NCBI GenBank assembly: GCA_947627285.1
Contig: CANQVL010000005.1
Span: 53,944 to 117,943 of the forward strand
From: an uncultured Oscillospiraceae bacterium
GTDB taxonomy: Bacteria; Bacillota; Clostridia; Oscillospirales; Oscillospiraceae
DNA length: 64,000 bases
Direction of reading: 5' to 3'
Positions 1-64,000 of this stretch are shown in pieces. Position numbers and translations under genes: made by a program. The notes below the pieces were generated by a model. That model searched no databases and was not told the DNA's origin. It saw nothing but the letters and a program-made list of their open reading frames with translations. Each line of letters opens with the position of its first letter. Position 1 is the stretch's first letter.

Positions 1-129
1 TGGTGGGATATCGCCAAGGTCATCGCCGATGACGTCAAGGCCGCCGGCAATGACGACGCCGCCATCAAGGCCGCTCTCGATAAGTATATCGCCAGCGCCC
101 AGGGCTGCGTCACCGCTCCCGCTGAATAA
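1..129 (+). CDS. C-terminal end of a probable sugar-binding lipoprotein (partial)
   Basis: Only the last 42 residues are inside the window, ending in TAA. They form an alanine/lysine-rich amphipathic tail (DDVKAAGNDDAAIKAALDKY) like the final helix of extracellular solute-binding proteins. It lies 113 bases before a MalF-type permease on the same strand, where a MalE-type binding protein is expected. Function is inferred from position and helix character only; no diagnostic motif is visible. Low-to-moderate certainty. Confidence 0.55.
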   Translation, partial: WWDIAKVIADDVKAAGNDDAAIKAALDKYIASAQGCVTAPAE

Positions 130-190
130 ACCGGCTGATTTGGAGCTTTTTTAAAAGCGTCAGGTTAATTTCGGCCTGATATAGTATCTG

Positions 191-222
191 ATCGGCCGGG
201 ACTGGAAACAGCTCCGGCCGAT
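191..222 (+). promoter_or_regulatory. Intercistronic hairpin between binding protein and permease
   Basis: Nine-base perfect arms ATCGGCCGG and CCGGCCGAT enclose a 14-base loop. No T-run follows, so it is not a classical terminator. A stem here could protect the upstream message and so raise binding-protein level over permease level, as known in mal operons (inference). Confidence 0.45.
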
Positions 223-242
223 TAATTAAAAGGGGTGATTTG

Positions 243-1784
243 ATGAAAAGATACAGCGATATGGAATACCTTCGCTTATCAAAATGGAACAAATTCGTTT
301 ACAAGCTGGTATCCTTCCTGGTGAGCATCCCCTTGGGCATCGGACATTTCTTCGTCAAGATATGGAAGGGCATCAAGGAATTCGGCGGGAAGGTCGCCGC
401 CGAATGTAAGGACATCTGGACCACCTTCGTCACCGGCGACTGGAAGACAAAGCTCTCCTTCCTTGTCATGGGCTTCGGGAACCTTGCCCACGGGCAGATC
501 CTCCGCGGCGTCATGTTCCTCCTCTTTGAGGTCGTCTTCATCTTCTACATGGTCACCACCGGCGGCTACTGGCTGTCAAAGCTTGACAACCTGGGCGACA
601 AGGGTCCTGAGAGCGTCTATAACGCGGTGCTGGACACCAACACCACCGTCTTCAACGACAACTCCTTCAAGATCCTCCTCTACGGCGTTCTCACAATCTT
701 CTTCATTATAGCCTTCATTTACACCTGGCGTGCCAACGTCAAGCAGAATAAGCTCATAAACCAGATCCTCAAGTCCGGCAAAAAGCTTAAATCCGGCAAG
801 GACGACCTGAAATCCCTGGTGGACGACCAGTTCCACAAGACCCTTCTCGCCCTTCCCATGGTTGGTATCCTGGTGTTCACCGTCATGCCCATAGTGTTCA
901 TGGTGCTTGTCGCCTTCACCAACTACGACGGCTCCCACAACGGCTATTCCAACGCCCTGTTCACCTGGGTGGGACTTAAGAACTTCGGCACCATGTTCTC
1001 CTGGACCGCCAACACCTCGGCGGGGCTCCAGTCCTATTCCGCCACCTTCGGCGAGATACTCACCTGGACCCTTATCTGGGCGTTCTTTGCCACCTTCACC
1101 AACTATTTCCTTGGTATGTGCGTTGCCATGATGATCAACAAGAAGGGTATCCATCTGAAGAAGATGTGGCGTACCATACTTGTTATGACCGTCGCCATCC
1201 CCCAGTTTATCTCCCTGATGTACGTATCCAAAATGTTCGCCCAAAACGGACTGTTGAACCAGATGCTGATGAACCACGGCTGGATCAAGCAGCCGCTGCC
1301 CTTCTGGACCGATCCCACCTGGGCGAGGATCACCGTCATCATCATCAATATCTGGGTCGGCATTCCTTACCTCATGCTCATCACCACCGGTATCCTTATG
1401 AATATCCCCGCGGACCTCTACGAGTCCGCCAAGATAGACGGCGCCAACGCCTGGCAGCAGTACAGGAAGATCACCCTCCCGTATATGCTGTTCATCACCG
1501 GCCCCTATCTGCTCACCAGCTTCACGGGCAACATGAACAACTTCAACGTCATCTACCTCCTGACCGGCGGCGCGCCCACCAACGCGGCGGCGTCCGGCGC
1601 GGCGGGAAGCGTGGGCTACACGGACCTTCTTATCACCTGGCTCTTCAAGATCACCACGGGCGGCGAATCCCTCTACTACCTGGCGTCCGTCGTCGGTATC
1701 ATGGTCTTCGTAGTGGTGGCGCTGATCTCCCTTGTGGTCTACAACGTGCTGCCCTCCATTAAGAATGAGGAGGACTTCCAGTGA
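243..1784 (+). CDS. MalF-type sugar ABC transporter permease
   Basis: Inner-membrane subunit of a CUT1 importer, 513 residues, long for the family because of an N-terminal extension. The N-terminal third has several hydrophobic segments before the usual permease core. The EAA loop that docks the ATPase is seen at about residues 393-415 (YESAKIDGANAWQQYRKI). I start at ATG 243, after AAAAGGGGTGA; a TTG lies directly before it. The stop overlaps the next start (TGATG). With the amylases downstream the substrate is probably maltose or maltodextrin (inference). Confidence 0.85.
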   Translation: MKRYSDMEYLRLSKWNKFVYKLVSFLVSIPLGIGHFFVKIWKGIKEFGGKVAAECKDIWTTFVTGDWKTKLSFLVMGFGNLAHGQILRGVMFLLFEVVFIFYMVTTGGYWLSKLDNLGDKGPESVYNAVLDTNTTVFNDNSFKILLYGVLTIFFIIAFIYTWRANVKQNKLINQILKSGKKLKSGKDDLKSLVDDQFHKTLLALPMVGILVFTVMPIVFMVLVAFTNYDGSHNGYSNALFTWVGLKNFGTMFSWTANTSAGLQSYSATFGEILTWTLIWAFFATFTNYFLGMCVAMMINKKGIHLKKMWRTILVMTVAIPQFISLMYVSKMFAQNGLLNQMLMNHGWIKQPLPFWTDPTWARITVIIINIWVGIPYLMLITTGILMNIPADLYESAKIDGANAWQQYRKITLPYMLFITGPYLLTSFTGNMNNFNVIYLLTGGAPTNAAASGAAGSVGYTDLLITWLFKITTGGESLYYLASVVGIMVFVVVALISLVVYNVLPSIKNEEDFQ

Positions 1785-2647
1785 TGAATAACGAAAAGCG
1801 TCATATGGGTCTAAAGACCCTCAACAGGGCAAGCAACACTGTTATCTACATCCTGCTTGTCATCATCAGCGTTATCTGGCTGCTCCCCTTTGTCTTCATC
1901 GTCTTTCAGTCCTTCCGTGTTGAGTCCACCTGGCAGGTGGGATACGTCATCCCCCAGCAGTGGGGCCTCCAGAACTACATAAACCTCTGGAATTCCGACT
2001 TCAAGCGCTGGTATCTCAACACCTTCATCATCGCCCTGGCTTCCGCGGTGCTCGTCACCGTCATCCAGCTTTGCATGAGCTATACCCTCTCCCGTTTCCG
2101 CTTCAAGATGCGCGGGCCCCTTATGCGGTTCATGCTGATTTTGGGAATGTTCCCCGGAATGCTCACCATGATCATCCTCTACCGCGTTCTGGCTGACCTG
2201 GGCCTCACTCAGGCCAACGCTGTCCCCGGCCTCATTCTTGTGGGCGTGGCTTCCTCCGGCATGGGCTATTACGTCTCCAAGGGCTTCTTTGACACCATCC
2301 CCAAGTCCCTGGACGAGGCCGCCCGTGTTGACGGCGCCACCCGCTTCCAGGTGCTCTACAAGATCATCCTGCCCCTGGCAAAGCCCATCGTCATTTACAC
2401 CATCCTCACCGCCTTCATGGGCCCCTGGGGAGACTTCGTATTCGCCCGTTACGTGGCCATGGGCACCTCCGCCGGCTACAACGTGGCCGTCGGTATGTAC
2501 AGCTGGCTGACCAATGACCAGATCAACAGCTGGTATACCACCTTCTGCGCCGGCGGCGTTATCGTCGCCCTCCCCGTGACCATCCTCTTCATGTGCCTGC
2601 AAAAGTATTATGTCGAGGGCGTTACCGGCGGCGCCGTAAAAGGCTGA
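1784..2647 (+). CDS. MalG-type sugar ABC transporter permease
   Basis: Second membrane subunit of the CUT1 importer, 287 residues, normal length. Hydrophobic N-terminal helix near residues 20-45 and the EAA loop at about residues 176-198 (DEAARVDGATRFQVLYKI). The ATG overlaps the stop of the preceding permease by one base, which implies translational coupling and equal stoichiometry. Extra charged or soluble domains are absent. Together with the upstream permease and downstream ATPase it forms a complete maltodextrin-type transporter. Confidence 0.87.
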   Translation: MNNEKRHMGLKTLNRASNTVIYILLVIISVIWLLPFVFIVFQSFRVESTWQVGYVIPQQWGLQNYINLWNSDFKRWYLNTFIIALASAVLVTVIQLCMSYTLSRFRFKMRGPLMRFMLILGMFPGMLTMIILYRVLADLGLTQANAVPGLILVGVASSGMGYYVSKGFFDTIPKSLDEAARVDGATRFQVLYKIILPLAKPIVIYTILTAFMGPWGDFVFARYVAMGTSAGYNVAVGMYSWLTNDQINSWYTTFCAGGVIVALPVTILFMCLQKYYVEGVTGGAVKG

Positions 2648-2667
2648 TTTGAAAGGAGAATAAGGAT

Positions 2668-3789
2668 ATGGCAAGTGTAAAACTTACTAACGTCAAAAAA
2701 ATCTACGACAAGAACGTCGTTGCTGTCCATGACTTCAACCTTGAGATCAAGGACAAGGAATTTGTGGTCTTCGTCGGCCCCTCCGGATGCGGCAAGTCCA
2801 CCACCCTGCGCATGATAGCCGGCCTTGAGGACATCTCCGAGGGCACCGTAGAGATCGACGGCGAGGTCGTCAACGACCTCCAGCCCAAGGACCGCGGCAT
2901 AGCCATGGTCTTCCAGAACTACGCCCTCTATCCCCACATGTCCGTCTATGACAACATCGCCTTCTCTCTGCGCCTCAAGAAGGTCCCAGAGGACGTCATC
3001 TACGACAAGGTCACCAAGGCCGCCGAGATCCTGGGCATCACCGAGTACCTGATGCGCAAGCCCCGCGCCCTCTCCGGCGGGCAGAGGCAGCGTGTCGCCA
3101 TCGGACGCGCCATGGTCCGCGACTCCAAGGTCTTCCTCATGGATGAGCCCCTCTCCAACCTGGACGCAAAGCTCCGTAACCAGATGCGCGCCGAGATCAT
3201 CCTTCTCCGCCAGAAGCTTGACACCACCTTCATCTACGTCACCCACGACCAGACCGAGGCCATGACCCTGGCTGACCGTATCGTCATCATGAAGGACGGT
3301 TTCATCATGCAGGTTGGCTCCCCCGACGAGGTCTTTGATATGCCCGACAACCTGTTCGTCGCCGAGTTCATAGGCGCTCCCAAGATGAACATAGTCCGCA
3401 CAAAGCTCGTCTGCGAGGGCGGCAAGTATTACGTCACCCCCTTCGGCGCCAAGATCCCCGTGGACGGCGACAAGGGCAAGGCGCTGGCGGCGCGCAACGT
3501 CAAATCCGGCGACGTGCTCCTGGGCGTCCGCCCCGAGCACATCCAGCTCGCCAAGGCCGCTGACCACGCCATCCCCTGCACCCTGGTGGTGGACGAGATG
3601 ATGGGCTCCGAGCTCCATCTCCACGTTGACACCGAGGACGGCTCCCGCCTCATAGTCAGGGTCCCCACCCTTGACCTTGACAAGGAGGAGCGCCGCGCCC
3701 TGGTCGCCGGAGCCAAGCTCCACATCACCTTCGAGGGCAAGGCCATGCACCTCTTCGACCCCGACACGGAGAAGAACCTTCTCACCTGA
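2668..3789 (+). CDS. MalK/MsmX/UgpC-type sugar ABC transporter ATPase
   Basis: Cytoplasmic ATPase that powers the importer, 373 residues. Walker A GPSGCGKST at 37-45, signature LSGGQRQR near 135, Walker B with DEP near 158-162, and the switch histidine in THDQ near 193. The C-terminal third is the TOBE-like regulatory domain typical of CUT1 ATPases. Ribosome site AAAGGAG lies 8-9 bases before ATG. Firmicutes often use one such ATPase for several CUT1 importers. The transporter at 55040-58333 has no ATPase of its own in the window, so this protein might serve both (inference). Confidence 0.92.
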   Translation: MASVKLTNVKKIYDKNVVAVHDFNLEIKDKEFVVFVGPSGCGKSTTLRMIAGLEDISEGTVEIDGEVVNDLQPKDRGIAMVFQNYALYPHMSVYDNIAFSLRLKKVPEDVIYDKVTKAAEILGITEYLMRKPRALSGGQRQRVAIGRAMVRDSKVFLMDEPLSNLDAKLRNQMRAEIILLRQKLDTTFIYVTHDQTEAMTLADRIVIMKDGFIMQVGSPDEVFDMPDNLFVAEFIGAPKMNIVRTKLVCEGGKYYVTPFGAKIPVDGDKGKALAARNVKSGDVLLGVRPEHIQLAKAADHAIPCTLVVDEMMGSELHLHVDTEDGSRLIVRVPTLDLDKEERRALVAGAKLHITFEGKAMHLFDPDTEKNLLT

Positions 3790-3816
3790 TAAAATCACAC
3801 CTAAAACCTCATTCCG

Positions 3817-3848
3817 GGGCTGTGGCCAACGGCCACAGCCCTATTTTA
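3817..3848 (+). terminator. Intrinsic terminator after the ABC transporter operon
   Basis: Eleven-base perfect arms GGGCTGTGGCC and GGCCACAGCCC with a 3-base AAC loop, followed by TATTTTA. It lies 28 bases after the ATPase stop and 56 bases before the amylase, so it ends the transporter transcript or attenuates into the amylase. Confidence 0.75.
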
Positions 3849-3903
3849 GTGTTCACTTACGAATTAGCCGAATAACGATTTGATGTTTTAACGGAGGATC
3901 AAA

Positions 3904-5544
3904 ATGAAAAATCGCGCTTTTGCGCTTACGCTCGCCCTGCTCCTCCTGCTCACCGCCTGCTCAAAGGGCGTGGAAGTGGGGTCAAATGAGGAATACGAGC
4001 ACGCAGATACCGGCGAGGCCATAATCTCCGGCCCCCAGGTGGAGAACGCCGCGGCGACGACCGACAACTACCGGGTGTTCTATGAGATCTTCGTCGGCTC
4101 CTTCTCCGACTCCGACGGCGACGGCACCGGCGACCTTCGCGGCATAATCGACCGCATGGACTACCTGAACGACGGCGACGACGCCTCCGGCCTCTCTCTG
4201 GGCGTGGAGGGCATATGGCTCTCACCCATCTTTACCTCCCCCAGCTACCACAAGTACGACGTGGACGATTACTACGAGATCGACCCCGCCTTCGGCACCA
4301 TGGAGGACCTGAAGGAGCTGGTTGACCTGTGCCACCAGCGCAATGTAAAGGTCATTCTGGACCTTGTCATCAACCACACCGGTCCCAACAACGAGTGGTT
4401 CAAAAGCTTCTGCAAGGCCCACGTGGAGGGCGATACCTCCAATGAGTATTACGACTTCTACTCCTGGAGCCCCGCCGGTCAGACCGCCCCTGCCGGACGC
4501 ACCTTCAGCCAGATCCCCGGCTGCGGCGATATGTACGAATGTAACTTCTCCGGCTCCATGCCGGAGCTCAACTACGATAACCCCGCGGTGCGCGAGACCA
4601 TGCTGGACGTGGCGAAATTCTACCTCGACCTGGGCGTTGACGGCTTCCGCTTTGACGCCGCCAAGTACATCTACTTCGGCGACAATAAGCTCAGCGGCGA
4701 ATTCTGGGTGTGGTACATGGACGAGCTTCGCACCGTAAAGCCCGACATCTACACCGTCGCCGAGGTCTGGGACGCCGACGGCATCACCGACGCCTACTTC
4801 CCGGCGCTGAACTGCTTCAACTTCACCACCTCCCAGGCCAACGGGCTCATCGCCTCCACCGCCAAGGGCGGAAGCGTGGACTCCTACACCGCCTACGTGG
4901 ACGCGTACCTTGACAGGATCCATGACCTCAACCCCGACGCCATGATCGTGCCCTTCATCGCCAACCACGACACCGACCGGGCGGGGGGCTACCTCTCCTC
5001 CACCAACGGGCAGATGCAGATGGCGGCGAACCTCTACATCCTTTCCCCAGGCTCGCCCTTCATCTACTACGGCGAGGAGCTGGGCGCGAGGGGCTCACGC
5101 GGCGGCGCGAATACTGACGCCAACCGGAGACTCAAGATGGAGTGGGGCGGCGACGCCACGATTCGCGACCCCGAGGGCTCCACCTACAAGGCCGACAACC
5201 GCGTCCCCGCCACCGCCGAGGAGCAGCTTGCCGACGGAGCCAGCCTCTTCAGCCACTACAAAAAGCTAATCATGGTCCGCAAGGCAAATCCCGCCATAGC
5301 CCGGGGCGACTACACGCCCATCGACCTTGATGGCACAGGCGTTGGCGGCGTCACCTCCACCTATGAGGGCACGACCGTCGCGGTGTTCCACAACACCACC
5401 GAGGAGACGGCAACTCTTGACCTGTCCTCCGCCGGCATTTCCGTGACGGAGATAAACGCCTGCCTCGGCATGGGCAGCGCCCAGCTCAAGGGCTCCACAC
5501 TCACCCTTGACGCCATGACCAGCGTCGTCCTGGCCTGCGGATGA
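3904..5544 (+). CDS. Lipoprotein alpha-amylase (GH13)
   Basis: Cell-surface enzyme cutting alpha-1,4-glucan, 546 residues. A lipoprotein signal ends in LLTAC with Cys19, so the enzyme is anchored outside the membrane. The (beta/alpha)8 GH13 core starts near residue 55 ([15 protein letters not shown]). Catalytic residues are visible: nucleophile Asp251 in GFRFDAA, acid/base Glu287 in VAEVWD, transition-state Asp356 in ANHDTDR. The C-terminal beta domain is short. The ribosome site ACGGAGG precedes ATG. It probably supplies oligosaccharides to the upstream importer (inference). Confidence 0.92.
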
Positions 5545-5590
5545 GTAAGAAATTGAATGAATAAGTGATTGAATAAACGGAGGGGTAAAA

Positions 5591-8323
5591 ATGAAAAAGC
5601 GCACAAGACCTTTGACACGCCTGGGCAGTCTGCTTCTCGCGCTGCTTATGCTCACAGCCCTGTTCTCCGCCTGCCTCACACCGGCTCTGGCGGCGGAGGG
5701 CGTCACCGTAAAGCTCCACTACAACCGTCCCGACGGCGACTACGGCGGCTGGAACCTCTGGTTCTGGCCCGAGGGCAAGGACGGCGCGGTATACGACCTT
5801 GTTGAGGAGGACGGCGAAATGGTCGCCACCTACCCGGTGCCCGCGGGGACCACAAGGGTCGGCTTCATCGTCCGCAAGGGCGAGTGGGAGCAGAAGGACG
5901 TGGACGCCGACCAGTACATAGAGCTTCCCGACGTCCTTCGCGGCACCGTCCACATCTACGTGGAGTCCGGCGTGGAGGGCTACACCCGCGTTGACGGCGA
6001 CGACGTGGTCACCGGCGTCCTCGTCTCCGCCGTGAAGTACGACTACGACGCCCACACCGTCAACGTCACCCTCACCGGCAAGCTCTCCGCCGACCCCGCT
6101 GAGGCATTTGCCGTCAACGGACCCGACGGCTCCGTCGAGTTCACCGCCGCCGAGACAGGCGACGGAAAATACGCCCTCTCGGTCCCCGAGCTGGACCTGA
6201 CGCTCACCTACACACTTATCTTTGACGGAACGGAGTACAAGATAACCATGCCCAACATCTACTCCACGGACAGCTTCGAGGCGGAATACACCTACACCGG
6301 CGACGACCTGGGCGCTGTGTGGTCGCCGGAAAAGACCGCCTTCCGCCTCTGGGCGCCCACAGCCTCCGAGGCGTTTGTGAACCTTTACAGCTCAGGCACC
6401 CAGGACGCCGACGACCTCATTGAGTCCATTCCCATGACAGCCGCCGAAAACGGCACCTGGACCGCCGAAAGGTCCGGCGACCTCAACGGCACCTATTACA
6501 CCTTCTCCGTCACCGTCGGCGGCAAGACCGTGGAGGCGTGCGACCCCTACGCCCGCACCACCGGCGTCAACGGAAACAGGGCGATGGTCATCGACCTTGA
6601 CTCCACCGACCCCGAGGGCTGGGCGGAGGACAAAAACCCCAACGCGGATCTCGGCTACACCGACGCCGTTATATATGAGCTCCACGTCCGCGATCTCTCC
6701 GTGGACGAAAGCTCCGGTATCGTGAACAAGGGCAAATACTTAGGCTTCACCGAGACCGGCACCAAGACCGCCGGCGGCATGGCGACAGGCGTTGACCACA
6801 TAAAGGAGCTGGGCGCCACCCACGTCCACCTTCTGCCGGTCTACGACTTCGGCTCCGTGGACGAGACGCGCCTTGACGAGCCGCAGTTCAACTGGGGCTA
6901 CGACCCGGTGAACTACAACGTCCCCGAGGGCTCCTACTCCACCGACCCCTACAACGGCGCGGTGCGCGTCAGCGAGATGAAGCAGATGGTGAAGGCGCTC
7001 CACGACCAGGGGCTCTCCGTCATCATGGACGTGGTGTACAACCACGTGTACAACGCCTCGGAATTCTGCGTCAACAAGCTCGTCCCCGACTACTTCTCTC
7101 GCACCACGGAAAACGGCTCCTACTCCAGCGGCTCCGGCTGCGGCAACGACACTGCCTCGGAGCGGAGCATGGTGCGCAAGTACATCGTTGACTCCGTGAA
7201 ATACTGGTGCGACGAGTACCACATCGACGGCTTCCGCTTTGACCTGGTGGGCCTTTTGGACACCCAGACGATCAACGAGCTTGTGGACGCCGTCCACGCC
7301 GTCCGCCCCGACGTCATCTTCTACGGCGAGGGCTGGAGCATGTCCACCTCCGTCACCAAGCCCGACGTGGAGCTCGCCACCCAGCAAAACTCCTCCAAGA
7401 CGCCCGGCTTTGCCTACTTCAACGACTCCATCCGCGACGCGCTGAAGGGCAGCGTATTCCAAATCGAGCGCGGCTTTGTCTCCGGCGCGGACGCGAAGAA
7501 GTCCTCCGTGGAGCAGAGCTTCCTGGGCAAGCCCATCTGGTGCAAGTCCCCGGCACAGCTCATAAATTACGCCTCCTGCCACGACAACAACACCCTTTTT
7601 GACCGCCTCGCCCTCACCAGAACCGACGCCTCCCGCGAGGACCTCATCAAGATGAACAACCTGGCGGCGGCGATCTATATTACGAGCCAGGGCGTACCAT
7701 TCATGCAGGCGGGGGAGGAGATACTCCGCTCCAAGGTCAAGGAGGACGGGAGCTTCGACGAGAACAGCTACGCCTCCTCCGATGAGGTGAACTCCATCAA
7801 GTGGTCCAACCTGGACGAGCAGGAGTACAGCGACGTTTTTGAGTATTACAAGGGGCTCATCGCCTTCCGCAAGGCCCACCCCGTCCTTCGCCTCTCCACC
7901 GCCGAGGACGTGAAGGCCAACGTCGCCTCCGCCGACGCCCCCAAGGGCGTCGCCGCCTTCGAGCTGAAGGGCGGCGTCAACGGCGAGCCCTCAAACGGCA
8001 TATTCGTCATCTTCAACGGCACCGCCGAGACGCAGACTGTCTCCCTCCCCCTCGGGAACGAGTGGGAGATATGCGTCAACGGCGAGACAGCCGGAACGGA
8101 GGTCCTGGGCGCCGCCTCCAACACCGTCGAGGTCGCGCCAATCTCCGCCCTCATTCTCACAAAGGGCAGGGAGATAGAGATACCCGAGACCCCCGGCGAC
8201 ACCGAGAGCGCCAATAACGGCCTCTCACCCCTCGCCATCGCCGCCATAGCCGGCGGCTCCGCCGCCGTCCTCGGCGCCGTGTTCGCCGCCGTCAGCTCCA
8301 AGCGCCGCAAGAACGGAAAATAA
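5591..8323 (+). CDS. pulA: Type I pullulanase, membrane-anchored
   Basis: Debranching enzyme hydrolysing alpha-1,6 bonds in pullulan, glycogen and amylopectin, 910 residues. Order: signal peptide with likely cleavage at ALA-AEG near residue 35; starch-binding PUD/CBM41-like domain at about 37-135; CBM48-like domain at about 230-330; GH13_14 catalytic domain. The pullulanase mark WGYDP is present in FNWGYDPVNY. Catalytic residues: Asp551 (GFRFDLVG), Glu580 (YGEGWS), Asp665 (SCHDNN). The C-terminus is a hydrophobic helix (about 880-900) followed by KRRKNGK, a plain membrane anchor without LPXTG. Follows the amylase by 46 bases. Confidence 0.94.
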   Translation: MKKRTRPLTRLGSLLLALLMLTALFSACLTPALAAEGVTVKLHYNRPDGDYGGWNLWFWPEGKDGAVYDLVEEDGEMVATYPVPAGTTRVGFIVRKGEWEQKDVDADQYIELPDVLRGTVHIYVESGVEGYTRVDGDDVVTGVLVSAVKYDYDAHTVNVTLTGKLSADPAEAFAVNGPDGSVEFTAAETGDGKYALSVPELDLTLTYTLIFDGTEYKITMPNIYSTDSFEAEYTYTGDDLGAVWSPEKTAFRLWAPTASEAFVNLYSSGTQDADDLIESIPMTAAENGTWTAERSGDLNGTYYTFSVTVGGKTVEACDPYARTTGVNGNRAMVIDLDSTDPEGWAEDKNPNADLGYTDAVIYELHVRDLSVDESSGIVNKGKYLGFTETGTKTAGGMATGVDHIKELGATHVHLLPVYDFGSVDETRLDEPQFNWGYDPVNYNVPEGSYSTDPYNGAVRVSEMKQMVKALHDQGLSVIMDVVYNHVYNASEFCVNKLVPDYFSRTTENGSYSSGSGCGNDTASERSMVRKYIVDSVKYWCDEYHIDGFRFDLVGLLDTQTINELVDAVHAVRPDVIFYGEGWSMSTSVTKPDVELATQQNSSKTPGFAYFNDSIRDALKGSVFQIERGFVSGADAKKSSVEQSFLGKPIWCKSPAQLINYASCHDNNTLFDRLALTRTDASREDLIKMNNLAAAIYITSQGVPFMQAGEEILRSKVKEDGSFDENSYASSDEVNSIKWSNLDEQEYSDVFEYYKGLIAFRKAHPVLRLSTAEDVKANVASADAPKGVAAFELKGGVNGEPSNGIFVIFNGTAETQTVSLPLGNEWEICVNGETAGTEVLGAASNTVEVAPISALILTKGREIEIPETPGDTESANNGLSPLAIAAIAGGSAAVLGAVFAAVSSKRRKNGK

Positions 8324-8556
8324 ACCAACAAACCTGACCGAATACCGAAAAAGCCCGCCAGGGCTTTCAGCCTGTCGGCAAAGGCCTTTGGCCTTTGCCG
8401 ACAAGGGGAACGTGCGGGCAATTTTCTCTGAATTTTGCGAAATTCAGAAAAAATTGCCCTGCTGTCGCCCTGCGCGCGCCCTCGTCGTCGCGGAAGTCGC
8501 TTAACCTCGCCCCGCCGCAAGCGGCAGGGCTCAGGCGCGGACTTCGCTCCTCCTCT

Positions 8557-8582
8557 CCCCACGCAATCATGATTGCGTGGGG
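8557..8582. repeat. 26-base perfect palindrome inside mosaic element A
   Basis: The half-site CCCCACGCAATCA is followed directly by its exact complement. An identical palindrome is present in copy C at 23471-23496. It is absent from copy B. Confidence 0.85.
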
Positions 8583-8694
8583 ACCCCAAAATGCGCACAC
8601 TTGGGCGACAAAAGGTAATTTTTCCGACGTACATGCCGCCGGAAAAATATTGGATATGGGACATTACTCTTTTCTGGGGTTTGTCTATAGTCTG

Positions 8695-8714
8695 AAAGCC
8701 CGTCAGGGCTTTTT
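8695..8714 (+). terminator. Terminator-like stem at right edge of mosaic element A
   Basis: AAAGCCC, GTCA loop, GGGCTTT, then TT. It points rightward and lies 36 bases before the debranching-enzyme gene, so it may insulate that gene from upstream transcription. Confidence 0.45.
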
Positions 8715-8749
8715 CGATATTATGTAGGAGTATTTTTAAGGAATTTGAC

Positions 8750-10657
8750 ATGAGATTCACCTTTGACAAAAACGATTTCGCGAGCGGCGGCGCGAAAAGC
8801 GCCTGCTGGCTCCTCACCAACGGGCTCGGCGGCTTTATGTCCATGGGTCTTGACTTCGGCGTGACACGCTGTGACCAGGGGCTTTTGATCTCCGCCGATT
8901 CCCCCAGCCGCCGCTATGACCTGGTCCACTGCGCCCGCGAGGAGCTGAGCTCCGGCGGCGAGCCACTGGAGCTTTCGGACCCCGTTTCCTTCGTCTGGGA
9001 CGCGGGTCCTGAGTGGCGCTATGAGGCGGGAGACGTCATACTCCGGCGCAGGTGCGGCATGGAGCCGGGGGAGAACGCCTCCGCCGTCGTATATGACCTT
9101 GAAAACAGGGGCTCTGAGCCCTGCGCCCTCGCCGTCAGGCCCGTGTTCCAGTTTTCCCAGAAGGGCGAGCCGCCGCGGGAGAGCTTTCCGGCGGAATACG
9201 AGGGCGGAACGGTGAGAGCGGCGGGGCTTGAGGCGCGCGTCGCCTCAAATGCCGGGCTTCGCGCGCTTCCCGTGAGCTTTGAGGATATAAGCTACCCCGA
9301 CGACGAGAGGGACGGGCGGCGGCCCACGGGCGTGGGCTTTACCTGCTGTGAGGCGCGCCTTGAAGTCCCCGGCGGAGGGAGCGGCAGTCTGTGGCTCACC
9401 TTCTCCCGTGACGGCACGGAAAAAAGCGGATTTGAGATAGTCGCGGACTGCCTTGAGGAAAACCGCCGCCGCTGTGCGGGATTATCCACGCCGGAGGCGG
9501 CGGAGCTTGCCCGCGCCGCGGGGGACTTCATAGCGTACCGCGCCTCCACCGGCGGAAAGACCGTCATCGCGGGCTACCCCTTTTTCGGCGACTGGGGGAG
9601 GGACACCATGATCTCCCTTCCCGGCTGTACGCTGTCCACCGGAAGGCTGGAGGACGCGAAAAGCATATTGCGCACCTTCATTCACTACGAGCGCGGCGGG
9701 CTTCTGCCCAACTACTTCCCGGAGGGGCAGGAGGAGCCGCAGTACAACTCCGCCGACGCGCCGCTCCTCTTCATAAACTGCGTCTGGCTCTACTACCGGC
9801 GCTCAGGCGACGGCGATTTTGTCCGGAAGGCCTGGGGGACCATGAAAAGCATAGTCTCCGCCTACATAAACGGCGCCCGTTACGCCATAAAAACGGACTC
9901 CGACGGGCTCGTATCCGCCGGGGAGGGCTTTGACCAGGTGACCTGGATGGACGTGCGCGTGGGCGACATACTCCCAACGCCCCGCCACGGCAAGCCCGTG
10001 GAGATAAACGCCTACTGGTACTCGGACCTTCGCGCCATGGCGCTGATGGCGCCTGAGGCGGGGGAGAGCGGGGAAGAATTTGACAAACTGGCGGACAGGG
10101 TGCGGGATTCCTTCAACAGGGAGTTTTGGATGGAGGACCGGGGGTATCTGCGGGACGTCATTTCCGGCACAAGCGCCGATACACAGCTTCGCTGTAACCA
10201 GATTTGGGCGGTCTCCATGCCCTTCACAATGCTTTCGCCCGAAAGGGAGAGGCGCGTTGTGGAGACGGTGGGGAAATACCTATACACCCCCAAAGGTCTG
10301 CGAACACTGTCGCCCGACGACCCGGATTTTCACCCCACATACGGCGGGACACAGCTTGAGCGGGATCTGGCGTACCACCAGGGCACGGTCTGGCCCTTCC
10401 CCATGGGAGCTTATTACCTCGCGCTTTTGAAGGTCATGGGCAGCACACCCCAGGCGGCGGCCCACGTCCGCAAGCTCCTGGGGACGATGCCGGAAATACT
10501 GCGGGAGGGCTGTGTGGGGCAGCTCCCCGAGATATACGACGGTTTGGAGCCGGGGGCCTCCAAGGGGTGCTTTGCCCAGGCGTGGAGCGTGGGCGAGCTT
10601 CTCCGGGTCTACGAGGCGCTGGAAAATATCGAAAGGGAGGCGGGGGAGAATGCTTGA
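8750..10657 (+). CDS. Amylo-alpha-1,6-glucosidase (glycogen debranching, GH133-like)
   Basis: Cytoplasmic enzyme removing alpha-1,6 branches from glycogen or imported limit dextrins, 635 residues. The N-terminal beta-rich domain (LLTNGLGGFMSMG near 22-34) is typical of bacterial GDE proteins. The (alpha/alpha)6 C-terminal domain has GDWGRDTMISLPG, NYFPEGQEEPQYNSADA, VTWMDVR and HQGTVWPFPMGAY, the conserved family blocks. No signal peptide is seen. The start ATG follows AAGGAATTTGAC. Its end overlaps the next gene by 8 bases, so the two are coupled. Confidence 0.88.
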   Translation: MRFTFDKNDFASGGAKSACWLLTNGLGGFMSMGLDFGVTRCDQGLLISADSPSRRYDLVHCAREELSSGGEPLELSDPVSFVWDAGPEWRYEAGDVILRRRCGMEPGENASAVVYDLENRGSEPCALAVRPVFQFSQKGEPPRESFPAEYEGGTVRAAGLEARVASNAGLRALPVSFEDISYPDDERDGRRPTGVGFTCCEARLEVPGGGSGSLWLTFSRDGTEKSGFEIVADCLEENRRRCAGLSTPEAAELARAAGDFIAYRASTGGKTVIAGYPFFGDWGRDTMISLPGCTLSTGRLEDAKSILRTFIHYERGGLLPNYFPEGQEEPQYNSADAPLLFINCVWLYYRRSGDGDFVRKAWGTMKSIVSAYINGARYAIKTDSDGLVSAGEGFDQVTWMDVRVGDILPTPRHGKPVEINAYWYSDLRAMALMAPEAGESGEEFDKLADRVRDSFNREFWMEDRGYLRDVISGTSADTQLRCNQIWAVSMPFTMLSPERERRVVETVGKYLYTPKGLRTLSPDDPDFHPTYGGTQLERDLAYHQGTVWPFPMGAYYLALLKVMGSTPQAAAHVRKLLGTMPEILREGCVGQLPEIYDGLEPGASKGCFAQAWSVGELLRVYEALENIEREAGENA

Positions 10658-12278
10658 CAAGACTAAATACGGCTGGTGGAAGTCGGCGGTATTCTATCAG
10701 ATTTACCCCAAGAGCTTTCAGGACTCCGACGGCGACGGCATCGGCGACATACCGGGCATTATAAGCCGCCTCGATTACCTTGCCGAGCTGGGGGTGGACG
10801 GGATATGGCTCTCGCCGGTCTGCGCCTCGCCCCAGGCGGACAACGGCTACGACATATCGGATTACCGCTCCATTTGGCCGCCCTTCGGGACCATGGAGGA
10901 CATGGAAAGGCTCATATCCGAGGCAAAAAAACGGGGAATTTCCATCATCATGGACCTGGTTCTCAACCACACCTCCGACGAGCACAGGTGGTTCACCGAG
11001 GCGCTGAAATCGAAGGACGACCCGTATCACGACTACTACGTCTGGCGGGACGGGGAGCCGGGAACACCCCCAAACGACATGCGCGGCTGCTTCGGAGGCT
11101 CCGCCTGGGAGTACGTGCCAAGCCTGGGGCAGTATTATTTCCACCAGTTCGCCGTAAAGCAGCCGGATCTGAACTGGGACAACCCCCGGCTTCGCCGGGA
11201 GCTTTACGACATGATCCGCTTCTGGGTCCAAAAGGGCGTGGAGGGCTTCAGGCTGGACGTGATAGATTCCGTCGCCAAGGAGCCGGACAAAAGGATAACG
11301 GCCCGGGGCCCCAGGCTCCACGAGTACATAAGGGAGCTGTCCGCCAACGCCTTTATTGAGCCCGGCATCGTCACCGTGGGCGAGGCGTGGAGCGCCGACA
11401 CCGACGAGGCGATAAGGTGGAGCAGTCCCGACGGCTCGGAGCTCTCCATGGTGTTCCAATTTGAGCACATCTGCCTCGACCGGGGGGAGGAGAAGTGGGA
11501 CAGCCGCCCCTTCTCCCTGTCAAAGCTCAAGCGGTGCTTTGAGCGGTGGCAGAGGGAGCTCCACGGAAAGGGCTGGAACAGCCTGTTCCTGGATAACCAC
11601 GACCTTCCCCGCGCCGTATCCCACTGGGGCGACGACGGGAAATACCGGGTGGAATCGGCAAAGCTTTTGGCGCTTATGCTCCACGGCATGGAGGGCACGC
11701 CCTATATCTTCCAGGGCGAGGAGATAGGCATGACCAACATAAGGCTTGGGCTTGAGGAATACGAGGACACGGAGACGCTGAACATGATCGCCGAGCGGCG
11801 GGAAAAGGGTTACAGCGACGCCGAGATACTTGCGTCCGTCCACCGCCAGAGCCGGGACAACGCCAGAACGCCCATGCAGTGGGACGACAGCGAAAACGCC
11901 GGCTTCACTACGGGTACGCCCTGGTTTGCGGTGAATGACAATTTCAGCGAAATCAACGTAAAATCCGCTGTTTCCGACGAAAATTCGGTATTTTATTTCT
12001 ACAAACGCCTCATTGCCCTCAGAAAGGAGCACCCGGTTTTCCGGGAGGGCGATTTCACCCTTTTGGAGCCCGAGGACGAGACGCTTTTCGCCTATATCCG
12101 CGCCGCAAAGACCGAAAGGCTCCTAATCGTCTGCAATTTCGCGGGTGAGACGAGGCGGTGGCGCGTGCCGGCGGGATTTGAAAGTGCCCCGGTGCTCCTT
12201 GCAAACTACCCGGAGCCCGAAGGCGACCTGAGGCCCTGGGAGGCGCGGCTTTACCTTGCCGGGGAGGGTGAAAAATGA
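10650..12278 (+). CDS. Alpha-glucosidase / oligo-1,6-glucosidase (GH13)
   Basis: Cytoplasmic exo-glucosidase releasing glucose from isomaltose- or maltose-type oligosaccharides, 542 residues. It opens with the classic WWKSAVFYQIYPKSFQDSDG. Catalytic residues are nucleophile Asp203 (GFRLDVID), acid/base Glu245 (TVGEAWS) and Asp318 (LDNHDLPR). ARTPMQWDD is typical of the oligo-1,6-glucosidase/trehalose-6-phosphate hydrolase group. I chose the ATG at 10650, which overlaps the debranching gene; a longer reading frame upstream is out of phase with that gene and unsupported. Trehalose-6-phosphate hydrolase is the main alternative, but the context favours dextrins. Confidence 0.88.
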   Translation: MLDKTKYGWWKSAVFYQIYPKSFQDSDGDGIGDIPGIISRLDYLAELGVDGIWLSPVCASPQADNGYDISDYRSIWPPFGTMEDMERLISEAKKRGISIIMDLVLNHTSDEHRWFTEALKSKDDPYHDYYVWRDGEPGTPPNDMRGCFGGSAWEYVPSLGQYYFHQFAVKQPDLNWDNPRLRRELYDMIRFWVQKGVEGFRLDVIDSVAKEPDKRITARGPRLHEYIRELSANAFIEPGIVTVGEAWSADTDEAIRWSSPDGSELSMVFQFEHICLDRGEEKWDSRPFSLSKLKRCFERWQRELHGKGWNSLFLDNHDLPRAVSHWGDDGKYRVESAKLLALMLHGMEGTPYIFQGEEIGMTNIRLGLEEYEDTETLNMIAERREKGYSDAEILASVHRQSRDNARTPMQWDDSENAGFTTGTPWFAVNDNFSEINVKSAVSDENSVFYFYKRLIALRKEHPVFREGDFTLLEPEDETLFAYIRAAKTERLLIVCNFAGETRRWRVPAGFESAPVLLANYPEPEGDLRPWEARLYLAGEGEK

Positions 12279-13012
12279 GGTTCAATAACTGCGTTTTTGA
12301 CTTCTACGGCACGCTGGCGGACATCCGCACAGACGAGGAAAAGCCGGAGCTCTGGAAAAAAATGGCGGAGATTTACGCCTCACGCGGGGCGGTCTGGTCG
12401 CCGTCGGAGCTGAAGGGGGCGTATTTCCGCACTGTCCGTGAGGCGGAAAGGGGCGCCGAGCCCTTAAGACGCGACTCCCACGAGGCGCACCCGGAGATAA
12501 AGCTTGAGTACGTCTTTCAAAGCCTCTACGCCCAAAAGGGGGTGGAGGCGAGCCCGGAGCTGGGGTGTGAGACGGGGGTGCGCTTTCGTGAGGCGTCCAT
12601 GGAGTATCTGCGCCTTTACGACGGGGCGCGGGAGCTTTTGAGCGCGCTTCGCGGAAGGGGGCAGAAGATCTACCTCCTTTCAAACGCCCAGGCCATATTC
12701 ACCCGCCGGGAGCTGGACGCCCTTGGGATAACATCCGAGTTCGACGGAATATATCTCTCGTCCGACTACGGCGTAAAAAAACCGGACAGGCGGTTTTTTG
12801 GAATACTGCTGAATGAGCGCGGGCTTGACCCAAAGGACACGGTGATGGTGGGTAACGATGGCGTCTGCGACATAGAGGGCGCCAAAGGGCTGGGCCTCTC
12901 CACGGTCTACATCCGCTCCAACATATCCCCCCGCGAGCCCATGCCCCAGGCGGACTACGCCCTCCCAACCATGGACCTATCACGCGTCCGGGAGATCCTA
13001 ACTTCGGATTAG
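12275..13012 (+). CDS. HAD-superfamily hydrolase
   Basis: Probable small-molecule phosphatase, 245 residues. Motif I is DFYGT with nucleophile Asp9; the +2 Asp of phosphatases is Tyr11, as in haloacid-dehalogenase-like and YjjG-like members. Motif II is LLSN, motif III the Lys in VKKPDRRF, motif IV GNDGVCDIEGAK. A helical cap lies between motifs I and II. ATGA overlap with the alpha-glucosidase indicates the same operon, so a sugar-phosphate substrate is possible (inference). Confidence 0.8.
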   Translation: MRFNNCVFDFYGTLADIRTDEEKPELWKKMAEIYASRGAVWSPSELKGAYFRTVREAERGAEPLRRDSHEAHPEIKLEYVFQSLYAQKGVEASPELGCETGVRFREASMEYLRLYDGARELLSALRGRGQKIYLLSNAQAIFTRRELDALGITSEFDGIYLSSDYGVKKPDRRFFGILLNERGLDPKDTVMVGNDGVCDIEGAKGLGLSTVYIRSNISPREPMPQADYALPTMDLSRVREILTSD

Positions 13013-13109
13013 TTCACCCGACAATGGCATTATACATCAAACACAAGCAAAAGTCAAGCAAAAATAATCAAAAATTAATTCGTTTTTCGCATAAAAACAA
13101 ACCACCCAA

Positions 13110-13400
13110 CCGCTCCGTCGATTTTAAATCGCCGGAGCGGTCAGCCTGTTGACAAACCTCAAATAAGAGTAAGCCCCCGTTTTAAATATTTTTCCGGCGG
13201 CATGTACGTCGGAAAAATCACCTTTTGTCGCGCAAGTGTGCCGCCTCCGGCGGTGCGCGCAGCGCGACAGCAGGAAGACCTTCGAGAAAAACCCGCAGGC
13301 TTTTCTCGGAGGTCTTCCGCACGTTCCCCTTGTGGACAAAGGCCAGCGGCCTTTGTCCACAAGTTAACCGCTCCGGCAATTTTAAATCGCCGGAGCGGTT
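13110..13400. repeat. Mosaic hairpin element, copy B (reversed relative to A)
   Basis: Occupies the middle of a 528-base gap. It is bounded at both ends by the same stem, CCGCTCCG...CGGAGCGG around an ATTTTAAAT core (13110-13140 and 13368-13398). Inside, in reverse order to copy A: the CCGGCGGCATGTACGTCGG segment near 13193; GTCGCGCAAGTGTG; a hairpin near 13273-13318 with TGCGG/CCGCA at its tip; linker CCGCACGTTCCCC; and a perfect 16-base stem at 13329-13363. The 26-base palindrome of copies A and C is missing. The rest of the gap (13013-13109, 13401-13456) shows nothing else. Confidence 0.8.
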
Positions 13401-13456
13401 TCTGTTTCAACATGGGCGGAAGGTTTGTAAATTTAATTAACCGTCTTAACGGACAG

Positions 13457-13485
13457 TAGACATTTTCACATTCGGGTGGTATAAT
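13457..13485 (+). promoter_or_regulatory. SigA-type promoter
   Basis: TAGACA, 17-base spacer, TATAAT. It lies 55 bases before the small membrane protein gene at 13541 and is the only strong promoter signal in the gap. Confidence 0.75.
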
Positions 13486-13540
13486 ATTAAATATCGAGTG
13501 GGCGATTGTTCGACAAACAGGTATATGCGGATGTAAGGTT

Positions 13541-13774
13541 ATGAAAAATATTTGGAAATATATTTTAGCGGGTATTGTGACTGCTGTTGTCGGGGTGTAT
13601 GTATCGGATATTGCCGGACACTTTTTTAATGGGCTGGGAGGCTATGGCTTTGGCTGTATTTTGTGCATTTGTATTTATCTTTGTATTGTCGTTGTAGCTT
13701 GCACTGGAATTATCATTGAAAAAATTGATTCTAAATCAAGGAAAGACAATTCCGGCGAAGATAAAAAGGAATAG
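13541..13774 (+). CDS. Small two-helix membrane protein, function unknown
   Basis: 77 residues. Two hydrophobic segments (about 6-27 and 36-60) are separated by a glycine-rich turn (FFNGLGGYGFG), and a charged tail KIDSKSRKDNSGEDKKE follows. It starts with ATG after TAAGGTT and has its own strong promoter upstream. Base composition is lower in GC than the neighbouring carbohydrate genes, so it may be acquired. I recognise no family. Confidence 0.6.
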   Translation: MKNIWKYILAGIVTAVVGVYVSDIAGHFFNGLGGYGFGCILCICIYLCIVVVACTGIIIEKIDSKSRKDNSGEDKKE

Positions 13775-13923
13775 ATTCACGCTTGTTGAGACGTTGCTAA
13801 ACTCTTTAGGAGCTAAATGACGCACTTCTTTACATAGGTTTGGAGAATATATTGCGTACTTGTAGAACCAGTCATCAAGGAACCCCTACTTCGTTGAATT
13901 GAGGCGGCAGTGTATTTTGAGTT

Positions 13924-13960
13924 ATCACCCGTCAGCAATTATGCTGGCGGGTGATTTTTT
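13924..13960 (+). terminator. Intrinsic terminator
   Basis: Thirteen-pair stem ATCACCCGTCAGC / GCTGGCGGGTGAT (one G-T pair), loop AATTAT, then a run of six T. It ends transcription from the promoter at 13457. It overlaps the 3' end of the broken gene on the other strand. Confidence 0.8.
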
Positions 13961-14233
13961 GTGCACACTGTTGGATAAATGCTTTCTAAGCCGTGGGCCG
14001 ATGCTCCAGGGACACAAAAGGGAATTGGGAGTTCTGTATTGTATCCGTCACCTTCTGTGTATGACATGACGACGGGTTCCAAATGGGAAATAATGAATGG
14101 TGTAACACGCCTTGCCTGCTGAATAGCTGTCTACGGATATATAAACAGGCACCAACGGAAGCGCTTTGGGATATATGCCTTTAGATTGGCTCTGTATCGC
14201 CTCCAGGCAATTCTCAGGGACATCTCTCTTCAC
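13939..14233 (-). pseudogene. Frameshifted gene downstream of the anti-sigma gene
   Basis: A GTG at 14233 with a strong AGGAGGGG ribosome site opens a frame reading MKRDVPENCLEAIQSQSKG and on to HYFPFGT, then stops at 14048. From about 14078 the next frame continues with a protein-like sequence (VVMSYTEGDGYNTELPIP, then CVPGASAHGLE) and stops at 13939. Joining the two needs a single one-base shift near 14075-14085, so this looks like one gene of about 97 codons with a frameshift or sequencing error. It lies 20 bases after the anti-sigma gene and would be the third gene of that operon. No family recognised. Confidence 0.55.
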
Positions 14234-14253
14234 ATCAACCCCTCCTGATATAT

Positions 14254-14904
14254 CTATTGCGCAAAATAGCTGTTCTCGTAAATATCAAGGAACCGGGATA
14301 TGAAGTTGGCTTGGTCTTTTTCTTCCTGTGTACCGGTTTCCAGCTGTGCGCTGTAAATTTTATACCATTGGCATGTATCGGCGGATAATTCGTCCAAATC
14401 AAACTCTGTTTGGATCAGCGCGATGGCGTCGGGAAAAAGCTCTTTGAGGGTGTCCAACGCTTTCTCAGGCTCCTTGAACACCGGGTATCCGTATTTGTTT
14501 GCCCCAATGTCAAAGCTCGGGTCAATGGAGACGTACTGCTGAACATCTACGTTGCCGCGGATCCCCGGCTTGCCCACAACATACTCTTGGCTATAAAGAA
14601 GCGCTTGCTTTTGCGCCTGACCGTAGATGAAAACGGCGCCGGATACGCAAACGACCGTAATAAGGACGGTCAAGCAGACAAGGATTATTTTTTTCTTTTT
14701 CCACGCGGTTTTGAAACGCTGTAACGGCCTGATGTCGTTCTCAACGGGGACTTCGACCCTGGTTTTCATGCTCTCATACTGTTTCCGGCATTGGGCGCAC
14801 TGCTCCAAATGCTCCGCCACCATAGTGCGGGTATCCTCGCTGACCACCTCGTCAACATACAGCGGCAGGATGTCCCTGATTATATTACAAGATATTTTGT
14901 TCAC
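14254..14904 (-). CDS. Anti-sigma factor with zinc-finger (zf-HC2-like)
   Basis: Membrane protein of 216 residues that likely holds the adjacent ECF sigma factor inactive. The N-terminal domain has the zinc-binding pattern HLEQCAQC near residues 32-39. One transmembrane helix at about 74-93 (ILVCLTVLITVVCVSGAVF) separates it from an extracytoplasmic domain of some 120 residues that would sense the signal. It overlaps the sigma gene by 20 bases, the usual co-translated arrangement. Confidence 0.85.
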   Translation of the reverse strand: MNKISCNIIRDILPLYVDEVVSEDTRTMVAEHLEQCAQCRKQYESMKTRVEVPVENDIRPLQRFKTAWKKKKIILVCLTVLITVVCVSGAVFIYGQAQKQALLYSQEYVVGKPGIRGNVDVQQYVSIDPSFDIGANKYGYPVFKEPEKALDTLKELFPDAIALIQTEFDLDELSADTCQWYKIYSAQLETGTQEEKDQANFISRFLDIYENSYFAQ

Positions 14905-15388
14905 TGTCTAATACCTCCATATACTCCTTGATCCGGACTTTCGCCCGATAGAAAACGACGCGCGCCCAACCGGGACTTTTGTTGAACAAAAAGGCTATTT
15001 TCTCAAATGACAGCTCGCCAAATACACGCAGTGAAAATACCTCTTTATACGGCTCTTTCATACTGTGCAGGAATTGGTGGACGCGAAACGCGGTTTCTTC
15101 ATCTTCGACACTTAAGGTAAAATCAAACCGGGGCGCCGCGATATTATCGACCGTTTCATTCTCAACATAAATTTTCTGCCGTTTGCAATATGTAAAATAT
15201 GTGTTTTTTGCTATGGTAAACAGCCACGCCTTAATGTCCTTTTTGCCGTCAAAGCTGTCTAATGCTTTCAGCGCCCTGGCGAATGTCTCCTGTGTGATTT
15301 CCTCGGCAACACTTTCGCTGTTGGATATGCCGCGCAGATATAAGAAAACATCTTTAAAATATGTTTGGTAGATCAAATCAAAATCCAC
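14885..15388 (-). CDS. ECF-type RNA polymerase sigma factor
   Basis: 167 residues. Region 2 is clear at about 5-70 (YFKDVFLYLRG, then EEITQETFARALKAL and AWLFTIAKNTYF), and region 4 at about 105-160 (LHSMKEPYKEVFSLRVFG, KIAFLFNKSPGWARVVFYRA). The ribosome site AAAGGAGGT lies before ATG. It directs transcription of a small regulon, normally including its own operon, and is controlled by the overlapping anti-sigma gene. Confidence 0.92.
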   Translation of the reverse strand: MDFDLIYQTYFKDVFLYLRGISNSESVAEEITQETFARALKALDSFDGKKDIKAWLFTIAKNTYFTYCKRQKIYVENETVDNIAAPRFDFTLSVEDEETAFRVHQFLHSMKEPYKEVFSLRVFGELSFEKIAFLFNKSPGWARVVFYRAKVRIKEYMEVLDSEQNIL

Positions 15389-15409
15389 AGGCTGTGACCT
15401 CCTTTCACT

Positions 15410-15445
15410 TAAATAACTGTCGAAATCGAAAAGCGTTACAAAATT
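15410..15445 (-). promoter_or_regulatory. Possible ECF-type autoregulatory promoter
   Basis: Reading leftward, TGTAAC is followed after about 15 bases by CGACAGT, then the ribosome site. ECF promoters commonly have an AAC in the -35 box and a CG-containing -10 box, so this fits self-regulation. The match is by eye. Confidence 0.4.
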
Positions 15446-15484
15446 TACGAAAAAACTTTTCGTTGAATCATATCGCGTGGAAAC

Positions 15485-15523
15485 AAAAAAGCGGCAAGTC
15501 TGAAAAGATTTGCTGCTTTTTTT
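15485..15523 (-). terminator. Terminator for the SsuABC-like operon
   Basis: Stem GCGGCAAGTCT / AGATTTGCTGC, flanked by A-runs and T-runs, so it can work in both directions. It lies between the ABC ATPase end and the ECF sigma operon. Confidence 0.65.
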
Positions 15524-15554
15524 GTCCTTTATCCGTGTTGGAAAGTGGGGCTTG

Positions 15555-16130
15555 TTATGATTTTCCGGTTATTTTCTGAAATGGGAGCACTGTGTCGGCG
15601 AGGGAGAGGGAGTGGGAGTCGTGGGCGGTGAGGAGGATGGGGAGGGGGAGGGCGCGGAGGGAGGACATTATTTTTTCGGCGGTGGGAGGGTCCACGCCGG
15701 TGAAGGGCTCGTCTAAGATGAGGAGGGATTTATCCTTAGCGTAGGCGAAGGCGCGGGCGAGGGCGAGGCGGCGGCGCATACCGCCGGAGAGGGTGTCGGG
15801 CTTTGAATCCAGCGCGTCGGAGAGCCCCACGGCGTCCAGGTATTGGCAGACCTCCGCGCCGCGTGGGAGCACGGCGCTCAGCTGCTGGCGGCAGGTGAGG
15901 TTTGGCAAAAGCCTGTCCTCCTGGAAGAGGAATGAGGTTTTGGGAAGGCCCGGCGCGTGGACGCGCCCGCTTTGGGGCTTTTCAAGTCCCGCTATGAGCC
16001 TCAAAAGGGTGGTCTTCCCACAGCCCGAGGGACCGGAGACCGCCGTCACGCCGGCGTCGGGGAGCTCAAAGGTCAGACCTTCAAAAACGGGCTTTCCGGG
16101 GTAGGAGAAGGAGACGTTTTCAAGATACAT
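15555..16130 (-). CDS. ABC transporter ATPase (nitrate/sulfonate/taurine type)
   Basis: Cytoplasmic ATPase, 191 residues. Walker A GPSGCGKT at 33-40, Q-loop in FLFQED near 70, signature LSGGM at 114-118, Walker B LLILDEPF near 134-141, switch His in LTAHD. It is short for SsuB/TauB proteins (about 240-260): it stops soon after the H-loop and lacks the C-terminal part. Overlaps the permease gene by 11 bases. Substrate is not evident from sequence. Confidence 0.82.
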   Translation of the reverse strand: MYLENVSFSYPGKPVFEGLTFELPDAGVTAVSGPSGCGKTTLLRLIAGLEKPQSGRVHAPGLPKTSFLFQEDRLLPNLTCRQQLSAVLPRGAEVCQYLDAVGLSDALDSKPDTLSGGMRRRLALARAFAYAKDKSLLILDEPFTGVDPPTAEKIMSSLRALPLPILLTAHDSHSLSLADTVLPFQKITGKS

Positions 16131-16881
16131 CGCTTCCGCCTCCCTTCAAAAGCGCGCGGCGCACTATACGCTCTAAGGTTATGGAGAGGACCAATACCAC
16201 CGCCGTCCAGGCGAAGAGGGCGGGGACCTCAAGATAGAGCTTTGACCAGTATATGCGGGTCCCTATGGCGGTCCTTGGGATACACAAGACCTCCGCCGCG
16301 ACGCCGGATTTCCATGCGAGGCCCATGGAGCTGAGGACCCCGGAGCGAAGATAGGGGAGGGCGGCGGGGGCGTAGATGTATTTAAGGCGGCGGGAGGGGG
16401 TCATGGAGTACGCCCTTGAGAGCTCCAAAAGCTCCGGGTCGGCTGAGGACAGGCCGGCGCGCAGATTTTCCCAGACCACGGGGGTGACCATCATGGCGCA
16501 GATGACCACGGGGACGTAATTTGAACCGGTCCAGAGGATTATGAGGATGATGAAGCTCACCACGGGGGTGGCGCGGAGCACCCTCACGGCGGGGCTCAAG
16601 AGGGCGTCAAGGGGCGCGGAGAAGTGGGTCAGAAGGGCGAGCAACACCCCCGTGAGCACGCCCAGAAGCGTGCCGGAGACTATGCGCAGGAGGGTGGCGC
16701 CGGTGCTCAGCCAAAATGCGCCGGTGACGGCGAGGGAGCAAAACGTCCTCGCCACCTCCACCGGGGAGGGGAGGAGCAGGGGCTTGCCCAACCACACGGA
16801 CACAAGCTGCCAAAGCCCCAGCCAAAAAATGACCGGGGCCAGCAGCCTTATTATTTTTTTAACCGTAGTAGAAGCCGTCAT
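16120..16881 (-). CDS. ABC transporter permease (SsuC/TauC-like)
   Basis: Inner-membrane subunit, 253 residues, about six helices. The family ATPase-docking loop is seen near 155-180 (PELLELSRAYSMTPSRRLKY), and IYAPAALPYLRSG follows. It overlaps the binding-protein gene by 23 bases and the ATPase gene by 11, so the three form one coupled unit. An anionic or sulfur compound is possible by family, but the real substrate is unknown. Confidence 0.83.
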   Translation of the reverse strand: MTASTTVKKIIRLLAPVIFWLGLWQLVSVWLGKPLLLPSPVEVARTFCSLAVTGAFWLSTGATLLRIVSGTLLGVLTGVLLALLTHFSAPLDALLSPAVRVLRATPVVSFIILIILWTGSNYVPVVICAMMVTPVVWENLRAGLSSADPELLELSRAYSMTPSRRLKYIYAPAALPYLRSGVLSSMGLAWKSGVAAEVLCIPRTAIGTRIYWSKLYLEVPALFAWTAVVLVLSITLERIVRRALLKGGGSDVS

Positions 16882-17839
16882 CGGGCATCGCGCCGCCTAT
16901 GGAGGCGGGGTCGGCGTCAAAGAGCACCCGGAAGTAGGGCTCAAGGGTGGATCTTATGTCCTCGCCGGAGACGAAGGTCAGGTTGCAGTCGGGGATGGCT
17001 CTTTTGGCTATCGCCGCCTTGGGGACGATGCCGTAGGTCTCGCAAAGCTGGGCGGCGTGGTCCACGTCGTCCTTGACGCCGTTAATGGACTTCTCGTACT
17101 CCTCCAAAAAGCGGTCAACCGCCTTGGGGTTTTCGTCGGCAAACTCCGTGCGCACAGCCACACAGCCCATGGTGAGCTGTCCGCCGGTGCCCAGGGCGTT
17201 CCACTCGGCGGTGAGGTCCAGGGCGGAGCGCACGTCCTGGTTGTTTATTAGGACGGCGGTCGCCGCGGGGACGGGGAGCATACACAGGTCGATCTCGCCC
17301 GACGCCATCTTTGTCTGAATTACGCTGGCCTCGTCAAAGACCACCTCCACGTCTGCGTCCTCCACGGGGTCAACGGAGGTGCTGACGGTGAGACCGTTGG
17401 AGGTGAGGATATACTTGAGGACGTACTCCGGATTCGCGCCCTGACCGGCGGCGTAGATGGTCCTGCCCTTCAAATCCGCGACGGAGCTTACGCTGCTACC
17501 GTTCTCCAGGATGTAGAGGACGCCCAGGGTGTTGAGGGCTATGACCTTAATTTTGCCCTCGGTCTTGTTGTAGAGGGTGGCGGCGACGTTTGTGGCGATG
17601 GCGGCGATGTCGTAGTCGCCGTTGATGAGGCCGTCGCGGATCTGGGTGTTGTCGGCTACGGCGGTGATGCTGTACCTGTCGGTGGTGCTGCCGGCATCGG
17701 CGGCCTCCCACAGGCCCACCGCGCCCACGCCGGTGGGACCGGTGAGGACGGCGACGTTTATGTCCGTGCCCTTTTCGCCGCAGGCGGCAAGGGAGAGGAC
17801 GAGGGTGAGGGCTAAAAGTAATACTGTGAGCTTTTTCAT
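16859..17839 (-). CDS. ABC transporter substrate-binding lipoprotein
   Basis: 326 residues. Signal peptide with lipobox LSLAAC (Cys20) anchors it to the outer face of the membrane. The fold looks like the NMT1/SsuA-like binding proteins (VAVLTGPTGVGAVGLWE near 29, GRTIYAAGQGANPEYVLKY in the middle). It lies 25 bases after the Crp/Fnr gene, and its control by that regulator is inferred from the operon layout. The ligand is not identifiable. Confidence 0.82.
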   Translation of the reverse strand: MKKLTVLLLALTLVLSLAACGEKGTDINVAVLTGPTGVGAVGLWEAADAGSTTDRYSITAVADNTQIRDGLINGDYDIAAIATNVAATLYNKTEGKIKVIALNTLGVLYILENGSSVSSVADLKGRTIYAAGQGANPEYVLKYILTSNGLTVSTSVDPVEDADVEVVFDEASVIQTKMASGEIDLCMLPVPAATAVLINNQDVRSALDLTAEWNALGTGGQLTMGCVAVRTEFADENPKAVDRFLEEYEKSINGVKDDVDHAAQLCETYGIVPKAAIAKRAIPDCNLTFVSGEDIRSTLEPYFRVLFDADPASIGGAMPDDGFYYG

Positions 17840-17864
17840 GGTCGTTCCTTTCTAATTACGGAGG

Positions 17865-18509
17865 CTATTCAAGCGCCTCCGGTTTCAACACGGTTATTGT
17901 TTTGCCGGACTTTTCGATTATTCCCGCCTCAGAGAGCTTGTCCAGCTCCCGGTAGAGGGAGGCGCGGGCGATGCCCAGGCTGGACGCCAGCTCCGTCATG
18001 GAGCGGACCTTTACAACGCCGGACTCGCCGGAGCCGCGAATGAGGAAGTCCGAGAGCTTCTTTCCGCCGGTGCCGGCGGACAAGGCGTCCACCTTGGCGG
18101 AGAGGAAGCGGATGCGCTGGGCGAGGTAGCGGAGGTAGTTTTCCCGCACCTGCCGGTTCGTATCAATGAGGCCGTAGACGTACTCCTGGGAGAGGAAAAG
18201 CGCCTCGCAGGAGGTACGGGCGGTGAGTGTGGAGACGTAGCGCTCCTCGTCGGTATAGAGCGCCGCCGCGCCGAACATATCGCCCTGGGCGAGCTCCGAG
18301 ACGGTGAGGGAGCCCTTGGTGACGGTGACGGAGCCGCGAAGGACCACGCCCAGCTCCCGGCGGAAGTCCTCGGGGGAGTAGATGATGGCGCCCCGGCTAA
18401 AGCGGCGGAGGCGGGTGTCGGAGCCCTCAAGGAGAGCTTCAAGCCCGGCGGGGTCGATATCGCGGAAGAGGAAGGTGCGGGAGAGTATCTCAAGAGCGTA
18501 AGCGTCCAC
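17865..18509 (-). CDS. Crp/Fnr-family transcription regulator
   Basis: 214 residues. The N-terminal cyclic-nucleotide-binding-like beta barrel spans about 10-125 (FSRGAIIYSPEDF, VVLRGSVTV, GDMFGAAALYTDEE). The C-terminal winged helix spans about 145-205 (ELASSLGIARASLYRELDKL). No N-terminal Fnr-type cysteine cluster is seen, so it is probably not an iron-sulfur oxygen sensor. First gene of the operon with the ABC transporter. A 14-base perfect palindrome next to its promoter is the likely autoregulatory operator. Confidence 0.87.
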   Translation of the reverse strand: MDAYALEILSRTFLFRDIDPAGLEALLEGSDTRLRRFSRGAIIYSPEDFRRELGVVLRGSVTVTKGSLTVSELAQGDMFGAAALYTDEERYVSTLTARTSCEALFLSQEYVYGLIDTNRQVRENYLRYLAQRIRFLSAKVDALSAGTGGKKLSDFLIRGSGESGVVKVRSMTELASSLGIARASLYRELDKLSEAGIIEKSGKTITVLKPEALE

Positions 18510-18525
18510 GGTATACCTCCAAAAT

Positions 18526-18539
18526 GTCTCATTTGAGAC
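18526..18539. promoter_or_regulatory. Palindromic operator of the Crp/Fnr-type operon
   Basis: GTCTCATTTGAGAC, a perfect 14-base inverted repeat between the -10 box and the start codon. The form (two short half-sites about a small centre) suits a Crp/Fnr dimer. In this position binding would block transcription, which suggests repression or feedback. Confidence 0.65.
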
Positions 18540-18550
18540 GGTTTATATGT

Positions 18551-18579
18551 ATTATAACAGCGCGGGCGCGGTATGTCAA
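18551..18579 (-). promoter_or_regulatory. Consensus SigA promoter of the Crp/Fnr-ABC operon
   Basis: Reading leftward: TTGACA, exactly 17 bases, TATAAT. Both boxes match consensus perfectly, so strong basal activity is expected unless repressed at the adjacent palindrome. Confidence 0.88.
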
Positions 18580-18634
18580 CCAGTATCGTTAATAAAATAT
18601 CAATATCAAAGCGCGTAATACCTCTCCAAAACGA

Positions 18635-18671
18635 CAAAAAATCCCCCTTCTCTCCGTAGAGAGAGGGGGGA
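18635..18671 (-). terminator. Terminator of the M3 peptidase gene
   Basis: Thirteen-pair C/G-rich stem (TCCCCCTTCTCTC with GAGAGAGGGGGGA), loop CGTA; on the minus strand the stem is followed by a run of six T. Confidence 0.8.
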
Positions 18672-18684
18672 TAGAGGTTGAAGC

Positions 18685-21081
18685 TTACTCAGCGGCGTCC
18701 GTTTCGGGGAGGAGCGGGGAGAGGGCGCTGACTATTACTGCCATTTTGGAGCGGGTGACGGTGGCGGTGGGGGCGAAATTGCCGTCCCCGTCCAAAGAGA
18801 GGATGCCGTTTTCAACGCACCAATTTACGGCGTCGGCGCCCCAGGAGCTGACGGAGGCGGCGTCGGCGGCGGTGAGCTCGCCCTCAACGGCGGTGTCAAG
18901 GCCGAGGAGCGTCGCGAACCTGTAGACAAACGCGGCAGCCTCGACGCGGGTGAGCTCGTTCGTGCCGAGGAAGGAGAAGGTGCCGTCGGAGTTCTCAACG
19001 CCCGCGGCAACGCCGTTCTCCTGGGCCCATGCAACGGCGTCGGTGTACCACGTGTCCTGAACGTCGGTGAAGGTGGAGACGGTTTCGGACCGGGCCTTCT
19101 CCGCCATCTCCCACAGGAGGTAGACGGTCTCGGCGCGGGTTATGGTCTGGGTGGGGCGGAAGGTGCCGTCGCCAAAGCCCACCATGAGGCCGGCGTCAAT
19201 TGCCGCCCAGATCTCGTCGTAGTCGATGCCGCGCTCGGGGCGGTTGTAGGTCACGTCGGTGTATATCTCTTTGCGTTTCTGAATGAGGAGGTACTCCTCG
19301 CCCTTTACCTCAAGACCAAGCTTCTCGTTAAGCTCCTCGCCCAGCTCCTTGAGGAAGTCGGGGTCGAAGGGAGAGCGCATATTCATTTCCTCGAACTGCT
19401 CCTTGAAGGAGAGAATGGGATCCAGGGAGACGAATTTGAGGTAGTCGCCGTATGCCTTGTCGTAGCCGTTCTCCTGGGCGTCGAGCCAGAACTCGAAGGC
19501 GCCAACGGCGGAGACGGAGTAGCTTATGTAGTAGAGGGGCTGGCTTACGATGTGGGGGATCTGCATCCACCACTCCGTATCGCCGTCAAGGACCTCATCC
19601 ACATGGTACTCCTTGGCGAGATCGCCGAACTTGGCGGTTATCTCGTCGAGGGTGGGCCTGGCGTCGGAGTGGATGTAAAGCTCCAGCTCGCCGACCATGG
19701 CGCCCATTATGAGACCCCAGACGATGGTGCTCTCCATCAGGTTGTTGGTGGCGATCTCAACGCCGTACTTGTAATCGCCGAAGAAGTCGTCATAGAACTG
19801 GGTGAAAAGCAGCTCGTTGGCCTGGGAGTGGACCTCAGCCACGTCGGTGTTGGACTCGGCGGAGTTCCAGTCGTGCTCGTGCCAGTAGTTGTCGTTGTAG
19901 TGGCCGAACTCGTGGATAATGGTGGAGAAGTCGCCGATATACATTGAGGGGGAGATTATCATGTAGGGGGCGCGGGAGGAGGTGAGGCTGTAGGTGAAGC
20001 TTGCGCCGCTCTTTGTCTCGGAGTAGGCGTTGTCGATGAGGTTGTGCTCACGCATATACTGCCACGCCTCCAGCATTTCGCTGGAGATCCTGCCGATGTA
20101 GGGCTCGATGGCGTCCAGGGTCTCCGGGGTGGTGAAGTCGCCGCGGTAGACGTTGTAGAAGGAATCCTCGTCGGCATAGCCAACCATGCCGACAAATGCC
20201 TCAAGGTAGGGGACCAGGGGGGCTATGTACTCCTTCACGGCGGCGCAGTACGCCTGCATCTCCTCCTGGGTGTAATCCCGGGTGAAGACCTCCTCGTAGG
20301 CGTAGTCGGCGTAGCTGTCATAGCCGTAATGCTCGGCTATGCGGGAGCAGACGTCCTGGAGGTGGGCGTAGACGGCGGCGAGGGCGCTGTAATAGGCGTC
20401 GTAGTAGAGATCCACCAGGGTATCATAGGTCTCGTCGTCGATCTCGCCGGCGCTGTAGGCGGCTGCAATGTCGGCAGAGGTCCAAGTTACGCCCTCGTAC
20501 TCAACGGTGGGGTCGCCGTTCATGGCCTCATAATACTCGCCCTCAACGCCCAGGAGCTCGTCGTCCAGGTCAAACTCCTCCTGGGTCTTGGGCTCGTAGT
20601 CCTTGAGGAAGTCGATGTCGTCCTGGGTGAGCTGCTGCTCCAGGTAGGCGGCGAAGGGGGAGTTGAGGACCTCCTTGGCGGCAAGGAGCACCTGGTCCCA
20701 ATACTCGTTGAGGAGGGTGCCGTAGGCGGCGTAGAGGCCGTAGGCCTCCTCGTCGTTTATGTCGGCGCTGTAGAGGTAGTAGTAATACTGGTAGTTGGTT
20801 GCGGCGTCCTCGTACATCTTGATGACTGACTCGAAGGCGGCCTCGACGTCGCTCATCGCGGCGCTTTCGTCCTCAACGAGGGCGTAGAAGGCGGCGAGAG
20901 CCGCGGCGTTGGCCTCCTCGTCCACGACGGGCGGGGTGAAATTTTGAAGGTCCACGTCCGGGTCGTGCCAAAGGTCGTCAAAGTAGTCGGTCTCGTTCAC
21001 GTCCTCATCGTCAGCCAGCGCCATTGGCGCCAGGGAGAGGATGAGGCTCAGCGCGAGGAGCAGGGAAAGAAGCTTCTTCAT
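18685..21081 (-). CDS. Secreted M3-family oligopeptidase with S-layer homology domains
   Basis: Zinc metallopeptidase, 798 residues, predicted on the cell surface. Signal peptide at 1-23 (LSLLLALSLILSLAPMALA). The M3 core carries HEFGH at 390-394 and the third zinc ligand Glu416 in AEVHSQANE, matching the EVPSQ block of oligoendopeptidase F. The C-terminal part (about 620-798) contains SLH-type repeats (GFGDGTFRPTQTITRAE; FTDVQDTWYTDAVAWAQENG) that attach proteins to cell-wall polymers. I start at ATG 21081, after AGGAGGAAAAAACAC; a longer frame has no ribosome site. Most M3 peptidases are cytoplasmic, so a surface-anchored form is unusual. Confidence 0.88.
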   Translation of the reverse strand: MKKLLSLLLALSLILSLAPMALADDEDVNETDYFDDLWHDPDVDLQNFTPPVVDEEANAAALAAFYALVEDESAAMSDVEAAFESVIKMYEDAATNYQYYYYLYSADINDEEAYGLYAAYGTLLNEYWDQVLLAAKEVLNSPFAAYLEQQLTQDDIDFLKDYEPKTQEEFDLDDELLGVEGEYYEAMNGDPTVEYEGVTWTSADIAAAYSAGEIDDETYDTLVDLYYDAYYSALAAVYAHLQDVCSRIAEHYGYDSYADYAYEEVFTRDYTQEEMQAYCAAVKEYIAPLVPYLEAFVGMVGYADEDSFYNVYRGDFTTPETLDAIEPYIGRISSEMLEAWQYMREHNLIDNAYSETKSGASFTYSLTSSRAPYMIISPSMYIGDFSTIIHEFGHYNDNYWHEHDWNSAESNTDVAEVHSQANELLFTQFYDDFFGDYKYGVEIATNNLMESTIVWGLIMGAMVGELELYIHSDARPTLDEITAKFGDLAKEYHVDEVLDGDTEWWMQIPHIVSQPLYYISYSVSAVGAFEFWLDAQENGYDKAYGDYLKFVSLDPILSFKEQFEEMNMRSPFDPDFLKELGEELNEKLGLEVKGEEYLLIQKRKEIYTDVTYNRPERGIDYDEIWAAIDAGLMVGFGDGTFRPTQTITRAETVYLLWEMAEKARSETVSTFTDVQDTWYTDAVAWAQENGVAAGVENSDGTFSFLGTNELTRVEAAAFVYRFATLLGLDTAVEGELTAADAASVSSWGADAVNWCVENGILSLDGDGNFAPTATVTRSKMAVIVSALSPLLPETDAAE

Positions 21082-21154
21082 GTGTTTTTTCCTCCTGTTT
21101 TTTTGCGGTATGTATGCTGATGGGGTAAGCGCAATGTGTGCAAACAGCGTATCT

Positions 21155-21183
21155 ATTTTAGCACTTCGCCGATTTGATTTCAA
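21155..21183 (-). promoter_or_regulatory. Promoter of the M3 peptidase gene
   Basis: TTGAAA, 17-base spacer, TAAAAT reading leftward, 74 bases before the start codon. Confidence 0.65.
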
Positions 21184-21259
21184 TAGAAAAATGAAATTTT
21201 TGGCTTCGGAAATTTCATAAAAGGGAAATTACGGCATTTTTCGCGGCCTTGACCATTTC

Positions 21260-21289
21260 TTGACTTTCGGGGGGTATTTTTTTTAAAAT
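21260..21289 (+). promoter_or_regulatory. Promoter of the two-component operon at 21302
   Basis: TTGACT, 18-base spacer, TAAAAT reading rightward; divergent from the M3 peptidase promoter. Only 12-20 bases separate the -10 box from the possible starts, so the leader is very short. Confidence 0.55.
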
Positions 21290-21301
21290 AGGTAAAAAGG
21301 G

Positions 21302-21985
21302 GTGAGGCTTGTGGGGTACAGGATACTTGTGGCGGACGACGAGGAGCTTCTGCGTCAGGTGGTCTCGGAGCACCTGACGCGGGAGGGGTATACGGTTTTT
21401 TGTGCCGCCGGCGCCGGGGAGGTGAGGAGCCTGCTTTCGCTGGGACCTGACCTTATTTTGCTGGACATCAATATGCCGGGGAAGGACGGGCTGGAGCTGT
21501 GCGGGGAGATTAGGGACCGGGTGGGGTGCCCCATAATATTCCTCACCGCAAGGATAACGGAGCAGGACAAGATACGCGGCTTCGAGGCGGGAGGGGACGA
21601 CTACATCACAAAGCCCTTCAGCCTTTCGGAGCTGTCGGCGAGGATAGCGGCGCATCTGAGGCGCGACGAGAGGCAAAGGCGGAGCTCCGGGGCGCTGAGC
21701 TTTCGCGGGCTGACGGTGGACCTTGCCGGCAGGCAGGTGAGCTGGCAGGGGGAGGAGATACGTTTTTCAAAGCGGGAGTTTGACATCATCGAGTTTCTTG
21801 TCATGAACAGGGGACGGATTTTTGACAGGGAGCGCATGTACGAGCTCATCTGGGGGCTTGACGCCGAGGGGGACAGCGGCGTCATCAAGGAGCACGTGAG
21901 GAAGATACGCGGCAAGCTCCTGGAGGTCACGGGGCAGGAGTATATCGAGACGGTCTGGGGGATGGGCTACAGATGGAAAAGGTGA
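21302..21985 (+). CDS. OmpR/PhoB-family response regulator
   Basis: 227 residues. Receiver domain with acidic pocket VADDEE (Asp12, Asp13), phospho-acceptor Asp55 in LLLDINMPG-like context, Thr in FLTAR and Lys in ITKPF. The C-terminal winged-helix DNA-binding domain ends in VWGMGYRWKR. Two GTG starts are possible, 21302 and 21311; the second has the better spacing from AAAAGGGG. It overlaps the sensor kinase gene by 13 bases. Targets are unknown; the divergent peptidase gene is one candidate by position. Confidence 0.88.
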   Translation: MRLVGYRILVADDEELLRQVVSEHLTREGYTVFCAAGAGEVRSLLSLGPDLILLDINMPGKDGLELCGEIRDRVGCPIIFLTARITEQDKIRGFEAGGDDYITKPFSLSELSARIAAHLRRDERQRRSSGALSFRGLTVDLAGRQVSWQGEEIRFSKREFDIIEFLVMNRGRIFDRERMYELIWGLDAEGDSGVIKEHVRKIRGKLLEVTGQEYIETVWGMGYRWKR

Positions 21986-23313
21986 AAACGGGCTCGTTGA
22001 AGCGGGAATTTATTCTGGCGGTGGCGGTGACGCTGACACTTGTGGCGGCGGCGTCGGCGCTGACGGTCTGGGGGTGCTGGGCGCTGAGGCGTTGGCTCGT
22101 GCCAAGACCCGACAGCCTCATTTTGAGGGCGAGCTTCAAAAGCCCCGACGGGTGGACGGAGGACACGAATATATACGTGGAGCCCGACGGGGACGAGGTG
22201 ACGTTGGGCGACCCGGCGGCGCGTCTGGAGATCAGGCCGGGGGCGCATACTGAGCGGGAGAGCGATGAGCCGGAGGACGCGGGGGAGAGGCCGGTGACGG
22301 CATATACCTTCAGGCTTTTGAGCCCTGAGTTCAGCGCGTACAAAAACGGCCCCCGGCGAGGGGCGGCGTACATCGCGGCGGGTGCGGCTATGGCGGCGCT
22401 GCCGGCGCTCTATGCCGTCGCGGGGACGGTGCTGTGCGGGCTGTGGATATTCAGGCGCAAGCTGGCGCCGGCGATAGAGGTGCTGGAGGACGCCACTGGG
22501 CACATAAGCGGTAAAGACCTGGATTTCAAAGTGGAGAGCCCCACGAACAACGAACTGGGGAGGCTGTGCGCGTCCTTTGAGAGGATGCGGGCGGCGCTTT
22601 ACGACAATAACCTGGTGCTCTGGCGAGCGCTGGAGGAGAGGCGGAACACCATGGCGAGCGTGGCGCACGATCTGAGGAACCCCCTGGCGATAATGGAGGG
22701 GACGGTGGAGAACGTGAGGGCGGAGGCAAAAGCCGGGCTGTTGACGGGGGAGAGGCTGGAGGCGGCGCTGGGGAATATTGACGCCACGGCGAAAAGAATG
22801 GAGCGGTACACGGACTACATCAGGGACATCGACGAGGTGGAGGAGCTGCCGGTGGATCTGGAGCCCGTGGAGCTTCCGGGATTTCTCAACATGGCGGCGG
22901 AGAGCGTGGCGATGCTGGCGGGGGAAAAGACCGTGGGCGCGACGTTCGACGTGCCGGAGTGCCGGGCGGAGCTGGACGGGGAGATTTTTTACAGGGTGCT
23001 GGAGAATGTGGTGTCAAACGCCGTAAGGTACGCCAAAAGCCGGGTGGACATGGAATTTTCCCTGCGGAGGGATTTGCTGACGGTGCGCGTCATCGACGAC
23101 GGGCCGGGGTTTTCTGACGCCATGCTCAGCCGCCGGAACAGCCTTTATTACACCGAGGACCCCACGGGCGAGCACCTGGGGCTGGGCCTTGCCACGGGGC
23201 GGATACTTTGCGAAAAGCACGGCGGGGGACTGAGGATCAGGAACAGGGAAGGGGGAGGGGAGGCGGAAATTTCTTTCCTTTTAACGCAAAAGGGCGGGGC
23301 CCTTTTGCGTTAA
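21973..23313 (+). CDS. Sensor histidine kinase
   Basis: 446 residues. Two transmembrane helices (about 12-36 and 132-158) enclose an extracytoplasmic region of about 95 residues. A HAMP-like linker is followed by the dimerisation domain with phospho-acceptor His232 (SVAHDLRNPLAIM), then the ATP domain with N-box ENVVSNAVRYA, DDGPGF and GLGLATGR. It partners the overlapping response regulator. The gene's last bases form one arm of a 19-base hairpin. Confidence 0.87.
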   Translation: MEKVKTGSLKREFILAVAVTLTLVAAASALTVWGCWALRRWLVPRPDSLILRASFKSPDGWTEDTNIYVEPDGDEVTLGDPAARLEIRPGAHTERESDEPEDAGERPVTAYTFRLLSPEFSAYKNGPRRGAAYIAAGAAMAALPALYAVAGTVLCGLWIFRRKLAPAIEVLEDATGHISGKDLDFKVESPTNNELGRLCASFERMRAALYDNNLVLWRALEERRNTMASVAHDLRNPLAIMEGTVENVRAEAKAGLLTGERLEAALGNIDATAKRMERYTDYIRDIDEVEELPVDLEPVELPGFLNMAAESVAMLAGEKTVGATFDVPECRAELDGEIFYRVLENVVSNAVRYAKSRVDMEFSLRRDLLTVRVIDDGPGFSDAMLSRRNSLYYTEDPTGEHLGLGLATGRILCEKHGGGLRIRNREGGGEAEISFLLTQKGGALLR

Positions 23314-23317
23314 AAGG
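23277..23317 (+). terminator. 19-base-pair hairpin over the kinase stop codon
   Basis: Perfect arms (first arm CCTTTTAACGCAAAAGGGC) with a GGG loop. The stop codon TAA lies inside the second arm. It belongs to the same family of hairpins (tip AAAGGGC-nnn-GCCCTTT) seen at 27205 and 31477. No T-run follows, so termination is less certain than structure. Confidence 0.6.
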
Positions 23318-23330
23318 AGGGGGGAGCGTT

Positions 23331-23575
23331 CAGAAAAAAGCCGTGAATTCTGCGAAATTCACGGCTTTTTTCCTGCTGTCGCGCTGCGCGCGCCCTCGTC
23401 GTCGCTGAAGCCGCTTAACCTCGCCCCGCCGCAAGCGGCAGGGCTCAGGCGCAGGCTTCGCTCCTCCTCTCCCCACGCAATCATGATTGCGTGGGGACCC
23501 CATTTGTCACACACTTGCGCGACATAAGGTGATTTTTCGCGAGGCAAAGCCCCGCGAAAAATATTTTATTGGGGG
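23331..23575. repeat. Mosaic hairpin element, copy C
   Basis: Fills most of the 362-base gap after the kinase gene; no gene seen. After the 19-base hairpin and a GGAGCGTTC linker come: a hairpin with arms AAAAAAGCCGTGAATT at 23334-23371; CTGCTGTCGCGCTGCGCGC; a core matching copy A closely; the 26-base palindrome at 23471-23496; and CACACTTGCGCGACA. The end segment differs from copies A and B: it is a GCGAGGCAAAGCCCCGC stem rather than the GTACATGCC one. From 23590 to 23675 there is only a G-rich leader. Confidence 0.8.
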
Positions 23576-23675
23576 ATTTTAAATCGGGAGGGGTCTCGGG
23601 AAACGGGGAGGTTTTTTGATTTTTTGTCGAAATTTTGACTTTTGTGGGGTAGGGTGGGGGTGGAGGTGAAGGGGA

Positions 23676-24578
23676 ATGAGTGAGAGACGGAGGAAAAGGC
23701 GGGTTTGGAGGACGGCGGTGGGGTATTTGGGGCTTGTTTTGGGGGCGGCGGTGATTTTGTTGGGGGCGGCGCTGGTGGTGTGCGGGGGACTTTATGTGGG
23801 GGAGCGTTTGAGGACGGGCGGAGGGAATGACGGGGAGCGGGGGGAGATAACTGGGGAGCCGGAAAAGGTGCCGGTGGAGGAGGAAAAGACGCCTGTGGAG
23901 GAGGAAAAGGCGCCGGAGGAGTATGTTTTCGGGGAGCCGGTGGAGGAGAGCGGGAGGGTCGAGGACGGATGGTTTGACGGGGCGGTGTTTTTGGGGGACT
24001 CGAGGACCGAGGGGCTGGAGCTTTTCGGCGGGCTGTCCCATGGGGATTATTACTGGCACAGGGGGATGTCTGTCTTTGCCGCCGACGGGGAGGAGCACAG
24101 GTATTTTGACGTGGGCGGGGAGAAAGTGACGCTCCTTGAGGCGCTGGCGGCGAAGAGCTACTGCGCGGTGTACCTCATGCTGGGCGTCAACGAGCTGGGT
24201 TACCCGCCGGAGTCCTACGAGAGGGCGCTGGGGGAGCTGGTGGATAGGATATTGGAGGCTCAGCCGGAGGCGGTGGTCTATTTGCAGACCATGCCGCCGG
24301 TGAACGACCGGGCGGCGAGAGAAAACGGGCTGCCGGAGTATGAGCGCTGCGAGAACGTGGACAGGTTCAACGGGATAATCGTAAAAACGGCTGAGGAGAA
24401 GCGGGTGGCGCTGCTGGACACCGCGTCCTGCTACCGGGGGGAGGGCGGGCAGCTGCCGGAGGAGCTTACCCGCGACGGGGTTCACTTCTCCTTTGACGGG
24501 TACACGCGCTGGGCGGAGTACCTGAGAACGCACGTAATTGACCCGGAGAGATATTTTTACTGGAGAGATGAAAGATGA
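23676..24578 (+). CDS. Membrane-anchored SGNH/GDSL-type hydrolase
   Basis: 300 residues. A basic N-terminus and one transmembrane helix (about 14-38) put the enzyme outside the membrane. An acidic linker follows with repeats of PVEEEK at about 66-80. The hydrolase domain has the nucleophile in FLGDSRTEG (Ser109) and the Asp267/His270 pair in RDGVHFSF. It probably removes or transfers acyl groups on a cell-wall or exopolysaccharide substrate (inference). The end overlaps the next gene by ATGA. Its N-terminal anchor resembles that of the amidase two genes on. Confidence 0.83.
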   Translation: MSERRRKRRVWRTAVGYLGLVLGAAVILLGAALVVCGGLYVGERLRTGGGNDGERGEITGEPEKVPVEEEKTPVEEEKAPEEYVFGEPVEESGRVEDGWFDGAVFLGDSRTEGLELFGGLSHGDYYWHRGMSVFAADGEEHRYFDVGGEKVTLLEALAAKSYCAVYLMLGVNELGYPPESYERALGELVDRILEAQPEAVVYLQTMPPVNDRAARENGLPEYERCENVDRFNGIIVKTAEEKRVALLDTASCYRGEGGQLPEELTRDGVHFSFDGYTRWAEYLRTHVIDPERYFYWRDER

Positions 24579-25036
24579 GACTTACATTGACGCTTTTGAT
24601 ATTCGCCCTGCTAACGGCGGCGCTTGCCGGGTGCGCCGGAGCGGGGCGGGAGTACACGGCCGGGGACGTTCAGACACTTTTGGACGCGGGGCTCTTTGAG
24701 GGGGACATGATGGAGGTGGACGCTTCGGCGGCGGAGAGCATATGCGGCGCGGCGGCGGAGGACATAGTGGAGTTCAAAAGCGTCCGCGCGGGAAATACTG
24801 CCGTGAGCTGTGACGAGGTGACCGTCGTTGTGCTGGTTGACGGGGACAGCGCCAAAAGCGCCGAGGAGACGCTGAGGGAGCGGCTTGAGAGTATGACGGA
24901 AAACGCTCTCGCCTACACCCCGGCGGCGGTCCCGAGGCTCGAGGCGGCGGTGCTCCACCGGGTGGGCCGCTCGGTGCTGTTCGCCGTGGGGGACCCGGAG
25001 CGGCTCGCGGACGAGGTGGGGAGGCTGAGAGAATGA
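24575..25036 (+). CDS. DUF4358-like lipoprotein
   Basis: 153 residues with lipobox LAGC (Cys20), so a surface lipoprotein. The body resembles DUF4358: a strand/helix domain with VTVVVLVDGDSAKSAEETL, then VLHRVGRSVLFAVG near the end. Function unknown. It sits between the SGNH hydrolase and the amidase with ATGA overlaps on both sides, which suggests a shared job in envelope polymer modification. Confidence 0.7.
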   Translation: MRLTLTLLIFALLTAALAGCAGAGREYTAGDVQTLLDAGLFEGDMMEVDASAAESICGAAAEDIVEFKSVRAGNTAVSCDEVTVVVLVDGDSAKSAEETLRERLESMTENALAYTPAAVPRLEAAVLHRVGRSVLFAVGDPERLADEVGRLRE

Positions 25037-25839
25037 CGGAGCGGGAGCGAATGAGAAGAAGGCGGAGAAGATCGGCTTTCGCCTTCCTTGTGAGGGCGGG
25101 GGTCGCGGTTTTCGCGGCGGCGATACTGGCGCTCATGGTCTGCGGCGCGCTGTATATCGGCGAAAGGCTGGAAAAGGACGCGGCGGACGCGGGACCGGCG
25201 GGCGGGGTTGATACGGCGGAGGACGGCGATGCGGAGGACCTTGAAGGCGACGCGGAGGGTGGCGGCGCGGAGGCCCCCGGCGCAGACGCGCAGGACGGGG
25301 AGGCTCCCGCGGTGGTGGTCATCGACGCGGGACACGGGGGAGTGCAGTCCGGGTGCGTCTTTGACGGGGTGATGGAGAAGGACATAACGCTCTCCGTGGC
25401 AAAGCTTGCCGGCGAAAAGCTATCCGAGGCGGGGGTGACCGTCATCATGACCAGGGACGGGGACGAGGACGTGTCGCTGGACGAGAGGTGCGAGATCGCA
25501 AACTCCGCCGGGGCGGAGCTATTTGTGAGCATACACTGCAACTCCTTCACCGAGGACGATGGGGTGAGCGGCTTTGAGGGGTACTACCATCTGGGCGCAG
25601 AGGGCAAGAGGCTGGCGGAGTACATAATGGAGAAGGCGGCGGGGCTCGGGGTAAAGACGAGGCACGTAAAGGACGCCGATTATCAGGTGCTGAGGGAGAC
25701 GGATATGCCCGCGGCGCTGATGGAGATAGGATTTCTGTCAAATCCCGGCGAGCGGGAGAAGCTTCAAACGGAGGAGTACCGGGACACCATAGCCGAGGCT
25801 GTCGCCCAGGGGGTCATGAAAATGCTTGAAAACGGGTAA
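25033..25839 (+). CDS. N-acetylmuramoyl-L-alanine amidase (Amidase_3)
   Basis: 268 residues. Zinc-dependent cell-wall hydrolase that cuts the amide bond between MurNAc and the peptide. An arginine-rich N-terminus and single helix (about 14-40) anchor it. An acidic linker leads to the catalytic domain: VVVIDAGHGG (first zinc His), the SIHCNS block, and the catalytic Glu in LMEIGFLSNP. Last gene of the three-gene envelope operon. Confidence 0.9.
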   Translation: MTERERMRRRRRRSAFAFLVRAGVAVFAAAILALMVCGALYIGERLEKDAADAGPAGGVDTAEDGDAEDLEGDAEGGGAEAPGADAQDGEAPAVVVIDAGHGGVQSGCVFDGVMEKDITLSVAKLAGEKLSEAGVTVIMTRDGDEDVSLDERCEIANSAGAELFVSIHCNSFTEDDGVSGFEGYYHLGAEGKRLAEYIMEKAAGLGVKTRHVKDADYQVLRETDMPAALMEIGFLSNPGEREKLQTEEYRDTIAEAVAQGVMKMLENG

Positions 25840-25844
25840 AGGGG

Positions 25845-25873
25845 TTGCGGAGAGACGGGAAAGGTTGTATAAT
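25845..25873 (+). promoter_or_regulatory. Possible promoter of the GH28 gene
   Basis: TTGCGG, 17-base spacer, perfect TATAAT. It lies 28 bases before the GTG start and implies a leader of only about 20 bases with AAAGGAGG in it. Confidence 0.5.
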
Positions 25874-25901
25874 AGGAAAAAACAAAGGAGGCGCGGGAAC
25901 G

Positions 25902-27149
25902 GTGACGGAATATTTTCCCGACGGGGTCACCCGGATAGACGGGTGGTTTTACGACATACGCGTGCCGGAGCTTGAGGAGCTGGGGCGGAGGTATGTGCTG
26001 ACGGAGCACGGGATACTTGACGACGGCAGGGTCCACACGCAGGAGATACAAAGCCTCATCGACGCCGCCAGCGCCAATGGCGGCGGCGTCATTGTGGTGC
26101 CACGGGGCACGTATTTGACGGGTGCGCTTTTTATGCGGCAGGGAGTGAACCTCTACGTCTGCGACGGCGGAGTTTTGCGGGGGAGCGACGACATCGCCGA
26201 CTACCCGGTGCTCACTACCCGCATCGAGGGCGAGACGTGCCGCTACTTCCCGGCGCTTATAAACGCCGACGGGGTGGAGGGCTTTGTCATGTGCGGACCG
26301 GGGACCGTGGACGGAAACGGCATGAGGTCCTGGAGGTCCTTCTGGCTCCGAAGGGAGTGGAACCCCGACTGCACCAACAAGGACGAGCAGAGGCCGAGGC
26401 TCGTTTACATATCAAACAGCCGGGACGTGCTGGTGGCGGGATTGCACCTGCAAAATTCCCACTTCTGGACAAACCACATCTACAATTGCCAAAGGGTGAA
26501 GTTTGTGGGCTGTACCATATACTCCCCGGCGTCGCCCGTGAAGGCTCCCAGCACCGACGCCATTGACATCGACGTGTGCTCCGACGTGCTGGTGAAAAAC
26601 TGCTATATGGAGGTCAACGACGACTCCGTGGTGCTCAAGGGCGGCAAGGGGCCCTGGGCTGATTCGGACCCCGCCAACGGGGGAAACGAGCGGGTGCTGG
26701 TGGAGGACTGCGTTTACGGCTTCTGCCACGGGTGCCTGACCTGCGGCTCTGAGTCGGTACACAACAAAAATATACTGGTGCGGCGAATAAGGGTTTTGGA
26801 CGGGAGCAACCTACTCTGGCTGAAGCTCCGTCCGGACACGCCCCAGCACTATGAGTACATAACCGTGGAGAATGTCACCGGGAGGATCGAAAGCTTCCTC
26901 ACCGTCCGCCCCTGGACGCAGTTTTTTGACCTGAAGGGCCGGGAGGACAAGCCGAAATCCCTGGCAGAGCACATCACCATGCGCAACTGCGACTGTGACT
27001 GCGACATATTTTTCAACGTCGAGCCGGACACGGAGCAGTACGAGCTCAGAGACTTCACCCTGGAAAACCTGACCGTCAGGGCAAACCACAACGGCTTCAG
27101 GGACGGCGCGGTTGACGGGATAACGATAAGGAACGTAGATGTTAAATAG
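25902..27149 (+). CDS. Glycoside hydrolase family 28 (polygalacturonase-like)
   Basis: Right-handed beta-helix enzyme acting on galacturonic-acid or related polymers, 415 residues from GTG 25902. I prefer this start because AAAGGAGG lies 10 bases before it; the longer frame has no such site. Family catalytic blocks: STDAIDID, then VNDDSVVLKGG (paired Asp), then CHGCLTCGSE where GHG...GSE is usual, so the first Gly is replaced by Cys. No signal peptide is seen, so it probably acts on imported oligosaccharides. Confidence 0.85.
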   Translation: MTEYFPDGVTRIDGWFYDIRVPELEELGRRYVLTEHGILDDGRVHTQEIQSLIDAASANGGGVIVVPRGTYLTGALFMRQGVNLYVCDGGVLRGSDDIADYPVLTTRIEGETCRYFPALINADGVEGFVMCGPGTVDGNGMRSWRSFWLRREWNPDCTNKDEQRPRLVYISNSRDVLVAGLHLQNSHFWTNHIYNCQRVKFVGCTIYSPASPVKAPSTDAIDIDVCSDVLVKNCYMEVNDDSVVLKGGKGPWADSDPANGGNERVLVEDCVYGFCHGCLTCGSESVHNKNILVRRIRVLDGSNLLWLKLRPDTPQHYEYITVENVTGRIESFLTVRPWTQFFDLKGREDKPKSLAEHITMRNCDCDCDIFFNVEPDTEQYELRDFTLENLTVRANHNGFRDGAVDGITIRNVDVK

Positions 27150-27155
27150 ATACTT

Positions 27156-27191
27156 AAAAAGCCGTGAATTCCGAAGAATTCACGGCTTTTT
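27156..27191. terminator. Bidirectional terminator hairpin (minimal mosaic unit, part 1)
   Basis: Arms AAAAAGCCGTGAATT / AATTCACGGCTTTTT with loop CCGAAG, between two convergent genes. The stem sequence is the same as in copy C at 23334. The following linker CGCACGTTC matches the linker of copies A and B. Confidence 0.8.
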
Positions 27192-27204
27192 CGCACGTTC
27201 TTCT

Positions 27205-27235
27205 AATTCAAAAAGGGCAAAGCCCTTTTTGAATT
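27205..27235. terminator. Bidirectional terminator hairpin (minimal mosaic unit, part 2)
   Basis: Arms AATTCAAAAAGGGC / GCCCTTTTTGAATT with AAA loop, directly after the stop of the carboxypeptidase gene on the minus strand. Confidence 0.75.
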
Positions 27236-28844
27236 ATTTATCTCCTCTAGTTCTGTTGTTCAGCTCCTCGTTTTGGCGGCGGAGGAGCTCTTCGATCTCC
27301 TCGAAGCTCTTGCCGGTGGTGGGAGATGGGGCGGCGGATCGGGCGGGGCGCTGGGGGGCGCGGGTCTCGGCGGGGGCGCGGCTGTCCCGGTCCTCGCGGG
27401 GGAGGGGATAGTCGGCGTAGGTCTGCCTGCGGGCGACACCCGCGGCGCCCGAGGGCTCTTGGCTCCGGCGGTACTCCTGTACGCGCCTGCGGGCGAGCTC
27501 CGCGGCGGTTTTGCGCTTGTTGGCGCGGCGGACGTTGTAGTAGATTATGAAGGCGACGTAGAGTATCACCAGCAGGACGAGAACGGTTATGGTCAGGCGG
27601 ACGTATTTGTTGCGGAGCGTCTCGCGTATCTCGGAGCCTATGTACGCCGTGCGGTCCAGCTCCACGGCGGTGTTGGCTATTAGATTCACGGTGCCGTAGT
27701 CCACGCCGTTGAAGGAGACCTTCACCTCGCCCAGGACCGCCCCCTTCTCCACCGGCGCCGTGAGGGTGCCCTCCTCATAGAGCACAGGCTCAAGCTTCAC
27801 TTGGGTGAGGTCCGCGTCGTTGGGGAGGAGGGCCGTGACGTTCTCCTCGGGCCTGAGGACGACGGAGTTGGCGCCCCTGCCCAGACGGACGGGTATCTCC
27901 GCCATGAGCTTCATGGTGGTGAGGAGCTCCCGGAGGTTGAAGTTGTCAAAGCCCCAGTTCATAAGGCGCTTTGTCTCGGTGTAGCTCTTTACCTCCGTCC
28001 TGCCGTCCTCGGCTATGATGGACTTCGCGCCGAGTATGACGCTGAGAAGGTTGCGCCCGTCCTTTGAGGCGGTGGCAATGAGGCAGTAGCCGGCGGCGTC
28101 GGTGTAGCCGGTCTTGACGCCGGAGGCGTACTCGTAGTAGTAGCCGCTCCTGTCGTTGAGGAGGTTGTTCCCCGTCCTCAGCACGCGGGCGTCGGAGACG
28201 TTGGTGGCGTCCACCGTCCAGGTCTTGGCGGAGCAGACGCGCTTGAAGAGGTTGTGGGTCAGCGCCTCGCGGGTTATGAGGTAAAGGTCGTAGGCGGTGG
28301 AGTAGTTTAAGTCGTTCGGCATACCGTGGGTGTTGCCGAAGCTTGTGTCCTTGCACCCCAGCTCGGCGGCGCGGGTGTTCATCATGGAGATGAAGGTGGG
28401 CACGTCCCCGGACACGGCGCGGGCGATGGCGTTGCAGGACTCGTTTGCCGAGGCGACGAAGGAGGCGTAAAGCAGGTCCTCAAAGGTCACCGTCTCGTCG
28501 CGCTTATACTCGGTGGCGCCGTCGGAGTCGATGTCGGAGAAGTCGGCGTCGGTGACGGTCACCCTGTCGCCCAGCTTCACGTCTCCGCGCTCGTATGCCT
28601 CCACAGCCAGAAGCGCGGTCATTATCTTCACAAGGCTTGCCGGGGCGCGGCGGACGGACTCGTTGAGGGAGTATAGGACGCTTCCCGCGTCAATGTCCAC
28701 CAGAATCGCCGCCTCCGCGTCCACAGCCGGGTCGTCCAATGCGTGGGCGCGGGGGGCGAGGGGCGCCAGGACAGCGAAGATAATGACTGCCGCGAGGACT
28801 CCGGCGGCGGTTTTTCTCAGTTTGTCAAAGGAAAAAGCTTTCAT
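27234..28844 (-). CDS. D-alanyl-D-alanine carboxypeptidase (DacF/PBP5-type)
   Basis: 536 residues. Penicillin-binding enzyme trimming the terminal D-Ala of peptidoglycan stem peptides. Signal peptide at about 1-36 (ending HALDD). Active-site motifs: Ser70-Leu-Val-Lys73, Ser132-Ala-Asn134 and Lys244-Thr-Gly246. A C-terminal beta domain is followed by a transmembrane helix near 420-442. It then has an unusual cytoplasmic tail of about 90 residues rich in Arg, Pro, Ala and Glu. PBP5-type proteins normally end in a short amphipathic anchor, so the long tail is notable. Confidence 0.92.
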   Translation of the reverse strand: MKAFSFDKLRKTAAGVLAAVIIFAVLAPLAPRAHALDDPAVDAEAAILVDIDAGSVLYSLNESVRRAPASLVKIMTALLAVEAYERGDVKLGDRVTVTDADFSDIDSDGATEYKRDETVTFEDLLYASFVASANESCNAIARAVSGDVPTFISMMNTRAAELGCKDTSFGNTHGMPNDLNYSTAYDLYLITREALTHNLFKRVCSAKTWTVDATNVSDARVLRTGNNLLNDRSGYYYEYASGVKTGYTDAAGYCLIATASKDGRNLLSVILGAKSIIAEDGRTEVKSYTETKRLMNWGFDNFNLRELLTTMKLMAEIPVRLGRGANSVVLRPEENVTALLPNDADLTQVKLEPVLYEEGTLTAPVEKGAVLGEVKVSFNGVDYGTVNLIANTAVELDRTAYIGSEIRETLRNKYVRLTITVLVLLVILYVAFIIYYNVRRANKRKTAAELARRRVQEYRRSQEPSGAAGVARRQTYADYPLPREDRDSRAPAETRAPQRPARSAAPSPTTGKSFEEIEELLRRQNEELNNRTRGDK

Positions 28845-29007
28845 CTTGAATCTCCGGGAAGAAAGTAATGGACAAAGAGGTTTTTTTATAGTAAAATGGT
28901 GACGTACCGGCGGGACCTGTACCCGCCCATATATAATATATTATTTTTTCCGAGTAAAATCAATACGGAATGTCGAAATTTGTCTTTAATTTTGAAGAAG
29001 TGGTGTT

Positions 29008-29376
29008 ATGAAGCTCAAGGGAACGGAGCTTGCCATGCTTGGCGTCGCGCTGGCGGCGGTGTTTTACGCGGCGGGCTATTTCACCGGCAGGTCCGCCTCG
29101 GGGGACGTGCTGGTGACGGTGGAGAACAAAAGCTACACCGCCTCGGCAGCTGAAAACGCCGGGGAGGGGCTTGTTGACCTGAACTCCGCGGACCGCTGGC
29201 AGCTCATGAGCCTTCCGGGGATCGGCGAGACCCTGGCTGACAGGATAATCGAATACAGAAGCGCGCACGGGGCGTTCACCTGTCCCGAGGAGCTGATGAG
29301 CGTTTCCGGCATCGGCGAGGCGCTTTTTGACAAAATAGCCGGGAGCGTTACGGTGGGGAACATAACGGAGGAGTGA
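29008..29376 (+). CDS. ComEA-like helix-hairpin-helix protein
   Basis: 122 residues. One N-terminal transmembrane helix (about 8-28), a short linker, then two helix-hairpin-helix units: VDLNSADRWQLMSLPGIGE and ELMSVSGIGEALFDKIAG. ComEA-type proteins bind incoming DNA at the cell surface during natural transformation. This one is smaller than Bacillus ComEA (about 205) and stands alone, without comEC nearby, so a competence role is only suggested. It lies 4 bases before a response regulator gene. Confidence 0.8.
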   Translation: MKLKGTELAMLGVALAAVFYAAGYFTGRSASGDVLVTVENKSYTASAAENAGEGLVDLNSADRWQLMSLPGIGETLADRIIEYRSAHGAFTCPEELMSVSGIGEALFDKIAGSVTVGNITEE

Positions 29377-29380
29377 CTGT

Positions 29381-30061
29381 ATGAAAATACTTGTTGTGGA
29401 CGACGAGAAGCTGCTTGTCAGGGGGATAAAATTCAACCTGGAGAACGAGGGCTACCAGGTGGAGGCGGCATATGACGGCGAGGAGGGGCTGGAGCTTGCC
29501 AGGAGCAGCGACTTTGACCTCATAATCCTCGACCTCATGATGCCAAAGCTCTCCGGGCTTGAGGTGTGCATGAGGCTCAGGGAGTTTTCCTCGGTGCCCA
29601 TCATCATGCTCACCGCCAGGAGCGACGACATGGACAAGATAATCGGCTTTGAGTACGGGGCGGACGACTACGTGACAAAGCCCTTCAACATACTGGAGCT
29701 GAAGGCAAGGGTCAGGGCGCTTCTGCGCCGGTCCGCGCTGAAGAACCAGGCGGAGGATCAGAACCTCATCTCAATAGGCCCCATCTCCATCGACTGCGAA
29801 AGGCGCATGGCGTATAAGGAGGGGGCGAACGTGGAGCTCACCGGCAGGGAGTTTGACGTCATCGAGCTTCTGATGAAGAACCCCGGGAGGGTCTACAGCC
29901 GCGAGAACCTGCTGAATATAATCTGGGGCTACGACTTCCAGGGCGACATACGCACGGTGGACGTTCACGTCCACAGACTGCGGGAGAAGCTTGAGAGGAA
30001 CCCGGCGGAGCCGGAGTATATAATCACAAAGTGGGGAGTTGGGTACTATTTCAAGGGCTGA
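29381..30061 (+). CDS. OmpR/PhoB-family response regulator
   Basis: 226 residues. Receiver domain with VVDDEK (Asp7, Asp8), phospho-acceptor Asp51 in IILDLMMP, and VTKPF. The winged-helix domain ends TVDVHVHRLREKLE, then WGVGYYFKG, typical of PhoB/WalR-like regulators. The gene end overlaps the kinase start by 23 bases. Confidence 0.9.
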   Translation: MKILVVDDEKLLVRGIKFNLENEGYQVEAAYDGEEGLELARSSDFDLIILDLMMPKLSGLEVCMRLREFSSVPIIMLTARSDDMDKIIGFEYGADDYVTKPFNILELKARVRALLRRSALKNQAEDQNLISIGPISIDCERRMAYKEGANVELTGREFDVIELLMKNPGRVYSRENLLNIIWGYDFQGDIRTVDVHVHRLREKLERNPAEPEYIITKWGVGYYFKG

Positions 30062-31478
30062 GAGTGGGCGCCGCCGCTTCATAAGCCTGAGGACGAAGTA
30101 CCTGCTCACGTACCTCATGCTCACGGCGGTGGTGATCGTTGTGCTCAACACCTACCCCGTCACCATCTCCAGGGACCTGGTGTTCGTCTCAAAGGAGAAC
30201 GCCATACTCCCCAGCACCATGCAGATCGGCAGCTCCGTGGAGGCGCTGGAGCGCATGACGCCGGAGACGGTGGCGCAGGTGATGAGCATGGTGGAGACCG
30301 GGAACCTTTCGCGTGTCTCCATTATGAACACGAATATGGACGAGCTCTACTCCGTCAGAAACGACGTGACGGGGTACGACGAGCGCGTGCTTTTTACGCT
30401 GGCGAGGGCGGCTGTGTCGGAGAGGAAGGACGAATTCCGGACGTTTTTCTCCGACGGGGCTTTTATGAGCTACTCCTGCGTCCCGATAATGACCTCCGGC
30501 ACGGTGTCTGGCGCGGTGTGCGTTTATGAGTACGACTCCGCCGAGGGGGAGATAGTTTTGGGGCTGAGGGACGACCTCACCAGGATCTCCCTGGGGCTGG
30601 GACTGGCGGCGATAGTCGTGAGCGTCATACTCTCCGAGACCATGAACCACCGCCTGCGCAGGATAGTTGACGCCATAAAGAACGTGCGGGAGGGGGAGTA
30701 CACCTACCGCGTAAGCGTCTCCGGGCACGACGAGCTCACGGAGCTTTCCAGCGAGTTCAACAGCCTCACCGACAGGCTCCAGCAGACGGAGGAGATCCGC
30801 CGCCGCTTTGTGGCGGACGCGTCCCACGAGCTGAAAACGCCCCTTGCCGCCATAAGGCTCCTCTCCGACAGCATACTTGAGACGGAGAACATGGACGGGG
30901 AGACCGTGAAGGAGTTCGTCGGGGGCATAAGGGAGGAGTCCGAGCGCCTTGCCCGCACCACGGGGCAGCTTTTGGCGCTGACAAAGCTGGACAACACCTC
31001 CTCCGCCGCCGTGCGCGTGCCGGTGGACTGCCGGGAGGTGGCGGGCAAGGTATTGAACACCTTAAAGCCCATCGCGGAAAAGGCGGGGGTGGATATGGAC
31101 GCCTCCATTGACGGGGACACGTGGATAATGGCGACGGCGGACGAGCTCTTCCAGATAATATATAACCTCACGGAAAACGCCATAAAATATAACCGCGAGG
31201 GCGGCAGGGTGTCGCTTTCCGTAAGCCGTTCGGCGGAGAATGTGACAATAACCGTGGAGGACACTGGCATAGGCATACCCGAGGACGACCTTCCCCACAT
31301 ATTCGACCGCTTCTACCGGGTGGACAAATCCCGCGGACGCGACGCCGGCGGCACGGGCCTGGGGCTTTCCATAGTCAAGTCCACCGCAAACCGCCACGGC
31401 GGAGACGTCACCGCCGAAAACATCCCCGCCGGCGGCATGCGCTTCACCGTGACCTTCCCGGCGTATAAAAAAGTATGA
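30039..31478 (+). CDS. Sensor histidine kinase with HAMP domain
   Basis: 479 residues from a TTG start inside the regulator gene; the start is uncertain because no ATG or GTG is in frame nearby. Transmembrane helices at about 20-40 and 186-206 flank an extracytoplasmic sensor. A HAMP linker follows (about 205-255), then phospho-acceptor His263 in DASHELKTPLAAIR, and the ATP domain with ENAIKYN, EDTGIGIP and GGTGLGLSIVK. Architecture matches PhoR/WalK-type kinases. Its stop codon lies within a 20-base-pair hairpin. Confidence 0.88.
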   Translation: MGTISRAESGRRRFISLRTKYLLTYLMLTAVVIVVLNTYPVTISRDLVFVSKENAILPSTMQIGSSVEALERMTPETVAQVMSMVETGNLSRVSIMNTNMDELYSVRNDVTGYDERVLFTLARAAVSERKDEFRTFFSDGAFMSYSCVPIMTSGTVSGAVCVYEYDSAEGEIVLGLRDDLTRISLGLGLAAIVVSVILSETMNHRLRRIVDAIKNVREGEYTYRVSVSGHDELTELSSEFNSLTDRLQQTEEIRRRFVADASHELKTPLAAIRLLSDSILETENMDGETVKEFVGGIREESERLARTTGQLLALTKLDNTSSAAVRVPVDCREVAGKVLNTLKPIAEKAGVDMDASIDGDTWIMATADELFQIIYNLTENAIKYNREGGRVSLSVSRSAENVTITVEDTGIGIPEDDLPHIFDRFYRVDKSRGRDAGGTGLGLSIVKSTANRHGGDVTAENIPAGGMRFTVTFPAYKKV

Positions 31479-31525
31479 ATGAGCTTGTCAAAAAAGGGCG
31501 GAGCGCTTTTTTGACAAGCTCATTC
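31477..31525. terminator. 20-base-pair hairpin between convergent genes
   Basis: Perfect arms beginning GAATGAGCTTGTCAAAAAAG around a GGGCGGAGCG tip. The kinase stop codon TGA overlaps the first bases. It is the third hairpin of this size at a kinase or regulator gene end in the window. Confidence 0.7.
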
Positions 31526-31568
31526 GTCGAGTGGTGACCTCTATGCCGCGTATATGCAAAGGGTATGT

Positions 31569-32285
31569 TTATTTCAGCTCTGTATGCCGCAGGAGCGCAT
31601 AGGAGCCGAGCCAGAAAACGGCGCCTATCACCGTGAATGTGAGGATGGGGAAAACAAGCTCGACCGTTCCGTCGTTCATAAACCCAAAGGCATTAAGCGC
31701 AAAGCTTCCGATCCTGCTTACAAGCTCCGGGGAAAACACAAACCGGAACAACGCGGCAATCAGCAGAATGACGCCGGATAGACCCACGCCTATCAGAAGC
31801 GAGGCTGTTTTTCCGACCTTATTGATCACCAACGCCGCCAAATAGAAAATACTGCAAAACATCACATACACGAAAGTCAACAAGAGCCAGGTGGTCAGCA
31901 TATGTCCGTATCCGTAAAGCATTCCGAAAAATGTGAAGTATTTAACAAAATGGCGGAGAACGTTCCCGAGCAGGGTATCTATCAAAGCCATTGAGGCTGA
32001 CACTATAAAGAAGCTGCAAAAAGTAGAAAGAAAAATGTATCCGCGGGTAAAACCGTTTTGTAAAAACGCCTTAAAGTCCTCCTTGAAGCTCAGAGCACCC
32101 ATAATGCTTATAAACACGGCTGACGAAATTTCCACTCCTCTGGGGTTTAGCGCTGCATTTCCCGTGCAAAGCACAACGATCGCCATGATCAAAGCGAAAA
32201 AACCGTATTCCACCAGATAGAAAATCGTAAGCGGTCTGATTTTTGTCGAGCACCCATAGGATATAGCTGATCTCAGCATTTTCAT
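31569..32285 (-). CDS. ABC transporter membrane subunit (ABC-2 type)
   Basis: 238 residues with about six hydrophobic helices and no soluble domain. It overlaps the ATPase gene by ATGA, so the pair forms one exporter of the YtrBC/EcsAB-like kind. The substrate is unknown; such YtrA-controlled pairs often respond to cell-wall antibiotics (family knowledge, not shown here). Confidence 0.75.
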   Translation of the reverse strand: MKMLRSAISYGCSTKIRPLTIFYLVEYGFFALIMAIVVLCTGNAALNPRGVEISSAVFISIMGALSFKEDFKAFLQNGFTRGYIFLSTFCSFFIVSASMALIDTLLGNVLRHFVKYFTFFGMLYGYGHMLTTWLLLTFVYVMFCSIFYLAALVINKVGKTASLLIGVGLSGVILLIAALFRFVFSPELVSRIGSFALNAFGFMNDGTVELVFPILTFTVIGAVFWLGSYALLRHTELK

Positions 32286-33142
32286 TTTATACTCCTCTCA
32301 GTCATCTTGACAAACAGCTTTTGCAGGTCCATCGCGGAGATCTGCAAATCGCTTCCTTTGGGCAAGGCGTTTTTTTTGCCCATTATATAGGCGATTTTCA
32401 GCCCGCCAAGCTCATCGTACCCTATAACATTTTTACCGGCGCAGTAGCCGTCAACCTCTTCCGCCGCGCCTGAAACGCTGTAACCGCTTTCCAGAAGCTC
32501 CTCCACGCTTTCCTGCGCGAGTATCCTTCCCCCGTCGATCAAAACGACCTCCTCAATGATATTTGAGACCTCCTCGATCATATGTGTCGCGATGATAAAG
32601 GTGCGATCCCCCTCTTCAAACGCCTCCAGGAGCAGGCTGTAAAAAAGCTCCCTGTGATTCGCGTCAAGTCCCAGCACCGGCTCGTCGAAAATGACGTAAG
32701 GGACCGACAGGGACAGAGCTATGACCAGCTTGAAAATAGATTGATAGCCCTTGGACAGAGCCTTAAATCGCTTGTTTACATCGAGACGGTATTTCTCCGA
32801 AAGCGTCAGCGCCCTGTTCATGTCAAAATCCGTGTAAAAACGCTTCGTCCACTTAAATTGTTCAATTACCTTCAAATCCCTGTCATACAGATCCGTTTCA
32901 CTCATACAGAATATTTTATCGTGGACCGCCATATTCTCACTCGCCGGTATGCCGTCTATGAGCACCTCTCCGCTGTCGGCAAAAACGCGGTTGGCGATGA
33001 TATTGATGAGCGTTGATTTTCCCGCGCCGTTTCTCCCCAAAAAACCGTATATTTTTCCAAGCTCAAAGGTAACTGAAACGTGGTCCAGCGCAGGAACATC
33101 CTTATACCGTTTCGTGACGTCATTGACCTGAATGGCTCCCAT
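32282..33142 (-). CDS. ABC transporter ATPase (YtrB/EcsA-like)
   Basis: 286 residues. Walker A GRNGAGKST at 36-44 and Walker B VIFDEPVLGLD near 155-165, with the His in IATHM. The signature motif reads LSKGYQ rather than LSGGQ, a variation seen in some exporter ATPases of this group. A C-terminal extension of about 70 residues follows the core. It overlaps the GntR-type regulator gene by 23 bases and the membrane subunit gene by 4. Confidence 0.88.
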   Translation of the reverse strand: MGAIQVNDVTKRYKDVPALDHVSVTFELGKIYGFLGRNGAGKSTLINIIANRVFADSGEVLIDGIPASENMAVHDKIFCMSETDLYDRDLKVIEQFKWTKRFYTDFDMNRALTLSEKYRLDVNKRFKALSKGYQSIFKLVIALSLSVPYVIFDEPVLGLDANHRELFYSLLLEAFEEGDRTFIIATHMIEEVSNIIEEVVLIDGGRILAQESVEELLESGYSVSGAAEEVDGYCAGKNVIGYDELGGLKIAYIMGKKNALPKGSDLQISAMDLQKLFVKMTERSIK

Positions 33143-33506
33143 TTTGATAACCCCTTTCTATCAGCGAGATGATGTCCTCTTTTGTCATTTGCAGCTTTTT
33201 TGCCTCCTCTATCAAAGCGGCTATATACTGTTCGTAAAACCGGCTTTTCCTTTTTCGCCGTATTTTTTCAACGGCTCCGGTCATAACAAACATACCGAGA
33301 CCCCGTTTTTTATAGATGATCTCCCCGTCCACAAGTATGTTCATTCCCTTCAGAACGGTGTGAGGATTGACGCTGAGCAGGGCGGAGATCTCATTCGTTG
33401 ACGGTATCTGTGTCTCCTCGCGAAACACGCCTGTGAATATCTTATCCTCAAGCTGCTCCGCTATCTGAATGAAGATAGGCTTTTCCGTGTTTGAATTTAC
33501 ATTCAA
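33120..33506 (-). CDS. GntR-family regulator, YtrA type
   Basis: 128 residues. Winged helix at about 8-75 (IFIQIAEQLEDKIFTGVF, then PSTNEISALLSVNPHTVLKG) plus a short helical tail, which is the YtrA subfamily layout without an effector-binding domain. TTG start after AAAGGAGC. First gene of the operon, placed just after a palindrome that fits its own binding site, so autorepression of the exporter operon is likely. Confidence 0.87.
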   Translation of the reverse strand: MNVNSNTEKPIFIQIAEQLEDKIFTGVFREETQIPSTNEISALLSVNPHTVLKGMNILVDGEIIYKKRGLGMFVMTGAVEKIRRKRKSRFYEQYIAALIEEAKKLQMTKEDIISLIERGYQNGSHSGQ

Positions 33507-33534
33507 GCGTTACAGCTCCTTTCTTTGCCGGTTT

Positions 33535-33552
33535 GTTAGTCAAGTAACTAAC
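33535..33552. promoter_or_regulatory. Operator of the YtrA-type operon
   Basis: GTTAGTCAAGTAACTAAC, with inverted GTTAGT/ACTAAC half-sites. It lies between the -10 box and the regulator start, a repressor position. Confidence 0.7.
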
Positions 33553-33561
33553 TACAACACG

Positions 33562-33590
33562 ATTATAACAATAATGCCCGTTCCTGTCAA
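33562..33590 (-). promoter_or_regulatory. Consensus SigA promoter of the YtrA-type operon
   Basis: TTGACA, exactly 17 bases, TATAAT reading leftward; both boxes perfect. The operator lies 9 bases downstream of the -10 box. Confidence 0.88.
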
Positions 33591-33639
33591 TACCAATTTT
33601 GAAAAAAGATTTGAGATTTTTACCGCGCGTTTCCGCTTT

Positions 33640-33664
33640 TCAAAAATGGCAAAGCCGTTTTTGA
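33640..33664 (-). terminator. Hairpin at the end of the GH2 gene
   Basis: CAAAAATGGC, AAA, GCCGTTTTTG directly after the GH2 stop codon; same tip style as the hairpins at 23277, 27205 and 31477, and flanked by T-rich sequence on the minus strand. Confidence 0.55.
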
Positions 33665-35317
33665 TTATCCTCCCGCCAAATTCTCAAACCGCAGCCTTAT
33701 CTGCGCGGCTATTTCTCTTAGGGCGCGGGGGTTTACCTTTAGGACCTGGCGGTCGAAGGTGTAAAGGCCGTTTGTCTCGCCCTCCACGTCGGAAAGCTGT
33801 GTGTAGACGCAGCCGCACAGGCCGTTTTCCAGGGAGGGGAGCACCATCTCATCGTAAAGGCGGGTTATCCTTTCCGTCAACGCCTCCTCGCTGTCAAGCC
33901 GCTTGCCGTAGCCGTAATTTTTCCGGTCCTCCGCCGTGTGTCCCGGGACACGGCGGGAGAAGCCGCCGCACTCGGAGAGTATGAGAAATTTTCCCTTCCT
34001 TGCCCTTTTCAGGACCTTGGAGCGGAAGTAGACGTGCCGGCTGTCCGCGTCGCTCCTTTCCCCGGCGAACCAGCCGGAGGCGGAGATGAAGAACCGCGTG
34101 GGGTCGAGGCTCTTGAACCTGGTATAGAGCCTGTCGGAGTCGTACTGTCCCCAGCCCTCGTTGAAAATGGTGTAGCCAATCACGCAGGGGTGGTTTTTGA
34201 GCCTTGCTATCTCGCCCTCCGCCTGCCCCTCAAAGAGCTCGCGCCGCCTTTGGGAGACGGCGGAGCCTGTGTCGCTCCGGCGCGTGAAGCCCAGGGTGGG
34301 CAGGAGCGTGTCGCGGGGGAAGCTGTACTCCCCGGAATTTACCATGTCCTGGATAACAAGGATACCCAGGCGGTCGCAGGCGCAGTAAAACTCCTCCGGC
34401 TCTATCTTCACGTGCTTGCGCAGGGCGTTGAAGCCCAATGATTTGACGCGGAGGACGTCCTCCCCGTACCCGGAGGGGTCGGCGGGGAGAAAATGCCCGC
34501 CGGGGAAATAGCCCTGGTCCAGTACGGCGTGGAGGAATACGGGCTTTCCGTTGAGGCAAAGGCGCGTGACGCCGCCCCTGTCCTCAACAGTCACGGTCCG
34601 AAGGGCAAAGTACCCCTCCACCCGGTCGGTGGGGGTCTCCAGGGCGTAGCTGTATAGATACGGGTCCTCGGGCGTCCAGAGACGCGGCTCGGGGACAGTG
34701 ACAGCGATGGACCTGTCATGCGAGGTGACATCAATGCCCGCCTCGGGGACGGTGAGCCGGAGGGAGCCGGCGTCGGTATCCACATCAAAGGTGACGCCGT
34801 CAAGACCGGAGGTCATCTCCACGGAGCGCACGGCGCCGTGCGACGGTACAGCCTCCAGCCACACCGTCTGCCATATTCCGGAGACGGGGGTGTACCACAT
34901 TCCGTGGGGCTTTTTTGACTGCTTGCCGTAGGGGTAGTCGGTGGAGAGCGTGTCCACCGCCAGGACCCTCAGCTCGTTGGGACCGGGGCGGAGCGCGTCG
35001 GTTATGTCCGCGGAAAACGGCAGGTAGCCCCCCTCGTGGCGGCAGACGGCGGAGCCGTTCACAAGGACCCGGCAGCTCTGGTCCACGGCGCCCAGGTTGA
35101 GCATGAGTCGGCTGCCCTCCGGGAGAAAGCCCTCGGGAAGGGAAAAGGTGGCGCGGTAGTCCAGCTCCTCCGGCGCGCTGCCCGCAAAGCCGGACAGCGG
35201 CGCCTGGGGCGGGAAGGGGAGACGTATCTCCCTCCCGTTCAGCGTCCAGCCCTCGGAAACCGCCAAAAAGCTGTCCCTTCGCAGCTGCGGCCTCGGATAA
35301 GCCTCGTTCCAGCCCAT
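33665..35317 (-). CDS. Glycoside hydrolase family 2 enzyme
   Basis: 550 residues, cytoplasmic (no signal). An N-terminal sugar-binding jelly roll spans about 25-165 and a short Ig-like domain about 170-235. The barrel carries the acid/base Glu in IFNEGWGQYD and the nucleophile Glu in LSECGGF. Length fits compact GH2 members (beta-galactosidase, beta-glucuronidase or related); the exact sugar cannot be told from the motifs. No transporter is next to it. Confidence 0.87.
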   Translation of the reverse strand: MGWNEAYPRPQLRRDSFLAVSEGWTLNGREIRLPFPPQAPLSGFAGSAPEELDYRATFSLPEGFLPEGSRLMLNLGAVDQSCRVLVNGSAVCRHEGGYLPFSADITDALRPGPNELRVLAVDTLSTDYPYGKQSKKPHGMWYTPVSGIWQTVWLEAVPSHGAVRSVEMTSGLDGVTFDVDTDAGSLRLTVPEAGIDVTSHDRSIAVTVPEPRLWTPEDPYLYSYALETPTDRVEGYFALRTVTVEDRGGVTRLCLNGKPVFLHAVLDQGYFPGGHFLPADPSGYGEDVLRVKSLGFNALRKHVKIEPEEFYCACDRLGILVIQDMVNSGEYSFPRDTLLPTLGFTRRSDTGSAVSQRRRELFEGQAEGEIARLKNHPCVIGYTIFNEGWGQYDSDRLYTRFKSLDPTRFFISASGWFAGERSDADSRHVYFRSKVLKRARKGKFLILSECGGFSRRVPGHTAEDRKNYGYGKRLDSEEALTERITRLYDEMVLPSLENGLCGCVYTQLSDVEGETNGLYTFDRQVLKVNPRALREIAAQIRLRFENLAGG

Positions 35318-35379
35318 AATAAGCCCTCCCCGATCTTTTTTCCTCCATTATACCCCCCGCCGCGCCGGATTTCAACACC

Positions 35380-35408
35380 TTGACAGCAGACCGCGCAAAT
35401 GATAAAAT
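35380..35408 (+). promoter_or_regulatory. Promoter of the SNF2 helicase gene
   Basis: TTGACA, 17-base spacer, TAAAAT, about 105 bases before the start. The spacer end and -10 box (AATGATAAAAT) are shared with the promoter at 38783. Confidence 0.8.
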
Positions 35409-35513
35409 ATAGGCTGACAATGGAGCGCAACCAGAAGGTCCGGCGGTATATGCCGGACTTTTTGTCACTTGACCTGACCTAAAGCACAGATATAAAAGCG
35501 GGTGACCGAGACG

Positions 35514-38500
35514 ATGCTTGATGTTAAATTTATCAGGAGCCTCTTCAGCGCTCAGGATTACGCCAGGGGAAGGGACTATTATCTGAGGGACAGGGTGGAG
35601 AAGCTGGAGCGCACCGTCTCTGACGGGATCGTCATATATACATGCGCCGTGCGGGGGACCGAAATGTACCGGGTCAGTTTCGGCCTGACGGAAAAGGACG
35701 GGCAGACAAGGGCGGCTATGTACTGCACCTGCCCGAGATTCGCGGACCGCGGGGAGTGCAAGCACGTGGCGGCGGCAATGCTGAAGGCGGCGGAGGACAG
35801 CTCCGAGGGAGACGCGGAGCCGCCGAAGGCCGTATTACCTGACCCTGAAAAACCGAAGCGCGGGACAAACGCCCTTCGCGGGAGCGGAGGCACATCCGCG
35901 GGCGTTGACCGGCCCGCCGGACGGCTGACGGAGCAATATTTAAGCCTCTCAAGTCGCGCGGATATGACCGGTGAGGCGCGTCTGTCGCCCCTGCTCTCTC
36001 TGAGCCGCGACAACGGAGAATATCCGGGGCTCTACCTCTCCGTTGGAGTTACCAGGCTGTACGCGGTGAAGGATATTTTCGTGTTCCTCGAAAACGTCGC
36101 CCAGAGAAGGACCGTCGCCTACGGGAAAAATCTGACGCTGTTTCACGGGATCGAGAACTTTGACGCGCCATCCAGGGCCCTCATCGAGCTTTTGATGGAC
36201 GAATCCCGGGACTTCCGCCTTGTCCGCGCGCCCCGGAGAGGGTACTACGATCAGCCCTACGGCGCCGCGCGCGGGATGAAGGGCTCTTGCGTCCGGCTGG
36301 AGGGCTCCTCCTTCGACAGGCTTTTTGACATACTGCGGACATTTCCGCCGGAGCGCGGCTTAGAGCGGCTCCGGGACGGGGACCCGGCGGTGACGCTGAG
36401 CCTGTCGGAGAACAGAAGGGCGGTGAAGCTGTCCGTTGAAGCGCCGGAGGAGCTCCGCTTTTTCGGGAGCAGGACGCGTCTGTACGCGGATACCGGCGAC
36501 GAGCTCCTGCGGTGCTCTGACGGCTTCAGGGACTGGGTGTACCCGCTCCTGGCGGAGAGACCCCGGGTCATGAGCTTATCTAAGGATGATATGTCGGTAT
36601 TTTGCGGCTGCGCTCTGCCCAGGCTCAGAGAGCTCGTGACGGTGGAGGACCCGGAGGGGATAGGGGAGAAGTACCTCCCGGACAAGTGCGTACCGCGCTT
36701 TTATTTCGACCTGGACGGCGACGGGTCAGCCATGACGCTGGAGGTGCGTTTCCTCTACGGAGATACTGAGGTGATGCACGACGGATCCGGCGGCGGACAA
36801 AAAACGCTGAGGCGCGATACTCCGGCGGAGACAGGCGCGCTTCAATTCGCCCGGCGCTTTTTCCCGGAAAGAGACGCGTCCGGGGTATTCCGACTTTCCG
36901 GGGACGACGCCATATACGACCTTCTGGATACCGGAATGGACGCCTTTTTTGAGCGCGGGGAGGTCTTCATATCTGACCGCCTCCGGGGAAAGCGCCTCCG
37001 GCCCGCGCCGGCGGGCGTGGGCATATCTGTCTCCGACGGGACACTGCTTTTGGACATCGACACCGGGGAATTCCCTGCCTCCGAGCTGGAGGAGCTTTAC
37101 CAAAGCCTTTTGGAAAAGCGCCGCTACTACCGTCTGCGCGACGGGCGGTATCTGACGCTGGACGGCTCGGGCTATGAGACGCTGGCGGAGATGGCGCATA
37201 TGCTCAGGCTCTCCCCCGGCGAGCTTGAGAGCGGACACGCGAAACTCCCGGCGTACAGGGGCCTTTATATCGACAGCGTCCTCTCGGAGCGGGAGGATAT
37301 GCGCGTGGACCGGGACGCCAAATTCCGCGCCATGATCCGGGATTTCAAATCCCTTCCCGAGGGCGGATATGAGCCGCCGGAGGAGATGGACAAAATACTG
37401 CGGCCCTACCAGAGGGTGGGCTTTCGCTGGCTGAAGACGCTGGAGAGCTGCGGCTTCGGCGGCATACTGGCGGACGAGATGGGCCTGGGGAAGACGGTCC
37501 AGATGATCGCCTTCCTCCTGACGGTCCGCAGGGAGGTCACGGGCCTTCCCAATCTGGTGGTCTGCCCCGCGTCACTGATCCTCAACTGGATGGATGAGAC
37601 GGGCAGGTTTGCCCCCGGCCTTTCGGCAGCCGCCGTCATGGGGACGGCGGCGGAGCGGAGGCGGATACTGGAAAACGCCGGCGGCGCGGACGTGATAGTC
37701 ACCTCCTATGAGCTCCTGCGCCAGGACATCGCCCTTTACGCCGAGAGGGAGTTTTACTGCTGTGTCCTGGACGAGGGACAGCATATCAAAAACAGCTCCA
37801 CCCTTGGCTCAAAGGCTGTAAAACGCCTGCGGTGCCGCCAGCGGTTCATAATGACCGGGACGCCCATGGAAAACAGGCTCAGCGAGCTTTGGAACCTCTA
37901 TGATTTCCTCATGCCGGGGTATCTCTATTCGCACAACGCCTTTGTGGAGAAGCTGGAGAAGCCCGCCGTCAAAAGCGGGGACGCCGAGGCGCTGGAAAAG
38001 CTCCGGCGACTGGTTCTGCCGTTCATGCTCCGAAGGGTCAAAAAGGACGTCCTCCGGGAGCTGCCGCCGGTCATCGAGCACGTGCGCCGCGTGGCGTTGA
38101 CCGAGGAGGAGAGAAGGGTGTACCTTGCCACCGCCGCCCGGATACGCTCGTCCCTGGACGGGGGCGGAAAGCTCCAGATATTGGCGGCGCTCACAAGGCT
38201 GCGGCAGATCTGCTGTGACCCCGCCCTGTGCTATGAAAACTACGCCGGAAAGGCCAGCAAGCTGGAGGCGTGCTTGGAGCTTTGCGCCGGGATGACGGAG
38301 AACGGGCACCAGATCCTGCTGTTTTCCCAGTTCACCTCCATGCTTGACGTTTTGAGGCCGCGACTTGACGAGCTGGGGATCACCAGCTTTACCCTCCAGG
38401 GCTCCACGCCCAAGGAGAAGCGGGCGGAGCTTGTCAAAAGGTTCAACGACGGAGAGGCGCAGGTCTTCCTCATCTCCCTGAAGGCCGGCGGAACGGGCCT

Positions 38501-38762
38501 CAACCTGACCGCCGCCGACGTGGTAATACACTATGACCCGTGGTGGAACGCGGCTGTCCGCGACCAGGCCACCGGACGCGCCCATCGAATAGGACAGCGC
38601 TCGTGCGTTCAGGTCTATAAGCTGATCGCCCAGGATACCGTGGAGGAAAAAATAATGGCGCTCCAGGACAAAAAGGCCGAGCTCATGTCCGCCATCTCCT
38701 CCGGCGCCGAGGGCGACATACTGAATATGTCACGCGACGACCTCCTGGCGATTTTGACCTGA
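35514..38762 (+). CDS. SWIM zinc-finger SNF2-family helicase
   Basis: 1082 residues. Order: N-terminal SWIM zinc finger near 67-85 (YCTCPRFADRGECKHVAA); a long SNF2-associated region; the SNF2 ATPase lobe with Walker A ADEMGLGKT near 653-661, DEGQ box near 751 and MTGTPMENR; the second helicase lobe with LLFSQFTSMLD, GGTGLNLT and DQATGRAHRIGQ. It moves along or remodels DNA or nucleoprotein using ATP. I prefer ATG 35514 (GGGTGA 8 bases before) over GTG 35502. Clostridial chromosomes commonly carry such a stand-alone gene; its role is not settled. Confidence 0.92.
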   Translation: MLDVKFIRSLFSAQDYARGRDYYLRDRVEKLERTVSDGIVIYTCAVRGTEMYRVSFGLTEKDGQTRAAMYCTCPRFADRGECKHVAAAMLKAAEDSSEGDAEPPKAVLPDPEKPKRGTNALRGSGGTSAGVDRPAGRLTEQYLSLSSRADMTGEARLSPLLSLSRDNGEYPGLYLSVGVTRLYAVKDIFVFLENVAQRRTVAYGKNLTLFHGIENFDAPSRALIELLMDESRDFRLVRAPRRGYYDQPYGAARGMKGSCVRLEGSSFDRLFDILRTFPPERGLERLRDGDPAVTLSLSENRRAVKLSVEAPEELRFFGSRTRLYADTGDELLRCSDGFRDWVYPLLAERPRVMSLSKDDMSVFCGCALPRLRELVTVEDPEGIGEKYLPDKCVPRFYFDLDGDGSAMTLEVRFLYGDTEVMHDGSGGGQKTLRRDTPAETGALQFARRFFPERDASGVFRLSGDDAIYDLLDTGMDAFFERGEVFISDRLRGKRLRPAPAGVGISVSDGTLLLDIDTGEFPASELEELYQSLLEKRRYYRLRDGRYLTLDGSGYETLAEMAHMLRLSPGELESGHAKLPAYRGLYIDSVLSEREDMRVDRDAKFRAMIRDFKSLPEGGYEPPEEMDKILRPYQRVGFRWLKTLESCGFGGILADEMGLGKTVQMIAFLLTVRREVTGLPNLVVCPASLILNWMDETGRFAPGLSAAAVMGTAAERRRILENAGGADVIVTSYELLRQDIALYAEREFYCCVLDEGQHIKNSSTLGSKAVKRLRCRQRFIMTGTPMENRLSELWNLYDFLMPGYLYSHNAFVEKLEKPAVKSGDAEALEKLRRLVLPFMLRRVKKDVLRELPPVIEHVRRVALTEEERRVYLATAARIRSSLDGGGKLQILAALTRLRQICCDPALCYENYAGKASKLEACLELCAGMTENGHQILLFSQFTSMLDVLRPRLDELGITSFTLQGSTPKEKRAELVKRFNDGEAQVFLISLKAGGTGLNLTAADVVIHYDPWWNAAVRDQATGRAHRIGQRSCVQVYKLIAQDTVEEKIMALQDKKAELMSAISSGAEGDILNMSRDDLLAILT

Positions 38763-38782
38763 CAAAATGCCGCCCGGAAAGC

Positions 38783-38811
38783 TTGACACCGGGCGGCGGG
38801 AATGATAAAAT
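38783..38811 (+). promoter_or_regulatory. Promoter overlapping a GC-rich hairpin
   Basis: TTGACA, 17-base spacer, TAAAAT. A perfect nine-base stem GCCGCCCGG / CCGGGCGGC (38769-38797), probably the end of the SNF2 transcript, encloses the -35 box in its loop. It would drive the gene at 38885. Confidence 0.75.
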
Positions 38812-38852
38812 GCAGTTTGATAAGTATCTGTTTCCCGTCGGGGAAGCTCCAA

Positions 38853-38872
38853 TGACGTGACCTTGGTGAAAA
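38853..38872 (+). repeat. Conserved leader motif, copy 1
   Basis: TGACGTGACCTTGGTGAAAA, 12 bases before the ATG of the next gene. It is identical to the motif at 39628 and differs by one base (T for C) from that at 41270 over the shared 19. Unlike the other two copies it is not preceded by a tRNA half. Confidence 0.75.
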
Positions 38873-38884
38873 AGCGGTGAGATA

Positions 38885-39484
38885 ATGGCTGAATATAGAT
38901 TGCCGAAGGACTTTTTTGAAAAAAATCTTATTAAACCGTACTCGACGCCCCAGTTTTTTCTGGTTACCCAGGTCATTGAAGGACACGAGGAGCTGAACAG
39001 TAAGCTTAAAAAATTGATTGCGCAGTTCGACGAGGAGTTGACGGAAAAGGACGAGGCACAGCTGCGGCTTATTGAGGAAACGAACGATCCGGCGGCACTG
39101 GTCGACTTGATGCGTAAGAAATTACGTTCGCCTAATATGGGAACCTATATCGGTAAGGTCCTGGCACATCAGAGCGAATGTTTGCCGCTTTTGTTAAAAC
39201 GATACTTGACCAGCGGTCATGATGCGTTCATTGAGGCGTCGGCAAGAGTTTTGGTCGCTGCGGATGAGAGCTGCGTCCGGCAGCTCCGGGAAATGTATGA
39301 CCGGATAAGAAATCCTTACGCCAGAGCCTTCGCCTGCCTTGTTTTCGGACATCGCGGGATGAAGGACCAGCTTGCGTTTCTGGTCGGCGAATATGAGAAA
39401 TTCAAAAGAAATTATATTGACGAAAGCTTTGAGCAGTTTCCACTCGCCGCCATATATCTGCTGAGCGGAAAATCTATTATTTAA
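38885..39484 (+). CDS. HEAT-like helical protein, function unknown
   Basis: 199 residues, all helical by composition, with repeating pairs of amphipathic helices (DPAALVDLMRKKL, HQSECLPLLLKRYL, HDAFIEASARVLVAAD, CVRQLREMYDRI) that suggest HEAT-type repeats. Cytoplasmic; no catalytic motif. It starts at ATG after AGCGGTGAGATA and follows the conserved leader motif. The base composition drops at about this gene. It could be the last chromosomal gene or the first accessory one. Confidence 0.7.
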   Translation: MAEYRLPKDFFEKNLIKPYSTPQFFLVTQVIEGHEELNSKLKKLIAQFDEELTEKDEAQLRLIEETNDPAALVDLMRKKLRSPNMGTYIGKVLAHQSECLPLLLKRYLTSGHDAFIEASARVLVAADESCVRQLREMYDRIRNPYARAFACLVFGHRGMKDQLAFLVGEYEKFKRNYIDESFEQFPLAAIYLLSGKSII

Positions 39485-39497
39485 TAAGCGTTAACGC

Positions 39498-39564
39498 GCG
39501 CCCGTGGTAAAATTGGTATGCACGATGGATTAGGCGCCGTTACCTAAGTGAAGGGTTTTGAGTT
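39498..39564 (+). pseudogene. Degenerate tRNA-Leu(UAG)-like sequence
   Basis: Begins GCGCCCG then TGGTAAAATTGGTATGCA, as in a tRNA acceptor strand and D-arm, and has an ATTAGGC anticodon loop giving UAG. A variable arm and the start of a T-arm (GAAGGGTT) follow. The T-loop and the 3' acceptor strand matching CGGGCGC are missing. Probably a decayed or truncated tRNA-Leu. Confidence 0.5.
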
Positions 39565-39589
39565 GACCGAATAATTGAATACAGAATAC

Positions 39590-39627
39590 GCGGGTATGGC
39601 GGAATTGGCAGACGCGCAGGATTTAGG
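39590..39627 (+). pseudogene. 5' half of tRNA-Leu(UAG), cut at the anticodon loop
   Basis: GCGGGTATGGCGGAATTGGC and the following 18 bases form acceptor strand, D-arm and the 5' side of the anticodon arm up to TTTAGG. The sequence then leaves tRNA and enters the leader motif. No matching 3' half (TACCCGC) was found downstream to 41232. Confidence 0.75.
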
Positions 39628-39647
39628 TGACGTGACCTTGGTGAAAA
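39628..39647 (+). repeat. Conserved leader motif, copy 2
   Basis: TGACGTGACCTTGGTGAAAA joined directly to the tRNA half; 16 bases before the HNH gene. AGGT at the junction and ACCT within the motif form a short inverted repeat. Confidence 0.8.
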
Positions 39648-39663
39648 GTGGAGTGGTTTGTTT

Positions 39664-40452
39664 ATGACAATACGTGATGACTTTTCAGATAGCGTAAAGG
39701 AACAGATAAGATTTTTGAGCGGATACCGCTGTTCCAATCCGGATTGCCGTGAAAAGGTTTTCTATATCAGCCCGGAAACAAACAGGAAAATCAATCTGGG
39801 CGTGATAGCTCATATTTGTGCGGCTTCACCCGGAGGACCACGCTACGATTATTCCATGACGGGGGAGGAACGGAGAGGGGAAGGCAATGGAATACTTCTG
39901 TGTGCAAAGTGCGCATCGCTTATTGACAGGGACATGGATGCTTATCCTGTTGGGCTGCTAAGAAATTGGAAAAGAATGGCGTATGCCAATGCAAAAAAAG
40001 AATTTGTTTTTCTTTCTACGCCAGATGATTTGACACGGGCGCTGTCTGTAATCCGAGAACTGGTACGTGTGTTCCTTTCCTCATATAGGACGCATGGGAA
40101 AGTTGTACCTGAGGCAAGGTTTCGCGGTTACGCCAGCATGATGTTCAGGTTGTTTTTTGAGGATCTTCCTGTCGAACATGATTATGATAATAAGGTCATG
40201 TGCTGTCTTAGGACACTGGATATGATTTCCTTTAATGTATTGGAAAATGTCAGCGTAAGGGTTTCGCATTTTGATCGGAGTTTTCCCAGACGGTACGATC
40301 TTTTTATGGAGGAGTTGGGAACGTACTCAATCGATATCCAGAAGAACAAAGGAAGAATTCTGGATGTTATTGAGGAGACGACGCGTTGTATGTTTATGTC
40401 CGAGGAAGCCTTTTGTATGAATAAAGAAGAGAATATTTCACATCAGTCATAA
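39664..40452 (+). CDS. HNH-like zinc-finger nuclease-domain protein
   Basis: 262 residues. The N-terminal 110 residues form a probable HNH-type fold: paired cysteines CSNPDC near 23-28 and CAKC near 80-83, AHICAASPGGPRYD near 54-67, and NGILLCAKCASLIDRD. This kind of HNH module often sits at the front of accessory or defense proteins. The remaining 150 residues are helical and unrecognised. ATG follows GTGGAGTGG and the tRNA-half/motif leader. It converges with, and overlaps by 10 bases, the sigma-like gene on the other strand. Confidence 0.7.
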   Translation: MTIRDDFSDSVKEQIRFLSGYRCSNPDCREKVFYISPETNRKINLGVIAHICAASPGGPRYDYSMTGEERRGEGNGILLCAKCASLIDRDMDAYPVGLLRNWKRMAYANAKKEFVFLSTPDDLTRALSVIRELVRVFLSSYRTHGKVVPEARFRGYASMMFRLFFEDLPVEHDYDNKVMCCLRTLDMISFNVLENVSVRVSHFDRSFPRRYDLFMEELGTYSIDIQKNKGRILDVIEETTRCMFMSEEAFCMNKEENISHQS

Positions 40453-41066
40453 GAGGAGCCGCAGTATAACCGCAGAAAATTCCGGCGGAGCTTAAAAATT
40501 GCGTTGTTGTACATTTCAGATGTCTGCTTGCGGGTAAGATTATATTTCTTCGCGATCTTTTGAGAAGAAAGCTGATAAAAAATACGAAAGATAACGATGT
40601 CCTGCTCCACTACAGGTAAATCGTAAAAGGCCTGCCACAAACATCGGTCTCTTTCCAAGTAGATTAGAATCATAAGAGGATCAGAGTCGGCAACTTGTGA
40701 TTTGGCGCGGCAGTTGAGCAAAAACGCATTTCGATGGGCTGTGATAATGCGGGCGGACTGATTGCGAACAATGTTCTTCGCGTAACCAGAGACCCAACTT
40801 CGAAATCTGCCCTGTCCACGGAAACGATATAATTGCTCAAAGCATCGTTTGAAAGCCTCACTGACGGCCTCAGCGTAGTCTGAGGTACTCATCAATTTCC
40901 GATAGTCAGCCTGTCTTGCCGCATGCATAACAAAGGGCAGAGATTCTTAATAAAGGGTGTTCCAGGAGTCCGTATTCCCGTCAATTATATCCCTTACCAA
41001 GTAAAAGTCTTTCATCCGAAAATCTTCGGGTGGTTCGCTATAATGAATGACTTTTGACATATTCAT
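40443..41066 (-). pseudogene. Sigma-70-like factor gene broken by an in-frame TAA
   Basis: An ATG at 41066 with AGGAGG reads MNMSKVIHYSEPPEDF and on to DSWNTLY, then TAA at 40949-40947. The same frame continues ESLPFVMHAARQADYRKL into a normal sigma region 2 (RFRGQGRFRSWVSGYAKNIV) and region 4 (LPVVEQDIVIFRIFYQLSSQ). The intact form would be about 207 residues with Glu (GAA) where TAA stands. A shortened product from ATG 40928 or 40892 would lack region 2.1. Such sigma factors are common on integrative elements. Confidence 0.75.
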
Positions 41067-41102
41067 AAGCCTCCTGAAATTCTATGGGATAGAATGACAG
41101 GT

Positions 41103-41131
41103 ACTTTACAACCAATATCAGAGGATGTCAA
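41103..41131 (-). promoter_or_regulatory. Promoter of the sigma-like gene
   Basis: TTGACA, 17-base spacer, TAAAGT reading leftward, 36 bases before the ATG at 41066. Confidence 0.6.
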
Positions 41132-41230
41132 TATGAAGATTTGACTTTCATAAATGTTTTAGTTAAAATTCATAATGCGCATTCGTAGAGAAATCAGTGA
41201 TAGGATTTTTGAGGTACACAAAGAGAAAAC

Positions 41231-41269
41231 ATGCGGGCATGGTGTAATGGCAGCCACGGTGGTCTTAGG
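41231..41269 (+). repeat. 5' half of tRNA-Leu(UAG); left copy of a 39-base direct repeat
   Basis: AT plus the first 37 bases of the tRNA-Leu at 42760, ending CTTAGG inside the anticodon loop. It is identical over all 39 bases to 42758-42796. A weaker match continues upstream (41180-41200 against 42635-42657). Together they frame the FRG gene, as attachment sites frame an inserted element. Confidence 0.85.
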
Positions 41270-41288
41270 TGATGTGACCTTGGTGAAA
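41270..41288 (+). repeat. Conserved leader motif, copy 3
   Basis: TGATGTGACCTTGGTGAAA, joined directly to the tRNA half; 26 bases before the ATG of the FRG gene. Confidence 0.8.
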
Positions 41289-41314
41289 GTGTATCAAATG
41301 CATAGTGAAAGGGG

Positions 41315-41863
41315 ATGATTATCATCTTTTCTCGCTTTTTTTCGAATTTGTGTAAGATTGCGGATATCCGACAGGCATTTGATAATGTATGTTTGAAGAA
41401 ATTGGCGCTTGATGGTTATGTTGATATGAATGCCTACATAAGCGGTCGAATAAAGAAAGACGATATGTACGCGAGCCTTAAAACTTATAACTCAAAATAT
41501 ACCAATCTTTATTCAAATTCGTATCCTAAACAGAACACGGTCCTTGAGGTTTGGAGTAAAGCAATTTGGAAAGACTCCAGCAGAGATGATGAATCTGTTC
41601 CTGAGCTTACCTTTGAGGAATCCGTTGCTATTGTTAACTGGGTGTACAGATCCCTGAATAATACTCGAGATAGGACTGATTTTACTAGGGAGCTTTTTGA
41701 ATATTTCAAAGACTTAGAATATTTTAAAATCCCATATGGAGCACTGGAAAAAATTAGTTTTAATAGAGGCGTTGTATATAATGCGGAGAAAGTAGAGGTT
41801 TACTTTTTCTCTTCTGTATCCGGGGTCAGCACTTTTATATCCTCATTAAAAAAGCGGGACTGA
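41315..41863 (+). CDS. N-terminal part of a split FRG-domain protein
   Basis: 182 residues, ATG after GAAAGGGG. The body is helical and unrecognised, but the last residues (VSGVSTFISSLKKRD) are the usual opening of an FRG domain. TGA at 41861 is in the same frame as the next gene, whose ATG follows at once. So this is one gene interrupted by a nonsense codon (for example GGA to TGA), or a natural split with TGA-ATG coupling. Low GC suggests transfer. Confidence 0.7.
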   Translation: MIIIFSRFFSNLCKIADIRQAFDNVCLKKLALDGYVDMNAYISGRIKKDDMYASLKTYNSKYTNLYSNSYPKQNTVLEVWSKAIWKDSSRDDESVPELTFEESVAIVNWVYRSLNNTRDRTDFTRELFEYFKDLEYFKIPYGALEKISFNRGVVYNAEKVEVYFFSSVSGVSTFISSLKKRD

Positions 41864-42625
41864 ATGTTATTCTTCCGTGGACATTCCAATGCCAATTACT
41901 CCTTATGCCCGTCTATTTTGCGTTCATCTCATTTGCAGCAGAATGAGAGTAAATTATATCACGAGCTTCTTATTGAATGCCCGGATGATTTTGAAAAGTG
42001 CGATTCGCATTTGGAAAAATTGGTTAAGATGCAACATTACGGCTTGCCTACTCGCCTGCTTGATATAACAAGGAACCTTTTAGTCGCGCTTTATTTTGCG
42101 TGTGAAAGTGAGCCGGAAGCATACGGGGAGCTTGTTTTGGTTTCAGCAAGAGAACAGGATATCAAATATCCCCAAAGTGATACAGTTTCCATCTTGGCAA
42201 GTCTTCCTGTTTTTCCTTATGAAAAGCAACGGGATTTTTATAATCTTGCAGTTAATACTGATATTTCCGATAGGCAGTTCAATACAAAAGCTTCTCGATT
42301 GATCCGCGAGGTTCAGATAGAGAAACCCGCGTTTCAGGCGGAAATAAAAAAAGAGGACGTATTAAGCAATTATATTGTTTGCGCCCTGAAGAATAACGGA
42401 AGGATCGTGAAACAGGACGGGGCGTTTATTCTTTGCGGTTTAGCGGCGGGACACGGCTCGTTGGAAAGCTTTCGATATAAGGAACATGACAAAAAGATTA
42501 TTATTCTTCTTGATAAAAAGATACATTTTCTCGAACAATTAGAAACGTTTTCAATCAATAGAGCTTCCCTGTTTCCGGAAATAGAATGTGTAGCCGAGTA
42601 TCTTAAGGAAAAATATTCAATGTGA
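41864..42625 (+). CDS. FRG-domain protein (C-terminal part of the split gene)
   Basis: 253 residues opening with MLFFRGHSNANYSLCPSI, the FRG block, then QHYGLPTRLLDITRNLLVAL, the second conserved block. FRG domains are found in phage- and element-borne proteins and in some defense systems; biochemical function is unknown. It begins directly after the TGA of the preceding frame and has no ribosome site of its own, so expression would rely on coupled re-initiation. Confidence 0.78.
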   Translation: MLFFRGHSNANYSLCPSILRSSHLQQNESKLYHELLIECPDDFEKCDSHLEKLVKMQHYGLPTRLLDITRNLLVALYFACESEPEAYGELVLVSAREQDIKYPQSDTVSILASLPVFPYEKQRDFYNLAVNTDISDRQFNTKASRLIREVQIEKPAFQAEIKKEDVLSNYIVCALKNNGRIVKQDGAFILCGLAAGHGSLESFRYKEHDKKIIILLDKKIHFLEQLETFSINRASLFPEIECVAEYLKEKYSM

Positions 42626-42759
42626 TTTCGAGTACATTTTCGTAAAGAAAGCAGTGAAGAATTTATTTATTTCAATGTTAAAACGTTGCTTGCCATTGTT
42701 CTTCCGGTTATGTTATTATAAAAAGTGTATCCGGAGGAATGGTGGTAATATTACAATAT

Positions 42760-42843
42760 GCGGGCATGGTGTAATGGCAGCCACGGTGGTCTTAGGAGCC
42801 ACTGGAGAGATCCGTGCAGGTTCGAATCCTGTTGCCCGCACCA
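42760..42843 (+). tRNA. tRNA-Leu (anticodon UAG)
   Basis: 84 bases including encoded CCA. Acceptor GCGGGCA/TGCCCGC with discriminator A, D-arm, anticodon loop CTTAGGA, a variable arm GGA-GAGA-TCC of class II type, and a T-arm with TTCGAAT. The first 37 bases are duplicated at 41233-41269. This is the complete copy at the right edge of the FRG unit. Confidence 0.93.
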
Positions 42844-42850
42844 AACAATA

Positions 42851-42902
42851 TAAATCCGAACCTTTTCCTTGTTGGAGATGGGTTCGGATTTATTGTTTAT
42901 TT
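42851..42902 (+). terminator. Terminator after tRNA-Leu
   Basis: Twelve-base arms TAAATCCGAACC / GGTTCGGATTTA, followed by TTGTTTATTT. Confidence 0.75.
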
Positions 42903-42978
42903 CAAATTGTTGGACGATTTGTATCAGCTTGCCTTTTATATGCTATAATAAATTAAAATGATATTTGGGAGGTTAGGT

Positions 42979-43281
42979 ATGAGTGTAATATTTGGCAATG
43001 CAACCAAAATTACTATAGCCGTTATTTCCTCTCTAAAACAAGTAGCAAATATGCTTTGAATAATATAATAATACGAAGCAACTGAATAAATTTCATTTGA
43101 CTGGATTAGACTTCTTAAAAATCCACTTTTTTAGGTAGTACTTATTTGCCACATAGTATACTATTTAGTACCGCTTGTAATTAAGCATAAGGCATATGCA
43201 GTAGATGAGAATCTTGAAAAAGCAATTTCTGAAAATTCTGTTCATCTTATTGGTAACGCAGTAGAGTACGGAAAAGTTTAA
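42979..43281 (+). pseudogene. Decayed small gene between tRNA-Leu and the RloAB-like operon
   Basis: An ATG after GGGAGG reads MSVIFGNATKITIAVISSLK and stops after 26 codons. Farther on (43132-43281) another frame reads a protein-like stretch including HKAYAVDENLEKAISENSVH and ends in TAA. The pieces may come from one gene broken by small changes; neither is recognised. The rest of the 578-base gap (42844-43421) holds only the tRNA terminator, a palindrome and a promoter. Confidence 0.35.
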
Positions 43282-43332
43282 GATGGGTGGAGGAGTTAGG
43301 CCTTCACCTATTTATATTAGGCAAAACAAAAT

Positions 43333-43369
43333 CAACGCTTAAATGAGACTTTTTCTCATTTAAGCGTTG
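43333..43369. promoter_or_regulatory. 16-base perfect inverted repeat touching the -35 box
   Basis: Arms CAACGCTTAAATGAGA and TCTCATTTAAGCGTTG with loop CTTTT. The last three bases (TTG) are the first three of the -35 box of the operon promoter. It could be a repressor operator or an upstream terminator. Confidence 0.7.
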
Positions 43370-43394
43370 ACAAATCAAAAAAACTGAGTATAAT
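43367..43394 (+). promoter_or_regulatory. Promoter of the RloAB-like operon
   Basis: TTGACA, 16-base spacer, TATAAT; both boxes match consensus. The start codon is 33 bases downstream of the -10 box. Confidence 0.82.
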
Positions 43395-43427
43395 GGATAA
43401 TGAGAAGATAATAAGGAGCAAATGATT

Positions 43428-44699
43428 ATGTTACTTCAATTCAATTTTAAAAACTATAAATCGTTTAGAGATGATACTACTTTAGATTTGACTGCAACAA
43501 AAATCTCAGAATTTAATAATCATATAATATCAATCGCAAATGAACGCGTACTTCCTGTTGCATCTATTTTTGGTGCAAACGCGAGTGGCAAATCTAATGT
43601 GCAAGAGGCCTTTAGGTATATGGCCACATATGTTATTCATTCTTTAAATTATGGCGGAGATGAGTCATCATCCAAAAAGAAAAAATCCGAGTTTTTTAAA
43701 CCTACGCCGTTCCTTTTCGATACAAAGAGTAAAACAGATGAATCTTCATTCGAAGTATACTTTATTGATTCTGAAGAAAACGGTGCTAAAACTTATAACT
43801 ATGGATTTACTGTGAACAATGCCGGCGTCTGTGAAGAGTGGCTAAATTATAAATCTAAGTCTTCCAGAGGTGTTTACAAAAAAATTTTCTACAGAAGCCG
43901 AGATGAATATGATTTTTCTGGACTTCCGGCTAATAGTCAAGAAAATCTGAAAATTGCACTAGAAAAAGAAACACTTGTGGTATCATTGGGTGCAAAACTT
44001 AAAATTGCAAAATTAAAATTTGTGCGCGATTGGTTTTTGAATAACGACTTTGCTGATTTTGGAAAACCAATCGAAAACTTTTTCCTTTCTCAGTTGATTC
44101 CAGGAGGATTTGCTGAAAGCAAAGATGTGCAGAAAAAGGTGGTAGATTATTTTTCAACATTTGATCCGTCAATAATTGGCTTCAATGTAGAAGTCCTTAA
44201 AACTGACGATGACGAAGATGAGCATTTAAAAATAGATGCCATTCACCAAATGAACGACTCTGATCAAACGGCTTCTATTCCTCTTCAGCATGAATCTGCA
44301 GGTACACTTAAGATGTTTGCTTTATATCCCATGCTGCAGGATGTCTTATCGAATGGTGGCGTTCTCTTTATTGATGAGTTGAATGCTCGATTGCACCCAT
44401 TGCTTGTGAGAACATTTATTATTACCTTCTTGGATCTCAATATTAACACAAAGCACGCGCAATTGATTTTTACCTCACACGATTCATGGCAATTAAATGG
44501 TAGTATGTTGAGGAGGGATGAAATTTGGTTTACAGAAAAAAATTCATCCGGGGTATCTAATCTGTATTCACTTGCCGATTTTGTTGATGAAGATGGTGTA
44601 AAAATTCGAAAAGATGAAAATTACGAAAAGAACTATTTACTAGGAAAATACGGTGCTATTCCTACTTTAAAACATTTCGATATGTTCAAGGAGGAATAA
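43428..44699 (+). CDS. RloA/AbiL-like AAA15-family ATPase
   Basis: 423 residues. ABC/SMC-like ATPase with FNFKNYKSFRDDT at the N-terminus, Walker A GANASGKS at 49-56, a long middle region, and Walker B with LFIDELNARLHPLL near 305-320. These OLD/RloA-type ATPases pair with an RloB or Toprim partner in abortive-infection and PARIS-like defense. I use ATG 43428, 9 bases after AAGGAG; ATG 43422 is too close. It is followed at 3 bases by the RloB-like gene. Confidence 0.83.
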   Translation: MLLQFNFKNYKSFRDDTTLDLTATKISEFNNHIISIANERVLPVASIFGANASGKSNVQEAFRYMATYVIHSLNYGGDESSSKKKKSEFFKPTPFLFDTKSKTDESSFEVYFIDSEENGAKTYNYGFTVNNAGVCEEWLNYKSKSSRGVYKKIFYRSRDEYDFSGLPANSQENLKIALEKETLVVSLGAKLKIAKLKFVRDWFLNNDFADFGKPIENFFLSQLIPGGFAESKDVQKKVVDYFSTFDPSIIGFNVEVLKTDDDEDEHLKIDAIHQMNDSDQTASIPLQHESAGTLKMFALYPMLQDVLSNGGVLFIDELNARLHPLLVRTFIITFLDLNINTKHAQLIFTSHDSWQLNGSMLRRDEIWFTEKNSSGVSNLYSLADFVDEDGVKIRKDENYEKNYLLGKYGAIPTLKHFDMFKEE

Positions 44700-44702
44700 T
44701 TA

Positions 44703-45350
44703 ATGCCGAAACCTGAAAGAATTGGTAACCGAAAGACAAGAGAGCAATTGTACAAGCGGCGCATACCAAAGCTGGGATATTACTTTATTGTTACAGATAC
44801 AAAAGAGACTGAGCAAAATTATATGTATGGACTAAGAGATTCCATTCCTCAGGAATTACAAGGTAAATTAGTCATTAAAGTTATAAAGACCAAGACAAAA
44901 AATCTTGTAGAGGAAGCGTTGAATCTTGCGTCTCTGAATCCTCAATACGGTGAGATATGGATTATCTTTGATAGAGATCAGGTTAAAAATTTTGATAGTA
45001 TCATATCAGAAGCAATATCCAAAGGTATCAATGTCGGGTGGACAAATCCATGTATTGAAGAATGGTTTAGTGCCTATTTCGGCGCTATGCCTACATATAA
45101 CAGTTCTGTAGCTTGCTGTGAAGGATTTGAGCAAATCTTCGAACGTATAGCGCGGCAAAAATATATTAAATCCGATCCGGCAGTTTATGAAAAGTTGAAT
45201 TGCTTCGGCGATGAGAAAAGAGCGGTTAAACTTGCCGCCCAAAAAATGCACGAGCATAAAACAAATGGCAAGGACAAGCCGTCAGAAATGTGTCCGGGCA
45301 CAACCATTCATTTGTTAGTGGACGAAATAAAAAAGAAAGTAAATGTTTAG
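44703..45350 (+). CDS. RloB-family protein
   Basis: 215 residues. Opens with a basic segment (ERIGNRKTREQLYKRRIPK), then a TDTKETEQNYMYGL block and IWIIFDRDQVKNF, where acidic residues fit the Toprim-like active site of RloB. WTNPCIEEWFSAYF is another family block. RloB is the presumed nuclease effector triggered through its ATPase partner; the target is not known from sequence. ATG follows AGGAGGAATAATTA. Confidence 0.82.
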   Translation: MPKPERIGNRKTREQLYKRRIPKLGYYFIVTDTKETEQNYMYGLRDSIPQELQGKLVIKVIKTKTKNLVEEALNLASLNPQYGEIWIIFDRDQVKNFDSIISEAISKGINVGWTNPCIEEWFSAYFGAMPTYNSSVACCEGFEQIFERIARQKYIKSDPAVYEKLNCFGDEKRAVKLAAQKMHEHKTNGKDKPSEMCPGTTIHLLVDEIKKKVNV

Positions 45351-45361
45351 GAGGAATAATA

Positions 45362-46045
45362 ATGACGGAGCAAAAAAATAACAGTTATCCTACTATTTCC
45401 GAAAAAAATTGGTGGACAATTCGGGAAAAATTTAAGGCTTCAATTCCCTCAGTGGTTTCACCAACTTATATCAAATCACTTCTTTCAATGGCTAATGATA
45501 ATTCAGCAAACAGCAATGTTATAAACCCCTTAAGGCGTGTTGGTCTTATTGATGATGATAATAAACCAACATCATTGGCAAATGAATGGCGCATTGATGA
45601 CAAATATAAAGCGGTATGCGATACTATCATACAGTCCGTTTACCCTACCGAACTTTTAGACTTGTTTCCTGACTCAAATGTTGATAGAGCTTCTGCGAGA
45701 ACATGGTTTATGAGCCAAGGAGTTGGCCAAGGAGCCGCAGATAAAATGGTCGCTCTATTTTCTTTACTTAAGAGTGGTGAAATAAAGAATGGAAAGACCA
45801 TTGGCTCTAAAAACAATATAAAACAATCATCTCCAAACCCTAAAAAGGTAGCCAATAATAAGTCATCAACTCCCACTGCCGGTAATCAACATACTGGTGG
45901 TAATAGAAATATTTCCAATTCTACTAGTCATCCCGATCTGCATATTGACTTGCAGATTCATATTTCTCCCGATTCGACTCCGGAACAAATTGATACTATT
46001 TTTGCTAGTATGGCAAAACATCTATACGGGACAGGGAAACAATGA
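45362..46045 (+). CDS. DUF5343-like protein
   Basis: 227 residues from ATG 45362 (AGGAGG before it). The N-terminal 145 residues match the DUF5343 pattern: WWTIREKFKASIPSVVSPTY, INPLRRVGLIDDDNKPT, and a helical end. A low-complexity linker (Asn, Ser, Lys, Thr) leads to a C-terminal strand-helix segment (HPDLHIDLQIHISPDSTPEQ). Often found beside HEPN-like proteins such as the next gene, with which it overlaps by ATGA. Role unknown; possibly an antitoxin or adaptor (inference). Confidence 0.72.
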   Translation: MTEQKNNSYPTISEKNWWTIREKFKASIPSVVSPTYIKSLLSMANDNSANSNVINPLRRVGLIDDDNKPTSLANEWRIDDKYKAVCDTIIQSVYPTELLDLFPDSNVDRASARTWFMSQGVGQGAADKMVALFSLLKSGEIKNGKTIGSKNNIKQSSPNPKKVANNKSSTPTAGNQHTGGNRNISNSTSHPDLHIDLQIHISPDSTPEQIDTIFASMAKHLYGTGKQ

Positions 46046-46581
46046 GTTTGCAGAGAGATATATTGTCTGTTGCACAACAAATAAATAGCGATATTAGAGA
46101 GCAGGGGTTTGGCAAAATAGATATTTCTACGCACTATTATGAAATTATACACATATATGATGAATTAATCACCAACAAGTCATTGCGTAGAAAAACAGAA
46201 AAACTATTTAAAGACGGTCACCATGCTAGAGCGGTCAAAGAGGCATACAAATTGCTCGACAATCTTGTAAAAAAGAAAGCCAAATTACAGTATACAGATC
46301 TAACTGGTGCACCGTTAATGCAGCGAGTCTTTTCTCCTAGCAATCCCAAACTAAAGCTTAATGAATGTGTTAGTACATCCGAAAAGAATGAACAATCTGG
46401 ATATATGCAAATATTCGCTGGCTGTATGACTGGGATTAGGAACCCGCGCGCACATGATTCAGATTGGGAAGATACAGCGGATCGTGCACTGCAGCTTTTA
46501 ACCTTCGCAAATCATCTAATTGAGCGGACACAAATGGCAGAAATAGCAGAAGAAGCCATAAGCGAGGAGAAGGGAGTATAA
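46042..46581 (+). CDS. TIGR02391/Ymh-type HEPN-like protein
   Basis: 179 residues, helical. The C-terminal region has the HEPN ribonuclease motif R-x4-H in GIRNPRAHDSDWED, preceded by GYMQIFAGCMTGI. HEPN proteins are frequent RNA-cutting toxins in abortive-infection systems, so this may be the effector of a unit with the DUF5343-like gene (ATGA overlap). It lies 2 bases before a decayed recombinase gene. Confidence 0.75.
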   Translation: MSLQRDILSVAQQINSDIREQGFGKIDISTHYYEIIHIYDELITNKSLRRKTEKLFKDGHHARAVKEAYKLLDNLVKKKAKLQYTDLTGAPLMQRVFSPSNPKLKLNECVSTSEKNEQSGYMQIFAGCMTGIRNPRAHDSDWEDTADRALQLLTFANHLIERTQMAEIAEEAISEEKGV

Positions 46582-46583
46582 CA

Positions 46584-47329
46584 ATGATCGACGTAATTTA
46601 CGCACGCTATTCTTCGGAAAATCAGCGAGAGGAATCCATCGAAAGACAGTTACGGGAGTGCAAAGCATTTGGAGAAAAGGACGATATTCAAATTGCTGTT
46701 ATATTCGCAGAATTATATTTGATGATGAACTGATTGAAATATTAGTTGATAAAGTATTAGAAATGCAGGGTGCAGAAAATACCATATTTCCGTTACTCAA
46801 AAAGCAGTATGCAGAAACACAGAGGGAGATTGATAATCTGCTCAATGCAATTCAGCAAGGAATTTTGACTGATTCTACCAAGCAGAGAATGGAGGATTTA
46901 GAGCATCAAAAGAGTGAGTTTTCGGTGCAGATCGTGAAGGAAAAAATGGCAAAACCGACCTTGACAAAAGACCAAATCATAATTTGTCTTAACCGTTAAC
47001 GTAAACTCAATACAAATAAACTTGAACACCGCTGTCGGTTGATAGATACTTTTATAAATACGATTATCCTTTATGATGACGGGCGGATATATTTCGGCTG
47101 TAATTACAAAGACTGTTCAAATACTATGTCCTTTGCTGAACTCGAATCGGCAGGCATGGGCTCGGATTTTAAAGCACTCGCTGTACCAACGTCGTCGCAT
47201 AAAGTCGCAATGGCTCGAAAAGATGCAGAAGCAAAAGGCTACAGCCTCTTTCCTCACTCGCTGACCTCGCTCCTCCCAAAACGCGACTCGCTACGCTGGT
47301 CTCGCGTTTTGTTGTTATGGGAGTTATAA
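46584..47329 (+). pseudogene. Decayed large serine recombinase
   Basis: The start (MIDVIYARYSSENQREESIE) is the N-terminal resolvase domain with catalytic Ser. After 49 codons it jumps, out of frame, to the C-terminal coiled coil (FDDELIEILVDKVLEMQGAE on). That frame is cut by TAA at 46997 and continues RKLNTNKLEHRCRLIDTFIN and YDDGRIYFGCNYKD, the usual recombinase end. The middle DNA-binding part is deleted. It marks a dead integrative element whose cargo may be the RloAB-DUF5343-HEPN genes. Confidence 0.82.
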
Positions 47330-47352
47330 CCACTTATTCCAACGAAAAAGGG

Positions 47353-47384
47353 CGAGCCGTCGAAGTAAGCGGCTCGTCTTTTTT
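47353..47384. terminator. Hairpin between recombinase remnant and recombinase gene
   Basis: CGAGCCG / CGGCTCG stem followed by TCTTTTTT on the plus strand; A-rich on the other side, so it may work in both directions. Confidence 0.6.
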
Positions 47385-47388
47385 CAAT

Positions 47389-48642
47389 TTATGCTTTCAA
47401 TTTCTCCATGATGATCTCGTCGATTTCCGCCTCAAGCTCCGCGACCCTATTCAGCATGGACAGGCGTTTGGCGTTGATGACGGGGGCTTTGAGGGACAGG
47501 AGCTTTTGGTATGCCTGGGTGGTCAAGAGAGCGTTTTGTGCATTGTATAGAAGCTCGGATAGCTTTTCGTATAAGGCGCTGTCGATAAACTCCTCGTGGA
47601 TACGGTGGGAGGGGCACACGGCCTTGCCGTGGCGCATATAAGTTTTGCAGATGTACTCAACGCGTGTTCTCCCGTTCCAACGGCGGTTGATGGCAACAAG
47701 AGGAGAATGGCAGTCGGCGCACTCAAGAAGACCGGCGTAGCGGTGACGGGACGGGGTAGAGGACGCAGCTTTGGAAGGAGCTTTGGAGAGAAGATCCTGC
47801 GCTGCCAGCCAGTCTTCTCTTGATACTATCGGAGGGTAGAAGTTCTCGTGGCGGTAGTATTCGACTTCGGGGACATAGCTCGTTTTGCCGGAGGTTATCT
47901 CGCGCCGGTGGTTTGTAAGCGTCCCGATGTAGCTCTCGTCCTGAAGGATGTTCTTGACGCTGGTGAAGCTCCACATGTAAGGTTTGGTGTTTCCGAAATG
48001 GCGGTTGTATAGCTCCAATTGGAGCTGAGCGGGAGTCTTGCGGCGCTCGGCGGTGAGCTGCCGCGCGATCTGAATTAGTCCAATGCCGGAGAGATACGTG
48101 CTGTAAATGTGCCTGACGGTATCGGCGGCCTCCTCAATGATCTCCACCGTGCCGGTGTTCTTGTTTTTCCAATATCCGAAAGGAGGGATGATAACAAGTC
48201 CGTCCTTTTGCTTTTGCCTGAAGCCTGCACGGATCTTGGTCCCGATGTCCTTTGCGTAGAAGTCGTTCATCAGGACCCGGATACCGACGATGAGATCGTC
48301 ATTTTCGGTAAGGGTATTCAGCCCCTCGGTTACAGAAATCACGGCGATATTGCGCTCACGCAGATACTCGATAAACAGTGCTGTCTGCGTATTATGGCGG
48401 CCAAGTCGGGACAGGTCCTTGACGAGTACGGCTTCTATGCTCCCGTTTTCCGCCGCCTCGGAAAGCTTTCGCAATCCGGGGCGAGGGAAGGTCATGCCGC
48501 TGATGTTGTCATCAGAGGACGAACCGACAACATTGCTACCGTTCTGCTTTGCGTATTCTCGGCAGATACGCTCCTGATTCAGAAGTGAATTTTGCTCCGG
48601 GTCATCGTCATTGGACAGCCGTGAGTAAATCCATACTCTCAT
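47389..48642 (-). CDS. Large serine recombinase (second of a pair)
   Basis: 417 residues from ATG 48642 (GTG 48651 is an alternative). The resolvase domain has catalytic Ser in IYSRLSNDDD with the SLLNQERICREY block, then VKDLSRLGRHNTQT. The recombinase domain follows (FGYWKNKNTGTVEIIEEAAD), then a zinc ribbon (LLECADCHSPL, then CKTYMRHGKAVCPSH) and a short coiled coil. It overlaps the preceding recombinase gene by 35 bases. Shorter than typical TnpX (about 500-700) at the C-terminus. Confidence 0.88.
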   Translation of the reverse strand: MRVWIYSRLSNDDDPEQNSLLNQERICREYAKQNGSNVVGSSSDDNISGMTFPRPGLRKLSEAAENGSIEAVLVKDLSRLGRHNTQTALFIEYLRERNIAVISVTEGLNTLTENDDLIVGIRVLMNDFYAKDIGTKIRAGFRQKQKDGLVIIPPFGYWKNKNTGTVEIIEEAADTVRHIYSTYLSGIGLIQIARQLTAERRKTPAQLQLELYNRHFGNTKPYMWSFTSVKNILQDESYIGTLTNHRREITSGKTSYVPEVEYYRHENFYPPIVSREDWLAAQDLLSKAPSKAASSTPSRHRYAGLLECADCHSPLVAINRRWNGRTRVEYICKTYMRHGKAVCPSHRIHEEFIDSALYEKLSELLYNAQNALLTTQAYQKLLSLKAPVINAKRLSMLNRVAELEAEIDEIIMEKLKA

Positions 48643-50299
48643 TTTCCTCACTCCATTGTTTCAGAATTATAGGCGCGATACGGTCATAGTTGAAATCCAT
48701 GGAGGCCCAGGCGTCAATTACATCGTCGCCGTCAAGGATAAACCCATGGGTTCTGAATGGCGCTTTAAGATGTATGTCGATGTCCAATTTACCGTCACGC
48801 TCAGATATATAAATTTTCTTCACGAGCAGTCGGAGGTTCGCATCGGAAATACGCCCTTCACTGAGTATACTGTCCATGAGCTTTATATCGCGTCTCAAAG
48901 TTGATTGACGTTGCTTCAGGGTGTCCTCGATGCTGTTAAGAGCCGCGATTTGTTTCTTGAGCTCCTCGATTTCAGCCTCGCGCTTGCTGATCATGCGGTC
49001 ATAGCGTTCGATGTTGGCCTTGTCCCGGATACGCTCCATTAGTATCACCTCCATTTCGTCCTCCAGAGTGTCTATCCTTTCGGACAGGCTTTTGAGATTC
49101 GCCTCCACTGAGGATTGCCTTGGTATCCAGCTGTCGATCAGCTTTTGAAGTCCCGCCCAATTTTGCTCGTAAAGTACCTTGGTGCTTTTCAGCTCATCTA
49201 TGATCAGCTTGTCCAATATCTCCTCCTGGATCACGTGGGACGTGCAGTACTCCTTGCCGTAGCGGTGATATGTGTCACAGACATATTGGACACGTTCGCC
49301 GCTTTCTTTTTTTATACGCTTGCCAACAAATGCCCTGCCGCAATCGGCACAGCGGAGGAGGCCGCCGTATCGAAGCAGACGCTTTCCGTGAGCGGCACGG
49401 GCTCTGGATTCCTTGCGCTGTGCCATAATCTCCTGCACCTGCTGCCACACCTCATAGCTTATGATGGCCGGGACAAAGCCCTCATGGCGGAATTGCTCAT
49501 CGGGTGTCGTCAGGCGGAAGGTCTTGTTAATTTTGTTCCTTTCACTTTTATGACAGATGAGGGTACCGGTGTAAGTTTCGTCCTGAAGGATACGGGAAAT
49601 CATCGTTGCCTCCCAAATGTTTTTCCTTCGGATGCCGTTGTAAGTGCAAGGCTCGCTTTTTCGCAGGAGCTGAAATTGTATCTGAGCGGGAGTTTTTCGC
49701 TTCTCCAGGTTAAGTCTTTTAACGATGGCTTTCAGACCGCTGCCGGATAAATACATGGAATAGATGAGACGTGCCGTCTCGGCTGCTTCTTCGACGACCA
49801 CGACCTGTTTGGTGTTCTTATCCTTGAAGTAGCCGAAGGGCGGGATCATTACGATGCCTTCCTTTTGCTTCTGGCGAAAGCCCGTTCGGACACGGCGGCT
49901 TCCGTCGCGGGCGTAGAAGTCATTGACCAGCCCCTTGAAGCCGATGATCAGGTCATCGTTTTCGTTGAAGGTGTCGATGTTCTCCGTGGCGGACACCACG
50001 CGCACATTGTGCTCGCGAAGGTAGTCTATGAACAGGGCTGTCTGCGTTCTGTGCCTCCCGAGGCGGGAGAGGTCCTTTACGACGATAACATCAATGAGCC
50101 CCGCTTCCACGACCTCGTAGATTTTGTCGATGCCCTCACGGTTGAAATGCATACCGCTGACGTTATCATCAAAGGACTCGCCAACTATTTCATACCCACG
50201 GGATACGGCGAAGTCATAGATGATTTTGCGCTGGTTCGTCAGAGAATTAAGCTCCTCATCCTCATCGCGGGAGAGCCGGTAATAAAGCCAACTTCGCAT
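48608..50299 (-). CDS. Large serine recombinase (first of a pair, TnpX-like)
   Basis: 563 residues from ATG 50299, placed after GGAGGACAT. The resolvase domain has YYRLSRDEDEELNSLTNQRK and VVKDLSRLGRHRTQT. The recombinase domain has IPPFGYFKDKNTKQVVVVEE, the zinc ribbon LLRCADCGRAF with CDTYHRYGKEYCTSH, and a coiled coil at about 395-470. It probably excises and inserts the mobilizable element. Two paralogous recombinases in tandem suggest that both are needed, or one controls direction (inference). Confidence 0.9.
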   Translation of the reverse strand: MRSWLYYRLSRDEDEELNSLTNQRKIIYDFAVSRGYEIVGESFDDNVSGMHFNREGIDKIYEVVEAGLIDVIVVKDLSRLGRHRTQTALFIDYLREHNVRVVSATENIDTFNENDDLIIGFKGLVNDFYARDGSRRVRTGFRQKQKEGIVMIPPFGYFKDKNTKQVVVVEEAAETARLIYSMYLSGSGLKAIVKRLNLEKRKTPAQIQFQLLRKSEPCTYNGIRRKNIWEATMISRILQDETYTGTLICHKSERNKINKTFRLTTPDEQFRHEGFVPAIISYEVWQQVQEIMAQRKESRARAAHGKRLLRYGGLLRCADCGRAFVGKRIKKESGERVQYVCDTYHRYGKEYCTSHVIQEEILDKLIIDELKSTKVLYEQNWAGLQKLIDSWIPRQSSVEANLKSLSERIDTLEDEMEVILMERIRDKANIERYDRMISKREAEIEELKKQIAALNSIEDTLKQRQSTLRRDIKLMDSILSEGRISDANLRLLVKKIYISERDGKLDIDIHLKAPFRTHGFILDGDDVIDAWASMDFNYDRIAPIILKQWSEENESMDLLTAVQ

Positions 50300-50403
50300 A
50301 TGTCCTCCTTTCCGCGTGAACGCTTTTTTGCTGGGACACAACATACCACAACAGTTTTGGAATAGCTATCTGAATATTCGGAAACGGTATAATTTCTACA
50401 CAT

Positions 50404-50565
50404 TCAACAAGCCTTCTTTTCCTGCTTATAGGGATTGTCCGTGAGTAAGTAGTCACGAATCAGCATTTCAAGAAATCTGTCGAACTCCTTATCTGTTCCG
50501 ACATAGGTAAAGGTGACAGTACCTATTCGGTTCGACTGACGAGTTGTATCCTTTTTGCTTTTAAT
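50404..50565 (-). CDS. TnpW-like small transposon protein
   Basis: About 53 residues. The core SNRIGTVTFTYVGTDKEF followed by DRFLEMLIRDYLLTDN resembles the small TnpW family found between relaxase and recombinase genes of Tn4451-like elements. Start is uncertain: the only well-placed codon after AAGGAGG is ATT at 50565; no ATG, GTG or TTG fits. The longer frame upstream lies inside the relaxase gene in another phase and is not supported. Confidence 0.5.
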   Translation of the reverse strand: MKSKKDTTRQSNRIGTVTFTYVGTDKEFDRFLEMLIRDYLLTDNPYKQEKKAC

Positions 50566-50578
50566 AGGCGTTACCTCC

Positions 50579-51901
50579 TTAGTACATTTTCTGTGACCAT
50601 GTAGGTTCTTCGTCCTCATGGTCGTCGGACTTGTGACCCATGGCAATGCGCTTGCGCTGACGTTCGCGGTACGCTTTGGAGTCAATGTGCTGACGCATGG
50701 ACGTGGCGTCGCGGACCGGGCCGGTGTCGGAGAGGGCGGCCACGGTCACAGCAGTCGAGATAAGAGCGTCAGCAACAGGGTCGAGAGTGAGGACGCTATC
50801 GCCGTCAGGACGATTGAGATTTTCGCGGTATGCGTCAAGTCTCGAACGCACTTCCTCGAAGCTCTCTCCATGTTTTCGATGCTCGTAGTATTGCTCTCGT
50901 GCATTTTCCCAACCTGTTGTTGCAGAACCTGAATGCAGTTGCTCATGCAGGTCATCTGGTTTTGTATCCTCTTCGCGTCCTCGGCTGTCATCAGCGTCGT
51001 GAGCATCTCTTCTATTCTTGCTTGACGCTGGAGCAGACCACTGAGGAGTGAAAGCGTCTCCACCTGACCGGGCCTGTTCAGGGCTTTCAGCTCCTCGTTG
51101 GAGAGTCTCCTGTCGGATTGCGAATTCATGTTCCATGTTCTCCTTTAGGTATTTTTCTTCGTGTAATCTGTCGTCCCGGCACTTCATGCCGGAGGGGAGT
51201 GTGTAGGTGATGTTCTTGCGCGTGTTCTCCCAGCGGACACCGATCCCGCACTTATCTTTTGGCGTGATTCTGTACTCGCCCATGAGCTTTATGAATTCTT
51301 CCTTGCTACCGGCGTAGGTCATGCAGTCGTCGATGGCATTGATGAGGCGGTACTTCCAACTGTTCCGCTTCTCGGCAACGCGGTACTCGCGTGCGCTCAT
51401 GCCGTTGGACTTCTGCTCCGGGTTCGGAGGCAGTACAGAGAGACCGTGGGCAAGGCATATCTCATCTGAGATTTGCCGGAGGCCCTTCAGGGTGTTCGGC
51501 CCCTGCCTCAACATTTTTCCGCTCTCGAAGCAGACGGCGTTGACAATGAAGTGGCTGTGGATATGGGCGGCGTCCACGTGGGTGGCAATCAGCACCTCGC
51601 TGTCCGGCCAGGCACGGGCCGCGAACTCTTTGGCGATGTCGTGAGCGGCCTTGCCGTCGATGCTCTCGTTGGGGCTGAACGACTGTGTGTAGTGGTAGAA
51701 GTACACCGGGCTGTCCTTGTGGTACACCATCCGCGTCGCCAGGAACTCCTTGTCCGCGAACTGCGGCGTACAATTTTGGCCGCTGACGAGACGTGCGCCG
51801 GACGGGTCGAGCGTTTCCTTCTCCTGCTCCACATACCTTTTCACGCCGCCGAGGACACCGGCTGACTGCTTCTTGTTGCGAATGAACGTCACTGTCGCCA
51901 T
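50579..51901 (-). CDS. Relaxase (Mob family)
   Basis: 440 residues. DNA-nicking enzyme that starts conjugal transfer at oriT. The N-terminal domain holds the histidine triad HVDAAHIHSHFIVN near 107-120; the catalytic Tyr is likely among YHYTQ near 68-72. The C-terminal part (about 255-400) is polar and of odd composition because a second gene is encoded there in another frame. It overlaps MobC by 1 base. Confidence 0.87.
   Translation of the reverse strand: MATVTFIRNKKQSAGVLGGVKRYVEQEKETLDPSGARLVSGQNCTPQFADKEFLATRMVYHKDSPVYFYHYTQSFSPNESIDGKAAHDIAKEFAARAWPDSEVLIATHVDAAHIHSHFIVNAVCFESGKMLRQGPNTLKGLRQISDEICLAHGLSVLPPNPEQKSNGMSAREYRVAEKRNSWKYRLINAIDDCMTYAGSKEEFIKLMGEYRITPKDKCGIGVRWENTRKNITYTLPSGMKCRDDRLHEEKYLKENMEHEFAIRQETLQRGAESPEQARSGGDAFTPQWSAPASSKNRRDAHDADDSRGREEDTKPDDLHEQLHSGSATTGWENAREQYYEHRKHGESFEEVRSRLDAYRENLNRPDGDSVLTLDPVADALISTAVTVAALSDTGPVRDATSMRQHIDSKAYRERQRKRIAMGHKSDDHEDEEPTWSQKMY
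50746..51129 (-). CDS. MobB/MbeB-like protein nested inside the relaxase gene
   Basis: 127 residues in a different frame of the relaxase C-terminal region. ATG 51129 has AAAGGAGA 9-10 bases before it. The protein has a helical coiled-coil body (LSNEELKALNRPGQVETLSL, then RIQNQMTCMSNCIQVLQQQV) and a C-terminal membrane helix (SIVLTAIASSLSTLLLTLL). In ColE1-type plasmids mbeB is likewise nested in the relaxase gene and its product tethers the relaxosome to the membrane. The ribosome site and the coherent protein make this a real gene rather than a shadow. Confidence 0.72.
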   Translation of the reverse strand: MNSQSDRRLSNEELKALNRPGQVETLSLLSGLLQRQARIEEMLTTLMTAEDAKRIQNQMTCMSNCIQVLQQQVGKMHESNTTSIENMERASRKCVRDLTHTAKISIVLTAIASSLSTLLLTLLSRLL

Positions 51902-52209
51902 CAGCGCCGCTCCTGGTCGGACAGGATGTAGAGCTGTCCGTAGATTTTGTCCAGCTTGTCCACCATAGCCGAAAGGTCGGGCGAGGTGAACCGTCCCTCG
52001 TTGGCGAAGATGGTGAGCTGGTTCAGGTTGCGTCCGATGCCGCGTACCTCGTGGACCATCTCCCGGAGACCGTCCACCACCACGACCTTGTGCCGCATGG
52101 CCGCCGCGCGGATGTAGGCGCTAAGGGTCATCTGAGCCGAGGCCGCTTTCTCCGAGATGGCTTGTATCTGCTCGTCAGTGAACCTGACGGTGATGCGATT
52201 CTCTTTCAT
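51901..52209 (-). CDS. mobC: Relaxosome accessory protein MobC
   Basis: 102 residues from ATG 52209, after GGAGGAAG. Ribbon-helix-helix N-terminus (ENRITVRFTDEQIQAISEKA) and the MobC family block VRGIGRNLNQLTIFANEG. Binds oriT and helps the relaxase open the DNA. Stop overlaps the relaxase start by one base. oriT should lie just upstream (52210-52413), but no nick motif could be assigned. Confidence 0.85.
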   Translation of the reverse strand: MKENRITVRFTDEQIQAISEKAASAQMTLSAYIRAAAMRHKVVVVDGLREMVHEVRGIGRNLNQLTIFANEGRFTSPDLSAMVDKLDKIYGQLYILSDQERR

Positions 52210-52285
52210 TTCTTCCTCCGTTCCTGAGTGGGTGCGGGCTTCTGCCCGCAATTTGTGCCGTCCGACAAAGTCGGACAGGCGCTCT

Positions 52286-52367
52286 GCTTGCCTCTCCCAA
52301 GGGGAGAGTTTTTCTCTGCCATAACCGCTTGCCTCTCCCAAGGGGAGAGTTTTTCTCTGCCATAACC
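52286..52367. repeat. Tandem duplication of a 41-base unit with hairpin
   Basis: Two exact 41-base copies (52286-52326, 52327-52367) each contain CTCTCCC, AA, GGGGAGAG and TTTTT, a terminator-like stem on the plus strand. A third copy begins (GCTTG) and stops. It lies upstream of mobC, in the presumed oriT region. Confidence 0.85.
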
Positions 52368-52413
52368 GCTTGGGCTACGCTGGCGCTGTGTGGGCTCTTA
52401 GCGCAGAGGCGAC

Positions 52414-53487
52414 TCACGATGCCACCTCCCGGAGCAGCTCGGCACCTGCGGCCTTGTGTGCGGCGACAGGGTCGATAGTGCCGATGTTTCCGGGGGCGGG
52501 AGTATCGTCACTATCGGCACTCACGAGTTCGATGATCCGCTTGCCGTTGCTCCGGCGGAAAACAGCTTCGATGCCCGCTTTCCTTAGGGCCGCAGCACTT
52601 TGCAGGAGTTTACGGGAGAGCGTCCGGGTGCTGATATTCTCCGTGCCGGCAGGGTCGATGCTGGTGACGAGCTCCGTGGGAGTGCCGATAAAATTACCGT
52701 GGGTCTTCACGAATGCAGAGAGCAGAGAGAGTAACCTGTCAGGGGAATTGGGGTGTAGCAATGTCTCCTCCACGTCCCAGACGTTGCACTCGCTCCTGAC
52801 GAGGAACATCTCCCGGTACTCAATGTCCCGTCCGATGCAGTAGAGCGTTGCCCGCCCGCTCCCGCGTCAATCCTCCACCAGTGTGAAGCTGGAGTCCACC
52901 GCGCCGCTGATGGCGGTGGTGCCACTGATCCGTTTGAACACGTCGTCGTCCGCGTTCTCCTTTCGCAGATGGTGGATGAGCAGGATGGCGAGGCCGTGGG
53001 CGTCTGCAATTTTCTTCAGCGCCGACAGGTCGGAGTAGTCGTTAGCGTAGGTGTTGTCCCGCTTTGTGCTTCTCACCATCTGGAGCGTGTCGATGATGAC
53101 CAGCGACGTGTCCGGGTGTTCGGTGAGGAATACTTCAAGCTGTTCCTCCAGCCCCGCGCCCACTACCCGGCTCTCCGTGCAGAAGTGGACGTTGGCCGGA
53201 GCGTCCTCGGTGATTTCGAAGAGCCGGTTCTGTATCCGCAGGGTCGAATCCTCAAGGCAGAGATAGAGCGTCGTGCCCTGCTTCACGCTCATCCCCCACA
53301 CCGGCTCTCCCTTCGCCACCGTTACCGCCAACCACAGAGCCAACCAAGACTTACCCACCTTCGGCGCTCCGGCCAGGATGTGCAGGCCTTGAGAGAGCAG
53401 GGAGTCCACGATGAAGTTAGGTGGGCGGATAGGTTCGTTCATCAGCTCCTCGCCGGTGACGGTTTTCAATCTTTCTGTGTTTTTCAT
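52414..53487 (-). pseudogene. RepA-like AAA ATPase gene broken by an in-frame TGA
   Basis: The first part (52867-53487, 206 codons) is a RecA-fold ATPase with Walker A LAGAPKVGKSW and Walker B LVIIDTLQM, then LLIHHLRKE. TGA at 52869-52867 follows FTLVED. The same frame continues RGSGRATLYCIGRDIEYRE, the normal next block, and runs to 52414 with a winged-helix-like end. CGA to TGA is the simplest explanation. The C-terminal piece could start at ATG 52809. Such ATPases act in replication of the element. Confidence 0.78.
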
Positions 53488-53616
53488 TTTTATCCTCCTC
53501 CATGTTTTTGCGGTACTTTCTTTTCCTGCGATCTCATGTTACAATGATCCCGGAGCTTTCTACATAGTGCAGTGATCTTTTTTGAGATTTTTTTGAAAAA
53601 TATTTGGAGGAACCAC

Positions 53617-54831
53617 ATGGAGGAAAAGAAAACACCCGGACTCACTTTAACGGAGGAGCCGGGCGGGATGATACGAAAGCGGTTATTGGATTTCGACGGG
53701 ACGTTGCTTTTAGACGAGACGGTGCTGCCCCATGATGACCTGATCCGTTTTACGGACAGGCAGTTGAAGAAATATTCCCAACAGCTTGACGAGATAGAGA
53801 TGCACAGCCTCTTTGCGGAGTCACTGGACGTTTCAGAGTTGGATTACCGAGACGCGGTTGCCAGATGCTATGCCGTGGCGGACAGCTTCCGGGAGGACTT
53901 TCCCGAAGCGTACTTCTTCACGCGCTCCGCGCTGGACAGAACGTCGGAGAACAGGGACGACGGCAGCGCCCTCTTTCTTCTCCAGAACGGAATGCGGATG
54001 ATGAACGCGGCGCGGACGTTGTACTTTACCCGCGTGCGGATGCGCAACGTCATGGAGGTGTGCTTTGGCAACACGGAGGGCATGACGCAGCAGGAGCGTT
54101 GGGAACATACCATTGGTATATATCCTCAGCTTAAAAACTATGGGTTTTCCATAGACGGGAACGAGGAGCAGAGTGACAGCGAGCATGAGATCAAATCTCT
54201 GATGGAGCTATATATCTTTGAGCTCTGCGCGGTTTTACGCTCTAATAAGCGCATCGCCCGGTGCCAATATTGCTGGCGCTATTTCGTACCGAAGACGAAC
54301 AAGAGGACCGACTACTGTGACCGCAAGTGGAGCGGCGGGAGTACCTGCAAAAAGAAAGGGCCGAACCTGAAGCGCAAGGACGGCCCCGCCGAGGACAAAT
54401 ATCTTCTCGCCTTTAAGCGGCTGCGCGCCCGGTTTTACGAGCGTGAGTACAGATATTACGCCACAACTCCCGGCAAGACCGTCCCTGGCGGATATAAGGA
54501 CTGGATCGAGGAGGCATGCGAGGCCAGAGATGAGTATGTGGAGGGAAGAATCACCGGCGAGGAACTCCTGCGCCGCATAAACCCGGAGGAGGAGCCGCTG
54601 GACGCCGAACTGGAGCCGGAACCATTTTCCATTCAGAAGCGACTTTCCCTCACTCCCTGGGACGAGCTGGTGGCGCGTGACATCTCCTTCGACCCCCGGT
54701 GCCGTTTTGGGACTATGCAGTTCATCGACCTCGGCGAGGAGAACCCACAATGGAGAACCGTCACGTCGAAGGAACGGGAGATGGACGCAAAACAGGGGAA
54801 GGTGAGCTTGAGGGAGAAATATAAGAAATAG
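53617..54831 (+). CDS. DUF6076-like zinc-ribbon protein
   Basis: 404 residues from ATG 53617, with GGAGG 9 bases before. A helical N-terminal region of about 200 residues is followed by a zinc-binding block RCQYCWRYFVPK, then RTDYCDR and CKKKGP. A helical C-terminal region rich in Glu and Arg follows. The pattern fits the DUF6076 family of element-borne proteins; function unknown. It is the last gene of the mobilizable element and diverges from the ATPase gene. Confidence 0.65.
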   Translation: MEEKKTPGLTLTEEPGGMIRKRLLDFDGTLLLDETVLPHDDLIRFTDRQLKKYSQQLDEIEMHSLFAESLDVSELDYRDAVARCYAVADSFREDFPEAYFFTRSALDRTSENRDDGSALFLLQNGMRMMNAARTLYFTRVRMRNVMEVCFGNTEGMTQQERWEHTIGIYPQLKNYGFSIDGNEEQSDSEHEIKSLMELYIFELCAVLRSNKRIARCQYCWRYFVPKTNKRTDYCDRKWSGGSTCKKKGPNLKRKDGPAEDKYLLAFKRLRARFYEREYRYYATTPGKTVPGGYKDWIEEACEARDEYVEGRITGEELLRRINPEEEPLDAELEPEPFSIQKRLSLTPWDELVARDISFDPRCRFGTMQFIDLGEENPQWRTVTSKEREMDAKQGKVSLREKYKK

Positions 54832-54844
54832 GAGTGAATATATC

Positions 54845-54874
54845 AAAACGCGCTCGAAGTTCGAGAGCGTTTTT
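54845..54874 (+). terminator. Terminator after the DUF6076-like gene
   Basis: ACGC-CTCGA paired with TCGAG-GCGT (one mismatch), loop AGT, then TTTTT. Confidence 0.65.
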
Positions 54875-55039
54875 GTGTTAGACCCACGCCAGGATCGATT
54901 AGTGGTGTGTTTTTTGTTCCCTCCGTCAAAAAATTGACACCGAAATAAAATTTACTCCATTTTTATAAATTACCCGTCTGCTACAATTCAACCATAAGAC
55001 CGGGGAGACCCGGAAAAATGAATTGAAAGGTGGATATTT

Positions 55040-56452
55040 ATGAAAAAGCTCATCGCGATCATCCTTGCGCTGACGCTGGCGCTGGCACTTGTCGCCTGCT
55101 CCAACAACAACGGCGATAACAAGGACAACAATTCCTCCGGCAATGGCAATACCGTAATCAATAACAACGATAATTCCGGCGAGGACAATAACGGCGAAGC
55201 CACCGGCAGCCAGTACAAGTCCGTTGACAAAATCGTCCTCTGGACCCTCTCCAACGACCTTAAACAGTTCGCCGAGCGGTACACCGAGCTGACCGGCAAT
55301 GAGGTCGAGGTCGTGGTCTTCGACTCCGCGGACTTCGCCACCAAGATCAACCAGACTTTGGGCACCAAGAGCAAGGACGTGGACGTGTTCGTTGGCGAGC
55401 CCCAGATGCTCCCCAACTTCTTTGAGGCTGGCTTCTCCGCCGACCTCTCCGCTCTTGACGAGCAGGTAAAGAGCAGGCTCGTGGGCTATACATACGAGGC
55501 CGGCAAGGACGAGGACGGAGTCCTTCGTGCCATCAGCTATCAGGCCTGCCCCGGCAGCGTGATCTATCGCCGCGACCTCGCCAAGGAGGTCTTTGGCACC
55601 GACGACCCCGATGAGATCGGCAAGCTGTTCTCCTCCTTCAGCGCCATTGAGGACACCGCCAAGAAGCTTCAGGAAAAGGGCTACACCATCTTCGGTGACA
55701 CCGGCGCTCTCCGTTGGTTCTCCAACAGCTCCTCCCCCTGGGTCAATGACAAGGGCGAGATCATCGTCGACCAGGACCGCCTTGATTACTTCGACTGCGC
55801 CGTTGAGCTCTATCAGAAGGAATATGTGGCCTTCGCGCCCGAGTGGTCCGCCGCATGGTACGCCTCCATGGCCGGCCCCCTGCCCATGCACGCCGAGTGG
55901 AGCGGCCTTGACGAGGTTGCCGGCAACCCCACCACCCAGATCTTCTCCTATGTAATGCCCTCCTGGGGCGCCCTCATCGTCCGTGACAACGCCGGCGACA
56001 ACAAGGGTCTCTACGGTGTGTGCAGCGGCGTGTGCAGCTTCTTCGGCGGCGGCACGTTCCTTACCGTCAACGAGTACAGCGCGCACAAGGAGGCCGTCCA
56101 GCAGTTCATCGAGTTCTGCACTCTGGACGACGACACCGTCCGCTGGTGGCTTGAGGCCTCCAACGGCGACGTGGTCAGCAACCTGGCGGTTCTGGAGGAG
56201 AACAAGGATTACGAGAACGAGTCCTTCGGCAATCAGAAGACCTACGATTTCTTCATGGGTGAGATGGACAAGATCGACTACAGCCTGGTCACCGGCTACG
56301 ACGACGCCTGCAAGGACGCCTTCGGCGCGGCTATCATCTCCGTCCAGCAGGGCGAGGCCACAAAGGAGGAGGCCCTGAAGGGATTCTACGATCTGGTCAT
56401 CGCCACCTATCCCGAACTCAGCATTCCCGCTGACGCTCCCATCAATCAGTAA
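55040..56452 (+). CDS. Sugar-binding lipoprotein of a CUT1 transporter
   Basis: 470 residues. Lipobox ALVAC with Cys20, then an Asn/Asp/Gly/Ser-rich linker of about 40 residues that lifts the domain from the membrane. The solute-binding fold starts near 58 (DKIVLWTLSNDLKQFAERYT) and shows family blocks such as VDVFVGEPQML and NPTTQIFSYVMPSWG. Together with the next two permeases it forms an importer for an unknown oligosaccharide. Codon use and GC return here to chromosomal style after the mobile element. Confidence 0.88.
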   Translation: MKKLIAIILALTLALALVACSNNNGDNKDNNSSGNGNTVINNNDNSGEDNNGEATGSQYKSVDKIVLWTLSNDLKQFAERYTELTGNEVEVVVFDSADFATKINQTLGTKSKDVDVFVGEPQMLPNFFEAGFSADLSALDEQVKSRLVGYTYEAGKDEDGVLRAISYQACPGSVIYRRDLAKEVFGTDDPDEIGKLFSSFSAIEDTAKKLQEKGYTIFGDTGALRWFSNSSSPWVNDKGEIIVDQDRLDYFDCAVELYQKEYVAFAPEWSAAWYASMAGPLPMHAEWSGLDEVAGNPTTQIFSYVMPSWGALIVRDNAGDNKGLYGVCSGVCSFFGGGTFLTVNEYSAHKEAVQQFIEFCTLDDDTVRWWLEASNGDVVSNLAVLEENKDYENESFGNQKTYDFFMGEMDKIDYSLVTGYDDACKDAFGAAIISVQQGEATKEEALKGFYDLVIATYPELSIPADAPINQ

Positions 56453-56458
56453 CCGTCG

Positions 56459-56516
56459 GAACATCAAAAGTGTGATGTTCTGAGCATCGCAGGGGCGGGG
56501 CCCAAGGCTCCGCCCC
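56459..56516 (+). promoter_or_regulatory. Two intercistronic hairpins after the binding-protein gene
   Basis: GAACATCA/TGATGTTC (56459-56480), then GGGGCGGGGCC/GGCTCCGCCCC (56492-56516), without T-runs. They probably set a higher level for binding protein than permease, like the stem at 191. Confidence 0.5.
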
Positions 56517-56549
56517 ACGAAAATAATGATTATTGAAAGGCGGGAGAGC

Positions 56550-57494
56550 ATGGCGGTCAAGGTAAAAAAGGAAGAGACAAACGCCGCCGTAAAACCCCAG
56601 GGCGGCCTTGCGGCACGGCGGGACAGAAAGGGCATCCTTTTCTGTATCCCCTTTGTCATAACATTTCTTATTTTCAACATCTATCCTGTTTTCCGCACCC
56701 TTCAGATGAGCTTTATGAGCTACAAGGGCTTCGGAAAAGAGACGTTTATCGCGTTTGACAATTACAAGAGAGCTTTTAAAGACGCTTTCTTTTGGGACGC
56801 TTTCCTGAACACGCTGAAAATGTGGGGCGTCAACATCGTCCTTCAGCTGGGTCTGGCTCTGCTGCTGACCATCATCTTCAACGACATGAAATACAGGATG
56901 CGGGGCCTGAGCATCTTCCGCGCCCTGTTCTACCTCCCCAATCTCATCGCCTGTACCTCCGTGGCGTTCCTCTTCAAAACGCTCCTTGACTGGCGGTTCG
57001 GCACAGTCAACCAGATCCTTCTGGACGCCGGGATCATATCCGCGCCTGTCAACTGGCTCACCGGCGAGGGACTGACGGCCCAGATGGTGGTAGGCGTGGT
57101 GGGCGCCTGGATGTGGTTCGGCAACAGCTTTATCATGCTGATGGCAGGCGTCCAGGGCATAGACCGGTCATATTTTGAGGCTGCCACCATCGACGGGGCG
57201 GGCCGGTGGAAAATGTTCACCAAGGTCACCATGCCCCTTCTCCGGCCCATTATGCTCTATGTTGCCGTGACGAGCCTGATCGGCGGACTTCAGCTCTTCG
57301 ACCTGCCCTATCTTCTCTCCGGCACAAAGGGCCAGCCGGGGAGGTCCCTCTTCACGGCGGTCTTCTATCTCTACGACATGGCCTTCAACAAGAATCAGAT
57401 GGGCTACGCGGCGGCGCTGGCGTTTGTGCTGTTCCTGATCATCTCCGTCTTCTGCGCCATAGCCTTTAAGCTCATGAACAGGAAGGAGGACTAA
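56550..57494 (+). CDS. CUT1 sugar ABC transporter permease
   Basis: 314 residues from ATG 56550 (GGCGGGAG before it; ATG 56526 lacks a site). Six hydrophobic helices after a basic N-terminus, and the EAA loop FEAATIDGAGRWKMFTKV near 208-226. Pairs with the next permease 2 bases away and with the binding protein before it. No ATPase gene is close, so a shared MsmX-type ATPase such as that at 2668 is likely. Confidence 0.88.
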   Translation: MAVKVKKEETNAAVKPQGGLAARRDRKGILFCIPFVITFLIFNIYPVFRTLQMSFMSYKGFGKETFIAFDNYKRAFKDAFFWDAFLNTLKMWGVNIVLQLGLALLLTIIFNDMKYRMRGLSIFRALFYLPNLIACTSVAFLFKTLLDWRFGTVNQILLDAGIISAPVNWLTGEGLTAQMVVGVVGAWMWFGNSFIMLMAGVQGIDRSYFEAATIDGAGRWKMFTKVTMPLLRPIMLYVAVTSLIGGLQLFDLPYLLSGTKGQPGRSLFTAVFYLYDMAFNKNQMGYAAALAFVLFLIISVFCAIAFKLMNRKED

Positions 57495-57496
57495 AC

Positions 57497-58333
57497 ATGG
57501 AAAGAGTAAAGACAAAGACGGCGAAAAGCCTTTTGTATCTGTTCCTTATCCTCCTGTCGGCGCTCTGCTTTACTCCCTTCTATCTCATGCTGGTAAACGC
57601 CACGCGCTCCGGCAACGAGATCATGACCAGCTTCACCCTCGTTCCCGGCGGGAGCCTTGCGGAAAACTGGAAGCTGGTCACGGAGAACATGAGCCTTGGA
57701 CGCGGCTTTTTGAACAGCCTTTTCCTGGCTGTCTGCAACACGGTGCTTGTCTCCTATTTCTCCGCGCTGACTGCCTACGGACTGGCATATTATAAATTTC
57801 CGGGCGCCAAGGTCATCTTCACAGCCATGCTCATCTTTATGATGGTGCCCTCGCAGCTGAGCCTTTTGGGCTTCTACGACCTGTGCAACCAGCTGGGGCT
57901 CATCGACAGCTATATTCCTCTTATCCTCCCCAGCATCGCCTCTCCCGCCACGGTCTTCTTCCTCCGGCAGTATATACTCTCCGTGATGCCGAAGGCACTT
58001 CTGGAGGCGCCGCGTATCGACGGGGCCGGTGAGTTCAAGATATTCCACAAGATTGCGCTCCCCATTATGGCTCCCGGCATCGCCACCATGGCAATCGGCT
58101 CCTTCATCGGCAGCTGGAACAGCTACCTCATCCCCATGCTCCTCATCAACTCCCCGGAAAAGAGGCCCCTCCCCGTCATGGTCGCGGAGCTGTCCGCGGT
58201 CCGCGACATCACCACCAACCTGGGCGCCACCTATCTCGTCGTAGCTATCTCCGTAGTGCCCATTATGATCGCTTTCTGCTTCTTCTCCAAGTACATCATC
58301 AGCGGTATCTCCGCCGGAAGCGTGAAGGAATAA
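57497..58333 (+). CDS. CUT1 sugar ABC transporter permease
   Basis: 278 residues with six helices and the EAA loop LEAPRIDGAGEFKIFHKI near 171-189. Short MalG-like partner of the preceding permease. The start is 2 bases after the upstream stop, with GGAAGGAGG before ATG. Confidence 0.88.
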   Translation: MERVKTKTAKSLLYLFLILLSALCFTPFYLMLVNATRSGNEIMTSFTLVPGGSLAENWKLVTENMSLGRGFLNSLFLAVCNTVLVSYFSALTAYGLAYYKFPGAKVIFTAMLIFMMVPSQLSLLGFYDLCNQLGLIDSYIPLILPSIASPATVFFLRQYILSVMPKALLEAPRIDGAGEFKIFHKIALPIMAPGIATMAIGSFIGSWNSYLIPMLLINSPEKRPLPVMVAELSAVRDITTNLGATYLVVAISVVPIMIAFCFFSKYIISGISAGSVKE

Positions 58334-58414
58334 ATTTATTGGTGCAACCTGAGAGCTTTTATGGTAGAATATAGAACATACAATGTAACTATCACAAAGC
58401 GAGGGGGGCTCCCT

Positions 58415-59989
58415 TTGAAAAAATCATTTTGCTTCTTTTTCATTTTCATTATGATCCTCCAGACCCTGGCCGGGTGCGCTCAGACGCGCCCGGCTCAGGT
58501 CGTTTCCGAGGAACCGGTGGAGCTTGACTGGTATGTGAACTTCAGCTGGTACAACACCACCTGGGGCGGCAACGCGGTAAGCGACGCCATCACGGACAAG
58601 ACCGGCGTCACCGTCAATTTCATCTCCCCGGAGGGCAGTGAGACGGAGACGCTCGACGCCCTCATCGCCGGGGACAAGCTCCCGGACCTCATCACGCTGG
58701 GCTGGTGGGAGACACAGCTCAACGTGATCATAGACCGGGGACTCGTCTATCCCCTCAACGAGCTTGCGCAGGAATATGACCCGTATTTTCTGGAGGTCGC
58801 CGACCCCGACAGGCTGGCCTGGTACACGAGGGAGGACGGAAACGTCTACTGCTATCCCAACTCCTCCTATACCGTGAGGGACTATGAGGAGGGGCGCGGC
58901 GCGTCGTCAAATCAGACCTTCCTGGTGCGGAAGGACATCTACGAGGCCATCGGCTCTCCGGACATGACCACGCCCGAGGGCTTTGCCGCCGCTGTCCGGG
59001 CCGCCGCGGAGCGGTTCCCGGAGGTGGACGGAAAGTCCCTCATCCCCGTTGGGGCCCATGAGTTTACCGGCACGGGGTGCGACTCCTTTGACAAATTCCT
59101 CCTAAATTTCCTTGCCGTGCCCTACGAAAAGGACGGGAAATTTTACGACAGATACACCGACCCCGAATATAAGCGGTGGCTCTCCATGTTCCGTCAGCTT
59201 GGCGAGGAGGGGCTCCTGTCCAGCGACATTTTCATCGACAAGCGGGCGCAGATGGACGAGAAGATCCGTGACGGGCGGTATTTCTGCATGATCTACCAGC
59301 GCACCGACATCGCGGACATCGAGCGCGAGATATATGACGCGGACCCGGAGCGGGTCTATATCGCCGTGGACGCGCCGCGCAATCAGAACGGCGACGCCCA
59401 CACCCTCCCCGGCACAGGCATCAACGGCTGGACGGTGACGCTGATCTCGAAAAACTGTGAACGCCCCGATTTGGCTATCAAGCTCATGAGCACCATGATG
59501 AGCGAGGAGGGGCAGAAGCTCATCGCCCTTGGCGTTGAGGGCGAGAACTATACCATGGTGGACGGCAGGGCCGTGCTGACAGAGGAGACTCAGGCGCTCC
59601 TTGGCGGAAATTACATGGAATATCTGGCGACCGTCGGCGGCAACGACGTCTACTGGATGCTTCAGGACAACAGGATACAGGATCAGTGGAAGCCCCTGGA
59701 GATCGAACCTATCCGGCAAATGGAGGACTGGGCCAAGCCCTATACCTTCTACACCGGGCAGTACGACGTTAGCTTCACGCCCGAATCAGACGAGGCGGCG
59801 GCAAACGAGAAGATCGCCGCCATACACGGTGAAATGCTCCCCAGGCTCCTTCTTGCCTCCTCCCAGGAGGAATTTGAGACGCTGTGGCAGGAGTACGTTC
59901 AGCGCCGGGAGAACGCCGGCCTTGAAGCGGTGCTGGAGGACAGCACGCGGCAAATGAACGAGGCCAAGATCCGTCTGGGGCTGGACTGA
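58415..59989 (+). CDS. Second extracellular solute-binding lipoprotein
   Basis: 524 residues from TTG 58415, chosen because GAGGGGGG precedes it and the signal peptide then starts with LKKSFCFF; a longer frame would add 18 unlikely residues. Lipobox LAGC with Cys21. The fold is like LplA-type binding proteins (WYVNFSWYNTTWGG, then LPDLITLGWWE). It sits 15 bases before a YesM-type kinase, so it may bind a sugar for sensing as well as transport. Confidence 0.83.
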   Translation: MKKSFCFFFIFIMILQTLAGCAQTRPAQVVSEEPVELDWYVNFSWYNTTWGGNAVSDAITDKTGVTVNFISPEGSETETLDALIAGDKLPDLITLGWWETQLNVIIDRGLVYPLNELAQEYDPYFLEVADPDRLAWYTREDGNVYCYPNSSYTVRDYEEGRGASSNQTFLVRKDIYEAIGSPDMTTPEGFAAAVRAAAERFPEVDGKSLIPVGAHEFTGTGCDSFDKFLLNFLAVPYEKDGKFYDRYTDPEYKRWLSMFRQLGEEGLLSSDIFIDKRAQMDEKIRDGRYFCMIYQRTDIADIEREIYDADPERVYIAVDAPRNQNGDAHTLPGTGINGWTVTLISKNCERPDLAIKLMSTMMSEEGQKLIALGVEGENYTMVDGRAVLTEETQALLGGNYMEYLATVGGNDVYWMLQDNRIQDQWKPLEIEPIRQMEDWAKPYTFYTGQYDVSFTPESDEAAANEKIAAIHGEMLPRLLLASSQEEFETLWQEYVQRRENAGLEAVLEDSTRQMNEAKIRLGLD

Positions 59990-60004
59990 GCGGGAGGCGG
60001 CGCC

Positions 60005-61783
60005 ATGAAAAAGTGGTTTACGCGGCTGAAGCTGAGCCGCCAAATCGCCGTCGTCTGCGGCGTGTTCCTGCTGATCCCCGTGCTGACGCTCTATTACACC
60101 ACCATGCGCTCGGCCCGCGAGACCGCCATTGAGGCAAAGATACAGGAGGCCGAGACGAGCCGTGACCGCTTCATGGCGGAGGCGGAGCGTGTGGCGGAGC
60201 TGTGCAATATGTCCACCCAGGTTTTCCTCAATACCCCGGCGCTGACGGAGCATCTTTCGGCGCTGACGGCGGGACGGGAGCCTGACGCGCTGGCGCTTTT
60301 GGAATTTTACCGGGAGGACCTGGCGAGCCTTAAGAAGATCATCATCAGCAACCCGGACCTCTATCAGATCCGCGTCTATTCCACTGTCTCCGGCATCCAT
60401 GAGATGATGCCCATTCTTTACGGGGCGGAGCGGATGGAGCGCCTGTCCTGGGCGGATAAGGAGCTGCCCTCCGGCTCCTGGGTCTTTGACTTTGACGATA
60501 CGCTGTTCCCCAATCAGCCGGCGACGCCCCACATTTTAAGCCTCGTCACGGACATCACCTCCGAATACGGGAAGGTCGGCGTTTTGGAGACCTCCGTCCG
60601 TATGGACGAGGTGATGCCGGAGCTCTTTTCGGGCGATGAGGCAAGCTGGACTGTCCTTCTTAGCGAAAACGGGGAAGTTCTGGCGGGGACGACCTATGTG
60701 GAGGCGGAGGAGCTGCCTCATATACCGCTCTCGGAGACGCCCGTCCGAACAAGGCTTGACGGGCGGCGAACGCTGACAACGCGAGCCTTTATCCAAGGGT
60801 CTGACTGTGTATATCTTCAGGTGACGGACCTTTCCGACATATACGCGGCGTCCCGCTGGCAGGCGCTCTGGCTGTTTATCGCCTTTGCCGCGGCCTTCGC
60901 GCTGATGACCGCCGTGGTATCGCGGCTCATTCGCCGGATGCTCCGGGGCTTTTACGGAGCCTTCGACGGCATCCGCGCCTTCGCCGCCGGGGACATGGAC
61001 GCCACGGTGGAGGTCACAGGCAAGGGTGAGATCGCCGACTTTGCCCGCGAGGCCGGCGGGCTTCTTGAAATGCTTCGTAAGACCCTGCGGGACAACCTTG
61101 AGCGGGAGGCCCAGATACAGAGGGCGGAGACAAAGGCCCTGCAAAACCAGATAAACGCCCACTTTATCTACAATGTTCTGGAGGCCATCAAGATGATGGC
61201 GGAGATCGACGAAAAATATGAGATAGCCGACGCGGTGACAACGCTGGGGAAGCTCCTTCGGTACAGCATGAAGCTGGAGGGCGGGAACGTGGAGCTGAGC
61301 CGGGAGCTTGAGTACATAAGGAACTACATCGACCTTATGAATCTGCGCTTTGACTATGTGATCACCCTCTACATGGACATTCCGGAGGAGCTTATGGGGC
61401 AGAAGATCCCCAAGATAAGCCTCCAGCCCATCGTCGAGAACGCCGTAGTCCACGGCGCGGCGGCCCTGGCGGCGGACAGCACCATAAGCCTGCGGGGTGA
61501 AATAGACCGAGAGCGCGGACGTTGTACCATCAGTATCCGGGACGAGGGCGTAGGAATGGACGAGGGGGCGCTGGAGCGGCTCAAGCGCCAAATCGCGGGC
61601 CTGGAGCCCACAAGCTCCGGCTCCGGCAACGGGATCGGACTGAAAAACGTCCATGACCGCATCCGCCTGTCCTTTGGGGAAGAATATGGCTTGAGAGTGG
61701 AATCGAAGCCCGGCGTGGGCACCACGGTGATGGTGGATCTGCCCTACCGGGAGCCTGAGAAAGTTGAGGGAGGTCAGACGTGA
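60005..61783 (+). CDS. YesM-type sensor histidine kinase
   Basis: 592 residues. N-terminal helix (about 13-33), an extracytoplasmic sensor of about 240 residues, a second helix near 282-304, HAMP (about 305-355), then the His_kinase domain with phospho-acceptor His386 in QINAHFIYNVLEAI; the usual PHF is AHF here. The ATP domain has PIVENAVVHG, DEGVGMD and GNGIGLKNVHDR. It overlaps the regulator gene by 4 bases. Senses an extracellular sugar or the loaded binding protein (inference). Confidence 0.88.
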   Translation: MKKWFTRLKLSRQIAVVCGVFLLIPVLTLYYTTMRSARETAIEAKIQEAETSRDRFMAEAERVAELCNMSTQVFLNTPALTEHLSALTAGREPDALALLEFYREDLASLKKIIISNPDLYQIRVYSTVSGIHEMMPILYGAERMERLSWADKELPSGSWVFDFDDTLFPNQPATPHILSLVTDITSEYGKVGVLETSVRMDEVMPELFSGDEASWTVLLSENGEVLAGTTYVEAEELPHIPLSETPVRTRLDGRRTLTTRAFIQGSDCVYLQVTDLSDIYAASRWQALWLFIAFAAAFALMTAVVSRLIRRMLRGFYGAFDGIRAFAAGDMDATVEVTGKGEIADFAREAGGLLEMLRKTLRDNLEREAQIQRAETKALQNQINAHFIYNVLEAIKMMAEIDEKYEIADAVTTLGKLLRYSMKLEGGNVELSRELEYIRNYIDLMNLRFDYVITLYMDIPEELMGQKIPKISLQPIVENAVVHGAAALAADSTISLRGEIDRERGRCTISIRDEGVGMDEGALERLKRQIAGLEPTSSGSGNGIGLKNVHDRIRLSFGEEYGLRVESKPGVGTTVMVDLPYREPEKVEGGQT

Positions 61784-63216
61784 ATACTGTATTGATAGCG
61801 GAGGACGAAAAGATCCTTCGAGCGGGACTGCGGACCATGGTCAGCCGCTCCGGTGTGCCGTATACGGAGATCCTGGAGGCCCGCGACGGGCAGGAGGCCC
61901 TTGAGATCCTTAAAGTCCGGCAGGTGGATCTCCTCATCACGGATATCCGTATGCCGAAAATGGACGGCATTGAGCTTGTATCCCGTATTCGTGACGAGCT
62001 GGACTACTCCCCCGCCGTCCTGGTGGTCAGTGGGTACGACGATTTTTCCTATGCCGTGGAGATGCTCCGGAACGGCGCTCAGGATTACCTTCTCAAGCCC
62101 GTGGAGAGGGAACGGCTGTACAACGCCATTCGGAAGGTCGAGGAGCAGATCGTAGAGCGCAACGCGGAAAAGGAGGCCCGCGAACGGGAGTACCTGGACA
62201 CCCTCCGCCAGCTTATGATGGAGCCCGACGCCAAGGGCGACGAGTGGCGTGAAAGGCTGGCACGATACGGCGGGGATTTCTTTTCCGGCCCTTACGTGGG
62301 CTTTTGCTCCGGAGAGGCCGGCGTGGTGATGCCCGACAGCGTATTGAAAATACGGGCTGTGGGCTCCGTCGTCTTTTACGCCTCACCGGAGAGCGGCGCC
62401 AATTCGCTGGAGGGCAAGCTCACCCTTCCCATCGGAAAAAGCCGTGTCCATCGGGGACTTGAAGCCCTGCATCTGGCTTACCGGGAGGCGCTGGAGGCGT
62501 GGAAGGTGTCCTTCTTTACCGGCGATCTGCGTATGCCTCGGGAGAGCTCCTACAAGCCCCTGAATGTCACGGCGGAACAGCTGGCGGGTCTTATCGGCCT
62601 TTCCAAGTGGCAGGACGCCTCCAGACTTCTCCGAAGCGAGTCGGTCAGGGTCGCCCACGGGGAGGCGGACCCTGAGGAATACGCGCGGCTTTGCGGGCGC
62701 TTTATGGAGCAGCTTGAAAAAACCTACCCGGAGCTGATGGTGGACAGCAACGGAAAATTTGACGACCTTTGGAGCTTCGATACTATAAACCGTTATCTGA
62801 GGGAGCTGGAAAAATGGCTGGAGGAGCTGTGCGTCAGGACCTCGGCGGCCTTCTCCGATTTTGAGAACAGGCAAAAGATACGTCAGGCCGTCCAATATGT
62901 CCAGGCCCATTTCCGGGAGCCCCTGAATATGGCGGAGGTCAGCAACCGGGTGTCCATGAATTACTCCCTTTTCAGCACTCTTTTCAAGCAGTATACCGGC
63001 GTCAATTTCGTAAGCTACCTTCAAAATCTCCGTATTGAGGAAACAAAGCGCCTTTTGGAGACTACGGATTGGCGCGTCTCCGAAATAGGCCGCCGCTCCG
63101 GCTTCACCGACGACAAGCATTTTCTCAAAACCTTCAAATCCGTCACCGGCTTCTCCCCCACCGAGTACCGCAAATCCAGGCTTCTGCTGGAGAGGAAGGA
63201 CGGGGAAGACGGCTGA
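61780..63216 (+). CDS. YesN-type response regulator (AraC-family output)
   Basis: 478 residues, GTG start overlapping the kinase stop. Receiver domain with AEDEK (Glu8, Asp9), phospho-acceptor Asp55 in LITDIRMPKMDG and LLKPV. A long linker region leads to a C-terminal AraC-type pair of helix-turn-helix motifs (from about 370; RVSMNYSLFSTLFKQYTGVN, then GFTDDKHFLKTFKSVTG). Likely activates the adjacent sugar transporter operon. Confidence 0.9.
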   Translation: MNTVLIAEDEKILRAGLRTMVSRSGVPYTEILEARDGQEALEILKVRQVDLLITDIRMPKMDGIELVSRIRDELDYSPAVLVVSGYDDFSYAVEMLRNGAQDYLLKPVERERLYNAIRKVEEQIVERNAEKEAREREYLDTLRQLMMEPDAKGDEWRERLARYGGDFFSGPYVGFCSGEAGVVMPDSVLKIRAVGSVVFYASPESGANSLEGKLTLPIGKSRVHRGLEALHLAYREALEAWKVSFFTGDLRMPRESSYKPLNVTAEQLAGLIGLSKWQDASRLLRSESVRVAHGEADPEEYARLCGRFMEQLEKTYPELMVDSNGKFDDLWSFDTINRYLRELEKWLEELCVRTSAAFSDFENRQKIRQAVQYVQAHFREPLNMAEVSNRVSMNYSLFSTLFKQYTGVNFVSYLQNLRIEETKRLLETTDWRVSEIGRRSGFTDDKHFLKTFKSVTGFSPTEYRKSRLLLERKDGEDG

Positions 63217-63218
63217 CT

Positions 63219-64000
63219 ATGAAAAAGGATTTTCGCATTCATTTTGCCGCTGAACGATTTGAGGAGCTTCGCCGCCGGATAAGCATGACAAGGCTGCCGG
63301 AGCCGATAGAGGGAGACAGCTGGTCGCTGGGGACGGACGTACAATACCTCTCATCCCTTCTGTCCTACTGGCGGGACAGCTATGATTGGAGACGAAAGGA
63401 GACTGAACTCAACCAATATCCGCAGTTTACCTGTGAACTGGATGGGGTGACGGTCCATTTCTTCCATATTTCCGGTTCCCACAAGGGCTCGCTGCCGCTG
63501 CTGCTGACACACGGCTGGCCGGACAGCTTCCTCCGCTACGCGAAGGCGTTTCCGCTGCTGTCCGAATTTGACCTTGTGGTGCCCTCCCTGCCGGGCTTTG
63601 CCTTTTCAACGCTGCCGCCGAAAGGATTTCTCAATAACGCCGAGGTCGCGGAGCTCTGGCATAGACTGATGACCGAGGTACTTGGATACAGGGAATACAT
63701 AGCGTCAGGCGGCGATATGGGTCGAGGAGTAACTTGCTATCTGGCGACTCGCTATCCGAAAGAGGTCAGAGGAATATATCTTACAGATGTAGGCTCTGCG
63801 GGAGCCATTGTTGCGTCGGCGGATGATTCGCTTACGCCGGCGGAGCTTGACTATAAGCGTCGCGCCCAGGAGTGGACGCGGATGGAGGGAGCTTATATCA
63901 ATATCAACAGCACCAAGCCCCAGACCCTGGCGTTTATGCTCAGCGATTCCCCGGCCGGGATGGCCGCGTGGATTGTGGAGAAATACCGTGCCTGGAGCGA
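63219..64000 (+). CDS. Epoxide-hydrolase-like alpha/beta hydrolase (partial)
   Basis: First 260 residues; the gene runs off the window. Epoxide-hydrolase N-terminal segment (about 1-95), then the alpha/beta fold with oxyanion block LTHGWPDSF near 88-96 and the nucleophile elbow SGGDMGRG, where Asp is the expected nucleophile of epoxide hydrolases. No signal peptide. It lies 2 bases after the YesN-type gene, so possibly in the same transcript; its link with sugar use is unclear. Confidence 0.83.
   Translation, partial: MKKDFRIHFAAERFEELRRRISMTRLPEPIEGDSWSLGTDVQYLSSLLSYWRDSYDWRRKETELNQYPQFTCELDGVTVHFFHISGSHKGSLPLLLTHGWPDSFLRYAKAFPLLSEFDLVVPSLPGFAFSTLPPKGFLNNAEVAELWHRLMTEVLGYREYIASGGDMGRGVTCYLATRYPKEVRGIYLTDVGSAGAIVASADDSLTPAELDYKRRAQEWTRMEGAYININSTKPQTLAFMLSDSPAGMAAWIVEKYRAWS

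What the first reader, a model, noticed from the sequence alone, without database searches (positions are those of the whole stretch)
39590..42843. Genes placed behind 5' halves of tRNA-Leu(UAG): a possible tRNA-targeted cassette array
Seen: at 39590 and 41233 a tRNA-Leu(UAG) 5' half runs to the TTAGG of the anticodon loop and is then joined to the same 19-base motif, followed within 16-26 bases by one accessory gene (HNH; FRG). The two halves differ from each other (GCGGGTA and GCGGGCA acceptor types), so they are not simple local duplicates. The FRG unit ends at an intact tRNA-Leu(UAG) sharing 39 identical bases with its left half. Inference: single-gene cassettes enter at the anticodon loop, rebuild a full tRNA at one end, and may place the cargo under the tRNA promoter, a layout that resembles integron capture.
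Basis: partly seen in the sequence, partly recalled or inferred. Interest (0 to 1): 0.8.

Follow-up and report, generated by a model that had tools for sequence, protein, structure and literature searches.

The report
Elements that swap a leucine tRNA
In many gut Clostridia, mobile elements have cut a leucine tRNA gene in two at its anticodon loop while bringing an intact spare copy that likely replaces it, and in two genome pairs the spare of one genome is the cut tRNA of the other, so arrivals leave an ordered row of small genes, several resembling phage-defence genes, that are predicted to be read from the tRNA promoter.

Summary
The motif behind each tRNA-Leu(UAG) 5' half is the left end of a site-specific mobile element. 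The right end is its inverted repeat, joined to the 3' half of the split tRNA. In six genomes both ends lie on one contig (6.4 to 32 kb apart); in these and in the window's own genome (two contigs), joining the flanks rebuilds a tRNA-Leu(UAG). The implied attachment site is near-palindromic, as expected for large serine recombinases (LSRs). An LSR gene pair and a relaxase gene accompany the array in 8 genomes. In two genome pairs the spare tRNA of one genome is split in the other at TTAGG: the spare is the next target. Distant LSR relatives sit beside tRNA-Leu(CAG) or (UAG) with the same design. The closest known case is phage tRNA-dependent lysogeny (tyrosine integrases). LSR-driven tRNA swapping that leaves an ordered array behind a tRNA promoter looks like a new variant. 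Catalysis, transcription and tRNA dependence are inferred.

The parts
33665..35317 (-). GH2 glycosidase gene, conserved neighbour of the native tRNA-Leu(UAG) site in relatives
   Evidence: Pfam GH2 domains; tRNA-Leu or 5' half within about 500 bp upstream in L051, L053, L054, L055, L056, L059, L062 of the 22 loci read
35380..35408 (+). promoter-like sequence at the place where relatives have the native tRNA promoter
   Evidence: 11 of 12 consensus bases; a pattern match only; position by comparison
35502..38762 (+). SNF2-type helicase gene; probably oldest cargo of the array (inferred; also between GH2 and the array in G031)
   Evidence: Pfam; G031 layout
38783..38811 (+). promoter-like sequence in front of the first motif
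38853..38871 (+). P' motif (left element end) without a recognisable tRNA half
38885..39484 (+). 199-aa cargo gene (weak HEAT-like, below Pfam cut-off), same unit in G011, G021, G031
39498..39534 (+). decayed tRNA-Leu 5' half
39535..39553 (+). variant P' motif, opens a gene-less unit of 55 bp
39590..39627 (+). tRNA-Leu(UAG) 5' half, GCGGGTA type, ends TTTAGG
39628..39646 (+). P' motif
39664..40452 (+). HNH-type endonuclease-like cargo gene
   Evidence: PADLOC PDC-M68A 1.3e-25; related unit in G697 and G664
40443..40928 (-). sigma-70 ECF-like ORF inside the HNH unit, opposite strand
41233..41269 (+). tRNA-Leu(UAG) 5' half, GCGGGCA type, ends CTTAGG
41270..41288 (+). P' motif
41315..42625 (+). 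FRG cargo gene, here in two in-frame ORFs (41315-41863, 41864-42625) separated by one stop
   Evidence: single ORF of 432 aa in G012 and 447 aa in G010
42760..42843 (+). intact carried tRNA-Leu(UAG) with encoded CCA: the likely replacement tRNA and next target
43422..45350 (+). AbiLi / RloB (AbiLii)-like gene pair, defence cargo of the element body
47389..48651 (-). large serine recombinase, 420 aa (LSR420)
   Evidence: Pfam Resolvase, Recombinase, Zn_ribbon_recom; closest solved sequence TnpX
48608..50344 (-). large serine recombinase, 578 aa (LSR578)
50579..52341 (-). relaxase MobA and NikA/MobC-like mobilization genes
52867..53487 (-). AAA_25 helicase-like gene, with matches in other element bodies

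Best explanation
The array is a stack of left-end scars of mobile elements, likely moved by large serine recombinases, each inserted in the anticodon loop of tRNA-Leu(UAG) and each bringing an intact tRNA-Leu(UAG) that would replace the one it cut. Shown by sequence: (1) the left end P' (TGNYGTNACCNNNGTG..) follows a tRNA 5' half and the right end P, its inverted repeat, precedes the matching 3' half; (2) joining the flanks gives back a tRNA-Leu(UAG); (3) an intact tRNA-Leu(UAG) lies inside the left end, 51 bp to 1.7 kb from the last P', followed in 8 genomes by two LSR genes and a relaxase gene; (4) in two genome pairs the intact tRNA of one genome is the split tRNA of the other, with similarity ending at TTAGG. 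Inferred: the LSR pair recombines an attP (P-TT-P') with the anticodon-loop attB. The cell survives because the carried tRNA is made, probably from the host tRNA promoter that now reads through the 5' half. The next element integrates in the carried tRNA, so units are ordered from oldest (next to the promoter) to newest. Inner right ends are lost by homologous recombination between similar element bodies. Genes lying between a left end and the next tRNA, several resembling defence genes, are thereby placed under the tRNA promoter.
For: Both ends: L018 and L013 right ends (T/C)TTCACCAAGGTCACAGCACC|TTTAGG|3' half; L136 and L138; exact right-end pattern in 6 of 400 family genomes, all 6 of which also have left ends. 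Flanks joined give tRNA-Leu(UAG) by ARAGORN in 7 of 7 genomes: G012, G270, G143, G628, G386 and G685 on one contig each, G000 across two contigs. Implied attP 34-38 of 44 positions palindromic in 7 of 7, none of 5000 shuffles each. Empty and filled sites: in G005 the tRNA is uninterrupted, and 8,077 bp beside the own genome's 3' half are 96.7% identical to G005 up to the insertion point; G021 intact vs G011 split (147/160 identical before the cut, 18/60 after); G664 intact vs G697 split (152/160 before, 11/60 after); BLAST similarity ends at the cut base in the first pair and one base past it in the second. LSR420 (E<=1e-60) in 3 of 34 same-genus genomes, all at this locus. Tandem LSRs accompany the array in 8 genomes: G000, G270, G143, G697, G449, G628, G685 (13 kb away), G564 (one of the two matches in pieces). 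Distant LSR relatives: order search, 7 of 394 genomes; tRNA-Leu near the LSR in all but G258, whose contig is cut. Class search, 9 loci outside the own genome: intact tRNA-Leu beside the LSR in 8, none in L194 at a contig edge; a 5' half upstream in 7 of the 8. Anticodons of half and carried tRNA agree, UAG with UAG or CAG with CAG, in L170, L173, L191, L192, L197, L198, L199. Terminal tRNAs 12/12 paired in 29 of 29. The other own-genome tRNA hits of the half model are tRNA-Leu CAG and CAA.
Against: No circular form or intact attP was found (viral contigs only). LSRs were not found within the fetched 11-20 kb beside 8 of 16 family arrays (2 more contigs too short), nor in the genus search (E<=1e-60) for G006, G010, G011, G013, G019, G021 and G031, so many arrays must be decayed or moved in trans. 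In G012, G143 and G628 there are two left ends but one right end, which needs the unproven step of losing inner right ends. In L193 and L195 the half's anticodon loop (TTCTGC) no longer matches CAG; in L196 no half was found; in G354 no half stands beside the tRNA. In the own genome the 3' half is on another contig and the oldest 5' half is lost, so the element there is not contiguous. No expression or essentiality data.
Confidence: 0.85

Rival explanations
1. Integron-like capture: single-gene circles carrying a hybrid site (tRNA 5' half plus P') are inserted one by one into the intact tRNA, without whole elements.
For: Units are compact: of 50 closed units in 31 loci, 19 hold an ORF of 78 aa or more and 31 are gene-less stretches of 51-287 bp; in 18 of the 19 the longest ORF is on the tRNA strand. 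Inner right ends are missing in 3 of 3 contiguous elements with two left ends. The same unit recurs in different contexts, e.g. the 157-aa unit 94% identical in G697 and G664.
Against: The rebuilt tRNA would join the unit's 5' half to the previous tRNA's 3' half; the previous half fits the terminal 3' half in only 6 of 29 loci. Serine integrases are reported not to recombine attL with other sites without a directionality factor (PMC3783163, abstract and passages). Complete two-ended elements exist.
Confidence: 0.12
2. A DDE transposon with terminal inverted repeats that happens to prefer the anticodon loop.
For: Ends are inverted repeats of about 20 bp; a 4-base TTTA duplication could be read at the ends.
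Against: Insertion is at the same base in the tRNA variants seen and across genera; no DDE transposase among the neighbours scanned with Pfam, whereas LSRs recur.
Confidence: 0.03
3. A tyrosine integrase acts at the anticodon loop (TTTAGG as overlap) and the LSRs belong to a different element.
For: Tyrosine integrases are the usual users of tRNA genes (Islander abstract in the listing); a 6-base common core fits.
Against: An LSR gene lies near the carried tRNA inside and outside the order, antiparallel to it in the 10 family and genus loci and in the 11 more distant loci with both; nearly palindromic attP with a central TT. No tyrosine integrase matched among the 9 + 10 proteins scanned; this was not a full search.
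Confidence: 0.05
4. The halves are functional RNA leaders or split tRNA genes that are joined in trans (the 5' half's tail and the 3' half's leader are complementary).
For: P and P' are reverse complements, as in archaeal split tRNAs (recalled).
Against: Some halves next to the promoter are decayed or lost (38853, G019, G024, G001), an intact tRNA of the same anticodon is carried in the 29 loci tested, and uninterrupted sites exist in relatives.
Confidence: 0.02

Closest known systems
tRNA-dependent lysogeny of actinobacteriophages (Guerrero-Bustamante and Hatfull 2024, PMC10865867; abstract and sections 10 and 11 read)
   Different: There: phages, tyrosine integrases, tRNA-Lys, Ile2 or Leu-CAA, no stacking described in the parts read. 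Here: serine recombinases, relaxase-bearing elements of Clostridia, tRNA-Leu(UAG) or (CAG), carried tRNA next to the left end, repeated insertion into the carried copy, cargo left between promoter and tRNA.
ssrA genomic islands of Dehalococcoides (McMurdie 2011, PMC3146451; passages read)
   Same: Two serine recombinases (DsiB, DsiA), an RNA gene as target, several tandem islands with scars; their integration module even holds a conserved tRNA-Gly-like locus.
   [quoted passage not shown] the tRNA-Gly-like locus is about 4.4 kb from attL and is not of the target gene's kind.
Tn4451-type and other serine-recombinase mobilizable elements (IMEs; review PMC5704250, passages read)
   Same: LSR plus relaxase; the LSR's best solved relative is TnpX.
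   Different: The review states that site-specific serine IMEs disrupt dispensable genes; here the target is a tRNA gene and a substitute is carried.
Integron gene cassettes (recalled)
   Same: Row of compact single genes behind one promoter, growing at one side of a fixed site.
   Different: Serine recombinase; junctions are tRNA 5' half plus P', so each unit ends in a tRNA 5' half.
SCC elements with CcrA/CcrB (recalled; NCBIfam sub-cutoff hits)
   Same: Pair of LSRs, one fixed chromosomal site, composite elements.
   Different: Target gene and tRNA replacement; both LSRs score far below the Ccr family cut-offs.

Membership tests
Large serine recombinase element | Recombinase with Resolvase, Recombinase and zinc-ribbon domains | tested here: met
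   both LSRs
Large serine recombinase element | Near-symmetric attP of about 45-50 bp around a central dinucleotide; [quoted passage not shown]
   34-38 of 44 symmetric in 7 of 7, core TTTAGG; attB itself 12 of 46 symmetric
Large serine recombinase element | Recombination activity of the LSR on these sites | not testable with these tools
   no assay
Integrative and mobilizable element | Relaxase in the element between both ends | tested here: met
   G628: MobA-like match between left and right end; G270 relaxase by Pfam; window MobA and NikA/MobC
tRNA-dependent integration (as in tRNA-dependent lysogeny) | Insertion splits the tRNA and does not rebuild it at either end | tested here: met
tRNA-dependent integration (as in tRNA-dependent lysogeny) | Element carries a tRNA of the same anticodon | tested here: met
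   29 of 29 UAG loci; in the 9 distant loci with a half, 7 agree and the half is changed in L193 and L195
tRNA-dependent integration (as in tRNA-dependent lysogeny) | Carried tRNA is required for viability of integrants | not testable with these tools
   only that the other own-genome tRNA hits of the half model are tRNA-Leu CAG and CAA
tRNA-dependent lysogeny proper | Temperate phage with tyrosine integrase | tested here: not met
   serine recombinases and relaxase; the exact motif is not in viral contigs
Integron | IntI tyrosine recombinase next to the array | tested here: not met
   recombinases found beside the arrays are serine type; not searched for IntI by profile in every locus
Integron | attC hairpin sites between cassettes | tested here: not met
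   junctions are tRNA-Leu 5' half plus P'
SCC element | CcrA, CcrB or CcrC above family cut-off | tested here: not met
   95 bits vs cut-off 700 for CcrA

The most novel reading that the evidence does not exclude
Every arrival adds one unit at the far end of a row that starts at the host's tRNA promoter. The row is then an ordered, expressed record of past insertions, used as a platform for phage-defence genes across a family of gut Clostridia, with the host locked in by its need for the carried tRNA.
Probability: 0.5. Interest if true: 0.86.

Novelty: new variant of a known kind. Interest (0 to 1): 0.76.

Why it matters
It shows mobile elements that take over a tRNA gene and would thereby make themselves hard to lose, outside phages and with a different recombinase class. 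It suggests how single defence genes can be gathered in order behind a strong, always-on promoter. It also predicts matched LSR, attP and attB sets with tRNA anticodon loops as targets, and it makes a testable claim: the order of units is the order of arrival. My seven answered literature searches did not turn up a serine-recombinase case with a carried tRNA that replaces the target; most subscription papers are not in that library.

Tried and rejected
Rfam at relaxed threshold: only the intact tRNA is a credible hit. Motif in viral contigs: none; intact attP in viral contigs: none. A whole-collection motif scan gave 27 of 31 stretches with no tRNA half; this narrow spelling of the motif is genus-bound, and the looser spelling was needed to see the family. 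In one search, 33 of 400 genomes matched; of the 30 whose locus I read, 26 (15 genera by my count of the table) have a tRNA-Leu half and 4 (L142, L146, L157, L160) do not; G750, G718 and G562 had no fetched locus. The reversed-pattern control gave 32 hits by my count against 47 listed hits of the pattern, so the tRNA half, not the motif alone, is what counts. Rejected: transposon with target duplication (the CC next to the right end is the same in G000 and G012, so it belongs to the element); hybrid tRNA rebuilding; split tRNA genes. LSR against plasmids gave one partial match in Subdoligranulum variabile (24% of the query); LSR578 against phage records gave only matches below 60% identity (306 records). 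PMC10083194 (an LSR survey) has no 'tRNA' in its main text. G354 shows no clear half beside its tRNA and G258's contig is too short. The 113-aa ORF at 46658-46999 that looked to me like a recombinase remnant has no Pfam match.


Full report
What is in the window. Three exact copies of TGAYGTGACCTTGGTGAAA lie at 38853, 39628 and 41270, against a mean of 0.01 in shuffles, and a decayed copy lies at 39535. The last three follow tRNA-Leu 5' halves that end in the anticodon loop at TTAGG; the one at 38853 follows a promoter-like stretch with no clear half. The row ends at one intact tRNA-Leu(UAG), 42760-42843. Behind it come AbiL-like genes, two large serine recombinases (LSRs) pointing back at the tRNA, and a relaxase.

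Left and right ends. A fourth copy in the own genome is inverted and sits against the lone 3' half of a tRNA-Leu on another contig. The same arrangement closes a 12.9-kb stretch in G012. Read together, the motif is the left end (P') and its inverted repeat the right end (P) of an element whose insertion point is in TTTAGG of the anticodon loop. The relative G005 has the uninterrupted tRNA between the GH2 gene and the GH32 gene that flank the two pieces in the own genome; the 8,077 bp on the GH32 side are 96.7% identical to G005 right up to the insertion point. Across the family an exact right-end pattern hits 6 of 400 genomes, all six of them genomes with left ends. Joining the flanks returns a tRNA-Leu(UAG) in 7 of 7 genomes; six of these have both ends on one contig, the own genome is split over two contigs, and there the oldest 5' half is lost, so the half used was the one at 39590. 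The implied attP is 34-38 of 44 positions palindromic around a central TT in all seven, reached by none of 5000 shuffles each. A large, nearly symmetric attP with a dinucleotide crossover and an unlike attB fits what is described for serine integrases (PMC3783163, passages read).

The recombinase. Within the genus the 420-aa LSR (E<=1e-60) is in 3 of 34 genomes, each time at this locus: G000 and G012 intact, G002 broken up. In other genera of the family a tandem LSR pair accompanies the array in G270, G143, G697, G449, G628, G685 (13 kb from the tRNA) and G564 (one match in two pieces). Of the 16 family loci examined, 6 have the pair, 8 do not within the 11-20 kb fetched, and 2 contigs are too short. 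More distant single-LSR relatives were found by an order-wide search (7 of 394 genomes at E<=1e-110) and a class-wide search (9 of 391 genomes). These loci were found by LSR, not by tRNA. A tRNA-Leu lies near the LSR in G200, G354 (2.3 kb away) and G371 and right beside it in 8 of the 9 class loci outside the own genome; the ninth, L194, is at a contig edge. In G200, G371 and 7 of those 8 class loci a 5' half stands upstream. The anticodon of half and intact tRNA agree (UAG with UAG or CAG with CAG) in 7 of these 9; in L193 and L195 the half has changed in the loop. L196 and G354 show no half there. This was the strongest independent test of the idea.

Carried tRNA, not rebuilt tRNA. If a cassette only supplied a new 5' half, the terminal tRNA's 3' half should fit the preceding half. 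It does in 6 of 29 loci (in 3 of the 6 because the halves are identical), whereas the terminal tRNA's own halves fit perfectly in 29 of 29 (acceptor and anticodon stems; one search had 6 of 25 and 25 of 25). So the intact tRNA travels as a complete gene. In the own genome the other tRNA hits of the half model outside this locus are tRNA-Leu CAG and CAA, so the carried gene is probably the only tRNA-Leu(UAG); a full tRNA inventory was not made.

The carried tRNA is the next target. G021 ends in an intact tRNA where G011 has the same sequence split and continues with P' and a further gene. Before the cut 147 of 160 bases agree, after it 18 of 60, and the BLAST alignment ends at the base of the cut. 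G664 and G697 show the same (152 of 160, then 11 of 60; the alignment ends one base past the cut). The window, G011 and G021 share the promoter-near part (199-aa unit, decayed half, 55-bp unit) and differ further out, as expected for growth at the far end. Some halves near the promoter are decayed or lost (38853, G019, G024, G001), which fits greater age; I did not measure decay along the arrays systematically. I infer that inner right ends are lost by recombination between similar element bodies; the own genome still holds a second, diverged copy of part of the body on contig C1 (77-86% identical pieces). This step is not shown.

Cargo. In 31 loci I delimited 50 units from P' to the next half or tRNA: 31 are gene-less (51-287 bp) and 19 hold an ORF of 78 aa or more; in 18 of these 19 the longest ORF is on the tRNA strand. 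Recognised cargo: HNH (window, G697, G664), FRG (window, G012, G010), GIY-YIG with DUF4357 (G019, its half shortened), the 199-aa gene (window, G011, G021, G031; by eye a relative in G024, without Pfam match) and a 157-aa unit (G697, G664, G538). PADLOC links HNH, FRG and GIY-YIG to candidate (PDC) or known defence families. Six further array proteins (157-aa unit and the L175, L176, L187, L149 and L155 units) gave nothing above a cut-off in Pfam or PADLOC. In several loci the first half lies behind a TTGACA-like and TATAAT-like pair (by eye). That cargo and tRNA are read from there is likely but untested.

Comparison. Phages with tRNA-dependent lysogeny use the same trick with tyrosine integrases (PMC10865867, abstract and sections 10 and 11). 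Dehalococcoides ssrA islands stack by a serine recombinase at a tmRNA gene, and carry a tRNA-Gly-like locus of unknown role (PMC3146451, passages). A review of mobilizable elements says that site-specific serine IMEs disrupt dispensable genes (PMC5704250, passages). I found no report of serine-recombinase elements that replace the tRNA they split, in seven answered searches of an open-licence library. I therefore file it as a new variant of a known kind.

Limits. No circular form was found. Counts of family genomes with real junctions (26 of the 30 whose locus I read) depend on reading the tRNA half by eye and by pattern.

Noticed in passing
window 41861-41863: The FRG gene of the window is cut by one in-frame stop into ORFs of 182 and 253 aa, while G012 and G010 have one ORF of 432 or 447 aa; described only.
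   Followed up: partly
window 40443-40928, minus strand: A sigma-70 ECF-like ORF lies on the opposite strand inside the HNH unit, an exception to one-gene, one-strand units in the window.
   Followed up: partly
window 46658-46999: By eye this 113-aa ORF resembles the C-terminal part of another serine recombinase, perhaps a remnant of an older element; Pfam gives no match.
   Followed up: partly
window 8429-8695, 13141-13241, 23344-23565: A repeated sequence of 100-220 bp (85-86% identical copies, both orientations) occurs in the window; a weaker match (71-73%) lies near the G012 array.
   Followed up: no
L181 (G386) 561-6950: A 6.4-kb two-ended element with no match to the LSRs or relaxase of the window; it holds histidine kinase, D-Ala-D-Ala-ligase, VanY and alanine-racemase family genes, a glycopeptide-resistance-like set. 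It would have to be moved in trans.
   Followed up: partly
L174 (G697) 11040-14190: The longest array seen: six left ends in 3 kb before one intact tRNA, with two copies of the 157-aa unit, one shortened.
   Followed up: partly
L135 10375-12912; L134 6042-10358: Large genes right behind the carried tRNA: a SIR2-STAND protein (Avs5-like) and a 1438-aa protein with no Pfam match.
   Followed up: partly
L086 (G031) 4626: A degenerate P'-like motif precedes the SNF2-type helicase gene, suggesting that this helicase is itself an old cargo unit, as in the window.
   Followed up: partly
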